The notes below the pieces were generated by a model that searched no databases, was not told where the DNA came from, and was given only the letters and a program-made list of their open reading frames with translations. A DNA stretch of 64,000 nt from Argopecten irradians. Its lineage: Eukaryota; Mollusca; Bivalvia; Pectinida; Pectinidae. Position 1 is the first letter of the stretch. Each line of letters opens with the position of its first letter. The translations under genes and the position numbers were made by a program. This document shows, piece by piece, positions 1 to 64,000 of the stretch. The DNA lies in NCBI RefSeq assembly GCF_041381155.1, contig NC_091142.1, forward strand, positions 36,195,604 to 36,259,603, given 5' to 3'.

Positions 1-266
1 GATGTCATAATCTATACCTAATACAAGGGAAAGAAGTCTGTAACATTCCAAGGTGGAATACAACGTTTACGTCTGTGTACAGATTAACTTTAGATAATTT
101 GTCAAAAATAAGTGTATCATTCAAGTTAACCTCTTTCTAGTAATATGATTGCACGTCTACTTGATGATATTAATGGCAGTGCAATTTTTGGGATCAAATA
201 CATGATGTTAACGTGTCAATTTTTACCGAAGATTTTTAATAATAATATCCTCATATATTATCATAG

Positions 267-461
267 GATGGAGAGAAGGCCGTGAGCATTGACACAGACC
301 CGTTCGATATCGATGCTGTCTTTGTAACGTCTCAACTGGATACCCATACCATTGACGTTACGACGGAAAAATGTACGATACATCTGGATCCAGAAAACAA
401 GGACATGAAAATCGTATTCCAACCTAACTGTGTACGGAGTACAATGAAAGTCACTATACAG
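267..461 (+). CDS. Gene A exon: first half of ZU5
   Basis: The exon starts after tcatag at 266 and ends before gttggt at 462. It is 195 bp and phase 0 at both ends, the same length as its counterparts in B, C and D. It reads DGEKAVSIDTDPFDIDAVFV and ends VRSTMKVTIQ. The usual ZU5 GG..L and PPGA motifs are degenerate here. Confidence 0.8.
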
Positions 462-3400
462 GTTGGTTCATTAAGAGGTTCTTCAGTGATAAATAAGTCA
501 TCGACATTAATTTTATAACCAGCACGGCAAGTTTAATTCCTACACACGTAGTTTAAAACCGGCACATTGAGGTCGTCAAACTTACACACCAGTTTGTGTC
601 TAGAACAGTGCGCTGATGACCTACACTATAATTTTGAAAGCTAAATAGTAATCCCAGAGGTTAAACACTAAGCGGAATACTTGAACATAACTGATAGATG
701 TGATCATAACTAATAATACTAAACCTTGGTTTCTAATTACCTTAGTGCATAGTCCGTCCTGTAGTGATCACTGTCCAATAGACTACGGAGCTCAAGTTTC
801 AAAATCTCTGAAGGAAGCATGCTTTTTAAAAAAACTCTTTTATACTTTAATAAACACAGACTATATGGGTCTTACAACTTTTCTTAAGTCTATCGATTTG
901 GAATGATGTTTGGAACAAGTTTAGAACCATTCGAAACCAAGTAATTTCCTTCTATCCATGAGACGGCAATAGAAAAGCTATAATTAACCAATACCCCTGC
1001 CTTTGGAACAAGTAAACCTCCAGTAATTTTCTTCTATCCGAGAGGCAAAAGAAAAGAACCTTAGTAAACTCCAATCATCCTTTTATAAGTCAATTCCCCT
1101 CCCTGGTAGAATGGATGGCGTAATCGCGCGAAATCAGTTATGAATGTTTGATAATCATAAAAATGAAACTGATGCCCCATTGGCAAAAATTGGTGGAGTA
1201 AAAATTACAATTCCTATTGATAAATCTAGAATTCTTTTTAACGATTATTTTTACTTCTATATCTGTCCTCAATAAGAATGCAGAAGTATTTACGCCCCAA
1301 CTGTCCCCAACCTCAACATCACTTCTCTAATATTAATTATCACGACTGAACAAGATATTAAAAGACCAGTTACATGCTCCTGCAACGTGTTAATAAACCA
1401 GGCTTCACTACAGCCCATTACTATTCCCGACCAAATTTTATTAAAACTGTATCTAAATCGCTAATTAAACCACAACAACAACATATTTAGAACAAGTCTA
1501 ATTTTCTACCGGTACTCTTCCAAATGAATGGAAACATTCCAAAGTCAGCTCCAAATTATAAATAGGCAAAGGTCTACGATATTATCCATCAAATTTTACG
1601 ACCATTCTCTTGTAACCCTCTATTTTTTAGTAAAATACTAGAAAAGATAGTTTTCAAATACATGTTAAATTTTCGTTTCAGATAATAATAATCAATTCCA
1701 AAAAATCAATCTGGTTTTATAAACCTAGAAATACAACATACTTATCAAATATATTTGAATATGATATGATAACATTTGTTAAACCTATGGATAAGGGGTA
1801 AAGAAATTAAGGAAATGGTGTTTTTGCTGTTATATTATAGTAAAGCATTCTGACCGCGTTTTGGCATGAATGGTTCTTAATATATAAATTAAAAAAAAAA
1901 TGGTAATAGCGGAAAACATGGATTAAGATAGGTTTTCATCTGTACTTATTGTAATAGGAGCAGATGAGGTGGATCGTTGATAGGATTCAGATGTCTTCTT
2001 GGAAAACCAATCAGGCAGTGTGTACCTACAAGTTTCTATGTTTGGATCCCTATCTCTTTCTTTTATACATAAATTGATATTAGATATGAAAATTTAAATT
2101 CTAACGTAAAGAAAACTATTTGCTGAATGACCACATCAATCAATAATACATCTTATATTAGGGAGACGACATTAATCTGAGCAAATATCTGTAAATTCTG
2201 ATCGTAGAAAAATCACTTTTGTGTGCAAACGCTTGGGGAATTGCTTTAAAATCCTCATGATAAAACAGTAGCTCTACTATTATTCAGAAGGCGGACTGAC
2301 TCGCCTGGGCTTTACATCCTGACCTAGTCTTTAAAAAACCGTACAAAAGTTGAAATGTAACTAACCACAAACATCTTGGTCTTCTTCCTAGTTAATTTCT
2401 ATGGCTAATGTGGTCGAATCATGTCAATGTTCATTATTTGAAAAAGCCATATAAAAATATATAAATAATACTCAGAACGATAAAATTACAAAATAGATAA
2501 AGAAGTCCTTTAACGAACTATATAAACTACTTTATTAACCGACCTATTCTTGGAAGTAGTGCGAGTAGCGTGTGGTTCCCAAATTGTACACAGTGCAGAA
2601 TGTGAGCCTCTTTGGAGAGTCAATCCAGCATGAAGCAAAACGTATAATTACCGTTTTTAAAGGCAAGGGGACTAGTCTAAATACATTATATATAATGAAA
2701 AATGGTATTGGTACCTCCTCAGTAAGAGCAGACAACTGCATCAAAATAATCACTTTTTATAATATCTTCAACAAAAACAGTCCCAACCATATAAAGGGAA
2801 GACCGACTACAACCATTCATTAACACCAGTACTGCCTATACTTTTCGCCATACTAGATTGTTTAATATTCCAACCTCCAGAACACTCAATATACCAATAA
2901 TATCTTTTTTCCGTCTTTAATGTCAGAATGGAACTCTCCGTCCTGTCCGTTTCCCTCTATGTCATCCATACGTTGCAATAAAAAAGGAATTTTTTACAAT
3001 CTGGTATTACCGATAATTGTTCCAATATTGTTCGGAAACATTTAAATATTCTGGCGAGAGGGCAAACAAATATTACATTGTGCCAATTAAGAAATTCCCG
3101 CTAGTAATCTAAACTCTGGATTTATTTAACTCCCATTTAACCGACAGTCTGCCTGCCTGTGTGGTTTTTTCCAATTGAAGATTCTTATCATTATTTCCTT
3201 TATTGCCCTCTCTATAATAATTCAGAAGAACTCGCTTGTGTAATTCTATTCTTGCACTAGATATCAACATTCCTCATTCTATCGACACTTACCTCTATGT
3301 ATATAATCGCCATTATTTTAATTCAAATGATAAACTATTGAAAATTGTACATGAATACATTAGAGATACCAGACGTTTTGTATGAGATGTCATTGACACT

Positions 3401-6400
3401 GAGAACATTTAATTCTATTCATTAAGATATTGTGAACATTTATTAAATATGCTTTTGCACCAACGAATGCTATTTTCTCTCTCTATCAAATACATGAGCA
3501 AAAACGAATTGATGTTTTTCTACAGAAAGTCTTAACTTCATTTCTACTTCTAAATAAAAATATAAAATAATTTATTACATCCCGAGAAAATGTCCATGCC
3601 ACTGTGCCCTATATGGAAAACACATTCACCAAATGTATTGTAACATAATATTAACATGATTAAATGCTAATTATTGCTCAAATAAATGAAAATTCATTGA
3701 ACGTGATATGAAAACAGCTCACTGGGAGAACTTATTTGACTACTGAAATGAAATGAAAACATAACTGAACGTGATATGAAAACAGCTCACTTTGAACACT
3801 TTGGGTCTACCAGTGATAAAGACTAAATATAGCATAGATACGACAAATGTACAGCAATGTCTTTAGTTAACCAACTTTTACATGTTAAGCAATCTAATTC
3901 AACAGATATAATTAATGCCGTTAATTAATTCGTACAGATATCAAAATTTGTAAAACATAAACGATAAGACAAACACGGTACAAGATCAAATATAAAGTTA
4001 AATAAATAGTGTGTTTACAATACACACTTTGTTTACAATACACACTTTGTTTACAATACACACTTTGTTTACAATACACACTTTGTTTACAATACACACT
4101 TTACGTTCATTCTGGGAACATTTTTTTCCTCCAGTGCAGTGAATTTTTATACAAGAAGTCAGTGAATTTGAACAAATTAATATGAAACTGAGAAACACAA
4201 TTATTTTTAACCCACATCATTTGGGTTTTTACGCGGCGGAAAAATACGGGCAATGGACCCTCTTGCTTCATATCCCCCTTAAAATGTCTTCTGGGGTTGG
4301 CATTAATAAAAAAAACTAATATGTGATATCTTGATAAAAAAATTAAAAATGAAATAAAATGGAGGAACTCTTTACAACCACACCACAACTCTCTTTAATA
4401 ATAAAAGCTTGAAAATATCATTTTTTAGATTGACCTCTGTGTATAATGAACTTACAAGATAAATTTGAAACACACAAAATACCTATCAGTCTTTTATGCA
4501 GATTTCTTTGTTTGCAGGTAACTAAGAGCGATGACTCAATAAAGAAAGATCAAATACAACAAATACTTGGGAATGATCACGGAATACTAGGAGTCTCTGA
4601 CTTGGTGAACGTCTCACATGGACATCCATTTCTGGTCCCTGTCCACCTGACCCTGCCTATTCCACTTCTACATCCTATACCTGAAATCGGAAAACCGTCT
4701 TTCTATGTCCTGCATGTAGAGGGCGATGAGGTACGGGAGTTAAAATCAGCAAATGTACAGAGAATAGATGATGACGTCTTTGAGATTATTACAGATTGTT
4801 TCAGCTCGTAAGTATTGAAGTGTGTTCATGACATTCCATCAGGTTATTCAACTCAATTCTTTTATTACCTTGAGCCTTTCGGCTCATGGCGTAGATATGT
4901 TATTTACCCGACAGTACTTTTGGGAAGTATGGGATATGTGTACTCTTGTAACGCAGATATATTAGAACATTTTCAATAAGAAATTGACAGAAGAGGATTT
5001 GAACCCTTTGCAAATCGTCGCTGCAAGCGAAAATTACGTTTTTTATATATATATTGCCTCCATTAGAGTATGAAAAATTATAACCTATGTTACTCAAATA
5101 ACCTTTCTTTGTCTAATTTCCGATTACAGTTTCCAACTTATCATTTTTAACTCACCTGACCCGAAGGGCCAGTGAGCTTATATCATGCCGCGTCGTCCGT
5201 CAACTTTTCATAAAAATCCCTTCTACCCATGAATGGCTGAATGGATTTTTACCAAATTTGGTCGGCAGATTTAAAAGGGACATAAACCTAAATAAACCTT
5301 GAAAGTTTGAATAAAATACATTTTTATGACATGCCAAATACCTTACTAAATATTGTAGTAAAATCATTGTACAATTATTTCAAGTATTTTTTTTAATATT
5401 CCATACTTCTATATTTTGGAGTGACCCGGTCGAGAAAATATGCTGAGTGAGCATTGAAGTTTAGCGACCTCCCACAGTTCACTGCACAAATGTTATAACG
5501 AAAATAAAAAAATATGGCTTACACTTCAAATGTCAACGAACGTAAATTTGAAAAGTGTATGGAAAACGAAAGTTCCTTGTCGAGCCATTGTTCATTATAG
5601 CTTCATTTTCATTTTGTGTTTTTTGTAAAAAAATAGAATATGACGGTCAATTTTTTATTATTTGGGGTTGATATTCCCACGTTTTTCTGACGTTTTAGAT
5701 AACCAATCATTGTAATAAAACCGCCAATAAACATAGGAAAAGCATATCTAAACATTCGGAGCAATTTATATTTGGTTCATGTCCCTTAAAACCATTTCGT
5801 ACCTTTCGATTTGCATCATTTAATGCATGGAAATAATATTTTCCGATGCCCACTATAAAAAAGAAACGTATATTGTGAAAGCCTTGAGTGATAGGAGAAT
5901 AAAACATGGCACGGGATGTGATAGACATTTGAAACAGCAGAACACATCGAAAAGTGAACTGTTAAACTGCTGCTGTCAGCATCAGAAAATATGTAATTCT
6001 AGCTGACCAAATCTTTAACATAAGAATGATAATGAACACCCCCTGCACTTGCTTTTTCTGCATTCCTTATAATGCCTGTTTTCCTGTTTTCTACCTCATC
6101 TTTCCCTTTCCATGTATCTCTCCTTCTCCAAATTGTACATATGTATGTATTTATTAAATTGTTTGACAACGTGTTCCCGGCCTCAAGCATGATTCCTACC
6201 CATATTTGAAAACTAAAATTATTAGGAATATCAATTCCAAATAATTAAACTTGTATGAAAACATTTTCTTTAGAGATTAAAGTCTCTTTCTGGTGGTTCT
6301 ATCGAAGGATAAAGTTGAGTAGAGTATCGATATTTGGTTCGGACCGCGAAGCGGTCCATGAAACTGATATCGATAACCTACTCAACTTTATCCTTCAATA

Positions 6401-9400
6401 GAACCACCAGAAAGAGACTTTTTAATCCTTATATTTACAGTCTTAACCATTATTTACATAGCTCAAAATTAACCATATTAAGTATTTATTGCATTTAAAA
6501 CACTAAAATTTACTTACATCGTTTGGCTCCGACAGGCATTTGGAACAGCCACCCGAAGTTGTGGAAATTCCCGCCAATTTATCAATGAACATACAATTAA
6601 AATGAGTTCCATCTGATGAAGCATATATCTTTGGGTTTTCCGATATGAAACTATAAATCATTTTATTTATTAGATGTTAAAAACTCCATAGTATAAAACT
6701 GCTTTTAAAAATATATTGCGTCGTATGATTACATACTCTTAAGCAATTTACATGTGGCAGGATATTTAACGTAGTTCATCGCGGCGTCTGATTCAAATCG
6801 CCTGTGTCAAGGTCGGTGTGATGAACAGAGAGTTTCTTCGATTTTGTGATCACTTGAGTTCTACTTTGATCAGTTCACGTTTGAAATTACTTGAATATTC
6901 GCATGTTTAAATGGTTACATGTCATTATTTCCGGATTTTGGAGGTTTTCAAATGAATCAGCATTGTTTCGAGGAACATGTACAAAGTTACAAACACAGGT
7001 AGACCCACTTCTGTAAACATTTACTGTACCGCTCTCAGAATGTTAATATCGTAAAGCTATAACTGTAGGATTCTGTTTTAATATATCGAAACACCGAAAA
7101 TGTTAAGGCCTACTATCGCCGATTAACAGTAGATAGCGGACAGGACTTGTTAGTCACCTGAGGTGAATACAATGGATTGTCGTGCTACAAGTAACATGTC
7201 GTTTTGTTTAAACTTATCCAACTCAAAGACTGTTATTGTTCTGGCATCTTCTATCCATTTGCATGCAACGAAAATGTTAAAATTAGAAATAGTATAATAG
7301 TCTATATGTTGTAGCGAACAACGCAGCGTCGCCGACACAACATGTAAACATTGCGACGTCATTGGAATGTGCAAAACTGTACATTGTACAACACTGTATT
7401 TTTATCTTACGTACGGAAGCATTGCTCAAAGAGATACGGTAGTAACATAAACAATGTAACTTTTCTACATTTGTATTTACACACGTACATATGTATATGT
7501 GTTCAAACCTATTTTGATACATGTTCCTCGAATGTACGATCGGTAGGATACTGAAAACACTAACACTGATGCGGACCATCATAAATCCATCCGTGCGGCT
7601 CCAAAATGCGCGGGACATACTCAATCTATCGAGAAATAAAGTTGAATAGCCTTTGGTTAAAATCAACGTTCTTTATACTAACAATTCACCACTGACTAAA
7701 TACAATAAGATACAATTGAGTTATCCCCCTTAAATCAGTAAATACATTTTTACTGTGTTTTACTTAATTCAATTTATATGTATATATATATTAATGCAGA
7801 ATGAATTTATATATGTATTGTCAAATATCAATTGTAGAGGACATAGATAGGCGTATCCTGATGTCTGATCTTTTGGATGTATACAATGTCAATAAAATAT
7901 TGTGGAAATTGAAATTATTCCCGATCCCATTGTATATATGGAATACGTTTAAGTCCAACCTGGCTATACTCAGTCAGCGTTACTCTCACCTTGACTGAGT
8001 ATGAATTCCAATTTATTTCAGATATAACTGTGTAAGAAGTCTATCGGATGTTCCTCCATCATCAGTCATTTCCTTAGTTGAAAGCATTCACTGTTCTGAT
8101 GACGACCTAAGATGTAATATCTTGGTATTTTTAAAAAGAGAACCAGATGGGAAATTTCGTCTTCGCTCAGAAATAGTGAGCCAATATAAAATAAGAGAAA
8201 AGGAAACAGAACGAGCCAATGCCATGGGAATGGATCCTTTGTCTATATGTCAGTCGCCTACGATCAAATTGAAGAATATGGACAGAGTGAGAGTTTCGTT
8301 GGGCAATAAGGCGTTAGTGTTTCACAGCAACCCGTCAACTCGATGCATTATATATGACCGCAAAAACCTGGATAACTCCCTCACATACTTGTTCGAAAAA
8401 ACACAGAATTCGGCACGTATGGCTATGCCTCACTGGAATATAACTTAGACTCAGGCAAACGAGGGCTGCTCCATAGAACAGACTTCTATGTAGATTTAGT
8501 TACAGACATAAAGAACCAAACGAAACCAAATATACCATGCACGCCAAGAGATAGTCCCAACGAGGAAAACCCGTCTAGTCCTTCAAGGGATAATGCAGCA
8601 GAATATTCAGGTACATATTTAACCGTTTTATGCATCTATGTAAATTATAAGTGATCTTAGATATTCAATAATTACTTCTATTAACTCTAGCATGCGAGTT
8701 AGAATTTTTATGAGAAACATTTACATTTTGATGGTAGTCCTGATAACAAACTTATATATTTACATTTTCACTTCGCTCCGCCTCAATGAAACTAGTAAAC
8801 TCCGATCACTTCATTTCCCAATGAAGATGCTTGGTCACGTGCTGACCTCTGGCCGGCGTGAGAATACATTTTGACATTGTTTACATTTTGACCTACATTG
8901 TAGTTTTACGCCGCTTCAGTTTTGAACGAACTTTCTGCGATGTGGCCTATCGTTGTACATTTAGAAACACAGACAGGAATGCTTGATAAAGTGATATTAG
9001 AAATTGTCAGTAATATAATATTATAGTCGCCTAGAGATATTTTACACGTATTTTGATGACCCACTGAATTAGGCTCAAGCCCAGGTAAAAAAATGCTGAG
9101 CATAGCCTGAACCGGGGATGCTTCAAAGCTCTCTATTTAGGCCTATAAATATATGCACTGCTGACAAGTAAACAAAGCATGAAATTAAAACTAAAAGCAT
9201 TTATTTGTTTAATGTTTACAGAAATATCTTAATTCAAGCACACGTAAGAAAATTTTAACAATGTTATCTTCAAAAAGTGTAATTTGGGTTAGCGTCACGT
9301 TAGGACCGAACGCAGTGAGGTTCACCACTCATCGCATAGCCTAGTAGGCATAATCGAACGCAAATAGTTTAATGTGTACAATATATGTGAAACGGTGTCA

Positions 9401-12400
9401 TACATGTAAGCTTAGAAACGATAGATTCCATGAAAATACGCTCAAATAGCAAACAGGCTAATTTCAGTGACATTAAGCCTAACGAAACGATTCTGTGAGT
9501 GTCAAAATCCACGGCATTGGAGGGTCGTTGGAAACCGCCAACATTTCAAATCGATGTTTTCTCTACTTACTTTATATCGAATTTTAATCCCCAAACTCCA
9601 GTAGACAGAGAAGTTATCACATTTCAAGAATAACACAGAAGTCTTCCAGTGATCTGCGACTAAGTCCCGCATTTTAACACGTTTTATTGAGCCCCGGAAG
9701 CATGATTATTGGACTGCATCACATACTATAGACACAGGGGTTGGATTTCACAACAGGTTTAGTTAATACATATTTAAATGTCAGCTACAAATAATTATCA
9801 GACGGAAATACAACATTAAGTTAATTCCATAACAATTATAATTGAGTTTTAAAGGTTTGATTATGTTTAGATACCAACCATTCAGCATTTTCACCACAAT
9901 CGTCATTTTCTTTGAAACCAGACCCCTGCTCAATCGAGCGACCGGATTACACATTGACTGCACTGCTAGTACTGCGCAGCAATTTTTGTATTTGAAGCTA
10001 CATAATAATGTTTTATGATAAAATTTAAGCCATTAGTTCTTGAATATAAAAACAATATTTCAAAATCGCCGTTTTTTATCGTAACAACGCACAAAGAATG
10101 AAGTTATTTTCGGAACTACATTTTGTGTTGCCTTGGTGACGAGAAGAACTGACTGGCGGCTGTTCCGTAGCTGTACATACATGTACGATAACTGGTACAA
10201 TGTTGCAAAATTGTATAATAATCTTATACCGAACACATATAATTTGACTTTTTTCAACAGCGGAATTTTTAAATTGGTTAATGTAAATATAAGGATTGAT
10301 TATCAATTTTGTTGCTTGCATTGACTGATGAAGAAAGTTAATCTCGTGCAAATGTTACATGAACTGCTTCGCAGTTCACTTCATTTGCACGAGATTAACT
10401 TTCTTCATCAGTCAATGCAAGCAACAAAATTGACAATCAATCCTTAAATAAATACACAAATTCGCAGTCTATGGGAGTATAAGTGATACCTAAATCTTAA
10501 CATTCCTGAATGAATATTTTACTCGCCGGAACTAATCTCAACCACACTAATCAAATATGGTCCCTGATCATTGTTGATCATGCTATCGGTAATAGTAGGA
10601 GACTAGAACAGAAATTTCTTAAAACTGAAAACTAAATTAGCACATTAAACTATGATTTCATCTTTCAAAAAGAAATTATTGACTACTTTAACGCACTTTC
10701 CATGCATTTCGACACATTCTCACGACTGACATAATTTCCAACTTTTCCAACGTTTCCCGATATTTGTGTCGCCCTGCAACGATACTTAGGTATCACTATG
10801 TCGGCGTCGGCGGCGTCGGCGGCGTCGACGACGTCGTCGGCGTCGTCGCATCTGGTAAACGGTTTACGTGCGATAAAACATGTCATAAGTATTAATTTCA
10901 ACCAAATTTGGTATCTCAAATGAGTTCCATGATGGTCAAATTCCGTCAATATTTGCAGGAGTTACGGGACTTTAAAATCGTCAAAACAGGTAAATCCATT
11001 GGTTTCCGCTCGATAACTTAAATATCTATCATCCAATTTCAACCAAATTTTATAAATGGTTTAATATTATTGAGATCTCGGAGGAGTTCAATAATGGTTA
11101 AAACCCGTCAATATTTGCAAGAATTATGGGACTTTAAAATTGTCAAAACAGATAAATCCATGGTTCCGCTCGATAACTTTAGTATTTATAGTTCGATTTA
11201 AACCTTTGGTATATTGCTTTACATCAATGAGATCTTAGATGGGTTCGATACTGGTCAAAATCCATCTATATTTGCAAGAGTTACGGGACTTGATAACTTC
11301 ACCTATATATAAACAATATTTTCAGCTGTAAATAACTATTTTGTGTAATGCTGTGCAGGCGACACATCCACTTCCATGGAATTCTTGTTTACCGGATAAT
11401 CATGACAAATGTTCAAACAAAGTTAACATGTTAAACAATGTTATATAGGAATTGCACAATCGCTTAAAACATCTTCAAAAAAACGTATTTTCTGGTTTTG
11501 ATCAGATTGAAATATTTTGCTTGATGAAGTTTGCTTGAATCATTGATCAAGTAGCTAACGCACGCAATATGACCGTTATGCAAAGACAGACATGAAAACA
11601 TTGGACAACAGTAACTGCTGATGATGAAAATTTTAAGCATTTTTATCAATTGCAGTCTAACCAATCTACTCCAATGTTGTCAAAAATGTTAATTTCATCA
11701 CATTCTAAAAGTAAATGCATGATACTTTCTTTTTCTATTTCATAAATTACATTAGTTGCAATTAGTTAAGGGAAAAATCATGTTACAGCCTATATTGGAA
11801 TCAATGTATTGTAGAGTCCTGTGTTATTCTGAAGACATTTCTATATATTGACTTACAATTTCCTATTCGAAAGATAAGAATTAAAGGCAACTTCAATTCT
11901 GTAGTATTGATCTGTATTGATGATTTAATCATATTTATATATATATCCTCATAATCCTTCTTATTTTACAAAAAATATGTATATGATATGGATACTAAGG
12001 TTTAAAAAATAAAAGAACTTGTGAATTGCAATTACGAATTGTTGCAGAAAACCTTATTATCGTAAAAAAAATAAGTTATCGTAATTTCGTGCGTCCGTCC
12101 GAGATTCTTTTCCTGGCTATAACTCAAACATCGTTCAACGCATCCTTGAAATTTCTGTATATATCAGACAAGTGCCCTAGTGGTGCCTTTCGTTATTGCG
12201 GAACTTCCATTTTTGGAATTTATTCCGTTACCATGTAAACTTATGTATTGTCAAAAATACCAAATTGCTGTTTCTTTTTGTTTCTTGGTTAAAAGTCTAA
12301 AACCGTTCGACGCAGCCCCACGGAATGTCTGTATATATCAGACAAGTACCCTAATTGTGCCTTTTGTTGTTGCGGACCTTAATTTTTTTTATTCTGTTAC

Positions 12401-15400
12401 CATGGAAACTCAGTCAAAAATACCAAATATCATTTTCTTTTTGTTACCTGCTGTTATATTTTTTTACAATTTTACAATGCTCGCATACATTAAAATTTAT
12501 ACTTGGGTAATTTATACTTGGGTAAGTGTTTCTTTGATCTTAATGTATTTGGGTTTTATTCCAACTGCGGGGGAATACGCCACTCTTTGCGGCTCTTTGT
12601 TTCATTACTTTCTTTTGAATTTGAAATAAAAACCTATTAATAATTTACTACAATATCGTGTGAATAGGATCTTTCTTTTATGTCATTCCGGGTAAACTAT
12701 TAGTAATATACAGGGCATTTTCCTTATGGTTTGGTACGAGGTGTAAGCATGAAATCGTGGATTTTGTGATACAAATATGAAATTTGTTACAATTACCTAA
12801 TACAAGCTATTTGAGAACGGAACCCCATCCGGATCTTGCTTCTGACGACCATAAAAAAATAAAGCCTACTATCTTGAACACTGAATAAATGTAGAATTAT
12901 GATGATTGTTTAATACATTTTTTAGTTTTTTTTTTTAGTTACTGAATACAAATATGAACATTAGTAAATGGTAAAATTATTGTTTTTATAATGGTTGTCT
13001 TATGAATTTTTAAATAGAGACTGAACAGTGCTTTGATTTAGTTAAAGGTGGCTTGAACGCCATTCGATACAGAAATGTTCAATGTATCGTATTAGCACTT
13101 CATGTTAATTTGTTATGTATGTAATATTTACATAAACAAGTCTTCTTTTGCATGTTCGTCGTCAAGTTTGAATTGACATATAACAGTGACACCTTTCAAT
13201 TTTTACGTTTGAATTATTTTAGAATTTGTTTTTTTAAGGATTAACTGGAACAGATTTTTCATGTTATGTAGATATAACACAAAAAGAGTGTACTCTTAAT
13301 AAACCGCGAAGCGTTTTATGATGAGAGTGCACTCATTATTTTGTGTTATATCACCATAACATAAACAAAACTATTCAAATCAATACTTATAATTCATTTA
13401 CTAAAGACAATCTCGTCAATATATTCAAAATCCAATTTGGGATTATTTTGTTCATGAAATCATTACGCTTTCATCTCAGCCAATATAATACTTTGGAACC
13501 TATTTCTAAATTACTGTTTTCCGTTATTCCTTTTTTAATTAGATAATTTCTATCTATCTATTTATCCATCTATCTATTTATCTATCCATCTATCTATCTA
13601 TCTAATTATCTATCTGTCTTTCTTTCTTCCTTCGTGTATTTAAATATATCTTTCAATTGATAAATATTTCAATTTTATACTTTCTTTCATTTTAAGGTGG
13701 TTCGATACAGTTAGGCATAACAATTTCCTCTCGTTTAATTTTCTTTAAATTTTGCTCATTGACAGATTGGTTGATAAACTGTTTATTAAGGCTTTTATTT
13801 GAAATTTGACCGTGCGGTTTTGGAAATATTGTACTCTCATAAAACCCTACTTTACCGGGTTTTTTTTCTCAAAATACAATTTTACACACATAATTTCAAA
13901 GCTTGCTAATTGACTGAAATATTACAAACAACAAAAGATACATATAGCTTCATGTTATATTAGCCTAGCCAAATTCAAAGATCTGACAATATTATTTTTT
14001 CTAGTATGTCGAAACTAGATCCTACACCTACCGTACAAACTTTGGTTTTCACCCGGTATCAAGCTTTCGGCAAACCGAACTAAGTACAATATCGACAAAT
14101 ACTTCGTTTATCGACTATACTATCCTGATTTTAACGTTAAAAGGTAAGATATCGTTAGACGGATAATATATAGATCGCTATTCTTCATAATCTTAGTCAC
14201 AAAAGAGTTTTCATGTGCAGTTCCGAATGCACGCATTGACCCGAGGAGGTCCGAATGAATGGCGCATTCGATCACTGTTCGGAACGTCCTTAAAGCCGCT
14301 AATGGCTGTGCCAAGAGGCTTTGTTAAAATAGTTGCGTAATGGATCCATTTTAGATAGATGCGTGCCCATCTGCTGACTTCTGCTATTAATAATATTATA
14401 TTCTATGTCCCTACTCAGGTATCATGGTATATTGTTTTTATTTTCTAAATGGCATGGGGGCATTCTTCAGCTCAGGCAGTCGTTCAGAATAAATATGAAC
14501 TGCAGCTAAGAATCACCTAACGTAAGAAAAATATAGCATGGTTTACAAAAAAAAAGTTAACAACGAACAATGTACATTAGGTACAAATAACTGTAGTACA
14601 TATTATGTATAATAAACTACTGTAAATGTTACATTGTAACTGTAGGCAGGTAACTTTTACACCCCTACATATCTATTAAAACACGATCGATCTCAAAACC
14701 TCTATCTTATCATGAATCAGCTCCAATATTTAAAACAAATCATATTTCATCTCCATTTCACGGAAAAGAATATTTCATTTACCTATAATTGCAACAAGTT
14801 TGTACTTACGTGTATACCCCGCCGTACAAGTTTGTGGCTACGTGTACGTGTAACAATCAACTGGAAGTGATGACGTAGTTCACTTAAAAACAGGGGGTTT
14901 CATCTACACATAGTCTCATATCGCATAACAGCTTAAATTTTTAGATTCCATCGGTATGCATAAATATAACAATTTGATAAATTGATTTAAAATCCTAATT
15001 TAAAGTATCAATAAATTTGTAGTACATTAGAGATATGTATTTTTAAGTAGACACAACTGTAATCTATATCTAAAAACTAGACAGCCAGTATAACCTATTT
15101 CATTTTATTATAGCACTTCTTGGTAAAGTTGATTAGAGCAAAACTAGGCATTATGCGAAATGATTATGTTAAAAGTAAGTGTGTATTCGTTTTGCAGTCG
15201 TTTACTCGGAGGCAAGCATGATGAGACTTGCAAGGAAAATTCCCGTGGGACAATACACAGAATTCGCTGTTTTCTTAGGTATACCCACAGAGGAGGCTGA
15301 TAGACTGGCTTCTAATCACGGGGAAAGACTTAAGATGTTCAGACTACTGTTATACTGGCTTCAGAATGAAAACATTGACCCTAAACAAAGACTGGACAAA

Positions 15401-15490
15401 CTAGTGAATGCATTGAAAGAAATAGGCCAAATGGTCTTGGCAGAAAAGATGGAATATACATTCAACAACAGAGCACAATTTGAATCCTAA
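267..15490 (+). CDS. Gene A: ZU5-UPA-Death protein (5' partial, four exons seen)
   Basis: Exons join(267..461, 4518..4807, 8022..8610, 15197..15490). They encode in order the first half of a ZU5 fold, its second half ending TDCFSS, a UPA-like region and a C-terminal Death domain. ZU5-UPA-Death proteins such as PIDD1 act in the cytoplasm as scaffolds that recruit other Death-domain proteins; a role in innate immunity or cell death is inferred from the family. Splice sites are tttgcag/GTAAGT type, and phases (0, 2, 1) match paralogues B-D. The N-terminal exons lie left of the window. Near 8400-8410, after an A6 run, the frame slips by one base: the first frame stops at 8448, while conserved UPA sequence continues in another frame to 8610. 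It is therefore a pseudogene or carries a base-call error. In the ZU5 core the PPGA motif is replaced (QPNC). The next gene, B, is convergent. Confidence 0.75.
690..3260 (+). mobile_element. Decayed non-LTR retrotransposon (LINE), intron of gene A
   Basis: Reading all + frames shows the order of LINE domains with many frameshifts and stops. There is an endonuclease end (SDHCPI near 760-780, then TDYMGLTTFLKSIDLE up to 903). Reverse transcriptase blocks follow: GTLPNEWKHSKV near 1510, KILEKIVFKYMLNF near 1640, and a worn SKAF..R.GMN near 1840. The C-terminal part has ASLESIQHEAKRIITVFKGK near 2605-2665 and a tail LRNSASNLNSDLF...C.CG near 3090-3165. This is a Jockey/CR1-like layout; the clade is not certain. 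It has the same orientation as the host gene and cannot be active. Confidence 0.8.
3261..4012 (+). other. Intron of gene A, no gene seen
   Basis: AT-rich intronic DNA. A 26-bp segment beginning TGAACGTGATATGAAAAC occurs at 3698 and again at 3766. Nothing coding was recognised. Confidence 0.6.
4013..4102 (+). repeat. 18-bp minisatellite, 5 copies
   Basis: Five perfect copies of GTTTACAATACACACTTT lie in the intron about 415 bp before the second gene A exon. The perfect identity suggests recent expansion. A short - strand reading frame through it (repeating KVCIVN) is only the repeat. Confidence 0.95.
4518..4807 (+). CDS. Gene A exon: second half of ZU5, ends CFSS
   Basis: The exon follows tttgcag and ends before gtaagt, with length 290 bp as in B and C (phase 0 start, phase 2 end). 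It contains LGNDHGILGVSD, VPVHLTLPIP and the closing strands ending ITDCFSS. CFS occupies the HFS self-cleavage position of PIDD-type ZU5 domains, so the usual histidine is replaced by cysteine while serine is kept. Confidence 0.85.
5130..5340 (+). repeat. Dispersed repeat with CCCGAAGGGCC hairpin
   Basis: The sequence CTGACCCGAAGGGCCAG at 5156-5172 is a small palindrome with a GAA loop. It is followed by GTGAGCTTATATCATGCCGC and AATGGATTTTTACCAAATTT. From memory this resembles a very common dispersed repeat of mollusc genomes; I could not check it here. Confidence 0.6.
6273..6426. repeat. Foldback 1, arms about 75 bp, capped by GCGAAGC
   Basis: The left arm (AGTCTCTTTCTGGTGGTTCT at 6281) returns reverse-complemented to about 6420 with few mismatches. 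The arms run into the inner palindrome GGACCGCGAAGCGGTCC at 6341-6357, whose loop is GCGAAGC (6346-6352). It lies in an intron of gene A, between the second and third visible exons. Confidence 0.95.
8022..8610 (+). CDS. Gene A exon: UPA-like region with an apparent frameshift
   Basis: The exon starts after atttcag and ends phase 1 before gtacat. It reads YNCVRSLSDVPPSS, LRCNILVFLKREPDGKFRLR and SPTIKLKNMDRVRVSLGNKA, all matched in B-D. The frame changes near 8400-8410, and GTYGYASLEYNLDSGKRGLL follows in the new frame. This is one lost or gained base beside a homopolymer, so the break may be real or a consensus error. Confidence 0.8.
10291..10446. repeat. Foldback 2, arms about 65-75 bp, capped by GCTTCGC
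   Basis: The left arm (AAGGATTGATTATCAATTTT at 10291) and the right arm (ending ACAATCAATCCTTA) are reverse complements with about one mismatch over the outer 64 bp. The centre is GAACTGCTTCGCAGTTC (10361-10377). Its core GCTTCGC is the complement of the GCGAAGC core in foldbacks 1 and 3. Confidence 0.97.
10800..11330 (+). repeat. GTC/GGC microsatellite and three diverged copies of a ~155-bp repeat
   Basis: A run of GTCGGC and GTCGAC steps at 10800-10852 precedes three diverged tandem copies. Each contains CGTCAATATTTGCA(G/A)GA(G/A)TTA followed by GGGACTTTAAAAT, then TTCCGCTCGATAACTT. It is clearly older than the 18-bp array because the copies differ widely. Confidence 0.8.
12085..12445 (+). 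repeat. Two diverged copies of a ~185-bp tandem repeat
   Basis: TGTATATATCAGACAAGT followed by CCCTA, GTTGCGGA and TTCCGTTACCATG occurs around 12156-12235 and again around 12331-12410. The open frames across it are due to the repeat. Confidence 0.75.
13261..13372. repeat. Foldback 3, arms about 48 bp, centred on CGCGAAGCG
   Basis: The left arm begins ATGTTATGTAGATATAACAC at 13261, and the right arm ends TTATATCACCATAACAT. The core GCGAAGC sits at 13306-13312. The arms are unrelated to those of foldbacks 1 and 2. Confidence 0.92.
13553..13620 (+). repeat. TATC microsatellite
   Basis: Imperfect tetranucleotide repeats of TATC with TATT and CATC variants, in the last intron of gene A. Confidence 0.9.
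15197..15490 (+). CDS. Gene A last exon: Death domain and stop
   Basis: The exon starts after ttttgcag and ends at TAA (15488-15490). It shows the Death-domain pattern: LARKIPVGQYTEFAVFLGIP, then RLLLYWLQNENI, then LVNALKEIGQMVLAEKME. The C-terminal tail is short (NNRAQFES). A 29-bp segment covering the last codons and stop is repeated directly at 15463-15491 and 15492-15520. Confidence 0.88.
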   Translation, partial: VVYSEASMMRLARKIPVGQYTEFAVFLGIPTEEADRLASNHGERLKMFRLLLYWLQNENIDPKQRLDKLVNALKEIGQMVLAEKMEYTFNNRAQFES

Positions 15491-15520
15491 ACAACAACAG
15501 AGCACAATTTGAATCCTAAA

Positions 15521-16749
15521 CAAATGTTGGGTTGTGAAAGGCGAGATAAAAGAAAGCGATTATCTTTAACCATGTTGATACGAATGATTCTCGGGATCAG
15601 CAGCATATCATATGCTTATCGACCATCATATTAACCTTGTAGAATTCTGGACTTTCAGATTATCTACTCCAAATTTCGTTGAAGTTGCAATGATGATGCG
15701 ATGACGGATTGACCACTAAGATTTGTTTGGTGTTTAGCGAATGACTGCAGCCTCTCGTAGGCCAAATGATAGTGTTTATGAAATTAAACATTAGTATATA
15801 TGATCAATGGGTCAAAATCATAATTTTTAATAATTTATCTTCCTTATCCATATATCTGTCATCATCGCAACACACAATTTATCGTATGTTTGCATGGGTG
15901 TTGCTTTCAGATTACGTTTGCCGTTTTAGTTTGCTAATGTGTTTGTTATCTAAAAATATAAGTTTAAAATGTTATTCTACCGAGAAGTATCTTGTTAAGA
16001 AAACTGCTTATTTTCTTGATGAATAATGAAAAGGTAAAAAATATGTCATCAACTAGGGTGGCCTATTTCTGGTGTAGTGTTATATTAGGTCATGTTACTG
16101 TAACTTGAATTGCCGAGATAATTTTGTTGACCAGACCAGTTATAAGATGACTAGTTGAGGTATTTCAATAGACTAGACAAATAGAGTTATAAAATAGTTG
16201 TGAACCTAAAAATTTTGGGTAGTAGATTTATATTATTTTGGTTGGCAATCATGACACTTTTCATAATAAGGAAACTAAACTTTCGAGATGTAATTTTCTA
16301 AAAAAAAACTCGGCTTGTCCGCATACTTCTATTTCTAAATCCACAATTCTTATTGAAATCCAACTTATCTAATTTAGATATTGTAATTTTAACAATACTA
16401 TTTTTTTCAATTTTGTAGGAAGTGGGTCATGAATCTTGATTTTATTTTTAATTCAGTGTTTGGTCCTTTATAGTTCCGAAGATTTTGTCTGATTGTGAAC
16501 ATGTGGTTTTGCTGGTTTTTTTCTTAGAAGTTAAGTTAAATTGTCGTTTGATTTAATTATTGATGTTCTTTTCTTTGTACGTTCCTCACCCGGAGAGATT
16601 ATGACTACGTTTTGGTTTGTTTTTGGATTCATTATATAATGTTTTGTATTTCTGGTTGTTCTACACGTAGTTGGTTCTTTCAATGTTGTTAGGATTATTT
16701 CAGTTAGTGATTTCTCCTCAACTGAAAAAGTGATTGGTTTTTGCTTTGT
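15521..16749. other. 3' flank of gene A, no gene seen
   Basis: AT-rich DNA with no recognised coding similarity; short open frames have no family features. It may include the 3' UTR of gene A, but no clear AATAAA was found close to the stop. Confidence 0.5.
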
Positions 16750-17000
16750 TGCTGGAAGTTGGTGTTTGCTACTCAGCTGGGAGTTGGTGTTTACTACTCA
16801 GCTGGGAGTTGGTGTTTTACTACTCAGCTGGGAGTTGGTCTTTGCTACTCAGCTGGGAATTGGTGTTTAGTAAACACCTGGGAGTTGGTGTTTGCTACTC
16901 AGCTGGGAGTTGGTGTTTAGTACTCAGCTGGGAGTTGGTGTTTGCTACTCAGCTGGGAGTTGGTGTTTACTACTCAGCTGGGAGTTGGTGTTTACTACTT
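16750..17000 (+). repeat. 25-bp minisatellite, about 10 copies
   Basis: The unit runs GCTGGGAGTTGGTGTTTACT then ACTCA. Variation is mostly GCT/ACT/AGT in one position. The overlapping + strand open frames (repeating SAGSWCLLLSWELV) are explained by the repeat; a 25-bp unit shifts frame at each copy. Confidence 0.93.
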
Positions 17001-18009
17001 TGCTCTAGCAGGTTCTTCAGACAACTGCTTTGTGACAGGCAATGTTGGCGTGGTAATTATTAGTGACTTTTTTTCAATTTGTGACATTTCTTCCGAACTA
17101 CTTCTTGGAATGTCTAGAATTTCTAACCCTATACATAATTCTTATTTTTGTGTAGTATATAATGCATTGATTAGGTTTTTTTTTCAGGTTTAATGCAAAT
17201 ACAAATAGTGATCCAAAAGAGTTAATGATTTAGTTTTCCGAATATGTGATAATTTTGCTTGTATATTGTCTCCAAAATGTAATTTTTACACCTTGTAGAA
17301 ATTCGAAATTTTACATTATTATTTCAAAAGTTTCACATAAAACATATATGTAACGACATTGTTTGTGATATCAATTGTATTTTTGCTTTAAATTTTCTTA
17401 AAGATTCACTGTGATGGAAACATTAAGCATCCAAGTTCGAAATCCTAACCCAGTGTCAATGTTTTAAAGATTATCGTATATTTAGGTATGCGTAAAAACC
17501 ACAATATTGTAGTGGTGCATATAGTCTATGACCAGGATTTTTAATTTTATGTCTTCTTTAGAAAGAACATTTCCTTTCTTTATTTGATGACTTCTTTAGA
17601 AAGAACAACTCCTTTCTTTCAATCACCATTAGAAAATAATAATCAGATTTGTTGTATGATGCGTTGGATCTGTTAAAATAGTAAAAACGTGGAAATATAC
17701 TGGTTTTGTCATTTCAGTCATTTTCAGACAGTTAACTAATCCGAAAAATACTGCTTCAGCTTTTTTTGTATAGTCAAAACATTGAAATTCCTGCACAATC
17801 AAACTATGTGTCAAATGGCTTTCTCCCATACTTGTCAGGGTTATCCCGCGGTTGCTAGGGAAAAGATAACTCTGTCTTCTACCAGGGTAGAGAAAAGACA
17901 GCTCTCACGCGCTAGACAGTGTCGTCATCAATACAAGCGGCCACCATTTTTACGCACAGCGACGTTCATATCAACTGAATTTTTACCATTTCTCATAAAG
18001 TATGAGAGA

Positions 18010-18175
18010 AAAAGAATCAAACATGGGCCTGTCAGGTGGACAGGGATATCTCAACCCTCGTGAAAGATTTTGACCATAAACCCTCGGCAAGCCTCGGGTT
18101 GACTAGCCAAAATCTTTCACTCGGGTTGGGATATCCCTGTCCAACTGAGAGGCCCATGTAAGATTTTATTTATCT
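18010..18175. repeat. Foldback 4, arms about 75 bp, centre CTCGGCAAGCCTCGGG
   Basis: AATCAAACATGGGCCTGTCA on the left matches TGAGAGGCCCATGTAAGATT reversed on the right; both arms carry GGACAGGGATATC and GTGAAAGATTTTG. The inner palindrome AACCCTCGGCAAGCCTCGGG has a GGCAAGCC core, a variant of the GCGAAGC caps. Confidence 0.93.
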
Positions 18176-18749
18176 TTGATTCTTTGATTCACAATAGTTC
18201 TAATTCACCCATGCCATCGTTTTATTTATATTCCAATGTATACCATGGTAGGAACACCTCTTTCCAAACATGTATATAAGAAAAAAAGTCATAGTTGGTC
18301 ATAGGAAAAGTTTGTCTTCTCAGCAGGGAGGATCCTTAATACGTCAATGCGTTTTCATATTTACATGTATCAGTGTATGATCATTATTGATGAATAACTA
18401 TCATTCTGTCTTAATCGTAAAAAATTCTATATCAACATTTAATGTAAAGTCCGTATTTGTAATCAATTATTTCACGAAATAAACAGTTATAAAAAACAAC
18501 AAATTGACTCGTTTGTTATCGATGAGTCAAGCATTGAGGTGATGGATCCTAACTTACCAGATCTAAGATACATATCAAATACTGTATATGGAGGTTTGAG
18601 TTGCCATCATCTTATTTTTGCTATTTTCGCCATATCGTAGCATAGAGAAATTTGAAATGACCAAATTTAATTGAGCGGGAATAAGTTTATATAAGCAGAC
18701 ATCCCATAATGTAACAGGATGCAGGATGTACGATAATTTTTACTAATAC

Positions 18750-18845
18750 CTGCCCCTGCCAGGGATCGAACTCGGGACCTCTGGATTACAAGTCTGACGC
18801 TCAACTGATCTAGCTAAAAAGAGAAGGTCTCTCTAGCCGATCAAT
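18750..18845 (-). mobile_element. tRNA-derived SINE head or tRNA pseudogene
   Basis: On the - strand TAGCTAGATCAGTTGAGCGT resembles a tRNA D-arm (A box), TCAGACTTGTAATCCAGAGG an anticodon arm, and GGTCCCGAGTTCGATCCCTG a T-arm (B box). The first stem does not pair well, so it is more likely a tRNA-derived SINE than a working tRNA. Confidence 0.65.
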
Positions 18846-19289
18846 ATATTGCAGCTAGTATTGACCAGGGTTACAGGTATACGTAATCCATCTGCCTCCA
18901 TTACTTAATTTTCGTTATTGTATGAATTAATCAAATCAGTTTTAAAACCAGTAACTAATCTCATCATCGATCGAATAAAAGAAAAGAAATCCTGGCGGTG
19001 ACACAGTGGTCGGAGTCAGTTCAATCGCATATCTGCTTCTATACATCAACGTTACAAAACGTGAACATCTATCACCAGAAAGAAAAATGTTGTGTTAGTA
19101 TTATTTTGGACTGAGAAGGCCCTATAGTGGCTGAATATATATTCCATAGATATGATTTTTATTTTACTTTGAATTTATTTTGGCCTTTTATTTCGGATTA
19201 TTAATATACTAGCTTTATACCGTTTTTACCTCATTATGAAAGAAAAAATCTGATGATTAATTACTCAAGGATTAGTTGGCAATTGTGTT

Positions 19290-21480
19290 GCTTGCATTTC
19301 AACTTTCCGGATATAGACTGGAAATTACAAAACGCTAAAGGAGAAAACTTGTCATCGCAAGAACATATGTTTTTAGACTGTGTACAGGATTTATTTCTTT
19401 ATCAACACGTTCCGGAGCCAACAAGATGGAGAGTGGTGATAATCCACACATTTTGGATCTGTTATTAACAAATGAAGAAAATATGGTAACTGATTTGAGG
19501 TACAGAAGCCCGCTTGGAAAATGTGACCACTGTGTGTTACGGTTCGAATTTATATGCCATACAAAACCTACACAAGAATCCAAAAAGAGGAAATGCTACG
19601 ACAAGGCAAATTTTATAAGAGCCAATGAGGAACTGTCACATATTGATTGGACTGCATATCTGTCTAATACAGATGTAAATACAAAATGGTTTTTAATGCG
19701 AAATATTTTAAAGGACATTAAAGATAAATATGTACCAACGAAAACTTTTAAACCAGGAAAAATGAAGCAACATATCATTCCGTTGAATACCGAAACTAAA
19801 GAGAAAATAAAACTCAAGAACTCTTTGGCGCGGAAAGCGATTAAAACTAAAGATCCCGATACTCAAAGAGATTACAGACGAGCTTCAAATGCCGTAAGAA
19901 AACGAACGCGATTTTTACGTAAGAAACTAGAGTGTTAATTAGCCAAGAGGTCGAAGGAAAACCCGAAATTAATCTGGCAATATATAAATAGAAAGTCAAA
20001 AACTAAATCTGCTATAGGTGATCTTCACACGGATTACAACAACGAAACATCAGCGAAAACTGACAGAGATTGTATAAAAGCTGAAATTGTTTCACAGTTT
20101 TTCTGTAGTGTATTTGTGTCAGAGCCCAATGGTGATATTGCGGAAATTCCACAAAAAAGAATCAGAACAGAGATGGGAAACTTGATATTTACAAATGAAG
20201 AAACACAGAAAGCATTATTAAATCTCAATGTTAATAAATCCCCGGGACCAGACGGAGTACACCCACGACTTCTCAAAGAATTGGCAAATACAATTGCATT
20301 GCCATTAACAATACTATATAATCAGTCTATAGAAACGGGAAAGGTACCAACAGGATGGAAAGAGGCGCATGTATGTGTAATCTACAAAAAAGGGAACAAA
20401 TCAATCGCTGGAAATTACAGGCCCGTCAGTCTTAAGTCAGTTGTGTGCAAAATAATGGAAACGCTAGTTCGACAACACTTGGTAAATCATATGAAAGCCA
20501 ACTCCTTGTTCAGTAAGAAGCAATATGGTTTTATATCGGGAAGATCAACAACTCACATCGTCACATCTGGAGTTCCACAAGGGTCTGTAATAGGTCCGAT
20601 ATTGTTTGTTGTATACATAAATGACCTCCCGGATACTCTGCACTCTGAGACATACCTGTTCGTGGATGACACGAAAATATTCAGAGTTATCACTGAAGAA
20701 AATGATAAAACCATTCTACAAGAAGATCTCCATAATATGGTAGCATGGTGTGATACATGGCTCTTGAAACTGCATCCTGGGAAATGTGTACACATGCACT
20801 TAGGAAGGACATTGTTAACGATTGCACGTACTACCTTGCTGATACAAACTTAAAGAAATCACAAGTGGAAAAAGACTTAGGAGTAATGATCGATAGCAGC
20901 CTCGAATTCGAAAACCATATATTTGAAAAAAATCAAAAGAGCAAATATGATGATGGCAATAATACGAAGAGCATTCATAAATTTGGACAAAGAACCTTTA
21001 TATTATTATATAAATCGTTAGTGAGAACTCATCTTGATTTCGCATGTGTTATCTGGTTTCCGTACAAAGCGAAATACATCGAAAAAATCGAAGGAGTACA
21101 AAGAAGGGCAACAAGGCTGGTCGCTGAAATTAAAAACCTTTCATACATAGACAGACTAAAATATCTACAATTACCAATATTAGCGTTCAGGAGACAGCGA
21201 GGAGATATGATAGAAATTTACAAAATAACCAACGGAATGTACGATCGTGAAGCTACGAGATTTTTGAAGATGTGGAAAGATGTTTCGTCGCGGTCCGGAA
21301 ATAGAGGAAATTCTTTAAAAGTAAACCCTCAACAATGTAACACTGTAAAGAGAAAAAAACAACTGTGGAACAATTTACCGGAGAGTGTTGTTCGTGCTAA
21401 GAACTTAAATTGTTTTAAAAATGGACTGGATAGGCATTGGAAAAATATCGATCTATTTTATGATTTCAAGGCTAATTGAC
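19290..21480 (+). mobile_element. 5'-truncated, broken LINE (Jockey/CR1-like)
   Basis: The endonuclease end (FNFPDIDW near 19300; NPHILDLLLTNEENMV near 19441) is followed by reverse transcriptase (KSPGPDGVHPRLLKEL near 20236; GNYRPVSLKSVVCKIMETLV; SGVPQGSVIGPILFVVYIND near 20568; LFVDDTKIF near 20659). The C-terminal part contains LVRTHLDFACVIWFPYK and RLKYLQLPILAFRR and ends LFYDFKAN at 21476. Frameshifts lie near 19425 and 20810 and there is a stop at 19936. A deletion of roughly 80 codons joins ISGRSTT to SGVPQG and removes the first catalytic aspartate block. It is dead, but better preserved than the LINEs at 0.7 and 37.4 kb. Confidence 0.92.
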
Positions 21481-24142
21481 AACCTGAGGTGTTATCACAA
21501 TCAATAACTGTATTCATTAAGTATGCACAAAATTGGAGTCTGGTGTAGAGGATATATTATCCTGTACCAGAAATCTGTCATTAAATGTCATTAAATTGGC
21601 TGATGCAAATGAAATAAATGCGAAGCACTTTATGTACCATTTTATGTATGGGCTAACTATCTGCTTGATTGGACAATATGACATTGACACTGTTGTAGAC
21701 AATGTTTCAATCTATATCTTTGCGGAAAACCACAACACTGCAAATTACAAAGGTACTGAAAATTCGTAAAATTAAGGCCAAATTGACGAAAACGATCAAG
21801 GCATCGTCGTCTCGCACCACATTAAACTTTGTATTGTAAGATGTCAACGGTTTATTCTCTATAACCCAGAATAAAACATAGGTAACCTTGGGCATAAACG
21901 GATATTGAACAAGGTTCCACTCTACCAACATAATAATTGTGTTAAGTCATCGATACACAATGTTACAATTACAAGGTGACTGTATCTCCAAAACCACACA
22001 CCTGTGTGCACATACACCAAATCATCACCCCAGCAATCACTCATAATCGTTTACAAGTACTAAACCTACTTGTAAGAGTTATATATTCCCTGTATGTGAA
22101 ATTAAATTTAATAAGTTCTTCATTTCCAATGTATAAGAATAAATAATCATTTTCGAATGTTGCTATGCGTGTATAATAAATGAACTCTGAAAAAATAGTA
22201 GGTGAAAAATATAGAAATACATAAATAATTTCAAAGTTGTCAAAAATAACAAATATTAAGCAAGGCAGATAACTTGTCTTTGGGATCAGAAGTGATTTGT
22301 GCATAAAATTATCTCCCTTTGAGGAATTCTTAAGGTAGCTGGCTCGCAATTATAAAATTGATTATATTTTTTTATTCTTTATACTTTAATTTGTAAATGA
22401 CTTTGCAGAGAAATATAACACAACAGAACATCTACTTGGTTATAATAATACAATAAAAAAAATATTGAAATATCTCATTTTCTTTATTTTTTCTTCCTTC
22501 GATGTATTTGTATGGATGTCTTATTACTATAAATAAATATAAAACATAAATCAATGTATTTACTGTTTAACATCGATTTAAAAAGTGTCTCCATTGTAAC
22601 GTTTCCCACATATTTCAGTACTGATCTATAGCAAATTTTGATGTCCTCTTCAACATAAAAAATATATAAAGTATATTTTTCCCAGAGAAGCTCATTTTAC
22701 AGAGAACTTTCATATCTTTATAAAAGCGAAAGTGGTATGTTATTCTTCCAAGCAAAACGTTATTGGATTCTAAATCAATGGTAACCGTATCCCTTAGCAA
22801 CATTTTTCTATTATGCATAAATAGGGTTGCCATGTAAATGTAATAAACTCATATTTTTTCCTGATAAAGGCATGTTTATACAAGTAAATATGATATAAAA
22901 ATTTCAATGAAACACTATATTTGGTTTACTTTTATCATGTTACAACCGTCGCATCAATGTAGCATCAAAGTAATATCCTATCGTAAAAGGTCTTACCTAG
23001 ATTCAATGTTGAATTCTATCATTTTATATGTATCATTTTCACAAAGGTGGTGTTAAAAATCTCATAGAAATTGCACACAGCCCAATTTTCTTAAAACTTC
23101 GCATATCGAAAATAATGGATTTTTAGGCCTAATGGAACATTCTCTTAGGCTGCGTGTGCTTTCATGCATGTTTTGTATGGGAAATTAATCGAAATCTGTG
23201 ATAGCATAAGCGTTACTACGATACAATTATACAGAGTAAATCCGCTAAATCAAATTGATCAAATGAAAATATTAGCAAAGATATCAATGCGTCAATGCGT
23301 CAAAACTCAATTTGTTTAATTGGACAAGTAATTAGTACCTCATTGATCATTCATCATCTGGGTTTATGAAGTCCTATACAAAAAAGAGGATAACGGACAT
23401 TCTTATTACAGACGCAAAGCTCGACATGCAATTATTTCAATCTATGGGAAAATGTTTGATTGAACAACTATCTTTGATACAAAGCATGTGATTATTTATC
23501 TAGATGTAATAAAAAGAAACACACTTTGGCGACGAATTAATTTCGTTTTTAATGCCTCGTGAATCAGATTGCAAGGCGATTTAACTTCCGCGATATTAAC
23601 TTGTTTTGTTATACGTGTTTTGGACCATTCCTTTGGCAAAATAAGTGAAATTCAATCCACGAAATAACGTTTGTTGATCGCAATTTTGACTCCAGATGAA
23701 TGTATGAATTGGTTTATCTTGTTATCAGCGAATAATAAAAGGTGATAAGGTTGAGTTTTTTATAATATATAGTCTATGAAAATGTGACGCCATACATTAA
23801 TCATGACGTCATAACGGTCATTTAATATCACAATTAAACAAATGACACAATTAAGAACTGTATCTTACTTTGATCGATTTTATGGGGTGATGGATTAATT
23901 TAAATTGAAACAAATGTTACGGACTGCCAATAACTGTTCGCTTCGAGAAATAAATATGGTATCAGGGAAATGGTAAAAAGGTGCAAAACATGAGATGATA
24001 GACTTATTCAAAATATAATCATACAAACCTATAAATGTCAAAAATTAAGACTATTCATTAAGCATAACCGAACTCACCCTCCTAAATTATGCTAAAACTT
24101 CATAATGAGAAATTACAAATGATGTGTGAAGTTCTAAATATT
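21481..24142. other. Intergenic region between the LINE and gene B
   Basis: AT-rich DNA with no recognised exons or elements. It ends at about 24143, where the sequence duplicated at 52726 begins. Confidence 0.5.
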
Positions 24143-24253
24143 GTAAGTATTATCTCGATTAGATGCAGTGCGACATTTACTCAGCTTTACCATAAAGACC
24201 TACGGTTAATCTAGTCAAATGCATGGGCAAATGAAACAAACTGTTTCAGAAGT

Positions 24254-24259
24254 TTTATT
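24254..24259 (-). promoter_or_regulatory. Poly(A) signal of gene B
   Basis: AATAAA on the - strand lies about 150 bp after the gene B stop. The same hexamer is kept in the gene D copy at 52898-52903. Confidence 0.55.
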
Positions 24260-24410
24260 AAATTGATATTTTGCCTTCATATCATCAGAATGACATTAGA
24301 ATGACGGTATGACAAAGAGACTCATCAGCGCAACTGACCTTTCATTAGGAAGTACACATCAGAATGACATAAGAATGACGGTATGACAAAGAGACTCGCT
24401 GTATTTATAG

Positions 24411-24721
24411 TCATTCTCGCATTTTAAAAGAATCCTTTTTGTTGAATGCTTTTTCGAACCTTTCTGCAAGTGCTGTTTGCTCAATCCCAATCAACGCGTC
24501 CTTTAGTACTTTAAGTCTTATAAACGGATTTGTACTTTCATTATCAAGCCAGTATAGAAGCAGTCTGAGCTTTAACTGATTTTTGTCTTGAGGATGAGGA
24601 AAATTTTCCGCTAGTTGATCAGCAGTTACTATTGGTACATGTAAACATGTTGCAAAAGTGTGGTATTCACGGTCGGGTATCTGCCTTGCCAGGAGGGCCA
24701 TGCTTTTCTCTGAGAATACTT
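24411..24721 (-). CDS. Gene B exon 7: Death domain
   Basis: The exon starts after TTTTGTAG and ends at TGA. It includes LLARQIPDREYHTFATCLHV, LRLLLYWLDNES and LKDALIGIEQTALAERFEKA. The tail ends KMRE because a local duplication brings an early stop; gene D continues 14 residues further. The 5' half equals gene D while the 3' half differs strongly. Confidence 0.88.
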
Positions 24722-27700
24722 CTACAAAACAAAATAATAGTGTATCAATTTTATGTGTTCGTAACAAATGTCTACATTAAATAAAAAAGGCCATGTATTG
24801 CAAATCATTGAATTTGTTTTGTTTCACATGATGAGGAGGTTAGTCTTGTTTCAGACACTTCAATGGAACTATAATGACACACAAAATATATATCCTTTAC
24901 TGAGGACAATTATCATGACCAAATAAACGCTAATGATACCAAGAATCAAAATTACCTGCATATTTTCCTTGTATAGACTGGTCTTTGCATTTTGGAATTC
25001 GTTTGTCATGTTCCTCATGGCCATGCTGTGCAGTTTTCTTTATCTCATCTATGTCGACAGAGATGTTGCCATGAGCTCCAATACTTTTAGGAATACCACT
25101 TGTATCACTTCCGTAACTCGACGGTGATTGAGGACCGGATACTTCCCGTTTGTAAACGATGGATTGCAGTCCTGATGTTTTATATAACGTTTCTCGCGAT
25201 GACGACATCGACAAGCCTAGGTTTTTTCGCTTCTTCATTTCTGTCAAGACATGGAACGTTGCTTTGTGAAGTGGTCTGCGATATTTCCCTTTATCCACGT
25301 CGTACTCCAGTGTAGCGAACTCACCAACCCCGTACGCTTGATGTCTCTCTACATAAAATGACAGGGAGTTATCCTTATTGTTACTGTCAAACATTATAAA
25401 CGGACTTACCCGAGGAGAGTGCATAGGGAAGCGGATCGCCGTATTTAAGGCCAGCGAAACCCTTACTCTGTCCATATTTTTCAGTCTTATGGTTGGTGAA
25501 GTACATATTTGAATTAAGTTCATTCCCAGTTCTTCCATACGCTCTTTACTCATTTCCTTTCTTTCATCTTGGCTCACTATTTCCGAGCGGAGATATAATA
25601 GCTTTCCTTCTGTTATGATTTTAGAAAAGAGTAGGATGTTACATCGTGGATCGTCAAGGTTATAAACTAATTTGACTACCGATTTTATTTGCACAGAACG
25701 AACGAGTTGTCGTTGTCTAGTGACAATCACTCTGAAATGTAAAATAAAGTAAAAGATAAACTGAAGAACATTGTAGCAAAAGCTTCACATAGACAAGGAC
25801 GCAATGGCATACGGATTTGGAACGATAGCTGTTCATCCTATTGAAATCACAAAGAAAGAACTTTTTCTTGTCTGGAATTTTGAATCATCGCGCCCATAGG
25901 CGCCACATGGATTCGAACTTGCAACCAGAGGTGAATACCTTGTGATAATACGACGGGTCATTTAAACCACTGCCACCGCAGCCCCTCGTGACCCAGAGAT
26001 TGAGGACTTGTGGTATTAGATGTATGTTAGGACATCTTCACCACTCGTCACCACGGCCCCTTTTGACTCAGAGATGGTGGGCTTGGTGTAATATGTTGGG
26101 ACATCTTAATCACTCGGCCATCACGGCCCGCTGTGACTCAGAGATAGAGGACCAGGTGTAATATATTGGGATATCTTAACCACTCGGTCACCACTGCCTC
26201 TTGTGACTCGTATATTGGGGGGCTTGTGGTAATATGTCGGGACATTATGAAAATGATTTTAGCATTACTGCCAAAAATAATTATATTTACATCCACAGTG
26301 TAGTGAAATGAGTACATACAGCCAGGCCATGAAGCCGAGCTGTGGTCTACAAATACTATTATACTTCTACAGCATTATTAATAATTATAAAGTGATTTCT
26401 GCAGGCATGTTTCTATTTAAACATCCGTAAGGCATAAAAAACAAGACATTTACAGTGCATAAAGTCGATGGTGTAACTAATGCTTACAAGGCATCATAAA
26501 TGTTTGTCTGTCTATTTGAATGATTTTTACAGCATCATTAATCAAATCTAGTGGTTTCATATAGATCATTGAAGAAAAAGTATAATGATCTAATAATTAT
26601 TACGTGACGTCACATTGCACCCATAGCGAACCACCAGCGTTCCAAAAAAGACTGAATGGATATTTATAATTTCCATTGCGGCTATAAATAGAAGTTCATT
26701 GAAGATATTATCAAAATCCATTTATATATTTATATTTCAATATCAATTTGTCATGTTGTATTGTCCTATTGGCAACCTCGACATGCGAAGAATGACAGTA
26801 CGAAACCATGCCAGGCGTAGAGCAACACGCGCTATCCGAAGAGCGATGGTGTGTCACGCGATGAGCTATAATGTATACAAGTATTAGCTTCCCAAAAAGC
26901 TATGAAGGCTACCATACAGCATTAATTATCAGTAAGCAATAATAGGAAAGCTTGACGAATTGTTCTGTTCACAGATAGCTGCCATTGTTCTTATGACAAT
27001 TCATTTGTGAAGAATGATAATTTAAAAGCTTTCACATACAATGTAAAAGATAATAAACTTCATGGTTTTCATGAAAGGGTCACTAGGCTACCTTTTCGAA
27101 ACAAACAAAAATAAAAAAGTCTCTTTAAAACAATTATAACATAATAAAATTGATAATGATGGCCAATGATGAGGTTACAACACTAACGAAGTTGAAGTTT
27201 TGCTGTCTGGCGCAGAAATAGGTAGTCAACTAACACGACGTCGGGAAACATAATACGACCTGAGCTATGAAAATTAACGTTTTGTTTATTTTAATAAAGT
27301 TTTTCAGAAGGTGTAGTGGGCTTTTTCCTAATGCTAACAAGTTTTCCGTCTAATATACACTGTACTGATATACATGTACATGTACTTGGACAAGTTGGTG
27401 AAATACATGATATACGCATAGAAACAAGCATAACATTTCGTTTAAAAATGTACTTTACTTTAGCGCATACAGTTCCACATATATCCCCTAAGTAAAGCCT
27501 AACTTTGTTTCAGCATTTCCCATGCTACGGAAAGTTTTTACAAGTAGGTCATGATTATCGAGCTAACAGTACTAGTTAGGCTCTATATAGATCCTCAACG
27601 CGCTCCTGAAATTGTTTCAATTCAGTACGTGTAGCGCCGTCTTGTGTGATTTCTGAGAATAATGTCCGACAACCAGAAAAACATTCGGACCTCTCTGGGT

Positions 27701-30700
27701 TCATCTAATGATAATCTGTTTGCAATAAATTCCCAACTGGTACCCTTTACACACATGAAATCTTCAACAACAAGTAACCAATCAACACACGTAAATCGTT
27801 TTGGCCAGCCAATCAAAGTGAACAGACTATTTATAACAATGTGAAATCCCAACAACATGGCAGGCAAAGCGACCGATTATAATAGCTACCACATTGGGAT
27901 GGTAGCGATAATGCGAAAAGCGACAATGTAACAACTCGCACACAACAGTGATACTTCATGACAGACGAAAGTACTCACGGATAAAAGTGAAACTTCATAA
28001 CAAACGGAAGTACTCACGACAAAACTGAAACTTCATAACAGACGGAAGTTCTCACGGACACAACTGAAACTTTATAACAGACGGATCTACTGATGGACAA
28101 AAGTGATACTTCATGACAGACGGAAGCACTCACGGACAAAAGTGATACTTCATGACAGATAGAAGCACTCACGGACAAAAGTGAAACTTCATAACAGACA
28201 GAAGCAGATCTCACGGACAAAAGATGATATTTCATGACAGATAGAAGTACTCAAGGACAAAAGGTGATATTTCATGACAGATAGCAGTACTCAAGGACAA
28301 AAGTGATACTTCATGACAGACGAAAGTACTCACGGACAAAAGTGATACTTCATGACAGACGGAAGTACTCACGGACAAAAGGTGATATTTCATGACAGAT
28401 AGCAGTACTCAAGGACAAAAGTGATACTTCATGACAGACGGAAGTACTCACGGACAAAAGGTGATATTTCATGACAGATAGAAGTACTCAAGGACAAAAG
28501 TGTTACTTCATGACAGATAGAAGTACTCATGGACAAAAGTGATACTTCATGACAGACGGAAGTACTCACGGACAAAAGTGAAGTTTCATGACAGATAGAA
28601 GTACTCACGGACAAAAGTGATACTTCATGACAGACGGAAGTACTCACGGACAAAAGTGAAGTTTCATAACAGACGGAAGTATTTACGGACAAAAGTGATA
28701 CTTCATGGCAGACGGAAGTACTCACGGACAAAAGTGAAACTTCATAACCGACGGAAGTACTCACGGACAAAAGTGATACTTCATGACAGACGGAAGTACT
28801 CACGGACTAAAGTGATACTTCATGACAGATAGAAGTACTCACGGACAAAAGTGATACTTCATGACAGACGGAAGTACTCACGGACAAAAGTGATACTTCA
28901 TGACAGATAGAAATACTCACGGACAAAAGTGATACTTCATGACAGATAGAAGTACTCACGGACAAAAGTGAAACTTCATAACAGACGGAAGTACTCACGG
29001 ACAAAAGTGAAACTTCATACCAGACGGAAGTACTCACGGACAAGTGATACTAATGACAGACGGAAGTACTCACGGACAAAAGTGAAACTTCTTAACAGAC
29101 GGAAGTACTCACTGACAAAAGTGAAACTTCATAACAGACGGAAGTACTCACGAACAAAAATTATACTTCATGACAGACGGAAGAACTCACGGACAAAAGT
29201 GAAACTTCATAACAGACGGAAGTACTTACGAACAAAAGTGATATTTCATGACCGATAGAAGCACTCACGGACAAAAGTGAAACTTCATAACAGACGGAAG
29301 TACTCACGGACAAAAGTGATAATTCATGACAGACGGAAGTACTCACGGACAAAAGTGATACTTCATGACAGATAGAAGTACTCACGGACAAAAGTGATAC
29401 TGCATGACAGACAGAAGTACTCACGGACAAAAGTGATACTTCATGACAGATAGAAGTACTCACGGACAAAAGTGAAACTTCATAACAGACGGAAGTACTC
29501 ACGGACAAAAGTGAAACTTCATAACAGACGGAAGTACTCACGGACAAGTGATACTCATGACAGACGGAAGTATTCACGGACAAAAGTGAAACTTTATAAC
29601 AGACGGAAGTACTAACAAACAAAAGTGATACTTCATGACAGATAGAAGCACTCACGGACAAAAGTGAAACTTCATAACAGACGGAAGTACTCACGTACAA
29701 GTGTTACTCATGACAGACGGAAGTATTCACGGACAAAAGTGAAACTTCATAACAGTCGGAAGTACTAACAAACAAAAGTGATACTTCATGACAGATAGAA
29801 GCACTCACGGACAAAAGTGAAACTTCATAACAGGCGGAAGTACTCACGGACAAAAGTGAAACTTTATAACAGACGGAAGTACTTACGAACAAAAGTGAAA
29901 CTTCATAACAGACGGAACTACTCACGGACAAAAGTTATATTTCATGACAGTCGGAAGTACTCACGGACAAAAGTGATCCGTTGTAACCTCAAACAGGTTT
30001 GGTTCGACCTCCTTTATTGTCGCCGATTCCAACTCCTTAACCTCACCGTCCTCTACATACAGGACAAGTGCAGTAGGCTGTTCACCTTCAGGAGTAGGCT
30101 GGAGAGACTGTATAGGCAGTGTCAGGCGCACAGGAACTTGAAAGTTGTGTTCATGTGTCACGTTCACTTTGTCGGAGATTCCAAGCATACCATGATCCTT
30201 CCCAAGTAACTGAGTTATCTTCCGACTTTTAATTGCTTCATCAAGGGAGGTAACCTTAAAACAAAAGTATAATTGTTCCAACGGATCATTTTTAAAGATT
30301 TGTAATAATTTTCTATACTATTTTACGATAACTCTTAGTCAACAATTTTGGTTTTGGTTTTATTAGTTTAACGTTAGTGTAACGGCCATTGTCACACAAC
30401 AATAAAATGCGTAGCCATGAATTCATTACTTCTTTTTTACAGGAGTATTGCTTTTTGATTAGTGCTCAAAATGTTAACCATCTACCTCGACAGTGACTGT
30501 CATGGTACTCCGTACCGCACCAGGAGGGAAGTCTAGTTTCATGTCTTCATTTTGCGGATCCAACTCCATCACACCACCTGCCTTCGTAACGTCAAATGTC
30601 TGAGTTTCAACCTCAGACGTTATAAACACGGCATCAATATCAAACTGGTCTGTTTCAATGCCCACAGTCATCTGTCCGACCTAAGAAAGAATAAATATTT

Positions 30701-32294
30701 CACGATTTTTTTTTTTTTTTTTTTTTTTTTTTGAATTGATTCCGTTAGGTTAAACGATGTTAACCATATAATTAAAAAACAATAATAATGCAATGTACCT
30801 TCATCTTCACCTCATGACGAGTCCATGTTTCTTTTCCTCTTTGTCTCACATGGAAGGTATATATGGCGTTGCGCGTAGGGGTTTTAGGTTCAAAAATTAC
30901 TTCCATAAAACCATCTGAATTTTTTAATATGAAACTTTCTTTTTCGGTTTTGCTTTCAAGTGTAACATAGGGCATAGGATATATGTCCCTTTTTGCACAT
31001 TCAGCCTCGGTCAGAGTTGGGCTGGATATATCCACGCCTATTACAGTTGATTCGATTGTGATTTTGTCGTTTTGAATCTCTTTTGAGGGGAATTCTTTGT
31101 TTCTTTTTTCTGGGTCCCATGGCTTAGTTTTAACACAGATTAAGTCTTTGTAACTTATGCCTCTGAAATGTAAAAATATAATCCCTTGATAAATGAGCAT
31201 TTATGTTATATGTAAATTTTGACTTTGAAATAACATCATTGTTCAGGTCTAGTATAGGGGAAAGTAACTCTTAAGGGATCTTTAAACAACCTATATTACT
31301 ATAACTCTTATCTTCATCCTATTCTTACCATAACTCTACATCATTTGGATCATTATCTAATGATGATTTTATGTGTTCTAGAAATAAATAGCGTAAAACA
31401 TTTCGTAATAAGAACATTTTGATAAACCATTTTCTGAAAAATTTAAAAAATGAGTGTTTACAATATGAATTACGCTGAAAAAACCATGGTCATCGTTCGA
31501 TGTTCCCCAATATTTATTTGAACGAGTCGTTGTATGAGTGTGATGTTTATGTTAATTACATATCGTTATAAAGACTAAATTGATTTCACATCTGATTGTA
31601 AATATCGTGTTCACTTACTCGTCCATTCTGCGATCTTCTATGTTTGGAAGTGAAACCTCGTCCAATCTGCAATATGATTGGTGTAATATTTATAAGATAG
31701 AAAGCTGATACTGAAATCTGACAATAACTTGGTGATAGATTGGTATGACTAGAACTATTCGTTCTGTACTTTTCGTTCTTTTTCTATATTAATTAGATTG
31801 CTTGCTGTTAGCTATTAACACTTATTACACGGATACAATTAAACCGCCAAAATTTCCTCTTCGTATACTATTTTGTGTGTGCATGGAATTTTATTGGTAA
31901 TAGCTAGATGTTGTGTATTATAAATGCCGTGAAATGTATTTTATGTGCCGATCGCAAAATAAAAATCATTTATGAATGAGCGAGAGAATGGGTCAGTAAA
32001 TGGGAGTAAACTATATTATGAAAATATACAATAAACATCCATGATTGTAAAAACATTTAAATACTGGTATGACACTATGAATTTATTGATTGACTAATAT
32101 CAAGTTTACATGTAGGTATGAAAGTGTATACGTGAATACATTAATTGTATTATGTTATTTACAATTGTTTATGTATTAATGAAATGATACGTTGGGAAAA
32201 CATACAAAGTATTATTCGACGAGGTTGACACATAATTATGTACTTATGATTCTGTATAGAAAATAGTTTATTACCTGCTTGGCTTACTGCCCAT
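24411..32294 (-). CDS. Gene B: intact ZU5-UPA-Death protein, 667 aa
   Basis: Exons complement(join(24411..24721, 24956..25731, 29965..30254, 30486..30680, 30799..31162, 31619..31666, 32275..32294)) sum to 2004 bp in one open frame. The start MGSKPSRLDEVSL is preceded by an in-frame stop in the same exon. Domains: N-terminal beta-rich region (about 23-144, family not recognised), ZU5 (about 173-305, with KAGGVMELDP and FPPGAV at 195-200), HFCP at 303-306, UPA-like region (about 307-500), a polar Ser-rich linker, and Death domain (about 572-660). No LRR, signal peptide or membrane segment is visible. Relatives such as PIDD1 are cytoplasmic scaffolds for Death-domain partners; this protein's partner is unknown. 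Intron 5 holds the splice-donor minisatellite. This is the only one of the four paralogues without a frameshift. Confidence 0.87.
24956..25731 (-). CDS. Gene B exon 6: UPA-like region and linker
   Basis: 776 bp, phase 2 in and phase 1 out, starting after CATTTCAG. It reads LVYNLDDPRCNILLF, YLRSEIVSQDERKEM, CTSPTIRLKNMDRVRVSL, DNSLSFYVERHQAYG and FATLEYDVDKGKYRRPLHKA, then a Ser-rich stretch. UPA assignment rests on position after ZU5 and before the Death domain, and on beta-strand spacing. Confidence 0.82.
25890..26246 (-). mobile_element. Tandem tRNA-derived SINE heads, copy in gene B intron 5
   Basis: On the - strand GACCGAGTGGTTAAGAT-like A boxes repeat about every 80 bp, four times, and one unit at the 3' end has a B box (GGTTGCAAGTTCGAATCC, 25909-25926). 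From memory the sequence resembles a Ser/Leu-tRNA-like SINE head common in molluscs. The identical array is in gene D. Confidence 0.75.
27947..29964 (-). repeat. 39-bp minisatellite with splice donors, about 52 copies
   Basis: In gene sense each unit reads GTGAGTACTTCCGTCTGT, then CATGAAGTATCA, then CTTTTGTCC. TTTTGTCC|GTGAGT is the exact end of exon 5 plus its donor, and ATCACTTTTGTCC matches 13 exon bases. The array begins directly at the true donor (29964) and fills the exon-proximal half of intron 5. Some units have GTAAGT (TTTTGTTCGTAAGT); others have lost the GT (CCTTGAGT). Because 39 is divisible by three, long open frames appear on both strands (VSLLSVSTSVCHE on -); I do not call them genes. 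Confidence 0.97.
29965..30254 (-). CDS. Gene B exon 5: second half of ZU5, ends HFC
   Basis: 290 bp, starting after TTTTAAG and ending TTTTGTCC before GTGAGT. It reads LLGKDHGMLGISDKVNVTHE, VPVRLTLPIQ, LVLYVEDGEVKELESA and FEVTTDHFC; the next codon (P) is split by the intron. HFC occupies the HFS self-cleavage position of PIDD1. Confidence 0.9.
30486..30680 (-). CDS. Gene B exon 4: first half of ZU5
   Basis: 195 bp, phase 0 at both ends, acceptor TTCTTAG, donor GTAGAT. It contains KAGGVMELDPQNEDMKLDF followed by PPGAVRSTMTVTVE, a clear ZU5 signature. A T-run of about 20 bases (30709-30732) lies in the preceding intron. Confidence 0.9.
30799..31162 (-). CDS. Gene B exon 3: N-terminal beta-rich region
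   Basis: 364 bp, starting after CATTTCAG. It reads GISYKDLICVKTKPWDPEKR, IQNDKITIESTVIGVDI, then FMEVIFEPKTPTRNAIYTFH. The family is not recognised; it could be a degenerate first ZU5, as PIDD1 has two, but that is a guess. Confidence 0.82.
31619..31666 (-). CDS. Gene B exon 2 (48 bp)
   Basis: A microexon encoding LDEVSLPNIEDRRMDE, after ATTGCAG and before GTAAGT. The frame joins exons 1 and 3 without a stop. The identical exon is in gene D; gene C lacks it and uses a longer first exon. Confidence 0.75.
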
Positions 32295-32331
32295 TTCTTT
32301 CGTTTCATCTCAAAACTTAACAATTTTTGAT
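32275..32331 (-). CDS. Gene B exon 1 with start codon (CDS 32275-32294)
   Basis: GAAATGGGCAGTAAGCC gives MGSKPS; an in-frame TGA lies upstream within the exon, so 32294 is the first possible start. The exon itself begins after GTTTCAG at 32332, so at least one 5' UTR exon lies further upstream. Confidence 0.7.
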
Positions 32332-32835
32332 CTGAAACACAAAATAAACAGAATATTTTAATACAATTTCATTATCAATACATCATTCCACACGATCTGT
32401 TTTTGTTGTTTAACTTTTGCAGTATAAACGGAATTCTTACAACATACACATGACCATGACCGTTTTCGATTATGCGGTTTGACTGGTTGGACCTAGTTGT
32501 TCGTTTATTAATTAAAGACGGACCTGGTGATTTTATATTGTTTACAGACGAGCCTTGACAAAGCCCTCACAGGCCTGTATAAAAAACCGCAGGTCTGTCA
32601 GGATATGTACTCAAAATAATGACTTTAACAAACGGTCGAACCGGTTGTTCCGAATAAACGAAAACGACCCTTGTAACACAGTTATAGTCAGGTAAACATT
32701 TTGTTGGGGCTCGATAACATATTCGACAACACTACCCGTGTAATCAACACCCTTGATGTTTATTTTATGACAACCTTGGTTTGACAATCCTGTGACATGT
32801 ATTTTAATGTTAGTTTCTTGTCAGTTATAACCTAT

Positions 32836-33562
32836 GCTTTACTGTAAATCGACTGTCTTTCGCGGATGCTGATTTGATAGTAGATAACCTTATTTTACTA
32901 TTAATTAAACAGTACTTGTTTAAACCTACAACCATTATGACGAGTGAAACTTGGGATAAACTTGTATCAAAATAAAACTTGGGATATATATACTTGCATC
33001 TATATTTGATACATATATATACATGTACATAATTACACGGAATTCTTATATAAAATGAAACCTTTTTGTGTTGCTAAATAAACTCCATGTTCAAACTGTT
33101 AACTTTTTAACCATGTGAACAGTGAACCACCTAGTCTGAGTCTGCAAATTAATATAGCTCCCCCATTGTGTATGTGTTGTCTTTATATATGTGTGTGAGA
33201 GAGTAAGTAAAGGCATATAAAATAGCCAACCCTATACTAATATTTAGTGGTAAAATTCTATACGAATGGATATGGTTGCATGTTTATAAGTTTGAATGTA
33301 CATGTATTGTATTTGTAATGTGTTGTTGATAAAATTGAAATTGAATTAAAAAAAATTGTTTAACAAAACTTTCGCGGTTACTTATTTTCGCGATTTTCCT
33401 TTCAGTTAAAATGTTATGGAAATACCGCTGAGTTGAATTGTGGAAGCATTGTGGAATGTATCAATTCGTGGAGATAAACTTTGGCAAATTTACCTTGATT
33501 GCGAAATTCGCGAAAATACAAATGTAACTTACATGCGAAACAAAGTCGGTTTACAGTAACCA
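32836..33562. mobile_element. MITE-like element with ~30-bp inverted ends
   Basis: GCTTTACTGTAAATCGAC at 32836 and GTCGGTTTACAGTAACCA ending at 33562 are imperfect inverted ends; TTTCGCGG-type and TTCGCGA motifs follow inside both ends. No transposase frame is present. Bivalve DNA often carries such ends, by recall only. Confidence 0.55.
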
Positions 33563-35340
33563 AAACGCAACTTTGTTAAATAACGTCATTGAATTACGTT
33601 AGCATCGCTGTAATATGCGTTCTAGGGGTGTACAAGATTGCATTTCAATCACGTAAAAAGACTTTATAGAATGTTTTTGTCTTGCACTACATCCACTTAC
33701 ATGAGACTTCTTTACTTATCCTATGCCTGTTTGCGCGCCCACGACCTTATGTCTGGCCGCATGTCAAACCTCCCACCTACAATAACAGACACGTGCCATC
33801 ATGGATCAGTTATCCATTTGTCTGTCATATCGCTCTTGAACTTTTCCACATTCTTTCGTACTATCTTTGTAAAATCGGAAATAAATTACAATAAAAAGTT
33901 TACATTGAAAATCGTTAATTTCATAAATAACAAAAGATATATTTAATGAATGAAGCATGTCATTGTTCAGATCCACCTGTGGTAGATACTTATCTAGGTC
34001 GTTAACTGTTGGGTCTTGTATATGCACATGCTCGAGCAATGGCTTCAAACAATGTTATCTGATTGTTGTCCAAACGGCTGTGTGTCAAACCTGTACGGTA
34101 AGAACCGTGTAATTACGTGACTTGTATTGTAGTGTCATACAATACCATTGTTATGTTTCAATACAAAGTTCATTGTTTTATCTATACATGTGTAGCCGAT
34201 TAGACTTATCTTAGTATGATACTGCGGTATGATTTAAGATTCATAACGATTATGACACATGACATATTTATACTACATTTACAGAACTTATCAATAATAC
34301 GAATATAAATAATGCAACACCAATCCTATCGCTTTTATTGTAAGAAATATGTTGTTTGATACTTGTGATAACAGCAAACTTTTATCGAGTGTTTGTTCTG
34401 TGTATATTCACGTTTAACAAACAAATGGCGGAGCAGTTAAAAGTACATATATATAATTATTGTTTAAGAATCAATATAAAAATAAACAAAGAACGACAAC
34501 AACATACATTGATTCATAAACTGAATTAAAAGGAAATACATTAAAAAAGAAACACACTTTTCATTTAAAATAACGAACACCAAATAAAATTTACAATAAG
34601 CAGTTGTGTAAAGTAAAATAATCCACGGTTTTTGGTTTGATGCCAGCATTGTGTCCGGGCAAAGACGGGCTGACTGGATGTGTATGATTACACAATTAAA
34701 AAAAATATTTATAACAATCACGTAACTTTATCAAATGTCATTTTTTATATCTGATAAATGAATTTCTGATATTGCTATATCAATCTAAATATCATATACT
34801 TACCGAAATAGTAACAAAACGTCGTATCCCTCCTTCATGATATTCGGAATTTTAATATTGCTTCCTGGTTTGTTCGGATGAACATAACATAACTAATGCA
34901 TTATATTCGGAATCTCTCGGTAGCTTTCTGTTGATGGCATCAAATAATATGGGTGTTGACGTATAAAGTTTTGGTCAAGCTGAATGTTTGGGGTCGATTT
35001 TTTTTCTGAAACCTTATGTCCTAAAGAAGCGATATGAAAAGTTTCATGCTTTCTTCAAACTTTGAACGAATTTGCCAAAAAACGACCTTAGCCGCTTCAA
35101 TAATTATTATTCCCTAATCACGAGGTTGGCATTATTAAAAACGTTAATCAACGTTGTTTATAGGATATATGCTCACAAATTAGTTACATTTAAAAATTCT
35201 CCAGTCTCCAGTCGAATGGATATGGAAAAATCGCTTTTATTATGCTTGTTTTGTCTGACTCATTAACTATTAACTGTTCAACAGATAGTGCACTTATGAA
35301 ATGCATGCATATGCACACAGAGGAAATAAACGGAAGTACA
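33563..35340. other. Region upstream of gene B, no coding sequence seen
   Basis: AT-rich DNA that should include the gene B promoter. No convincing TATA or initiator could be placed. Confidence 0.4.
34804..34860 (-). other. Possible 5' UTR exon of gene B
   Basis: A strong donor, TTTCG|GTAAGTAT, lies on the - strand at 34803, 2.5 kb above exon 1. Exon 1 needs a partner upstream. No other support; the 5' limit is unknown. Confidence 0.25.
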
Positions 35341-36310
35341 ATTTCAAAACTATTATAAATTATTACAGAATTTTCATTCGACGCATCAGAAGCGTTTAAG
35401 GGCCTAGGATTATTGTAAATAGAGGGCGCTAATGTCGTTACCCCGCAGTATATAAAGCCGCGGTTTCAGCGAGAGAGATTCTTATTGTTGGGCGAGCTGT
35501 GAAGTGATAACACCTTCTAGTTAATACAAGGTTAATATAGATGTGCCTGAACAAGGCTTGCCTATATGCGTCAGTTGTTAATAACTTACGGTAGAGTTGA
35601 GATTGGAGAATGGCGTGCATGAATAAGGCTTTCCTCCTCCGCGTTAAATACTCTGGAGAGTAAGTTGAAAACTGAGCCTTGGGATTGCTCGTTGAATGAT
35701 TACGTTTACATCAATCATTGAGAGTACTAGTGATTACTCTATGAGTACTCGGTAATATGTAATGATTGTGTGTGAATCATTACTGGAGTGATTGCTCTGA
35801 GAGTACTCGGTAAAAGTGAGTGCTCATTAGCAGTGAGTACTGCGAGTACACAGTGATTTTGAGTACTCGGTAGCTCGGTTGTGTGTGTAGGCCTTAGGGA
35901 AAGGTTCTTAATAGATAATATTATATTGATTTTTATCGTAACCTTGTTATATATGTGCGAGTAGGGATTGTCAAATCACCAGAGGTAGGGGAGACTACTC
36001 GCATAAGCTTAATGATCACTCAGTATTTATTGATAATCATGATTTAGGCTGTTTGTATATTTTGAAGTTAAGTTATCATGATCACTCAGAGGCACTGAGT
36101 AATCAGTAGGATTGATATTGTTAATCATAATATTTAGGGATATATAGAATCACAGCTAGGTCAGCTGTGTAATATTTGTATATATTTGGAATTTGATAGG
36201 AACAGTACATAATATAGACACTGTAGATCATCAGTTAATTGTGACTGGTACGGACCCGGTAAACGTCACAAGTCCAACCGTGAACGCGACGACCCGTCAT
36301 GTACTCATAG
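35340..36310 (+). promoter_or_regulatory. TATA-containing, repeat-rich non-coding block; possible solo LTR fossil
   Basis: GTATATAAAGCCGCGG near 35447 is a good TATA box, followed by about 800 bp without a frame but rich in GAGTACTCGGTA (near 35740, 35800 and 35865) and ATCACTCAG motifs. A promoter with a long non-coding leader fits an old solo LTR. No LTR partner or internal genes were seen, so the family is not assigned. Confidence 0.3.
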
Positions 36311-37429
36311 GGCAAAATACTTGTCAATAAAATTTGCATATCTATATTTAAACGCAGATTCAACAGGGTAATGAGTTGGTCCTTTGTACACATATGCAGA
36401 GGAGTTATACTTTCCCATTGTAAAAATCATTAGAAAGTATCATTTTTATAACCAAAAAAATATGTAAGGTATCTATTATGGTGAACATACTTGATCAAGT
36501 GAACTAAGTATTAGTACAACAACCTAGATATAGAGAATTAAAGGGAAAAAAGTGGAACAATTGATCAAGAAGTTAGATTTAGATTTACAACTAGATAAAC
36601 AGAAATTTAAAACAGAAAAACAGTTATTTGGAACAATGGAACTAGGAGTTACATTGCTTTTTATGATATGTATGGCTCTTTTTACAGACACAATGCACTT
36701 AAATGTAGATATAAAGTTGCATACATAGATTTTCAATGAACCATTGAACTTACTACTTATCATAAATGTAGCTCCGTAATTACCAAATATTATCAATTAC
36801 TCGGATTTTCTCACAAAAAAAACAAAACAAAAAATAGAAGCACGTTTTGTTTAGCTGTATACATGTATAACTTGTAATTTTTTTTTCAAAAACATAAAAT
36901 TTAAGAGTATAGTTCAATATATTGATATATATGCTTCGTTTCTATGGACGCTCAAAGCTTATCCAAGGAACAATACTCAAAATTAATTTCCTATACACGT
37001 ACAGAATTTAATGTACTTTCACAGATGCTTTACGGATTTTTTGGATTTTTTTTTTTGTAATGGGAGGTCCCGAGGCTGCAGCGTTGACCGTCTGAGGTCA
37101 GAATAACCCATGTTCAGCCTGCTAAAATTCAGCATTTAGCATCCCATAATATGAAGGCGATGCTATGTTTAGATCTTTCACTCGCAAAAATACATACAGT
37201 AGTTTAAGTAGTTTCGTTAAATTCTGTCTCTGTAATCTTTGGCAGTACTATATATATTCAGATTTAATTAAGATAAACAATTAGTATCTCCCAATGTGTT
37301 CCTCCAGGGTCATGATCATGACCAGCAAACGTAAATGAAACGTAACGTCATAATTTTTAATTTCTATAAGTAACGTTGCTATTTTTCGTTTTAGTAGGGT
37401 TAAGTAAAATCGCGATAATGTCGTTTCAA

Positions 37430-38560
37430 GAACGTGTGACATCCAAAGATGCTTATTATTTAAACTTGAAAAATATGGTATTAAGGGGAATCTCCTTCAC
37501 TGATTTAGAAAGTATTTTAGTAATCGTAAAAATAGAGTTATGAATGAAGGCTTCACCATATAGGTAGGTAAGTGCTGGTGTTCCACAGGGACATATCCTC
37601 GGTCTTTTTCTATTTCTAATATATATAAAAAGATATAACTGAATGAAAAACAAATGAGAACGATTTTTTGCTTATACTACTCCGCTAGAAACAGCTACTA
37701 GTCTATACAATGAATTAGAAAATGTAAATGTATGGTCCAAGAATGGGATATAAAGTTTAATCCTTCAAAAAAGAATCTTTAACTTTTAGTCGGAAAAAAT
37801 ATATTGCCCCTCCTGATATTGTTTTTTCAAACTTGAACTGTGATAAATATTCTTCTCTGAAGATGGCAAGTGGCTTCATCAAATAAATATTATCTACATG
37901 TATAATAAAGCAAGTAAGCGCAATAGCTTACTCAAGTCTGTTAAATATAAAATGAGTCGTAAAACACATATCAAAATATATAATGCTTATATAAGACCCA
38001 TATATGGTGACATCAGTTTTGATAACTGTAACCACATGAGGTAGCATTAATTGAATCAATTCAATTTGATGCTGGAAGAGGTATTACAGAACTGTGCAAG
38101 GGAATTCGAACCTCGTACTTTAATCTTTATTGTGAACTTGGTTGGGACATCCTTGCTGCAAGACGAAAAAAACACTGACTAATTCTTATGTACAAAATTA
38201 TCATAAGAGCTGCTCCCACTTACTTAACAGGATTGATTGAATCCTTTCTAAATAATGCTAATCCATACCTATTAAGAAATGCAAAACAATTATACCGTCT
38301 ACAATAAGAGATTATAATGAACTTGCAGCAAGATTTGAATATCACATCATTATACCAGTTTAGGCAACTCCTAAAAAGATCTGTAAGTGGCATTACCACA
38401 GACACAACTAGGAACACTACATTTGTAAATAAAGGTGTAAGGAAATATAATATTTTATTATATTAACTTAGAAATTCTTCAAGTGATCTTAATTTTGATC
38501 TTTATAGGGGCACATCTAGATGAACCACCAACTTGTAGCTGTTTCAATGCTCATTGAAAA
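37430..38560 (+). mobile_element. 5'-truncated, decayed LINE tail
   Basis: Across several frames: CLLFKLEKYGIKGNLLH near 37451, VSAGVPQG-like near 37570, DIKFNPSKKESLTF near 37745, SIQFDAGR near 38060, and a tail LRNSSSDLNFDLYRGHLDEP ending C.CG near 38545. The tail matches that of the LINE at 0.7-3.3 kb, so both belong to one clade. It has many frameshifts. Confidence 0.75.
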
Positions 38561-41500
38561 CAGCACTTGCATGGCCATTTCATCCTGATTGGCCATGAAA
38601 GGGATTATGTGTAGACTCCACTGTGGTAGCAAGAAATTTATTAGTCACACCTTTTCTTTGTGAGAGGTTGGAAGTATGCTGTAAATTGTATTATCTACCA
38701 CAATAGGTATTGTAGCGTTCCGCGGGGAGGTACTACTACAACAATTTACGTAAGTTCTATTTACAATTGTATTTACATTACATATATACATGAGCCATAA
38801 TCCACATAACCACATCCCCAAGCTTAATATCGAACTAGTCCAAAAGCAGAACAAGGGGGCAAGCCCTAATTTCTCTTCGAAACTTCTTAAACTCTAAAAC
38901 CCTCGCACAATCTCAACTTGCTCCTTTTTTTAACTAGACCCTAAAACTAAAGCTATAAAATTTTTGTATCAACTGTAGGCGACGGGGGAAATTTGTAGAT
39001 ACCGTAATGCCGGAATCTGAGAGAGTGGACACGTAATCCCATAAAAAATCTCATTCTTGAATATGTGTGTGATGGGGAACAATAAGATACAGGAAAGCTC
39101 GGGAGTGTACTTAGATTACAGGTCTAAGAATCCAGACCCTACATTCACATGATTCACTATCGAGCCCCAGGAGAGCAGTGCTAACCCACCAAACGCTTTA
39201 ATCAGCTGCGTACATTTATTGTATCTTTCCGTCCCCAAAAACCCATGCCGCTCCTCATAATGGCCACAAATGATATAAGAATATAGTTCTAACGGATTAC
39301 ACGCTTATTACTACTACGCACTAATGGATATTATACGAACAATATTTACAACAGAAATTACATTTACACTCCGGAAAATTACAGATCTTTTACTGGCAAG
39401 TAACGTATGATGTCAAGGAAACATACAACTAAAACATACGTTAGAAGTGGTACAGGACGATTTGATTAGTTTGAGATTGATGTTTAGATCCTCTGCCACT
39501 TGGGATTCTAGGACTTTACCTGCCATTTACATCGAGTCCATTATATGGTCACCTTGGCTAGTCAAATGGCAAAAAATCTACTACATAGTTAGTTGTAATG
39601 TAATCACTCTGTCATCTTATGTATTTTTTTCCTATTGTTTATAAACAGGTTTCGAAGAATTTCTTTGCTTCGTTTTTTTATTAGCCTTATTCATGCAACA
39701 GCTTCACCTATGAACTTAGGAAGGTAGAATGAATTGTGGCTTCTGTTCCATTGCATAATCGTAGAAGTCGACTAAATTTGGTATCTTAATTACCGTGGTT
39801 ACTGAGATATAAAATTTCAATAAGGGCGATGATGAAGACATATTTGATATGAGCTCAATAATGTAGTGTTTGACATGCATGTACCTTCTCATTTCCCTAG
39901 CCTTCGTTTGAACTTTGAATGATGACAAAACTCATTAGCTTTCTTTCTTTTAAAACACTTTAATCACACAAATACATGATTACAAAAACAAACCGGCGGC
40001 ATTTTTTTTGGTAAAAGATGTTTTTCTCTCGGATATTGTTCTTATCCAAAAATAGACTGTTTCGTGGTATATTAAAATAATGGGTAAATTATATACATTT
40101 AAAGATCTATTTTTCCCTGTGGTAGATTAAAATCGCGATATGTTGAGCGGCAAAGATAACCGCAATAAAAATACATTGATCATGACCACCTTAAAACATC
40201 AAATGGAAGAAAATATGTGTCCGTGTGTTCATTTTTAGCTATTGCCATCAAAAATGCGTGGCAAAATTGAAATTTTATTGGGATGTTGCCGATTTGACCA
40301 TATACACGACAAATAAAAGTCATAATTCCCCAATAAATTGCTTGACATGTACGGATGTTTGCCGAATTTATTGTATAGTGGTCTTTTGTTTCAAAAATAT
40401 AGCAACTAACTTTAATAAGACTCTAATTTTCTCTAAAAATATCATCATATACTACCAGTACCCCCCTAATGTTTAGCTACAAAATGCACGATTTTTAACC
40501 CTTTTTATAAAAAAGGTGTTATTATTAAGCTTCATAAACATATCGACAACAACATATTCAATGAATGTACACCAACTGATTTTCGCGGCGAGCGATTCAT
40601 TTCGCGAAAATAAAGAAATCTACTTTAACTCTGCACATTCAATTTTACATAATATAGAGCGTCAATTCAAACAAGACATCCTAAATCACTAATATATATC
40701 TTGTTTTTGACTTGTAAACGCATTGCAGATTTTTGTTGTATTCGTGTATGCTTAATAAGTATTGCATTTCTCGACCAATTCGAATATTGCGTTTCCAATG
40801 AATAATCACATCCAGAGTATCCGAATAAGTTATAATATATTAATAGCAAGTATTTCGGATGCATTCTCGAATAGGGGTTGTTGATAACTCTAATTGGTTA
40901 AGCGTTTAAAATACTCGTACATACGTTAAAGAAGAAATAAATTATCAATATTACACCATATTATTAGCTATCTTTTTTATATCATGAAAAGAAGCATAGC
41001 TGTACTACATAGTGAATTCTACAAAAACGATTACGTGAAGTCATGTTCCGATTTGGATTTTTGTTCAAGAGTTTGAATGCTGGTTAGCATCAACACAGTG
41101 CATAACCTGTTACTTACTCTTTATAACCATTTTTATCGTTAATAATTTTGATAAGTAACCACTGAGTCCCTTTGATAAAAAACTTTTTTTTTAAACTAAA
41201 AAAAAACATTTAAACTAGTTATTGGTATGCCAAGTTATCACTTCTTAGGTATATTTGAATATAACTATAAAGTGTGTATTAATACGTATTAACCTTATAT
41301 ATTACTGTTGACTCGTAGATTGTTGTGTTGTTTGGAAATGCTGGCAAAATATGAAAAGAAATTGACACTTTTTATTGCAGGTCCACAGGGTTCAGTACAT
41401 ATTTCTGTCACCAAATAACAATGCAATTATGTTAACTTTATTGTAGCATGTTGTAGGAGCGCTGGTTTGGCCGGATTTGATTTTACAAAGGTGTACACAT

Positions 41501-44500
41501 CGTGTCCTTTTTGACCTTGTCAGAAAAAAAGGCGGCTGTAGATTATAACATGCAAATATGGTGTATAGGGAAGTACGCCAACCAATTAACCAATGTACCT
41601 ATTCAATGTTATCTGGACATACTGGGAATATTGTTTTTAAGGAAAAGGGTTTAATCTAAGAGTGCATTTCACACAAATCTGCATGTTTTGTGCCAAATAA
41701 AGCAATTAAACATTTTTTCTCAACACTAGTCTAGATCTCTGGGTTTCTAAAATATATAACATACGTATTTCAGGTGATTGAAATGACTACCTATATGCTA
41801 TACTTGCATCATGTAATCTACAATTAAAGCTGCGTTATCACAAGAAGGCAATACCATTGACTAATCATTATACAAGGAAATTTCTATTATAAGTCGGTAT
41901 CAAGTACATATTGCGTACACCCCATAATTACCCGACAGTAAAAAAAAAACAATAAAGCCCAGCGGTAATCTACGTCGCGTTTTAAAGGGCCAGTATGTTC
42001 AGATCTATTGAAAACCTCCACCGTAGTAGCAGGTCCCAAGTCCGTGTTGTGAAAAGGAGGAGATGATAACACTTGCTTAGTTAATAAACAAGTCTCGTGA
42101 GACGGTGTAACCTAAATCATACCTTTAAACAACCACAACCAAACCCAAACCAATCTATTCAAATGGACCAGGACATGTATGCATTAACTTCTGTTGGATG
42201 ATTTCCATTTTCATAAGTACAATGGTTGTGAAAGAGTTAAATGAATAAGGAAGTCATATCTAAATAATCGTAGCAAATCCAGAACCATTCAAATATATAA
42301 AATAGGTTATCAGGTGAAATGATATATATAATTTAGTATGTCCTTTTAAATAAATAGGTAATTAATGTTGTAATTAATTGTCATATTTCTTGATATAACT
42401 ATGTTTAGATTGTCTTTCTTTTTGAAATATCTATTTTTTTTCTACTTTCTCCTTTCGATCTGGGTTTGTTTACTCCTGATTTTGTCTATTTTTATAATTA
42501 TTTATTATTTAAGTCTTGTAAAGCGACAACAAATGCGGATTGTTTTTACACCAAATGATTAACGATATACGTTTTATCCTGTGTTTATGATCAACAATGA
42601 AAATTACAAGGACATTGTGAGTATCGCAAAAGACACATGTACTGTGTTTAGTTGGTTTAAATTACCATGGTGCTGACGATCGCATTTTCATTTGTTTCAA
42701 CCGCAACGATTTCGGACTTCTTCATTTTTTTACATACTTAATGTTAGAAACTTTCAATCAAAAGTTATTTCAACTTAAGAAATGATAAATTACCAAAAGT
42801 GCTCGATTAAAGTCCGTAGTTTTTTAGGTATATGCATATTGCCATAAATGTAAGTGTACACGATCTTGAGTGTGTGGTTTTAGAGAGACCCGATAGCTTC
42901 TAAAATGTAACCTCGCAAATTGATAATTTTACGCTTTATTCAACAAAAGCATGCACATGTTTTGTTAAAGCCAAACCGTAAAGCGATGTGACAACTGATT
43001 CGATATCCACTAATGTAATGTACAAGCAGCTGCCTAAACGATAATGTGATCTCCAGAAATCAATATTCCTTTGAAAAGGCACAGACTGATCCCTTTCGAA
43101 GAAACGGTTCTCCTGACATCTCGCGAACTTTTAAATGCATAATATACATGTATGTAATGCTGTATGATGGCCTCTACCCTGTCGTCTAACAATTAATTGT
43201 TTAAAACATTAATTGCTTTTTGTATAAAATACGAAGACACGTATATTTATGTTTGTATTAATAGTTTGAAAGTTTGACCAAAATGTTGGCATCCGTTAGC
43301 GGCACGGTAACTTTAATATTTACACGTTTTTGGCTTAATATTCATCATTCAACACAAAACAATATATTAACAATAAAATCAAATTAAAAATGAAGTCGAA
43401 TAATATACCAATAATGAAAATGTACATTCAAAACAAATGCATTCGTCACCAAATCAGTTAATGTAATGCTAAATGAAAAAAAGTTACAAATGAAAAAAAA
43501 TATTAGACAAAGCAAAAATACACTGCCCTCCAAAAGTTGTTACACGTGAAGCTATACAAATATACATAAAGTACAGAAATGTGTACACATTTTAAAGGGA
43601 CAATTCAGTGAGGCCAATTCTGATACATAACCACGAATCAAAATATGACACAAATGTATTGTTCTACATTCCTTATGAAACATATAACAAGATATAATGA
43701 CAAACTTCACGACAATGTTATTAGTAAGTATTTTGATTCCAAATCGTTGATCAATACGATAAAGCAGGTACAACATGTACGCTGTACCTATAACCAAGCC
43801 AAAGTCACGCACTTTAAACACATATGGGACAAAGAAGTAATTCCAATTGTGTGAACAAAAATGTAAATTTTTCGAGGCGATCTGCCCCTTTATCAAGATA
43901 CACAAAACGAACACGATTACATAAATACTTTGATATGTAACACGTTAAACAAATGAAATACACAAATGTAACCACTGAGGAATTGATAAAATAATGTTTA
44001 GACAAGAACATGCATCTGATAAGGTAAACACACTACTGTTAGTAAGAGCGGTTTGAGTAGTTCTAAGCAAACATTCTTTACTACAATGGCAAGTGCCAAG
44101 GTTTGGCATACAAGACATCCGACCACTATGTGTAATGGCGGACAGTAAGCGAGTCACATACATTTGACTGCAGTGGGCTTTTCTAGCATATCACAGTAAA
44201 ACCAACTAATCTATTAGAACTTGTTTGTATCCGATATATATGTAAATTTCAATGTACTATTAGACTCTGTTGTCCCTTTAATACAGGCGTCAGTAAATAT
44301 CATTGATCAACTTATTTATCTTTCTCTAACACATGAATTGTTTTTTCACTAGTTTTCTAGATATATTGCAAGAAAAGAAGAAAAAAATAACAAATGAACA
44401 GAACTTTCGGAGGGTGGTGGATACATTTGTAATGTCAATGCAGATGTTGATAAACCGATGTAATACAATGAAAATACATATTCATACAGTATATTTAAAC

Positions 44501-45362
44501 TACACGTGATAGATATGGAGTTCCATATCTACATAGTAAACAGTGATCTTAAATGAATGCCGGTTTCATGTGAAAATTAATGAAACGAGTCTAAAGTTTT
44601 TATTTTTCGTGCCTTGGCGAGCAAAAATTGAAACTTTGTGACGGGTTTCATAAAAATCCATATGACATGAATACAAATTTAAGATATTTTTATCACATAT
44701 CTTTTACAACTTAAAGAATCTCAACATCAAAATGGGGGCCACCATTTTGTCACAATGTCCTCAATCATGACGTCACGTTATTGTTTGCAGACGTCAAGTT
44801 ATGACGTCACATAGAATTTCCAGCCAATGGGTATACATTGTATTACACAAGTAACATAATGAAATATTACATAATCACTGAATCTCTGGCGGATTATGTG
44901 CTATAGCTTATAGAAAAGTATAATAATTATTACATGCAATATGTAATCACAACAAAATGTGTATTATTAATAATGTTCAGCGTTACAGCGTAAGTATAAC
45001 AACATAGATTTTGAAAAAAAAAATCTTGATGATTTATTCATTAATCGGATTTAATTTACATCAATTGAATAAAATTTTCAGATGATTAAATTGACGTTAA
45101 TTTCAAGAAAATGTCTAACACACACAGTGAATTATTTACTTTAACTTAAGCACATTATGAAATAACTCAGTACTAAACCAACATATGGCAACTATAAGAT
45201 TTAACACATTATGTGACATGTAGTACATGTGCACAGGTGGTACGGCAGCTATATGTCACATGTCATAAAGAAGAACGTGAAGTAGGTGGTATAACGATAT
45301 TAAATAAGATAAAAAATATCTGTATCTTCTAAAATACTGAAAATGCATTTACTTTGTATGGC
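38561..45362. other. Gene-poor intergenic region
   Basis: No exons with family features were found. A short palindromic TTTTCGCG...CGCGAAAA pair lies near 40579-40609. Open frames here are short and lack splice or domain support. Confidence 0.5.
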
Positions 45363-46385
45363 AACATCTTGTATGGAGATGTGAATGAATGTTAACTCTG
45401 GTATAGAGATGTGTGAATGTTAACTCTGGTATGGAGATGAATGGAGATGTGAATGACTGTTAACTCTGGTATGGAGATGTTAACTCTGTATGGAGATGTG
45501 AATGATTGTTAATTATGGAGATGTGAATGATTGACTCTGGATGAGAATGATGTTAAATGTTAACTCTGGTATGGAGTGATGAATGCTAACTCTGGTATGG
45601 AGATGTGAATGATTGTTAACTCTGGTATGGAGATGTGAATGATTGTTAACTCTGGTATGGAGATGTGAAGAATGTTAATTATGGTATGGAGATGTGAATA
45701 AATGTTAACTCTAGTATGGAGACGTGGTGGTATGGAGATGTGAATGATTGTTAACTCTGGTATGGAGATGTGAATGATTGTTAACTCTGGTATGGAGATG
45801 TGAATGAATGTTAACTCTGGTATGGAGATGTGAATGATTGTTAACTCTGGTATGGAGATGTGAATGAATGTTAATTATGGTATGGAGATGTGAATGAATG
45901 TTAACTCTAGTATGGAGATGTGAATGATTGTTAACTCTGGTATGGAGATGTGAATGATTGTTAACTCTGGTATGGAGATGTGACTGAATGTTAACTCTGG
46001 TATGGAGATGTGAATGAATGTTAACTCTGGTATGGAGATGTGAATGATTGTTAACTCTGGTATGGAGATGTGACTGAATGTTAACTCTGGTATGGAGATG
46101 TGAATGATTGTTAACTCTGGTATGGAGATGTGAATGAATGTTAACTCTGGTATGGAGATGTGAATGATTGTTAACTCTGGTATGGAGATGTGAATGAATG
46201 TTAATTATGGTATGGAGATGTGAATGAATGTTAACTCTGGTATGGAGATATGAATGAATGTTAACTCTGGTATGGAGATGTGAATAATTGTTAACTCTGT
46301 TATGGAGATGTGACTGAATATTAAATCTGGTATGGAGATGTGAATGATTGTTAACTTTGTATGGAGATGTGAATGATTGTTAATA
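45363..46385 (+). repeat. 30-bp minisatellite, about 34 copies, 3' of gene C
   Basis: The unit is TGGTATGGAGATGTGAATGA then TTGTTAACTC, with GATTG, GAATG and GACTGAATG variants arranged in recurring order. The edges are degraded (truncated units at 45420-45600). It ends about 185 bp past the gene C stop. Confidence 0.96.
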
Positions 46386-46570
46386 TGATATGATGGAAAT
46401 AACCTTTAGAAAATGATTTCCTGTAGACTATTGAAACAAAACTTACTGCAGTTTTTCTCATTTTCAAACTTCTTGTGTGTGACTCTGTAATTATTCTAGT
46501 CTATACTAATTTGATGTTCGAAAAGCATATACACGATGTAATATCTTCCTGAGAAATACAACTTGTATAA

Positions 46571-46905
46571 TTAAGTTGATATCATTCCAATCGGTAAACC
46601 ATCCTCTTTTTGCAGTCCAAACGGTTCATTTTTATTGCACGCATCCTCCACCCTTTCTGCTAAGGCTGATTGATCTATTTCCTTCAATGTTGTTGTCAAG
46701 GTTTGAAGTCGATTTGAAGAGTCCACGTTTTGAAGCCAGAATTCAAGGAGTCTAAATGTATGGTTTCTTTTAAGTGAAGTGTCGTTAGTACTAGAAAGGT
46801 TTTCAGCCTGAGTGACTGGTACACCTAAGAAAGTTGCTAATGACAAATATTCTCTGTCTGGTATTTGTTTTGCGAGGCACATCATACTTCTTTGAGAGAA
46901 AACCC
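46571..46905 (-). CDS. Gene C last exon: Death domain
   Basis: After TTTTGTCAG: MMCLAKQIPDREYLSLATFL, FRLLEFWLQNVDSSNRL, TTLKEIDQSALAERVEDA, with tail LQKEDGLPIGMIST. The tail length resembles gene D rather than the shortened gene B. Confidence 0.87.
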
Positions 46906-49900
46906 CTGACAAAATAAATCGATTATTCATTAGTACACGTGTATAGATTTTAAGTGATTGTTCTATTTTGAACCCTTTCATAGTTCATGAAATGGATTCC
47001 ATTTTTAACAATATTCTAAGATAGAATGTATTTTCTGCCAATGTAAGATCTTTCTCTCATATCATACTATGTTAGATAGAGTTTGCCCATGTAAAATAGC
47101 TATGTAAGATAAATTTATCTTATATGACATTTCACACATGCGGAGTTATTTGTATTATAACGCAGATAACTTTCTATATGCCACCTACCTATTGTTAAAG
47201 TTTACTAATACTAGGGTACGGAAATACCTATGACAAAAATGACCGACAATCATATGCCGTATAGCCTCTAAGGTTATGTTAAAGTTAGGCTTTAACTTTA
47301 CGCATTCGGGAAGACATAATTTTTCGTATTCCTTTTCCGATAAACGAGTTTCTGCGCAACTTATGCGAGATCCTAGATTTTACTTACTGGCCACAAAACA
47401 CGAAATCGCTAAATAATTACAGAACTCTGAATGACAGACACAATTTTTTTTATTTCAAGCATGCTGTCAAACATGAAAAAACATATTACCATCTAAGCGA
47501 GTACAACTCTCCGCTTCTAATCAAGAAAATCATTAAATAGTACAATCTTGTATCACAATTTTAAGGGTCGGACACTCGTATCGAAGTTTTGTTCTTTGGA
47601 TCCCATATGAACAACTTTGACATATATGTTACTATAATTGCACATGCTCAAGAACAAAAACTTCATCGGATCATGGTGATCGAGAGCGACTCGGAGTAGC
47701 CTTGACCGCCAATATACGGATGGAGTTCCGACGTTACATATGACTCATTACTTTCATTGTAGTAATAGATAAGTAACACTACCGCCACATTTCCTCAAAA
47801 TATCAACAATGCTAGATTTAGAATTTAAACACATGAAGCGTATTGATTGTTCTTTATATATATTTCTCGGATGTACGCATACCAGTATTATGTGATCAGG
47901 TACAGGTCACGAATATTTTTTCAAAGAATGATACATTCCCTCAGATAAGAATTCTGATATAACTTCCAGTTTGCCAAAACAATTGTTGTGCAATTTAAGA
48001 ATATCATGTTTTAGCATAAACTCCTGAAATAAAGATAAAAGATCGGAAAGTATTTAAACGGAAATTTGGTAATGATATGAGAGAAAAAAGACTCTTTCAT
48101 TGTGTGTACATGGATGAAAGGGAATATTAAACCCTATGGGTCACAAATATGGTAACACCCTCGACAACCCCGGGGCTGTACCACAGTTTGTGACCATTTC
48201 CTTCACGATTTTTATTATGGACGACCTAATATAAAAAATAATATATTAAAAAGGCTAGCGCTAAAACAAGTATTCTACTTACTATTACTTGAATATTGCG
48301 AAGAACAAGGTAGGTCACCAACAACAGCCAGATCCCGCGGCGTGCCCTCTCTTCTGTGTTCCAATGTTTCTACCTGTTTAGTTTGTGGTACTGGGAAGAT
48401 TGCTCTATGCAGATGCCTTGGAGTCCAACCACTTACTACGTCATAATCTAGAGAAGCAAAATCCCCAGCTCTGTCATCTGTTTTTCTCTCAACATGAAAC
48501 GACAGTGAGTTATCGTGATTGTATCTGTCAAATTCTATAAATAGATTCTTCTGTCTGGGTACCGTCGAAGAGAACCGTATAGCTGTGTTAGAGCCAAATG
48601 AAACCTTCACTTTGTCCATATTCTTCAACCGTATTGTTGGTGATGTACATGCAGGGAGGAAATTCATTCCTATTTCTTTTTCTCGTTCCTGTATTTTTTC
48701 TATTCTTTCATCTTGATTCACTATTTCTGATCGGAGAAGAATGTTTCTTTGTGGTTCTGTTTTCGCGAAGAGTAATATCTGACATCTGGGATCGTCCTGG
48801 TCGTAAAGGGACTTGACTGCTGCTAATACGTCAACATCACGAGTGTTCTGTCGGGATTTTACACAAACCACTCTAAAACACAAATGGAGAATATTTAAAA
48901 CATATGAATAACCAGTATGTGAGTTTGTATTCTGAACATTAAGACCTTAAACTAGCCCTTCAACTTTTGAAGACAAGAAGCCAGACAAGCTGGTGTCCGG
49001 GACTGATATATTTTTTATTGGTAAAAGGCTTTCCTCTATCATCGTGGACTGGCATATTATTCAACATTGTACTTTTGTAATTTATTGCAACGGCAAACCA
49101 GTACTTTTCCCAGTCGATAGCCTCCCTATTTTGATGCACCATACAATTCTAGATTGTTTTTAAGACAGTTCTAGTGTTTCAAGGTTGACGAAAACAGCAA
49201 TTTGAGCAGTGGAATACAGAATATATATACTTATTTAGATTTCCGTCTTGGATCCGGTATACAACGTCTCCACCGAAGTCAATTTGACTCGTACGAATAC
49301 ATTAACGATAAATGATATTGAGACGCTGAATCTGTTATGCACGTTGTGTCCTCGTTTCAATTTCTACGAATAAACTCATTGCGAATGAATCCAAATATAA
49401 TGAATACATATTTTAGATGTTTGATATAATCGTTTACAGACACCGGCTCAAAAACGACGTTATTATAGACTATTTTACGTTGCGCTCCGGTTTTCCAATT
49501 TTCAACAAAATCTAGATCAGTTGTTACGTTATTTAAATCAGTCCCAGGGCTGTCCAAGAACTGCGTATAGAGTCAACTTATTAATATATATCTCATTGCG
49601 ATCAAAAGTCAAAATTTAGATATAAGAAATAATTGCTATTGTTAGCTGGTCACTAGTGTATGAACGGCATATCAGATACTGTTATTTCATCAAGACGCGC
49701 TGACGCGACGCGCGTCATTATTTGTTCATAAAGGCCGTTCATACACCAGTGAACATAAAACAAATCAATAATAATTTTTGTCTTTGTTTCATTTCCAAAT
49801 CTGCCTTTTTGATAGGCTATGCCACTATAAAAAAAAAAAATGGTGAATGGTGCGGAAACCCGACGTTATCGTGACATCACAATAGAAACATTGACGATAC

Positions 49901-52336
49901 GTATTGGAAAATCAATGGAATCGTACGTATAAACGTATTTCATTTAATCAAGGAGTCTAGAAAATTAATTATAAGCATTGATGTCAGGGTTTTTTTTTTA
50001 AATCTCATCGGATTATGAAATACCTTTTGGGTAAAAATTTTTGTGTGAGAAATCCGCTACACGGATTCAAACAGTTTGCAAACAAAACTTCTTTCAAAGC
50101 CTGATGGAATTAGAAAAGTGACGTCAATGCTTAACTACCATCTACAGTTTAATTTAATACATTTCGATTATACCATTTGTATTTTGTTCATCTAAACTTG
50201 AGTAATTATAAAGTTATGTAATTGCCATGGCTTGAGATGTATCTATAATATTAGCGATCATTTACGTTATATGATATATATGAGATGCATAACCTACCAT
50301 AATTGTATTGATTAAATTATAAAACAATACTCACGAACAGAAGTGATCTATCTCAACATCGATGAGATTTGGTTTTACTTCCTTTACATTGGCTGTTTCC
50401 AACTCCTTTATGTCACCGTCTTTTATATAAAAGACACGAAATGAAGGTGTTTCACCCTCTGTAATATGCTGCATTGGTTCGATAGGCAGTCTCAGGCGAA
50501 CAGGTTTCAGGAAGTGGCCTTCATGTGAAATCTTGACCTTGTCTGATATTCCAAGTATTCCATGATTGTTCCCCAGGATTTGATCAAGTTTGATATGTTT
50601 TGCCATAGCATCTATATCAGTTATCTACGGACAAACATACAACAATAACTTATTTGAAATTTTATTTCTTTATCGCTCACCGTAAATACGTAATGCTTTG
50701 GTCACACTTATCGGCCGATATCCAGGGATAGGGGGTAATCGGGAGTACATCGTTGGTTTTGGCCATTTTTCCGACATCGGACAACACCGGTAAAAATTGT
50801 CTCACATCATTTACATAAAAAGGAGGCTGCACAGTATTAGTACGGCGTCTGTTTCCAAAGATATTTTTCTTTGAGCACGTTACTGCTGCCTGAGAGCCTC
50901 GACCATCGCCAGGCAACGTCTGGTGGCTGGGGACCAGGCTAAAATGGCTAAACATCATATCGGAGGTACATCCGAAGGCTAATCGGAAGGGGTTGTGACC
51001 AAAGCATAAATAATTACTTGTAACGTTATTCCACAGGCTACTTAACTTATTTTCTCAATTTATCATTTCCTCATTTTTATACACATACCTGGATGGTGGT
51101 CGTTTTAGTATCCTCAACTGAATCTCTAGGAAATTGAATTTCCATATCGTCTCTTCTAGGATCCAGTTTCCACAGACATCCTTTCTTAGTAACATCAACA
51201 ATGTGATATTCAGTTCGAGACGTTACAAAAACAGCGTCGATACTGTTCCGGTCAATATCAATGCTTACTGCTGTCGCTCCTTCCTAACAAAAGAAATACA
51301 CTTTAAGGTTCCAATCAAATAAGAACTTTCCCATCGTAATGGATCGTTTGACCACTTTGAGACGAAAATAATAAACGCGTGTCTTATATGTACACATAGT
51401 ATATGGCTTTATCATTTGAACCAGTGTTTTAAGTCAACACAGAACTAAAACACTACTTTTGCTAACATAGTTGTTTCGAAAGTCTTTTATGATAACAAAC
51501 GTAGATGTTTTTCACTTATTGTTTAAACTAAGATTACGTTTAGAAAAGAATTGAAACCAAAACGTTTTGTACCTCCATCCTGACGTCATGACTATCCCAT
51601 GTTTCATGCAATTTCTGTCTAAACATGAAAGGTGTAGATGACATTGCGCTTAGGGAGACTTGGTTCAAAGGAAACTTTGAACTGGCCATCATCTATTGAT
51701 GAAAACATGTTTTGTTCCTGTCGGTTGTCGAGGAGAATGTGGGATACAAGTTGTATGTTTTCATTTTCAAATTGTGCTATTGTCATTGTTTTATTCCTTA
51801 CAGCAACGCCAAACACGCTAGATTCGACGATAACTCTGTCATTTTGGATGTCTGCTGTAGGAAATTCCATTCTTCTTTTTTTCTGCATCCCAGGGTTTTA
51901 TTTGGACATGTAGTATTGGCTTGCTGAGACGATATCTGAAATGTGTAAATAATCACATTGATATTCGGAAAATAGACGATAAGTAGACTTGATTTTGTAT
52001 TGCATTAAAGTTTGGTTCTGTATTGTTCTATATTCCGTATAATTAATAAATTAAAAGGTTCCTAATCGTTGAGCTAAGGTTCCTAATCGTTGAGCTTAAC
52101 GATCAAACAGGTACAATGCCTTTCTTGCATTATGTTCGTATTGCTATTAACAAATATTTACTTATAACTATTCTGAATCACACATTTCAAACCTAAATAT
52201 TTGCCTTTTCGGTCTTTATGATATTTGAAAAGACTTATTCCAACCTTTCATGGTAATCCTGTTGCAATGTCAGTGTGGCAATGCTACTGTCTTTTTCCAA
52301 GGCTATTGGATATTTTTCAATTCCATGATGATCCAT
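46571..52336 (-). CDS. Gene C: diverged ZU5-UPA-Death paralogue with two frameshifts
   Basis: Exons complement(join(46571..46905, 48283..48872, 50335..50624, 51089..51283, 51573..51935, 52245..52336)). The architecture is as in gene B but well diverged; it ends ZU5 with IDHFCS and has a Death domain with an 18-residue tail. It starts MDHHGIEKYPIALEKDSS in a 92-bp coding part and lacks B's 48-bp exon. Within exon 51573-51935 two single-base insertions relative to B (an A7 run near 51878 and GTTTAG near 51618) break the frame, so it is a pseudogene or carries homopolymer base-call errors. The remaining exons are open. Its start is only 609 bp from the end of gene D, the same strand. Intron 5 has no 39-bp array. 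Confidence 0.75.
48283..48872 (-). CDS. Gene C exon: UPA-like region
   Basis: It starts after GTTTTAG and includes SLYDQDDPRCQILLFAKTE, CTSPTIRLKNMDKVKVSFGS and DNSLSFHVERKTDD. Two donors six bases apart, GTAATA then GTAAGT, both keep phase 1; I used GTAAGT. It is about 190 bp shorter than B because the Ser-rich linker is reduced. Confidence 0.82.
49645..49757. repeat. Foldback 5, GC-rich cap GACGCGC...GCGCGTC
   Basis: The outer arms CACTAGTGTATGAACGGC and GCCGTTCATACACCAGTG pair. The centre GACGCGCTGACGCGACGCGC then GTC is a second palindrome. The loop differs from the GCGAAGC type. It lies in gene C intron 5, the intron that holds the array in B and D. Confidence 0.85.
50335..50624 (-). 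CDS. Gene C exon: second half of ZU5, ends HFCS
   Basis: 290 bp, acceptor CCGTAG, donor GTTC|GTGAGT. It contains LGNNHGILGISDKVKISHEG, KPVRLRLPIE and IDHFC. The junction CACTTCTGTTC|GTGAGTATT is single copy, showing the pre-array state. Confidence 0.88.
51089..51283 (-). CDS. Gene C exon: first half of ZU5
   Basis: 195 bp, phase 0 to phase 0. It reads EGATAVSIDIDRNSIDAVFV, KKGCLWKLDPRRDDMEIQF and EDTKTTTIQ. The PPGA motif is replaced by PRDS. Confidence 0.83.
51573..51935 (-). CDS. Gene C exon: N-terminal region, frame broken twice
   Basis: After CATTTCAG: YRLSKPILHVQIKPWDAEK, then in a shifted frame MEFPTADIQNDRVIVESS to NVIYTFHV, then in another frame QKLHETWDSHDVRME. Its length of 363 bp against 364 in B agrees with a net two-base gain modulo three. 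Confidence 0.72.
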
Positions 52337-52356
52337 GCTTATTTTAGCGACTGTTT
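52245..52356 (-). CDS. Gene C first coding exon (CDS 52245-52336)
   Basis: After TTTTGCAG: ATGGATCATCATGGAATTG at 52336 starts MDHHGIEKYPIALEKDS and ends DYHE(R) in phase 2, matching the next exon. The exon begins 20 bp above the start codon, so an upstream UTR exon is expected. Confidence 0.6.
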
Positions 52357-52897
52357 CTGCAAAACATATAATAATATTAACATTGCCGTGCGTTACCACT
52401 ATAATTATTTCATATGAATGTAGTATTTTTTGTGTTCGCACGCAATGGTATTTTGATTAGAGTATCTTTTTTATATATATTTATTATATTGAAACTTATA
52501 CACAATACAATGAAGCCAGATTATAGTTAAAGTGTTTTAATACTGCTGATACTATCATGAAATATATTCGGATTAAAAGTAACATGTGGCTTCTTGGCAG
52601 TTACTCGTACGACTACAAACATTCATGTATTATATAGGTAGATGTATACCTCTGAATTAATCTACAATTTAATTCGATATTTAAAGTCAATATTGCTCGA
52701 TTAATATGATTTTTATATTAGCTGTAAGTATTATCTCGATTAGATGCAGTGCGACATTTACTCAGCTGTACCATAAAGACCTACGGTAAGGTATTGTAGT
52801 TTAATAGTTAACCCACTGAACGAAGGTCTTGGATATTTCTTGCGTGAATCTCATGTTAATCTAGTGAAATGCAAATGAAACTGATTGTTTCAAAAGT

Positions 52898-52903
52898 TTT
52901 ATT
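52898..52903 (-). promoter_or_regulatory. Poly(A) signal of gene D
   Basis: AATAAA on the - strand about 42 bp past the gene D stop; it corresponds to the gene B signal at 24254. Confidence 0.55.
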
Positions 52904-52944
52904 GAATTGATATTTTGCCTTCATATTATCGATTAAGAATAACA

Positions 52945-53300
52945 TTATTTTGGCATACTAATCAGCGCAACTGACCTTTTATTAGGAAGTACATTAGACA
53001 TTTTAAAAGAAACCTCTTTGTTGAATTTTTTTTCGAATCTGTCTGCAAGTGCTCTTTGCTCAATCTCTATCAACGCTTCCTTTAGTACTTCAAGTCTTAT
53101 AAACGGATCTGTTCTTTCGTTATCAAGCCAGTATAGAAGCAGTCTGAGCTTTAACGGATATTTGTCTTGAGGATGAGGAAAATTTTCCGCTAGTTGATCA
53201 GCAGTTACTATTGGTACATGTAAACATGTTGCCAAAGTGTGGTATTCACGGTCGGGTATCTGCCTTGCCAGGAGGGCCATGCTTTTCTCTGAGAATACTT
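52945..53300 (-). CDS. Gene D exon 7: Death domain
   Basis: It reads MALLARQIPDREYHTLATCL, LRLLLYWLDNERTDPFIRLE and LKEALIEIEQRALADRFEKK. The tail is 14 residues longer than in B, because B has an inserted local duplication at that point. Confidence 0.87.
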
Positions 53301-56300
53301 CTACAAAACAAAATGATAGTGTATCAATTTTATGTGTAACAAATGTCTACATTAAAAAAAAATAGCCACGTATTGCAAATTATTGAATTTGTTTTGTTTC
53401 ACATGATGAGGAGGTTAGTCATGTTTCAGACACTTAAATGGAACTATTATGACACACAAAATATACATCCTTATCTGAGGACAATTATCATGACCAAATA
53501 AACGCTAATGATACTAAGAATCAAAATTACCTGCATATTTTCCTTGTATAGACTGGTCTTTGCATTTTGGAATTCGTTTGTCATGTTCCTCATGGCCATG
53601 CTGTGCAGTTTTCTTTATCTCATCTATGTCGACAGAGATGTTGCCATGAGCTCCAATACTTTTAGGAATACCACTTGTATCACTTCCGTAACTCGACGGT
53701 GATTGAGGACCGGATACTTCCCGTTTGTAAACGATGGATTGCAGTCCTGATGTTTTATATAACATTTCTCGCGATGACGACATCGACAAGCCTAGGTTTT
53801 TTCGCTTCTTCATTTCTGTCAAGACATGGAACGTTGCTTTGTGAAGTGGTCTGCGATATTTCCCTTTATCCACGTCGTACTCCAGTGTAGCGAACTCACC
53901 AACCCCGTACGCTTGATGTCTCTCTACATAAAATGACAGGGAGTTATCCTTATTGTTACTGTCAAACATTATAAACGGACTTACCCGAGGAGAGTGCATA
54001 GGGAAGCGGATCGCCGTATTTAAGGCCAGCGAAACCCTTACTCTGTCCATATTTTTCAGTCTTATGGTTGGTGAAGTACATATTTGAATTAAGTTCATTC
54101 CCAGTTCTTCCATACGCTCTTTACTCATTTCCTTTCTTTCATCTTGGCTCACTATTTCCGAGCGGAGATATAATAGCTTTCCTTCTGTTATGATTTTAGA
54201 AAAGAGTAGGATGTTACATCGTGGATCGTCAAGGTTATAAACTAATTTGACTACCGATTTTATTTGCACAGAACGAACGAGTTGTCGTTGTCTAGTGACA
54301 ATCACTCTGAAATGTAAAATAAAGTAAAAGATAAACTGAAGAACATTGTAGCAAAAGCTTCACATAGATAAGGACGCAATGGCATACGGATTTGGAACGA
54401 TAGCTGTTCATCCTATTGAAATCACAAAGAAAGAACTTTTTCTTGTCTGGAATTTTGAATCATCGCGCCCATAGGCGCCACATGGATTCGAACTTGCAAC
54501 CAGAGGTGAATACCTTGTGATAATACGACGGGTCATTTAAACCACTGCCACCGCAGCCCCTCGTGACCCAGAGATTGAGGACTTGTGGTATTAGATGTAT
54601 GTTGGGACATCTTCACCACTCGACACCATGACCCCTTTTGACTCTGAGATGGTGGGCTTGGTGTAATATGTTGGGACATCTTAATCACTCGGCCATCACG
54701 GCCCGCTGTGACTCAGAGATAGAGGGCCTGGTGTAATATATTGGGACATCTTAACCACTCGGTCACCACTGCCCCTTGTGACTCGTATATTGGGGGGCTT
54801 GTGGTAATATGTCGGGACATTATGAAAATGATTTTAGCATTACTGCCAAAAATAATTATATTTACATCCACAGTGTAGTGAAATGAGTACATAAAGCCAG
54901 GCCATGAAGCCGAGCTGTGGTCTACAAATACTATTATACTTCTACAGCATTATTAATAATTATAAAGTGATTTCTGCAGGCATGTTTCTATTTAAACATC
55001 CGTAAGGCATAAAAAACAAGACATTTACAGTGCATAAAGTCGATGGTGTAACTAATGCTTACAAGGCATCATAAATGTTTGTCTGTCTATTTGAATGATT
55101 TTTACAGCATCATTAATCAAATCTAGTGGTTTCATATAGATCATTGAAGAAAAAGTATAATGATCTAATAATTATTACGTGACGTCACATTGCACCCATA
55201 GCGAACCACCAGCGTTCCAAAAAAGACTGAATGGATATTTATAATTTCCATTGCGGCTATAAATAGAAGTTCATTGAAGATATTATCAAAATCCATTTAT
55301 ATATTTATATTTCAATATCAATTTGTCATGTTGTATTGTCCTATTGGCAACCTCGACATGCGAAGAATGACAGTACGAAACCATGCCAGGCGTAGAGCAA
55401 CACGCGCTATCCGAAGAGCGATGGTGTGTCACGCGATGAGCTATAATGTATACAAGTATTAGCTTCCCAAAAAGCTATGAAGGCTACCATACAGCATTAA
55501 TTATCAGTAAGCAATAATAGGAAAGCTTGACGAATTGTTCTGTTCACAGATAGCTGCCATTGTTCTTATGACAATTCATTTGTGAAGAATGATAATTTAA
55601 AAGCTTTCACATACAATGTAAAAGATAATAAACTTCATGGTTTTCATGAAAGGGTCACTAGGCTACCTTTTCGAAACAAACAAAAATAAAAAATATCTTT
55701 AAAACAATTATAACATAATAAAATTGATAATGATGGCCAATGATGAGGTTACAACACTAACGAAGTTGAAGTTTTGCTGTCTGGCGCAGAAATAGGTAGT
55801 CAACTAACACGACGTCGGGAAACATAATACGACCTGAGCTATGAAAATTAACGTTTTGTTTATTTTAATAAAGTTTTTCAGAAGGTGTCGTGGGCTTTTT
55901 CCTAATGCTAACAAGTTTTCCGTCTAATATACACTGTACGGATATACATGTACATGTACTTGGACAAGTTGGTGAAATACATGATATACGCATAGAAACA
56001 AGCATAACATTTCGTTTAAAAATGTACTTTACTTTAGCGCATACAGTTCCACATATATCCCCTAAGTAAAGCCTAACTTTGTTTCAGCATTTCCCATGCT
56101 ACGGAAAGTTTTTACAAGTAGGTCATGATTATCGAGCTAACAGTACTAGTTAGGCTCTATATAGATCCTCAACGCGCTCCTGAAATTGTTTCAATTCAGT
56201 ACGTGTAGCGCCGTCTTGTGTGATTTCTGAGAATAATGTCCGACAACCAGAAAAACATTCGGACCTCTCTGGGTTCATCTAATGATAATCTGTTTGCAAT

Positions 56301-59300
56301 AAATTCCCAACTGGTACCCTTTACACACATGAAATCTTCAACAACAAGTAACCAATCAACACACGTAAATCGTTTTGGCCAGCCAATCAAAGTGAACAGA
56401 CTATTTATAACAATGTGAAATCCCAACAACATGGCAGGCAAAGCGACCGATTATAATAGCTACCACATTGGGATGGTAGCGATAATGCGGAAAGCGACAA
56501 TGTAACAACTCGCACACAACAGTGATACTTCATGACAGACGAAAGTACTCACGGATAAAAGTGAAACTTCATAACAAACGGAAGTACTCACGACAAAACT
56601 GAAACTTCATAACAGACGGAAGTTCTCACGGACACAACTGAAACTTTATAACAGACGGAACTACTGATGGACAAAAGTGATACTTCATGACAGACGGAAG
56701 CACTCACGGACAAAAGTGATACTTCATGACAGATAGAAGCACTCACGGACAAAAGTGAAACTTCATAACAGACAGAAGCAGATCTCACGGACAAAAGATG
56801 ATATTTCATGACAGATAGAAGTACTCAAGGACAAAAGTGATACTTCATGACAGACGAAAATACTCACGGACAAAAGTGATACTTCATGACAGACGGAAGT
56901 ACTCACGGACAAAAGTGTTACTTCATGACAGATAGAAGAACTCAAGGACAAAAGTGATACTTCATGACAGATAGAAGTACTCAAGGACAAAACTGAAACT
57001 TCATAACAGACGGAAGTTGTCACGGACACAACTGAAACTTTATAACAGACGGAACTACTGATGGACAAAAGTGATACTTCATGACAGACGGAAGCACTCA
57101 CGGACAAAAGTGATACTTCATGACAGATAGAAGCACTCACAGACAAAAGTGAAACTTCATAACAGACCGAAGCAGATCTCACGGACAAAAGGTGATATTT
57201 CATGACAGATAGAAGTACTCAAGGACAAAAGTGTTACTTCATGACAGACGGAAGTACTCACGGACAAAAGTGATACTTCATGACAGATAGAAGTACTCAA
57301 GGACAAAAGTGTTACTTCATGACAGATAGAAGTACTCAAGGACAAACGTGATACTTCATGACAGATAGAAGTACTCAAGGACAAAACTGAAACTTCATAA
57401 CAGACGGAAGTTGTCACGGACACAACTGAAACTTTATAACAGACGGAACTACTGATGGACAAAAGTGATACTTCATGACAGACGGAAGCACTCACGGACA
57501 AAAGTGATACTTCATGACAGATAGAAGCACTCACAGACAAAAGTGAAACTTCATAACAGACAGAAGCAGATCTCACGGACAAAAGGTGATATTTCATGAC
57601 AGATAGAAGTACTCAAGGACAAAAGCGTTACTTCATGACAGATAGAAGTACTCAAGGACAAAACTGAAACTTCATAACAGACGGAAGTACTCACGGACAA
57701 AAGTGATACATCATGACAGACGAAAGTACTCACGGACAAAAGTGATACTTCATGACAGATAGAAGTACTCAAGGACAAAAGGTGATATTTCATGACAGAT
57801 AGAAGTACTCAAGGACAAAAGTGTTACTTCATGACAGATAGAAGTACTCATGGACAAAAGTGATACTTCATGACAGACGGAAGTACTCACGGACAAAAGT
57901 GAAGTTTCATAACAGACGGAAGTACTCACGGACAAAAGTGATACTTCATGACAGACGGAAGTACTCACGGACAAAAGTGATACTTCATGACAGACGGAAG
58001 TACTCACGGACAAAAGTGATACTTCATGACAGATAGAAGTACTCACGGACAAAAGTGATACTTCATGACAGACGGAAGTACTCACGGACAAAAGTGAAGT
58101 TTCATAACAGACGGAAGTACTCACGGACAAAAGTGATACTTCATGACAGACGGAAGTACTCACGGACAAAAGTGATACTTCATGACAGATAGAAGTACTC
58201 ACGGACAAAAGTGATACTTCATGACAGACGGAAGTACTCACGGACAAAAGTGATACTTCATGACAGATAGAAGTACTCACTGACAAAAGTGAAACTTCAT
58301 AACAGACGGAAGTACTCACGAACAAAAATTATACTTCATGACAGACGGAAGTACTCACGGACAAAAGTGATACTTCATGACAGATAGAAGTTCTCAAGGA
58401 CAAAAGTGATACTTCATGACTGACGAAAGTACTCACGGACAAAAGGTGATATTTCATGACAGATAGAAGTACTCACGGACAAAAGTGTTACTTCATGACT
58501 GACGAAAGTACTCACGGACAAAAGGTGATATTTCATGACAGATAGCAGTACTCAAGGACAAAAGTGATACTTCATGACAGACGGAAGTACTCACGGACAA
58601 AAGGTGATATTTCATGACAGATAGAAGTACTCACGGACAAAAGTGTTACTTCATGACAGATAGAAGTACTCATGGACAAAAGTGATACTTTATGACAGAC
58701 GGAAGTACTCACGGACAAAAGTGAAGTTTCATAACAGACGGAAGTACTCACAGTCAAAAGTGAAGTTTCATAACAGACGGAAGTACTCACGGACAAAAGT
58801 GATACTTCATGACAGACGGAAGTACTCACGGACAAAAGTGATACTTCATGACAGATAGAAGTACTCACGGACAAAAGTGATACTTCATGACAGACGGAAG
58901 TACTCACGGACAAAAGTGAAGTTTCATAACAGACGGAAGTACTCACGGACAAAAGTGATACTTCATGGCAGACGGAAGTACTCACGGACAAAAGTGAAAC
59001 TTCTTGACAGATAGAAGTAATCACGGACAAAATTGATACTTCATGACAGACGGAAGTACTCACGGACAAAAGTGATACTTCATGACAGATAGAAGTACTC
59101 ACGGACAAAAGTGATACTTCATGACAGATAGAAGTACTCACGGACAAAAGTGAAACTTCATAACAGACGGAAGTACTCACGGACAAAAGTGAAACTTCAT
59201 ACCAGACGGAAGTACTCACGGACAAGTGATACTAATGACAGACGGAAGTACTCACGGACAAAAGTGAAACTTCTTAACAGACGGAAGTACTCACTGACAA

Positions 59301-62300
59301 AAGTGAAACTTCATAACAGACGGAAGTACTCACGAACAAAAATTATACTTCATGACAGACGGAAGAACTCACGGACAAAAGTGAAACTTCATAACAGACG
59401 GAAGTACTTACGAACAAAAGTGATATTTCATGACCGATAGAAGCACTCACGGACAAAAGTGAAACTTCATAACAGACGGAAGTACTCACGGACAAAAGTA
59501 AATCTTCATAACAGAAGGAAGTACAATGTACTTACGAAAAAAGTGATACTTCATGACAGATAGAAGTACTCACGGACAAAAGTGAAACTTCATAACAGAC
59601 GGAAGTACTCACGGACAAAAGTGATAGTTCATGACAGACGGAAGTACTCAAGGACAAAAGTGATAATTCATGACAGACGGAAGTACTCACGGACAAAAGT
59701 GATACTTCATGACAGATAGAAGTACTCACGGACAAAAGTGATACTTCATGACAGATAGAAGTACTCACGGACAAAAGTGAAACTTCATAACAGACGGAAG
59801 TACTCACGGACAAAAGTGAAACTTCATAACAGACGGAAGTACTCACGGACAAGTGATACTCATGACAGACGGAAGTATTCACGGACAAAAGTGAAACTTT
59901 ATAACAGACGGAAGTACTAACAAACAAATGTGATACTTCATGACAGATAGAAGCACTCACGGTCAAAAGTGAAACTTCATAACAGACGGAAGTACTCACG
60001 GACAAAAGTGAAACTTCATAACAGACGGAAGTACTTACGAACAAAAGTGAAACTTCATAACAGACGGAAGTACTCACGGACAAAAGTGATACTTCATGGC
60101 AGACGGAAGTACTCACGGACAAAAGTGAAACTTTATGACAGATAGAAGTAATCACGGACAAAAGTGATACTTCATGACAGACGGAAGTACTCACGGACAA
60201 AAGTGATACTTCATGACAGATAGAAGTACTCACGGACAAAAGTGATACTTCATGACAGATAGAAGTACTTACGGACAAAAGTGAAACTTCATAACAGACG
60301 GAAGTACTCACGGACAAAAGTGAAACTTTATACCAGACGGAAGTACTCACGGACAAGTGATACTTATGACAGACGGAAGTACTCACGGACAAAAGTGAAA
60401 CTTCTTAACAGACGGAAGTACTCACGAACAAAAATTATACTTCATGACAGACGGAAGAACTCACGGACAAAAGTGAAACTTCATAACAGACGAAAGTACT
60501 TACGAACAAAAGTGATACTTCATGACCGATAGAAGCACTCACGGACAAAAGTGAAACTTCATAACAGACGGAAGTACTCACGGACAAAAGTAAATCTTCA
60601 TAACAGAAGGAAGTACAATGTACTTACGAAAAAAGTGATACTTCATGACAGATAGAAGTACTCACGGACAAAAGTGAAACTTCATAACAGACGGAAGTAC
60701 TCACGGACAAAAGTGATAGTTCATGACAGACGGAAGTACTCAAGGACAAAAGTGATAATTCATGACAGACGGAAGTACTCACGGACAAAAGTGATACTTC
60801 ATGACAGATAGAAGTACTCACGGACAAAAGTGATACTTCATGACAGATAGAAGTACTCACGGACAAAAGTGAAACTTCATAACAGACGGAAGTACTCACG
60901 GACAAAAGTGAAACTTCATAACAGACGGAAGTACTAACAAACAAAAGTGATACTTCATGACAGATAGAAGCACTCACGGACAAAAGTGAAACTTCATAAC
61001 AGACGGAAGTACTCACGGACAAAAGTGAAACTTTATAACAGACGGAAGTACTTACGAACAAAAGTGAAACTTCATAACAGACGGAACTACTCACGGACAA
61101 AAGTTATATTTCATGACAGTCGGAAGTACTCACGGACAAAAGTGATCCGTTGTAACCTCAAACAGGTTTGGTTCGACCTCCTTTATTGTAGCCGATTCCA
61201 ACTCCTTAACCTCACCGTCCTCTACATACAGGACAAGTGCAGTAGGCTGTTCACCTTCAGGAGTAGGCTGGAGAGGCTGTATTGGCAGGGTCAGGCGCAC
61301 AGGAACTTGAAAGTTGTGTTCATGTGTCACGTTCACTTTGTCGGAGATTCCAAGCATACCATGATCCTTCCCAAGTAATTGAGTTATCTTCCGACTTTTA
61401 ATTAGCTTCATCAAGGGAGGTAACCTTAAAACAAAAGTATAATTGTTCCAACGGATCATTTTTAAAGATTTGTAATAATTTTTCTATACTATTTTACGAT
61501 AACTCTTAGTCAACAATTTTGGTTTTGGTTTTATTAGTTTAACGTTAGTGTAACGGCCATTGTCACACAACAATAAAATGCGTAGCCATGAATTCATTAC
61601 TTCTACAGGAATTTTTACAGGAATATTGCTTTTTGATTAGTGCTCAAAATGTTAACCATCTACCTCGACAGTGACTGTCATGGTACTCCGTACCGCACCA
61701 GAAGGGAAGTCTAGTTTCATGTCTTCATTTTGCGGATCCAACTCCATCACACCACCTGTCTTCGTAACGTCAAATGTCTGAGTTTCAACCTCAGACGTTA
61801 TAAACACGGCATCAATATCAAACTGGTCTGTTTCAATGCCCACAGTCATCTGTCCGACCTAAGAAAGAATAAATATTTCATGATTTTTTTTTTTTTTTTT
61901 TTTTTTTTGAATCGATTCCGTTAAAATATGTTAACCATATAATTAAAAAACAATAATAATGCAATGTACCTTCAGTTTCACCTCATGACGAGTCCATGTT
62001 TCTTTTCCTCTTTGTCTCACATGGAAGGTATATATGGCGTTGCGCGTAGGGGTTTTAGGTTCAAAAATTACTTCCATAAAACCATCTGAATTTTTTAATA
62101 TGAAACTTTCTTTTTCGGTTTTGCTTTCAAGTGTAACATAGGGCATAGGATATATGTCCCTTTTTGCACATTCAGCCTCGGTCAGAGTTGGGCTGGATAT
62201 ATCCACGCCTATTACAGTTGATTCGATTGTGATTTTGTCGTTTTGAATCTCTTTTGAGGGGAATTCTTTGTTTCTTTTTTCTGGGTCCCATGGCTTAGTT

Positions 62301-63462
62301 TTAACACAGATTAAGTCTTTGTAACTTATGCCTCTGAAATGTAAAAATATAATCCCTTCATAAATGAGCATTTACGTTATATGCAAATTTTGACTTTGAA
62401 ATAATATCATTGTTCAGGTCTAGTATAAGGGAAAGTAACTCTTAAGGGATCTTTAAACAACCTATATTACTATAACTCTTATCTTCATCCTATTCTTACC
62501 ATAACTCTACACCATTTGGATCATTATCTAATGATGATTTTATGTGTTCTAGAAATAAATAGCGTAAAACATTTCCTAATAAGAACATTTTGATAAACCA
62601 TTTTCTGAAAAATTTAAAAAATGAGTGTTTACAATATGAATTACGCTGAAAAAACCATGGTCATCGTTCGATGTTCCCCAATATTTATTTGAACGAGTTG
62701 TTGTATGAGTGTGATGTTTATGTTAATTACATATCGTTATAAAGACTAAATTGGTTTCACATCTGATTGTAAATATAGTGTTCACTTACTCGTCCATTCT
62801 GCGATCTTCTATGTTTGGAAGTGAGACCTCGTCCAATCTGCAATATGATCGGTGTAACATCTATAAGATAGAAAGCTGATACTGAAATCTGACAATAACT
62901 TGGTGATAGATTGGTATGACTAGAACTATTCGTTCTGTACTTTTCGTTCTTTTTCTATATTAATTAGATTGCTTGCTGTTAACAATTAACACTTATTACA
63001 CGGATACAATTAAACCGCCAAAATTTCCTCTTCGTATACTATTTTGTGTGTGCATGGAATTTTATTGGTAATAGTTAGATGTTGTGTATTATAAATGCCG
63101 TGAAATGTATTTTATGTGCCGATCGCAAAATAAAAATCTATGAATGAGCGAGAGAATGGGTCAGTAAATGGGAGTAAACTATATTATGAAAATATACAAT
63201 AAACATCCATGATTGTAAAAACATTTAAATACTGGTATGACACTATGAATTTATTGATTGACTAATATCAAGTTTACATGTAGGTATGAAAGTGTATACG
63301 TGAGTACATTAATTGTATTATGTTATTTACAATTGTTTATGTATTAATGAAATGATACGTTGGGAAAACATACAAAGTATTATTCGACGAGGTTGACACA
63401 TAATTATGTACTTATGATTCTGTATAGAAAATAGTTTATTACCTGCTTGGCTTACTGCCCAT
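52945..63462 (-). CDS. Gene D: near-identical duplicate of gene B with one frameshift
   Basis: Exons complement(join(52945..53300, 53531..54306, 61134..61424, 61664..61858, 61970..62333, 62790..62837, 63443..63462)). Its protein is almost the same as gene B in exons 1-6 (one residue differs in the UPA exon) but has about 13 changes in the Death domain and a longer tail (SNVLPNKRSVALISMPK). A single extra A near 61404 (ATTAGCTTC against ATTGCTTC in B) puts a stop eight codons into exon 5, so as written it would end near residue 217, before ZU5 is complete. This is a young pseudogene, a haplotype variant or a sequence error. Intron 5 is 6.8 kb because of the roughly 118-copy array. Confidence 0.77.
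53531..54306 (-). CDS. Gene D exon 6: UPA-like region and linker
   Basis: 776 bp, the same boundaries as gene B exon 6. One residue differs (SSSREM for SSSRET). The contrast with the exon 7 divergence is notable. Confidence 0.85.
54464..54820 (-). mobile_element. Tandem tRNA-derived SINE heads, copy in gene D intron 5
   Basis: Duplicate of 25890-26246, with a few substitutions; four A-box monomers and one B-box monomer. Its presence in both copies shows it predates the duplication. Confidence 0.75.
56521..61133 (-). repeat. 39-bp minisatellite with splice donors, about 118 copies
   Basis: Same unit and same position as 27947-29964, starting at the donor of exon 5 (61133). Higher-order blocks are visible: a 394-bp block occurs three times (marker CTACTGATGG at 56661, 57055 and 57449). 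A 1092-bp block (28 units, marker GTACAATGTACTTACG at 59521 and 60613) occurs twice. Open frames up to 286 codons on - and shorter ones on + are repeat artefacts. Confidence 0.97.
61134..61424 (-). CDS. Gene D exon 5: second half of ZU5, one-base insertion
   Basis: 291 bp against 290 in A, B and C. After the acceptor it reads VTSLDEAN and stop; conserved sequence LLGKDHGMLGISDKVNVTHE to TTDHFC continues in the next frame. Confidence 0.82.
61664..61858 (-). CDS. Gene D exon 4: first half of ZU5
   Basis: 195 bp. It differs from B by KTGGVMEL for KAGGVMEL and FPSGAV for FPPGAV, so the ZU5 PPGA core is altered. Confidence 0.87.
61970..62333 (-). CDS. Gene D exon 3: N-terminal beta-rich region
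   Basis: 364 bp, with the same boundaries and frame as gene B exon 3. One residue differs near the end (EVKLK for EVKMK). Confidence 0.82.
62790..62837 (-). CDS. Gene D exon 2 (48 bp)
   Basis: The same microexon as in B (LDEVSLPNIEDRRMDE), with one silent base change (GAGACCTC for GAAACCTC on +). The splice sites are kept. Confidence 0.75.
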
Positions 63463-63499
63463 TTCTTTCGTTTCATCTCAAAACTTAACAATTTTTGAT
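63443..63499 (-). CDS. Gene D exon 1 with start codon (CDS 63443-63462)
   Basis: Identical to gene B exon 1 (MGSKPS) with the same in-frame upstream stop. UTR exons lie beyond the window edge. Confidence 0.7.
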
Positions 63500-64000
63500 C
63501 TGAAACACAAAATAAACAGAATATTTTAATACAATTTCATTATCAATACATCATTCCACACGATCTGTTTTTGTTGTTTAACTTTTGCAGTATAAACGGA
63601 ATTCTTACAACATACACATGACCATGACCGTTTTCGATTATGCGGTTTGACTGGTTGGACCTAGTTGTTCGTTTATTAATTAAAGACGGACCTGGTGATT
63701 TTATATTGTTTACAGACGAGCCTTGACAAAGCCCTCACAGGCCTCTATAAAAAACCGCAGGTCTGTCAGGATATGTACTCAAAATAATGACTTTAACAAA
63801 CGGTCGAACCGGTTGTTCCGAATAAACGAAAACGACCCTTGTAACACAGTTATAGTCAGGTAAACATTTTGTTGGGGCTCGATAACATATTCGACAACAC
63901 TACCCGTGTAATCAACACCCTTGATGTTTATTTTATGACAACCTTGGTTTGACAATCCTGTGACATGTATTTTAATGTTAGTTTCTTGTCAGTTATAACC

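Follow-up and report, generated by a model that had tools for sequence, protein, structure and literature searches.

A minisatellite made of an exon-intron border in three paralogous genes of the bay scallop

How does an intron come to open with dozens of tandem copies of its own 5' splice junction, and what do the additional donor-like sites mean for the gene that carries them? The question is raised by gene B, which lies in a 64-kb window (the whole stretch of DNA that was analyzed; contig C9, 36195604-36259603) of the 846-Mb genome of the bay scallop, Argopecten irradians. The spliced model of this gene (523 aa, exons 4-7) matched NCBI protein P0001, also from the bay scallop, with 100% identity and coverage, and the 39-bp array that begins at the end of exon 5 occupies about half of the following intron (Table 1).

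Table 1. Positions of the arrays and of the exons and introns around them. Window position 1 is the first base of the 64-kb stretch; "window-scale" positions continue the same count beyond it. A slash marks a splice border.
Feature	Position	Strand	Remarks
Gene A exon 5	4518..4807	+	single junction TTTCAGCTC/GTAAGTATTG; without array
Gene B exon 7	24411..24721	-	death-domain-like fold; stop codon at its end
Gene B exon 6	24956..25731	-	UPA-like fold, low-confidence model
Gene B intron 5	25732..29964	-	4233 nt; about half is array
Array B	27942..29977	-	TRF: period 39, 52.3 copies; parse: 52 full units and an 11-nt partial unit
Gene B exon 5	29965..30254	-	290 nt; acceptor TTTTAAG/GTT, donor TGTCC/GTGAGT; P0001 match 100%
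Gene B exon 4	30486..30680	-	
Gene B exon 3	30799..31161	-	first P0001 residues precede exon 3
Gene C exon 5	50335..50624	-	single junction CACTTCTGTTC/GTGAGTATTG; without array
Gene D intron 5	54307..61133	-	6827 nt
Array D	56516..61146	-	118 full units and a partial unit; GT in 97/117 internal units
Gene D exon 5	61134..61424	-	junction as in B; frameshift from one added base early in exon
Array F	window-scale 90207-91626, beyond window	-	36 full units

Read on the minus strand, the unit of array B is ATCACTTTTGTCC/GTGAGTACTTCCGTCTGTCATGAAGT, that is, 13 exon bases followed by 26 intron bases, and in the first copy the exon part is the 3' end of exon 5 itself. This border reads TTTTGTCC/GTGAGT and falls after the second codon position, the last residues being DHFC-P. 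Both TRF and the parse of the units bore out the reading, made in a first-pass annotation of this DNA, that the 39-bp unit consists of the last 13 bases of exon 5 plus GTGAGT. That annotation had also placed the start of the array exactly at the true donor; the array instead starts 13 bases inside the exon, at 29977. Its figure of about 52 donor-like copies was right for the number of full units, which we counted by a wrap-around parse, but not for their donor-likeness, as GT is present in 46 of the 52 (the true donor and 45 of the 51 internal units), while GTRAG is present in 40 and GTGAGT in 37 of the internal units. On its sense strand, gene B intron 5 has 9.2 GTRAGT sites per kb, compared to a background of 0.76 per kb (+) and 0.44 per kb (-) in 204 kb of joined sequence outside three arrays of this kind.

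The second and third of these arrays, D within the window and F beyond it, were absent from the first-pass annotation. Each of the three consists of units of exon plus adjoining intron sequence anchored at a real border, in exon 5 of genes B, D and F, respectively. All three start at the same donor, have two variants of unit 1 in common and end in near-identical far edges, with a single base in the exon part of F being unlike B and D. Their lengths vary across the three paralogues, from 36 full units in F to 52 in B and 118 in D. Among the 117 internal units of array D, 97 have GT, 88 GTRAG and 82 GTGAGT; the corresponding numbers for the 35 internal units of array F are 34, 31 and 28. Along the joined 204 kb the genes lie in the order A (+), B, C, D, E and F (all -), with genes G and H farther left. 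Genes C and E are neighbors of the array-bearing genes that lack an array, and the single junction reported earlier for gene C (CACTTCTGTTC/GTGAGT), along with the related one for gene A (TTTCAGCTC/GTAAGT), was confirmed.

Two other tandem repeats in the cluster do not touch an exon border: a 70-bp array of 3.2 copies that lies in the same intron, intron 5, of B (26023-26245) and D (54598-54820), and a 30-bp array with 60- and 90-bp higher-order periods after gene C (45367-46383), which has a counterpart after gene E (window-scale 76406-77450). Compared with B and F, exon 5 of gene D has one inserted base, which marks either a pseudogene or an assembly error.

We then asked where the repeated sequence came from. 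An exact 24-base core of the unit had 61 matches in the 846-Mb genome, every one of them within array B, D or F, and since, for exact matches, the core is confined to these three arrays, we discarded the idea that it came from a dispersed satellite or from a repeat carried by a transposon. A search with exon 5 scored 10 candidates, of which eight matched at E <= 0.01, every one on C9 within ~210 kb. An array follows three of these eight exon-5 homologues (B, D and F), while the other five (A, C, E, G and H) have a single junction and no array. The earlier view that the array arose after the genes had split needs refinement in this light: since it is present in B, D and F alike, it predates the separation of those three.

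The exon part of the unit was matched at 11 of 13 positions by C and E, at 7/13 by G, at 6/13 by A and at 5/11 by H, and a Mizuhopecten yessoensis protein reads NHFCPV at the position of the exon-5 end. Because of the C/E match and the M. yessoensis protein, the exon end is, on this comparison, older than the array. On the intron side, gene G, the closest relative by exon-5 identity (75% versus 53-61%), has an intron whose positions +7 to +16 agree with the unit at 7 of 10 bases, the other three being transitions. Of the 114,376 10-mers taken from outside the arrays of the window, 336 (0.29%) reached this level, and G was the best of four genes tried, with C matching at 4/10 and A and H each at 5/10. 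The intron half of the unit thus looks ancestral. We looked for remnants of the unit in four introns, those of A and C and roughly the first 1.5 kb of those of G and H, each from nt 31 onward, and nothing there exceeded the 95% level obtained from shuffles. A tree of seven rows, from which D and E were omitted as near-copies, grouped B with F at 100/100 and did not resolve the order of G, C, M. yessoensis and the B/F group.

The confinement of the core to the cluster, the single junctions of five of the eight homologues and the 7/10 match in the G intron together give good support to the proposal of the first-pass annotation that a duplicated exon border seeded the array. Most likely, judging from these sequences, a real exon-intron border gave rise to the array a single time, and the array then changed in length as the genes duplicated. 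We infer that the seeding took place in the common ancestor of B, D and F, based on the donor position and edge variants that these three share, set against the single junction of the five relatives.

Our preferred explanation, which we consider probable, is that the arrays are a tolerated, slippage-born minisatellite of the type called mirages in lancelets, unusually long and with extra donors that need no function. A coding exon's 3' end, together with the start of its intron, would first have been duplicated when replication slipped between imperfect direct repeats spaced 39 bp apart, which we propose because the copy at the far edge is degenerate (it reads ATCACTGTTGTGTGCGAGT in arrays B and D), and unequal exchange would later have changed the length of the tandem array. 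The array would be tolerated because exon definition favors the donor nearest exon 5. Translation in the exon frame past the first donor gives DHFCP-stop in B and D and DHLCP-stop in F. The stop, a TGA (CCG TGA), lies within unit 1, so any transcript that used a later donor or retained the intron would include it and end the protein there; such transcripts would be destroyed or would encode a truncated protein. Such RNAs are generally expected to decay.

Junction arrays that do harm could also grow if genes B, D and F were losing function and were only weakly constrained. We regard this as unlikely, although the one-base insertion in exon 5 of D shifts the frame and the B-F comparison over exons 3-7 gave a pN (0.0231) near the pS (0.0298). 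Genes B and F are both open across the exon 3-7 stretches read, and in the B-D comparison, from which exon 7 was left out because it adjoins a recombination point, pN was lower than pS (0.0044 versus 0.0153), with only 10 changes in all. When exon 7 was left out of the B-F comparison as well, pS was 0.0244 and pN 0.0166, a weaker synonymous lean than between B and D. Constraint is also suggested by the identity of B and F, which is 94-99% in blocks of exon 6 compared to 85-92% in the last ~950 nt of the intron before the array, a difference that gene conversion could also explain.

Alternatively, the repeated donors may be functional, recruiting U1 snRNP to slow, buffer or divert the splicing of this intron, as the first reading of the locus had suggested in part. 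From what is generally known of U1, they could also suppress premature polyadenylation or keep the RNA in the nucleus. The retention of the array in three gene copies fits this idea, as does the persistence of GT in 45/51 (B), 97/117 (D) and 34/35 (F) internal units. We scored arrays B and D for U1 pairing energy, using ViennaRNA and the U1 5' end, and 29 of the 51 internal units in B and 64 of the 117 in D combined GT with pairing at least as strong as that of the true donor. In this pairing model, the first donor is not set apart by strength alone; it is the one that P0001 uses to join exon 5 to exon 6 (this NCBI protein may itself be a pipeline prediction). Since more than half of the scored units have GT and pair no less strongly than the true donor, the choice of the first would have to rest on its position or context.

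The pattern of variation among the units speaks less for such a function. Across the 203 internal units of B, D and F (96 of them distinct), columns +2 and +4 never vary, a point in favor of the idea, but +1 and +3 vary often, and columns +17 and +20 are likewise invariant in B and D. The G at +1, among the more variable columns, has been lost in 27 of the 203 units (26/168 in B and D, 1/35 in F). Taken jointly, the six donor columns (+1 to +6) are about as variable as columns drawn at random (P = 0.36), and 14 of 39 six-column windows are as low. Conservation thus gives no sign of selection keeping the extra donors, although selection may still act on them. In addition, copy number differs more than threefold between the paralogues, and similar arrays in lancelets are described as accompanied by normal splicing (PMC3087553, PMC3902484). 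A functional role of this kind is consequently improbable in our estimation.

We also considered that B and D could be one locus assembled twice, in which case their 52 and 118 units would be two alleles. In the long matches that flank the arrays, B and D have identities of 98.2% and 98.5%; for C and E the figure is 99.0-99.2%, and for pieces of B and F ~94-98%. Two bivalve haplotypes could show the B-D and C-E levels. Despite these near-identical flanks, B and D differ by 66 units. Over ~52.8-53.2 kb, however, D is 0.97-1.00 identical to F and only 0.84-0.91 identical to B, becoming B-like farther right, and F is a separate copy, so that we hold a double assembly to be a rather improbable source of the second array. 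The change from F-like sequence on the left to B-like sequence on the right places a recombination point within window positions 52723-53500, and the B-C block is repeated as D-E. Gene D looks like a chimera produced by unequal crossover, with F to the left and B to the right, and under the mirage-type explanation that we favor, unequal exchange is the inferred cause of the changes in array length.

A further possibility concerns the protein. Gene B encodes a death domain, as do ZU5-UPA-death domain proteins of the PIDD, UNC5 and NLRP1 type, and exon 6, which follows the exon 5 border, has a UPA-like fold in a low-confidence model. The ZU5 assignment is weak: Pfam ZU5 gave E 0.13 and 13 bits against a cut-off of 21, and a ZU5 search matched two of the four members of A1, with a best E of 0.14. 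The AlphaFold model (mean pLDDT 43.9) is of poor quality except in the death domain, and Foldseek found no match to it at E <= 0.001. Searches of solved structures returned nothing significant, whether with a single sequence (best E 0.33) or with a profile (none); among the solved ZU5 domains compared, none stood out except ankyrin G chains, at an rmsd of ~14, and exon 3 alone as the query found no homologue. The autocleavage motif of such proteins is reported as HF/S or SF/S (PMC3210808). The end of exon 5 encodes HF/C in B, C, D, E and G, HL/C in F, RF/S in H and CF/S in A, which puts it at most two residues from a putative ZU5-type cleavage site. The array could then be a splicing rheostat at a protein-processing border, where the first donor would yield the full ZU5-UPA-death domain protein and another donor or retention a protein that ends in DHFCP-stop, very nearly the N-terminal ZU5 piece of the predicted autocleavage. 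Array length would set the ratio of full-length to truncated protein, and its rapid change would tune a death-domain immune protein. We give this scenario very little credence.

The reverse direction, in which an existing satellite or mobile element landed at the end of the exon and its sequence was then adopted as exon sequence, is extremely improbable even though the unit runs unbroken into the exon, given that the 13 shared bases code for residues that array-less relatives and another scallop retain, and that the 846-Mb genome holds no exact copy of the core outside B, D and F.

The scallop array, in our preferred reading a tolerated minisatellite, belongs to the known mirage type and is notable for its size and for the history that its paralogues reveal. 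Lancelet (amphioxus) mirages are reported in Adh3, the globins BflGb6 and BflGb9 and troponin C, and repeats in PGBD5 have been likened to them (PMC3902484). The scallop array shares their anatomy, in that an exon border is repeated, but it occurs in a different phylum, is common to three paralogues and meets a TGA immediately upon read-through; its 36-118 units compare with 6 and 3 in two BflGb6 haplotypes (PMC3902484). In human CBS, a 31-bp VNTR, c.1444_1467+7(16_21), comprises by its name 24 exon and 7 intron bases in 16-21 copies (PMC2630376). It resembles the scallop case in repeating a border a variable number of times, while it differs in being one human locus: the scallop unit is two-thirds intron, its arrays are longer, and they lie in duplicated genes. 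The same source describes a 68-bp border duplication in CBS that offers two equal sites, of which one is strongly favored (PMC2630376), a precedent for site choice by position. Human UBC carries tandem dual-specific splice sites along a tandem repeat (PMC10809524). Splice sites are repeated along the scallop array too, but the UBC repeats are coding, their AGGT sites work both ways and their isoforms stay in frame, whereas the scallop units are intronic beyond the first 13 bases and read-through leads to a stop.

Within a literature search on minisatellites and splicing that covered few subscription journals, mirages were reported for lancelets only; a second search that named scallop and bivalve, with the same coverage, gave no mollusc exon-border array among the best 12 of 27 matches. 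The present arrays extend exon-border minisatellites from lancelets and human CBS to a mollusc, and single-copy relatives in the same cluster show how the array arose. Close paralogues with 36, 52 and 118 tandem border units also constitute a natural experiment in splice-site choice. They bear on the proposal that arrays of this kind feed intron gain (PMC3087553).

Several other features were seen in the region. To the left of the window, a 73-bp x 8 array (L012; window-scale -16268 to -15686, C9:36179335-36179917) begins just after the acceptor-like TTTTTGTAACAG, and each of its units carries 33 nt without a stop in one frame and then a donor-like GTAAGT; from its sequence, this array is a possible candidate for a second exon/donor array. 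Frames at window-scale -14032 to -9807 resemble a reverse transcriptase and a tyrosine recombinase and may be part of a DIRS-like element. Retrotransposon reverse transcriptase frames also occupy 19339-21476 of the window (RVT_1, E 5.1e-21 for 19939-20850). Finally, a perfect 29-bp tandem repeat of 2.1 copies (15463-15523) lies over the end of the last coding exon of gene A.
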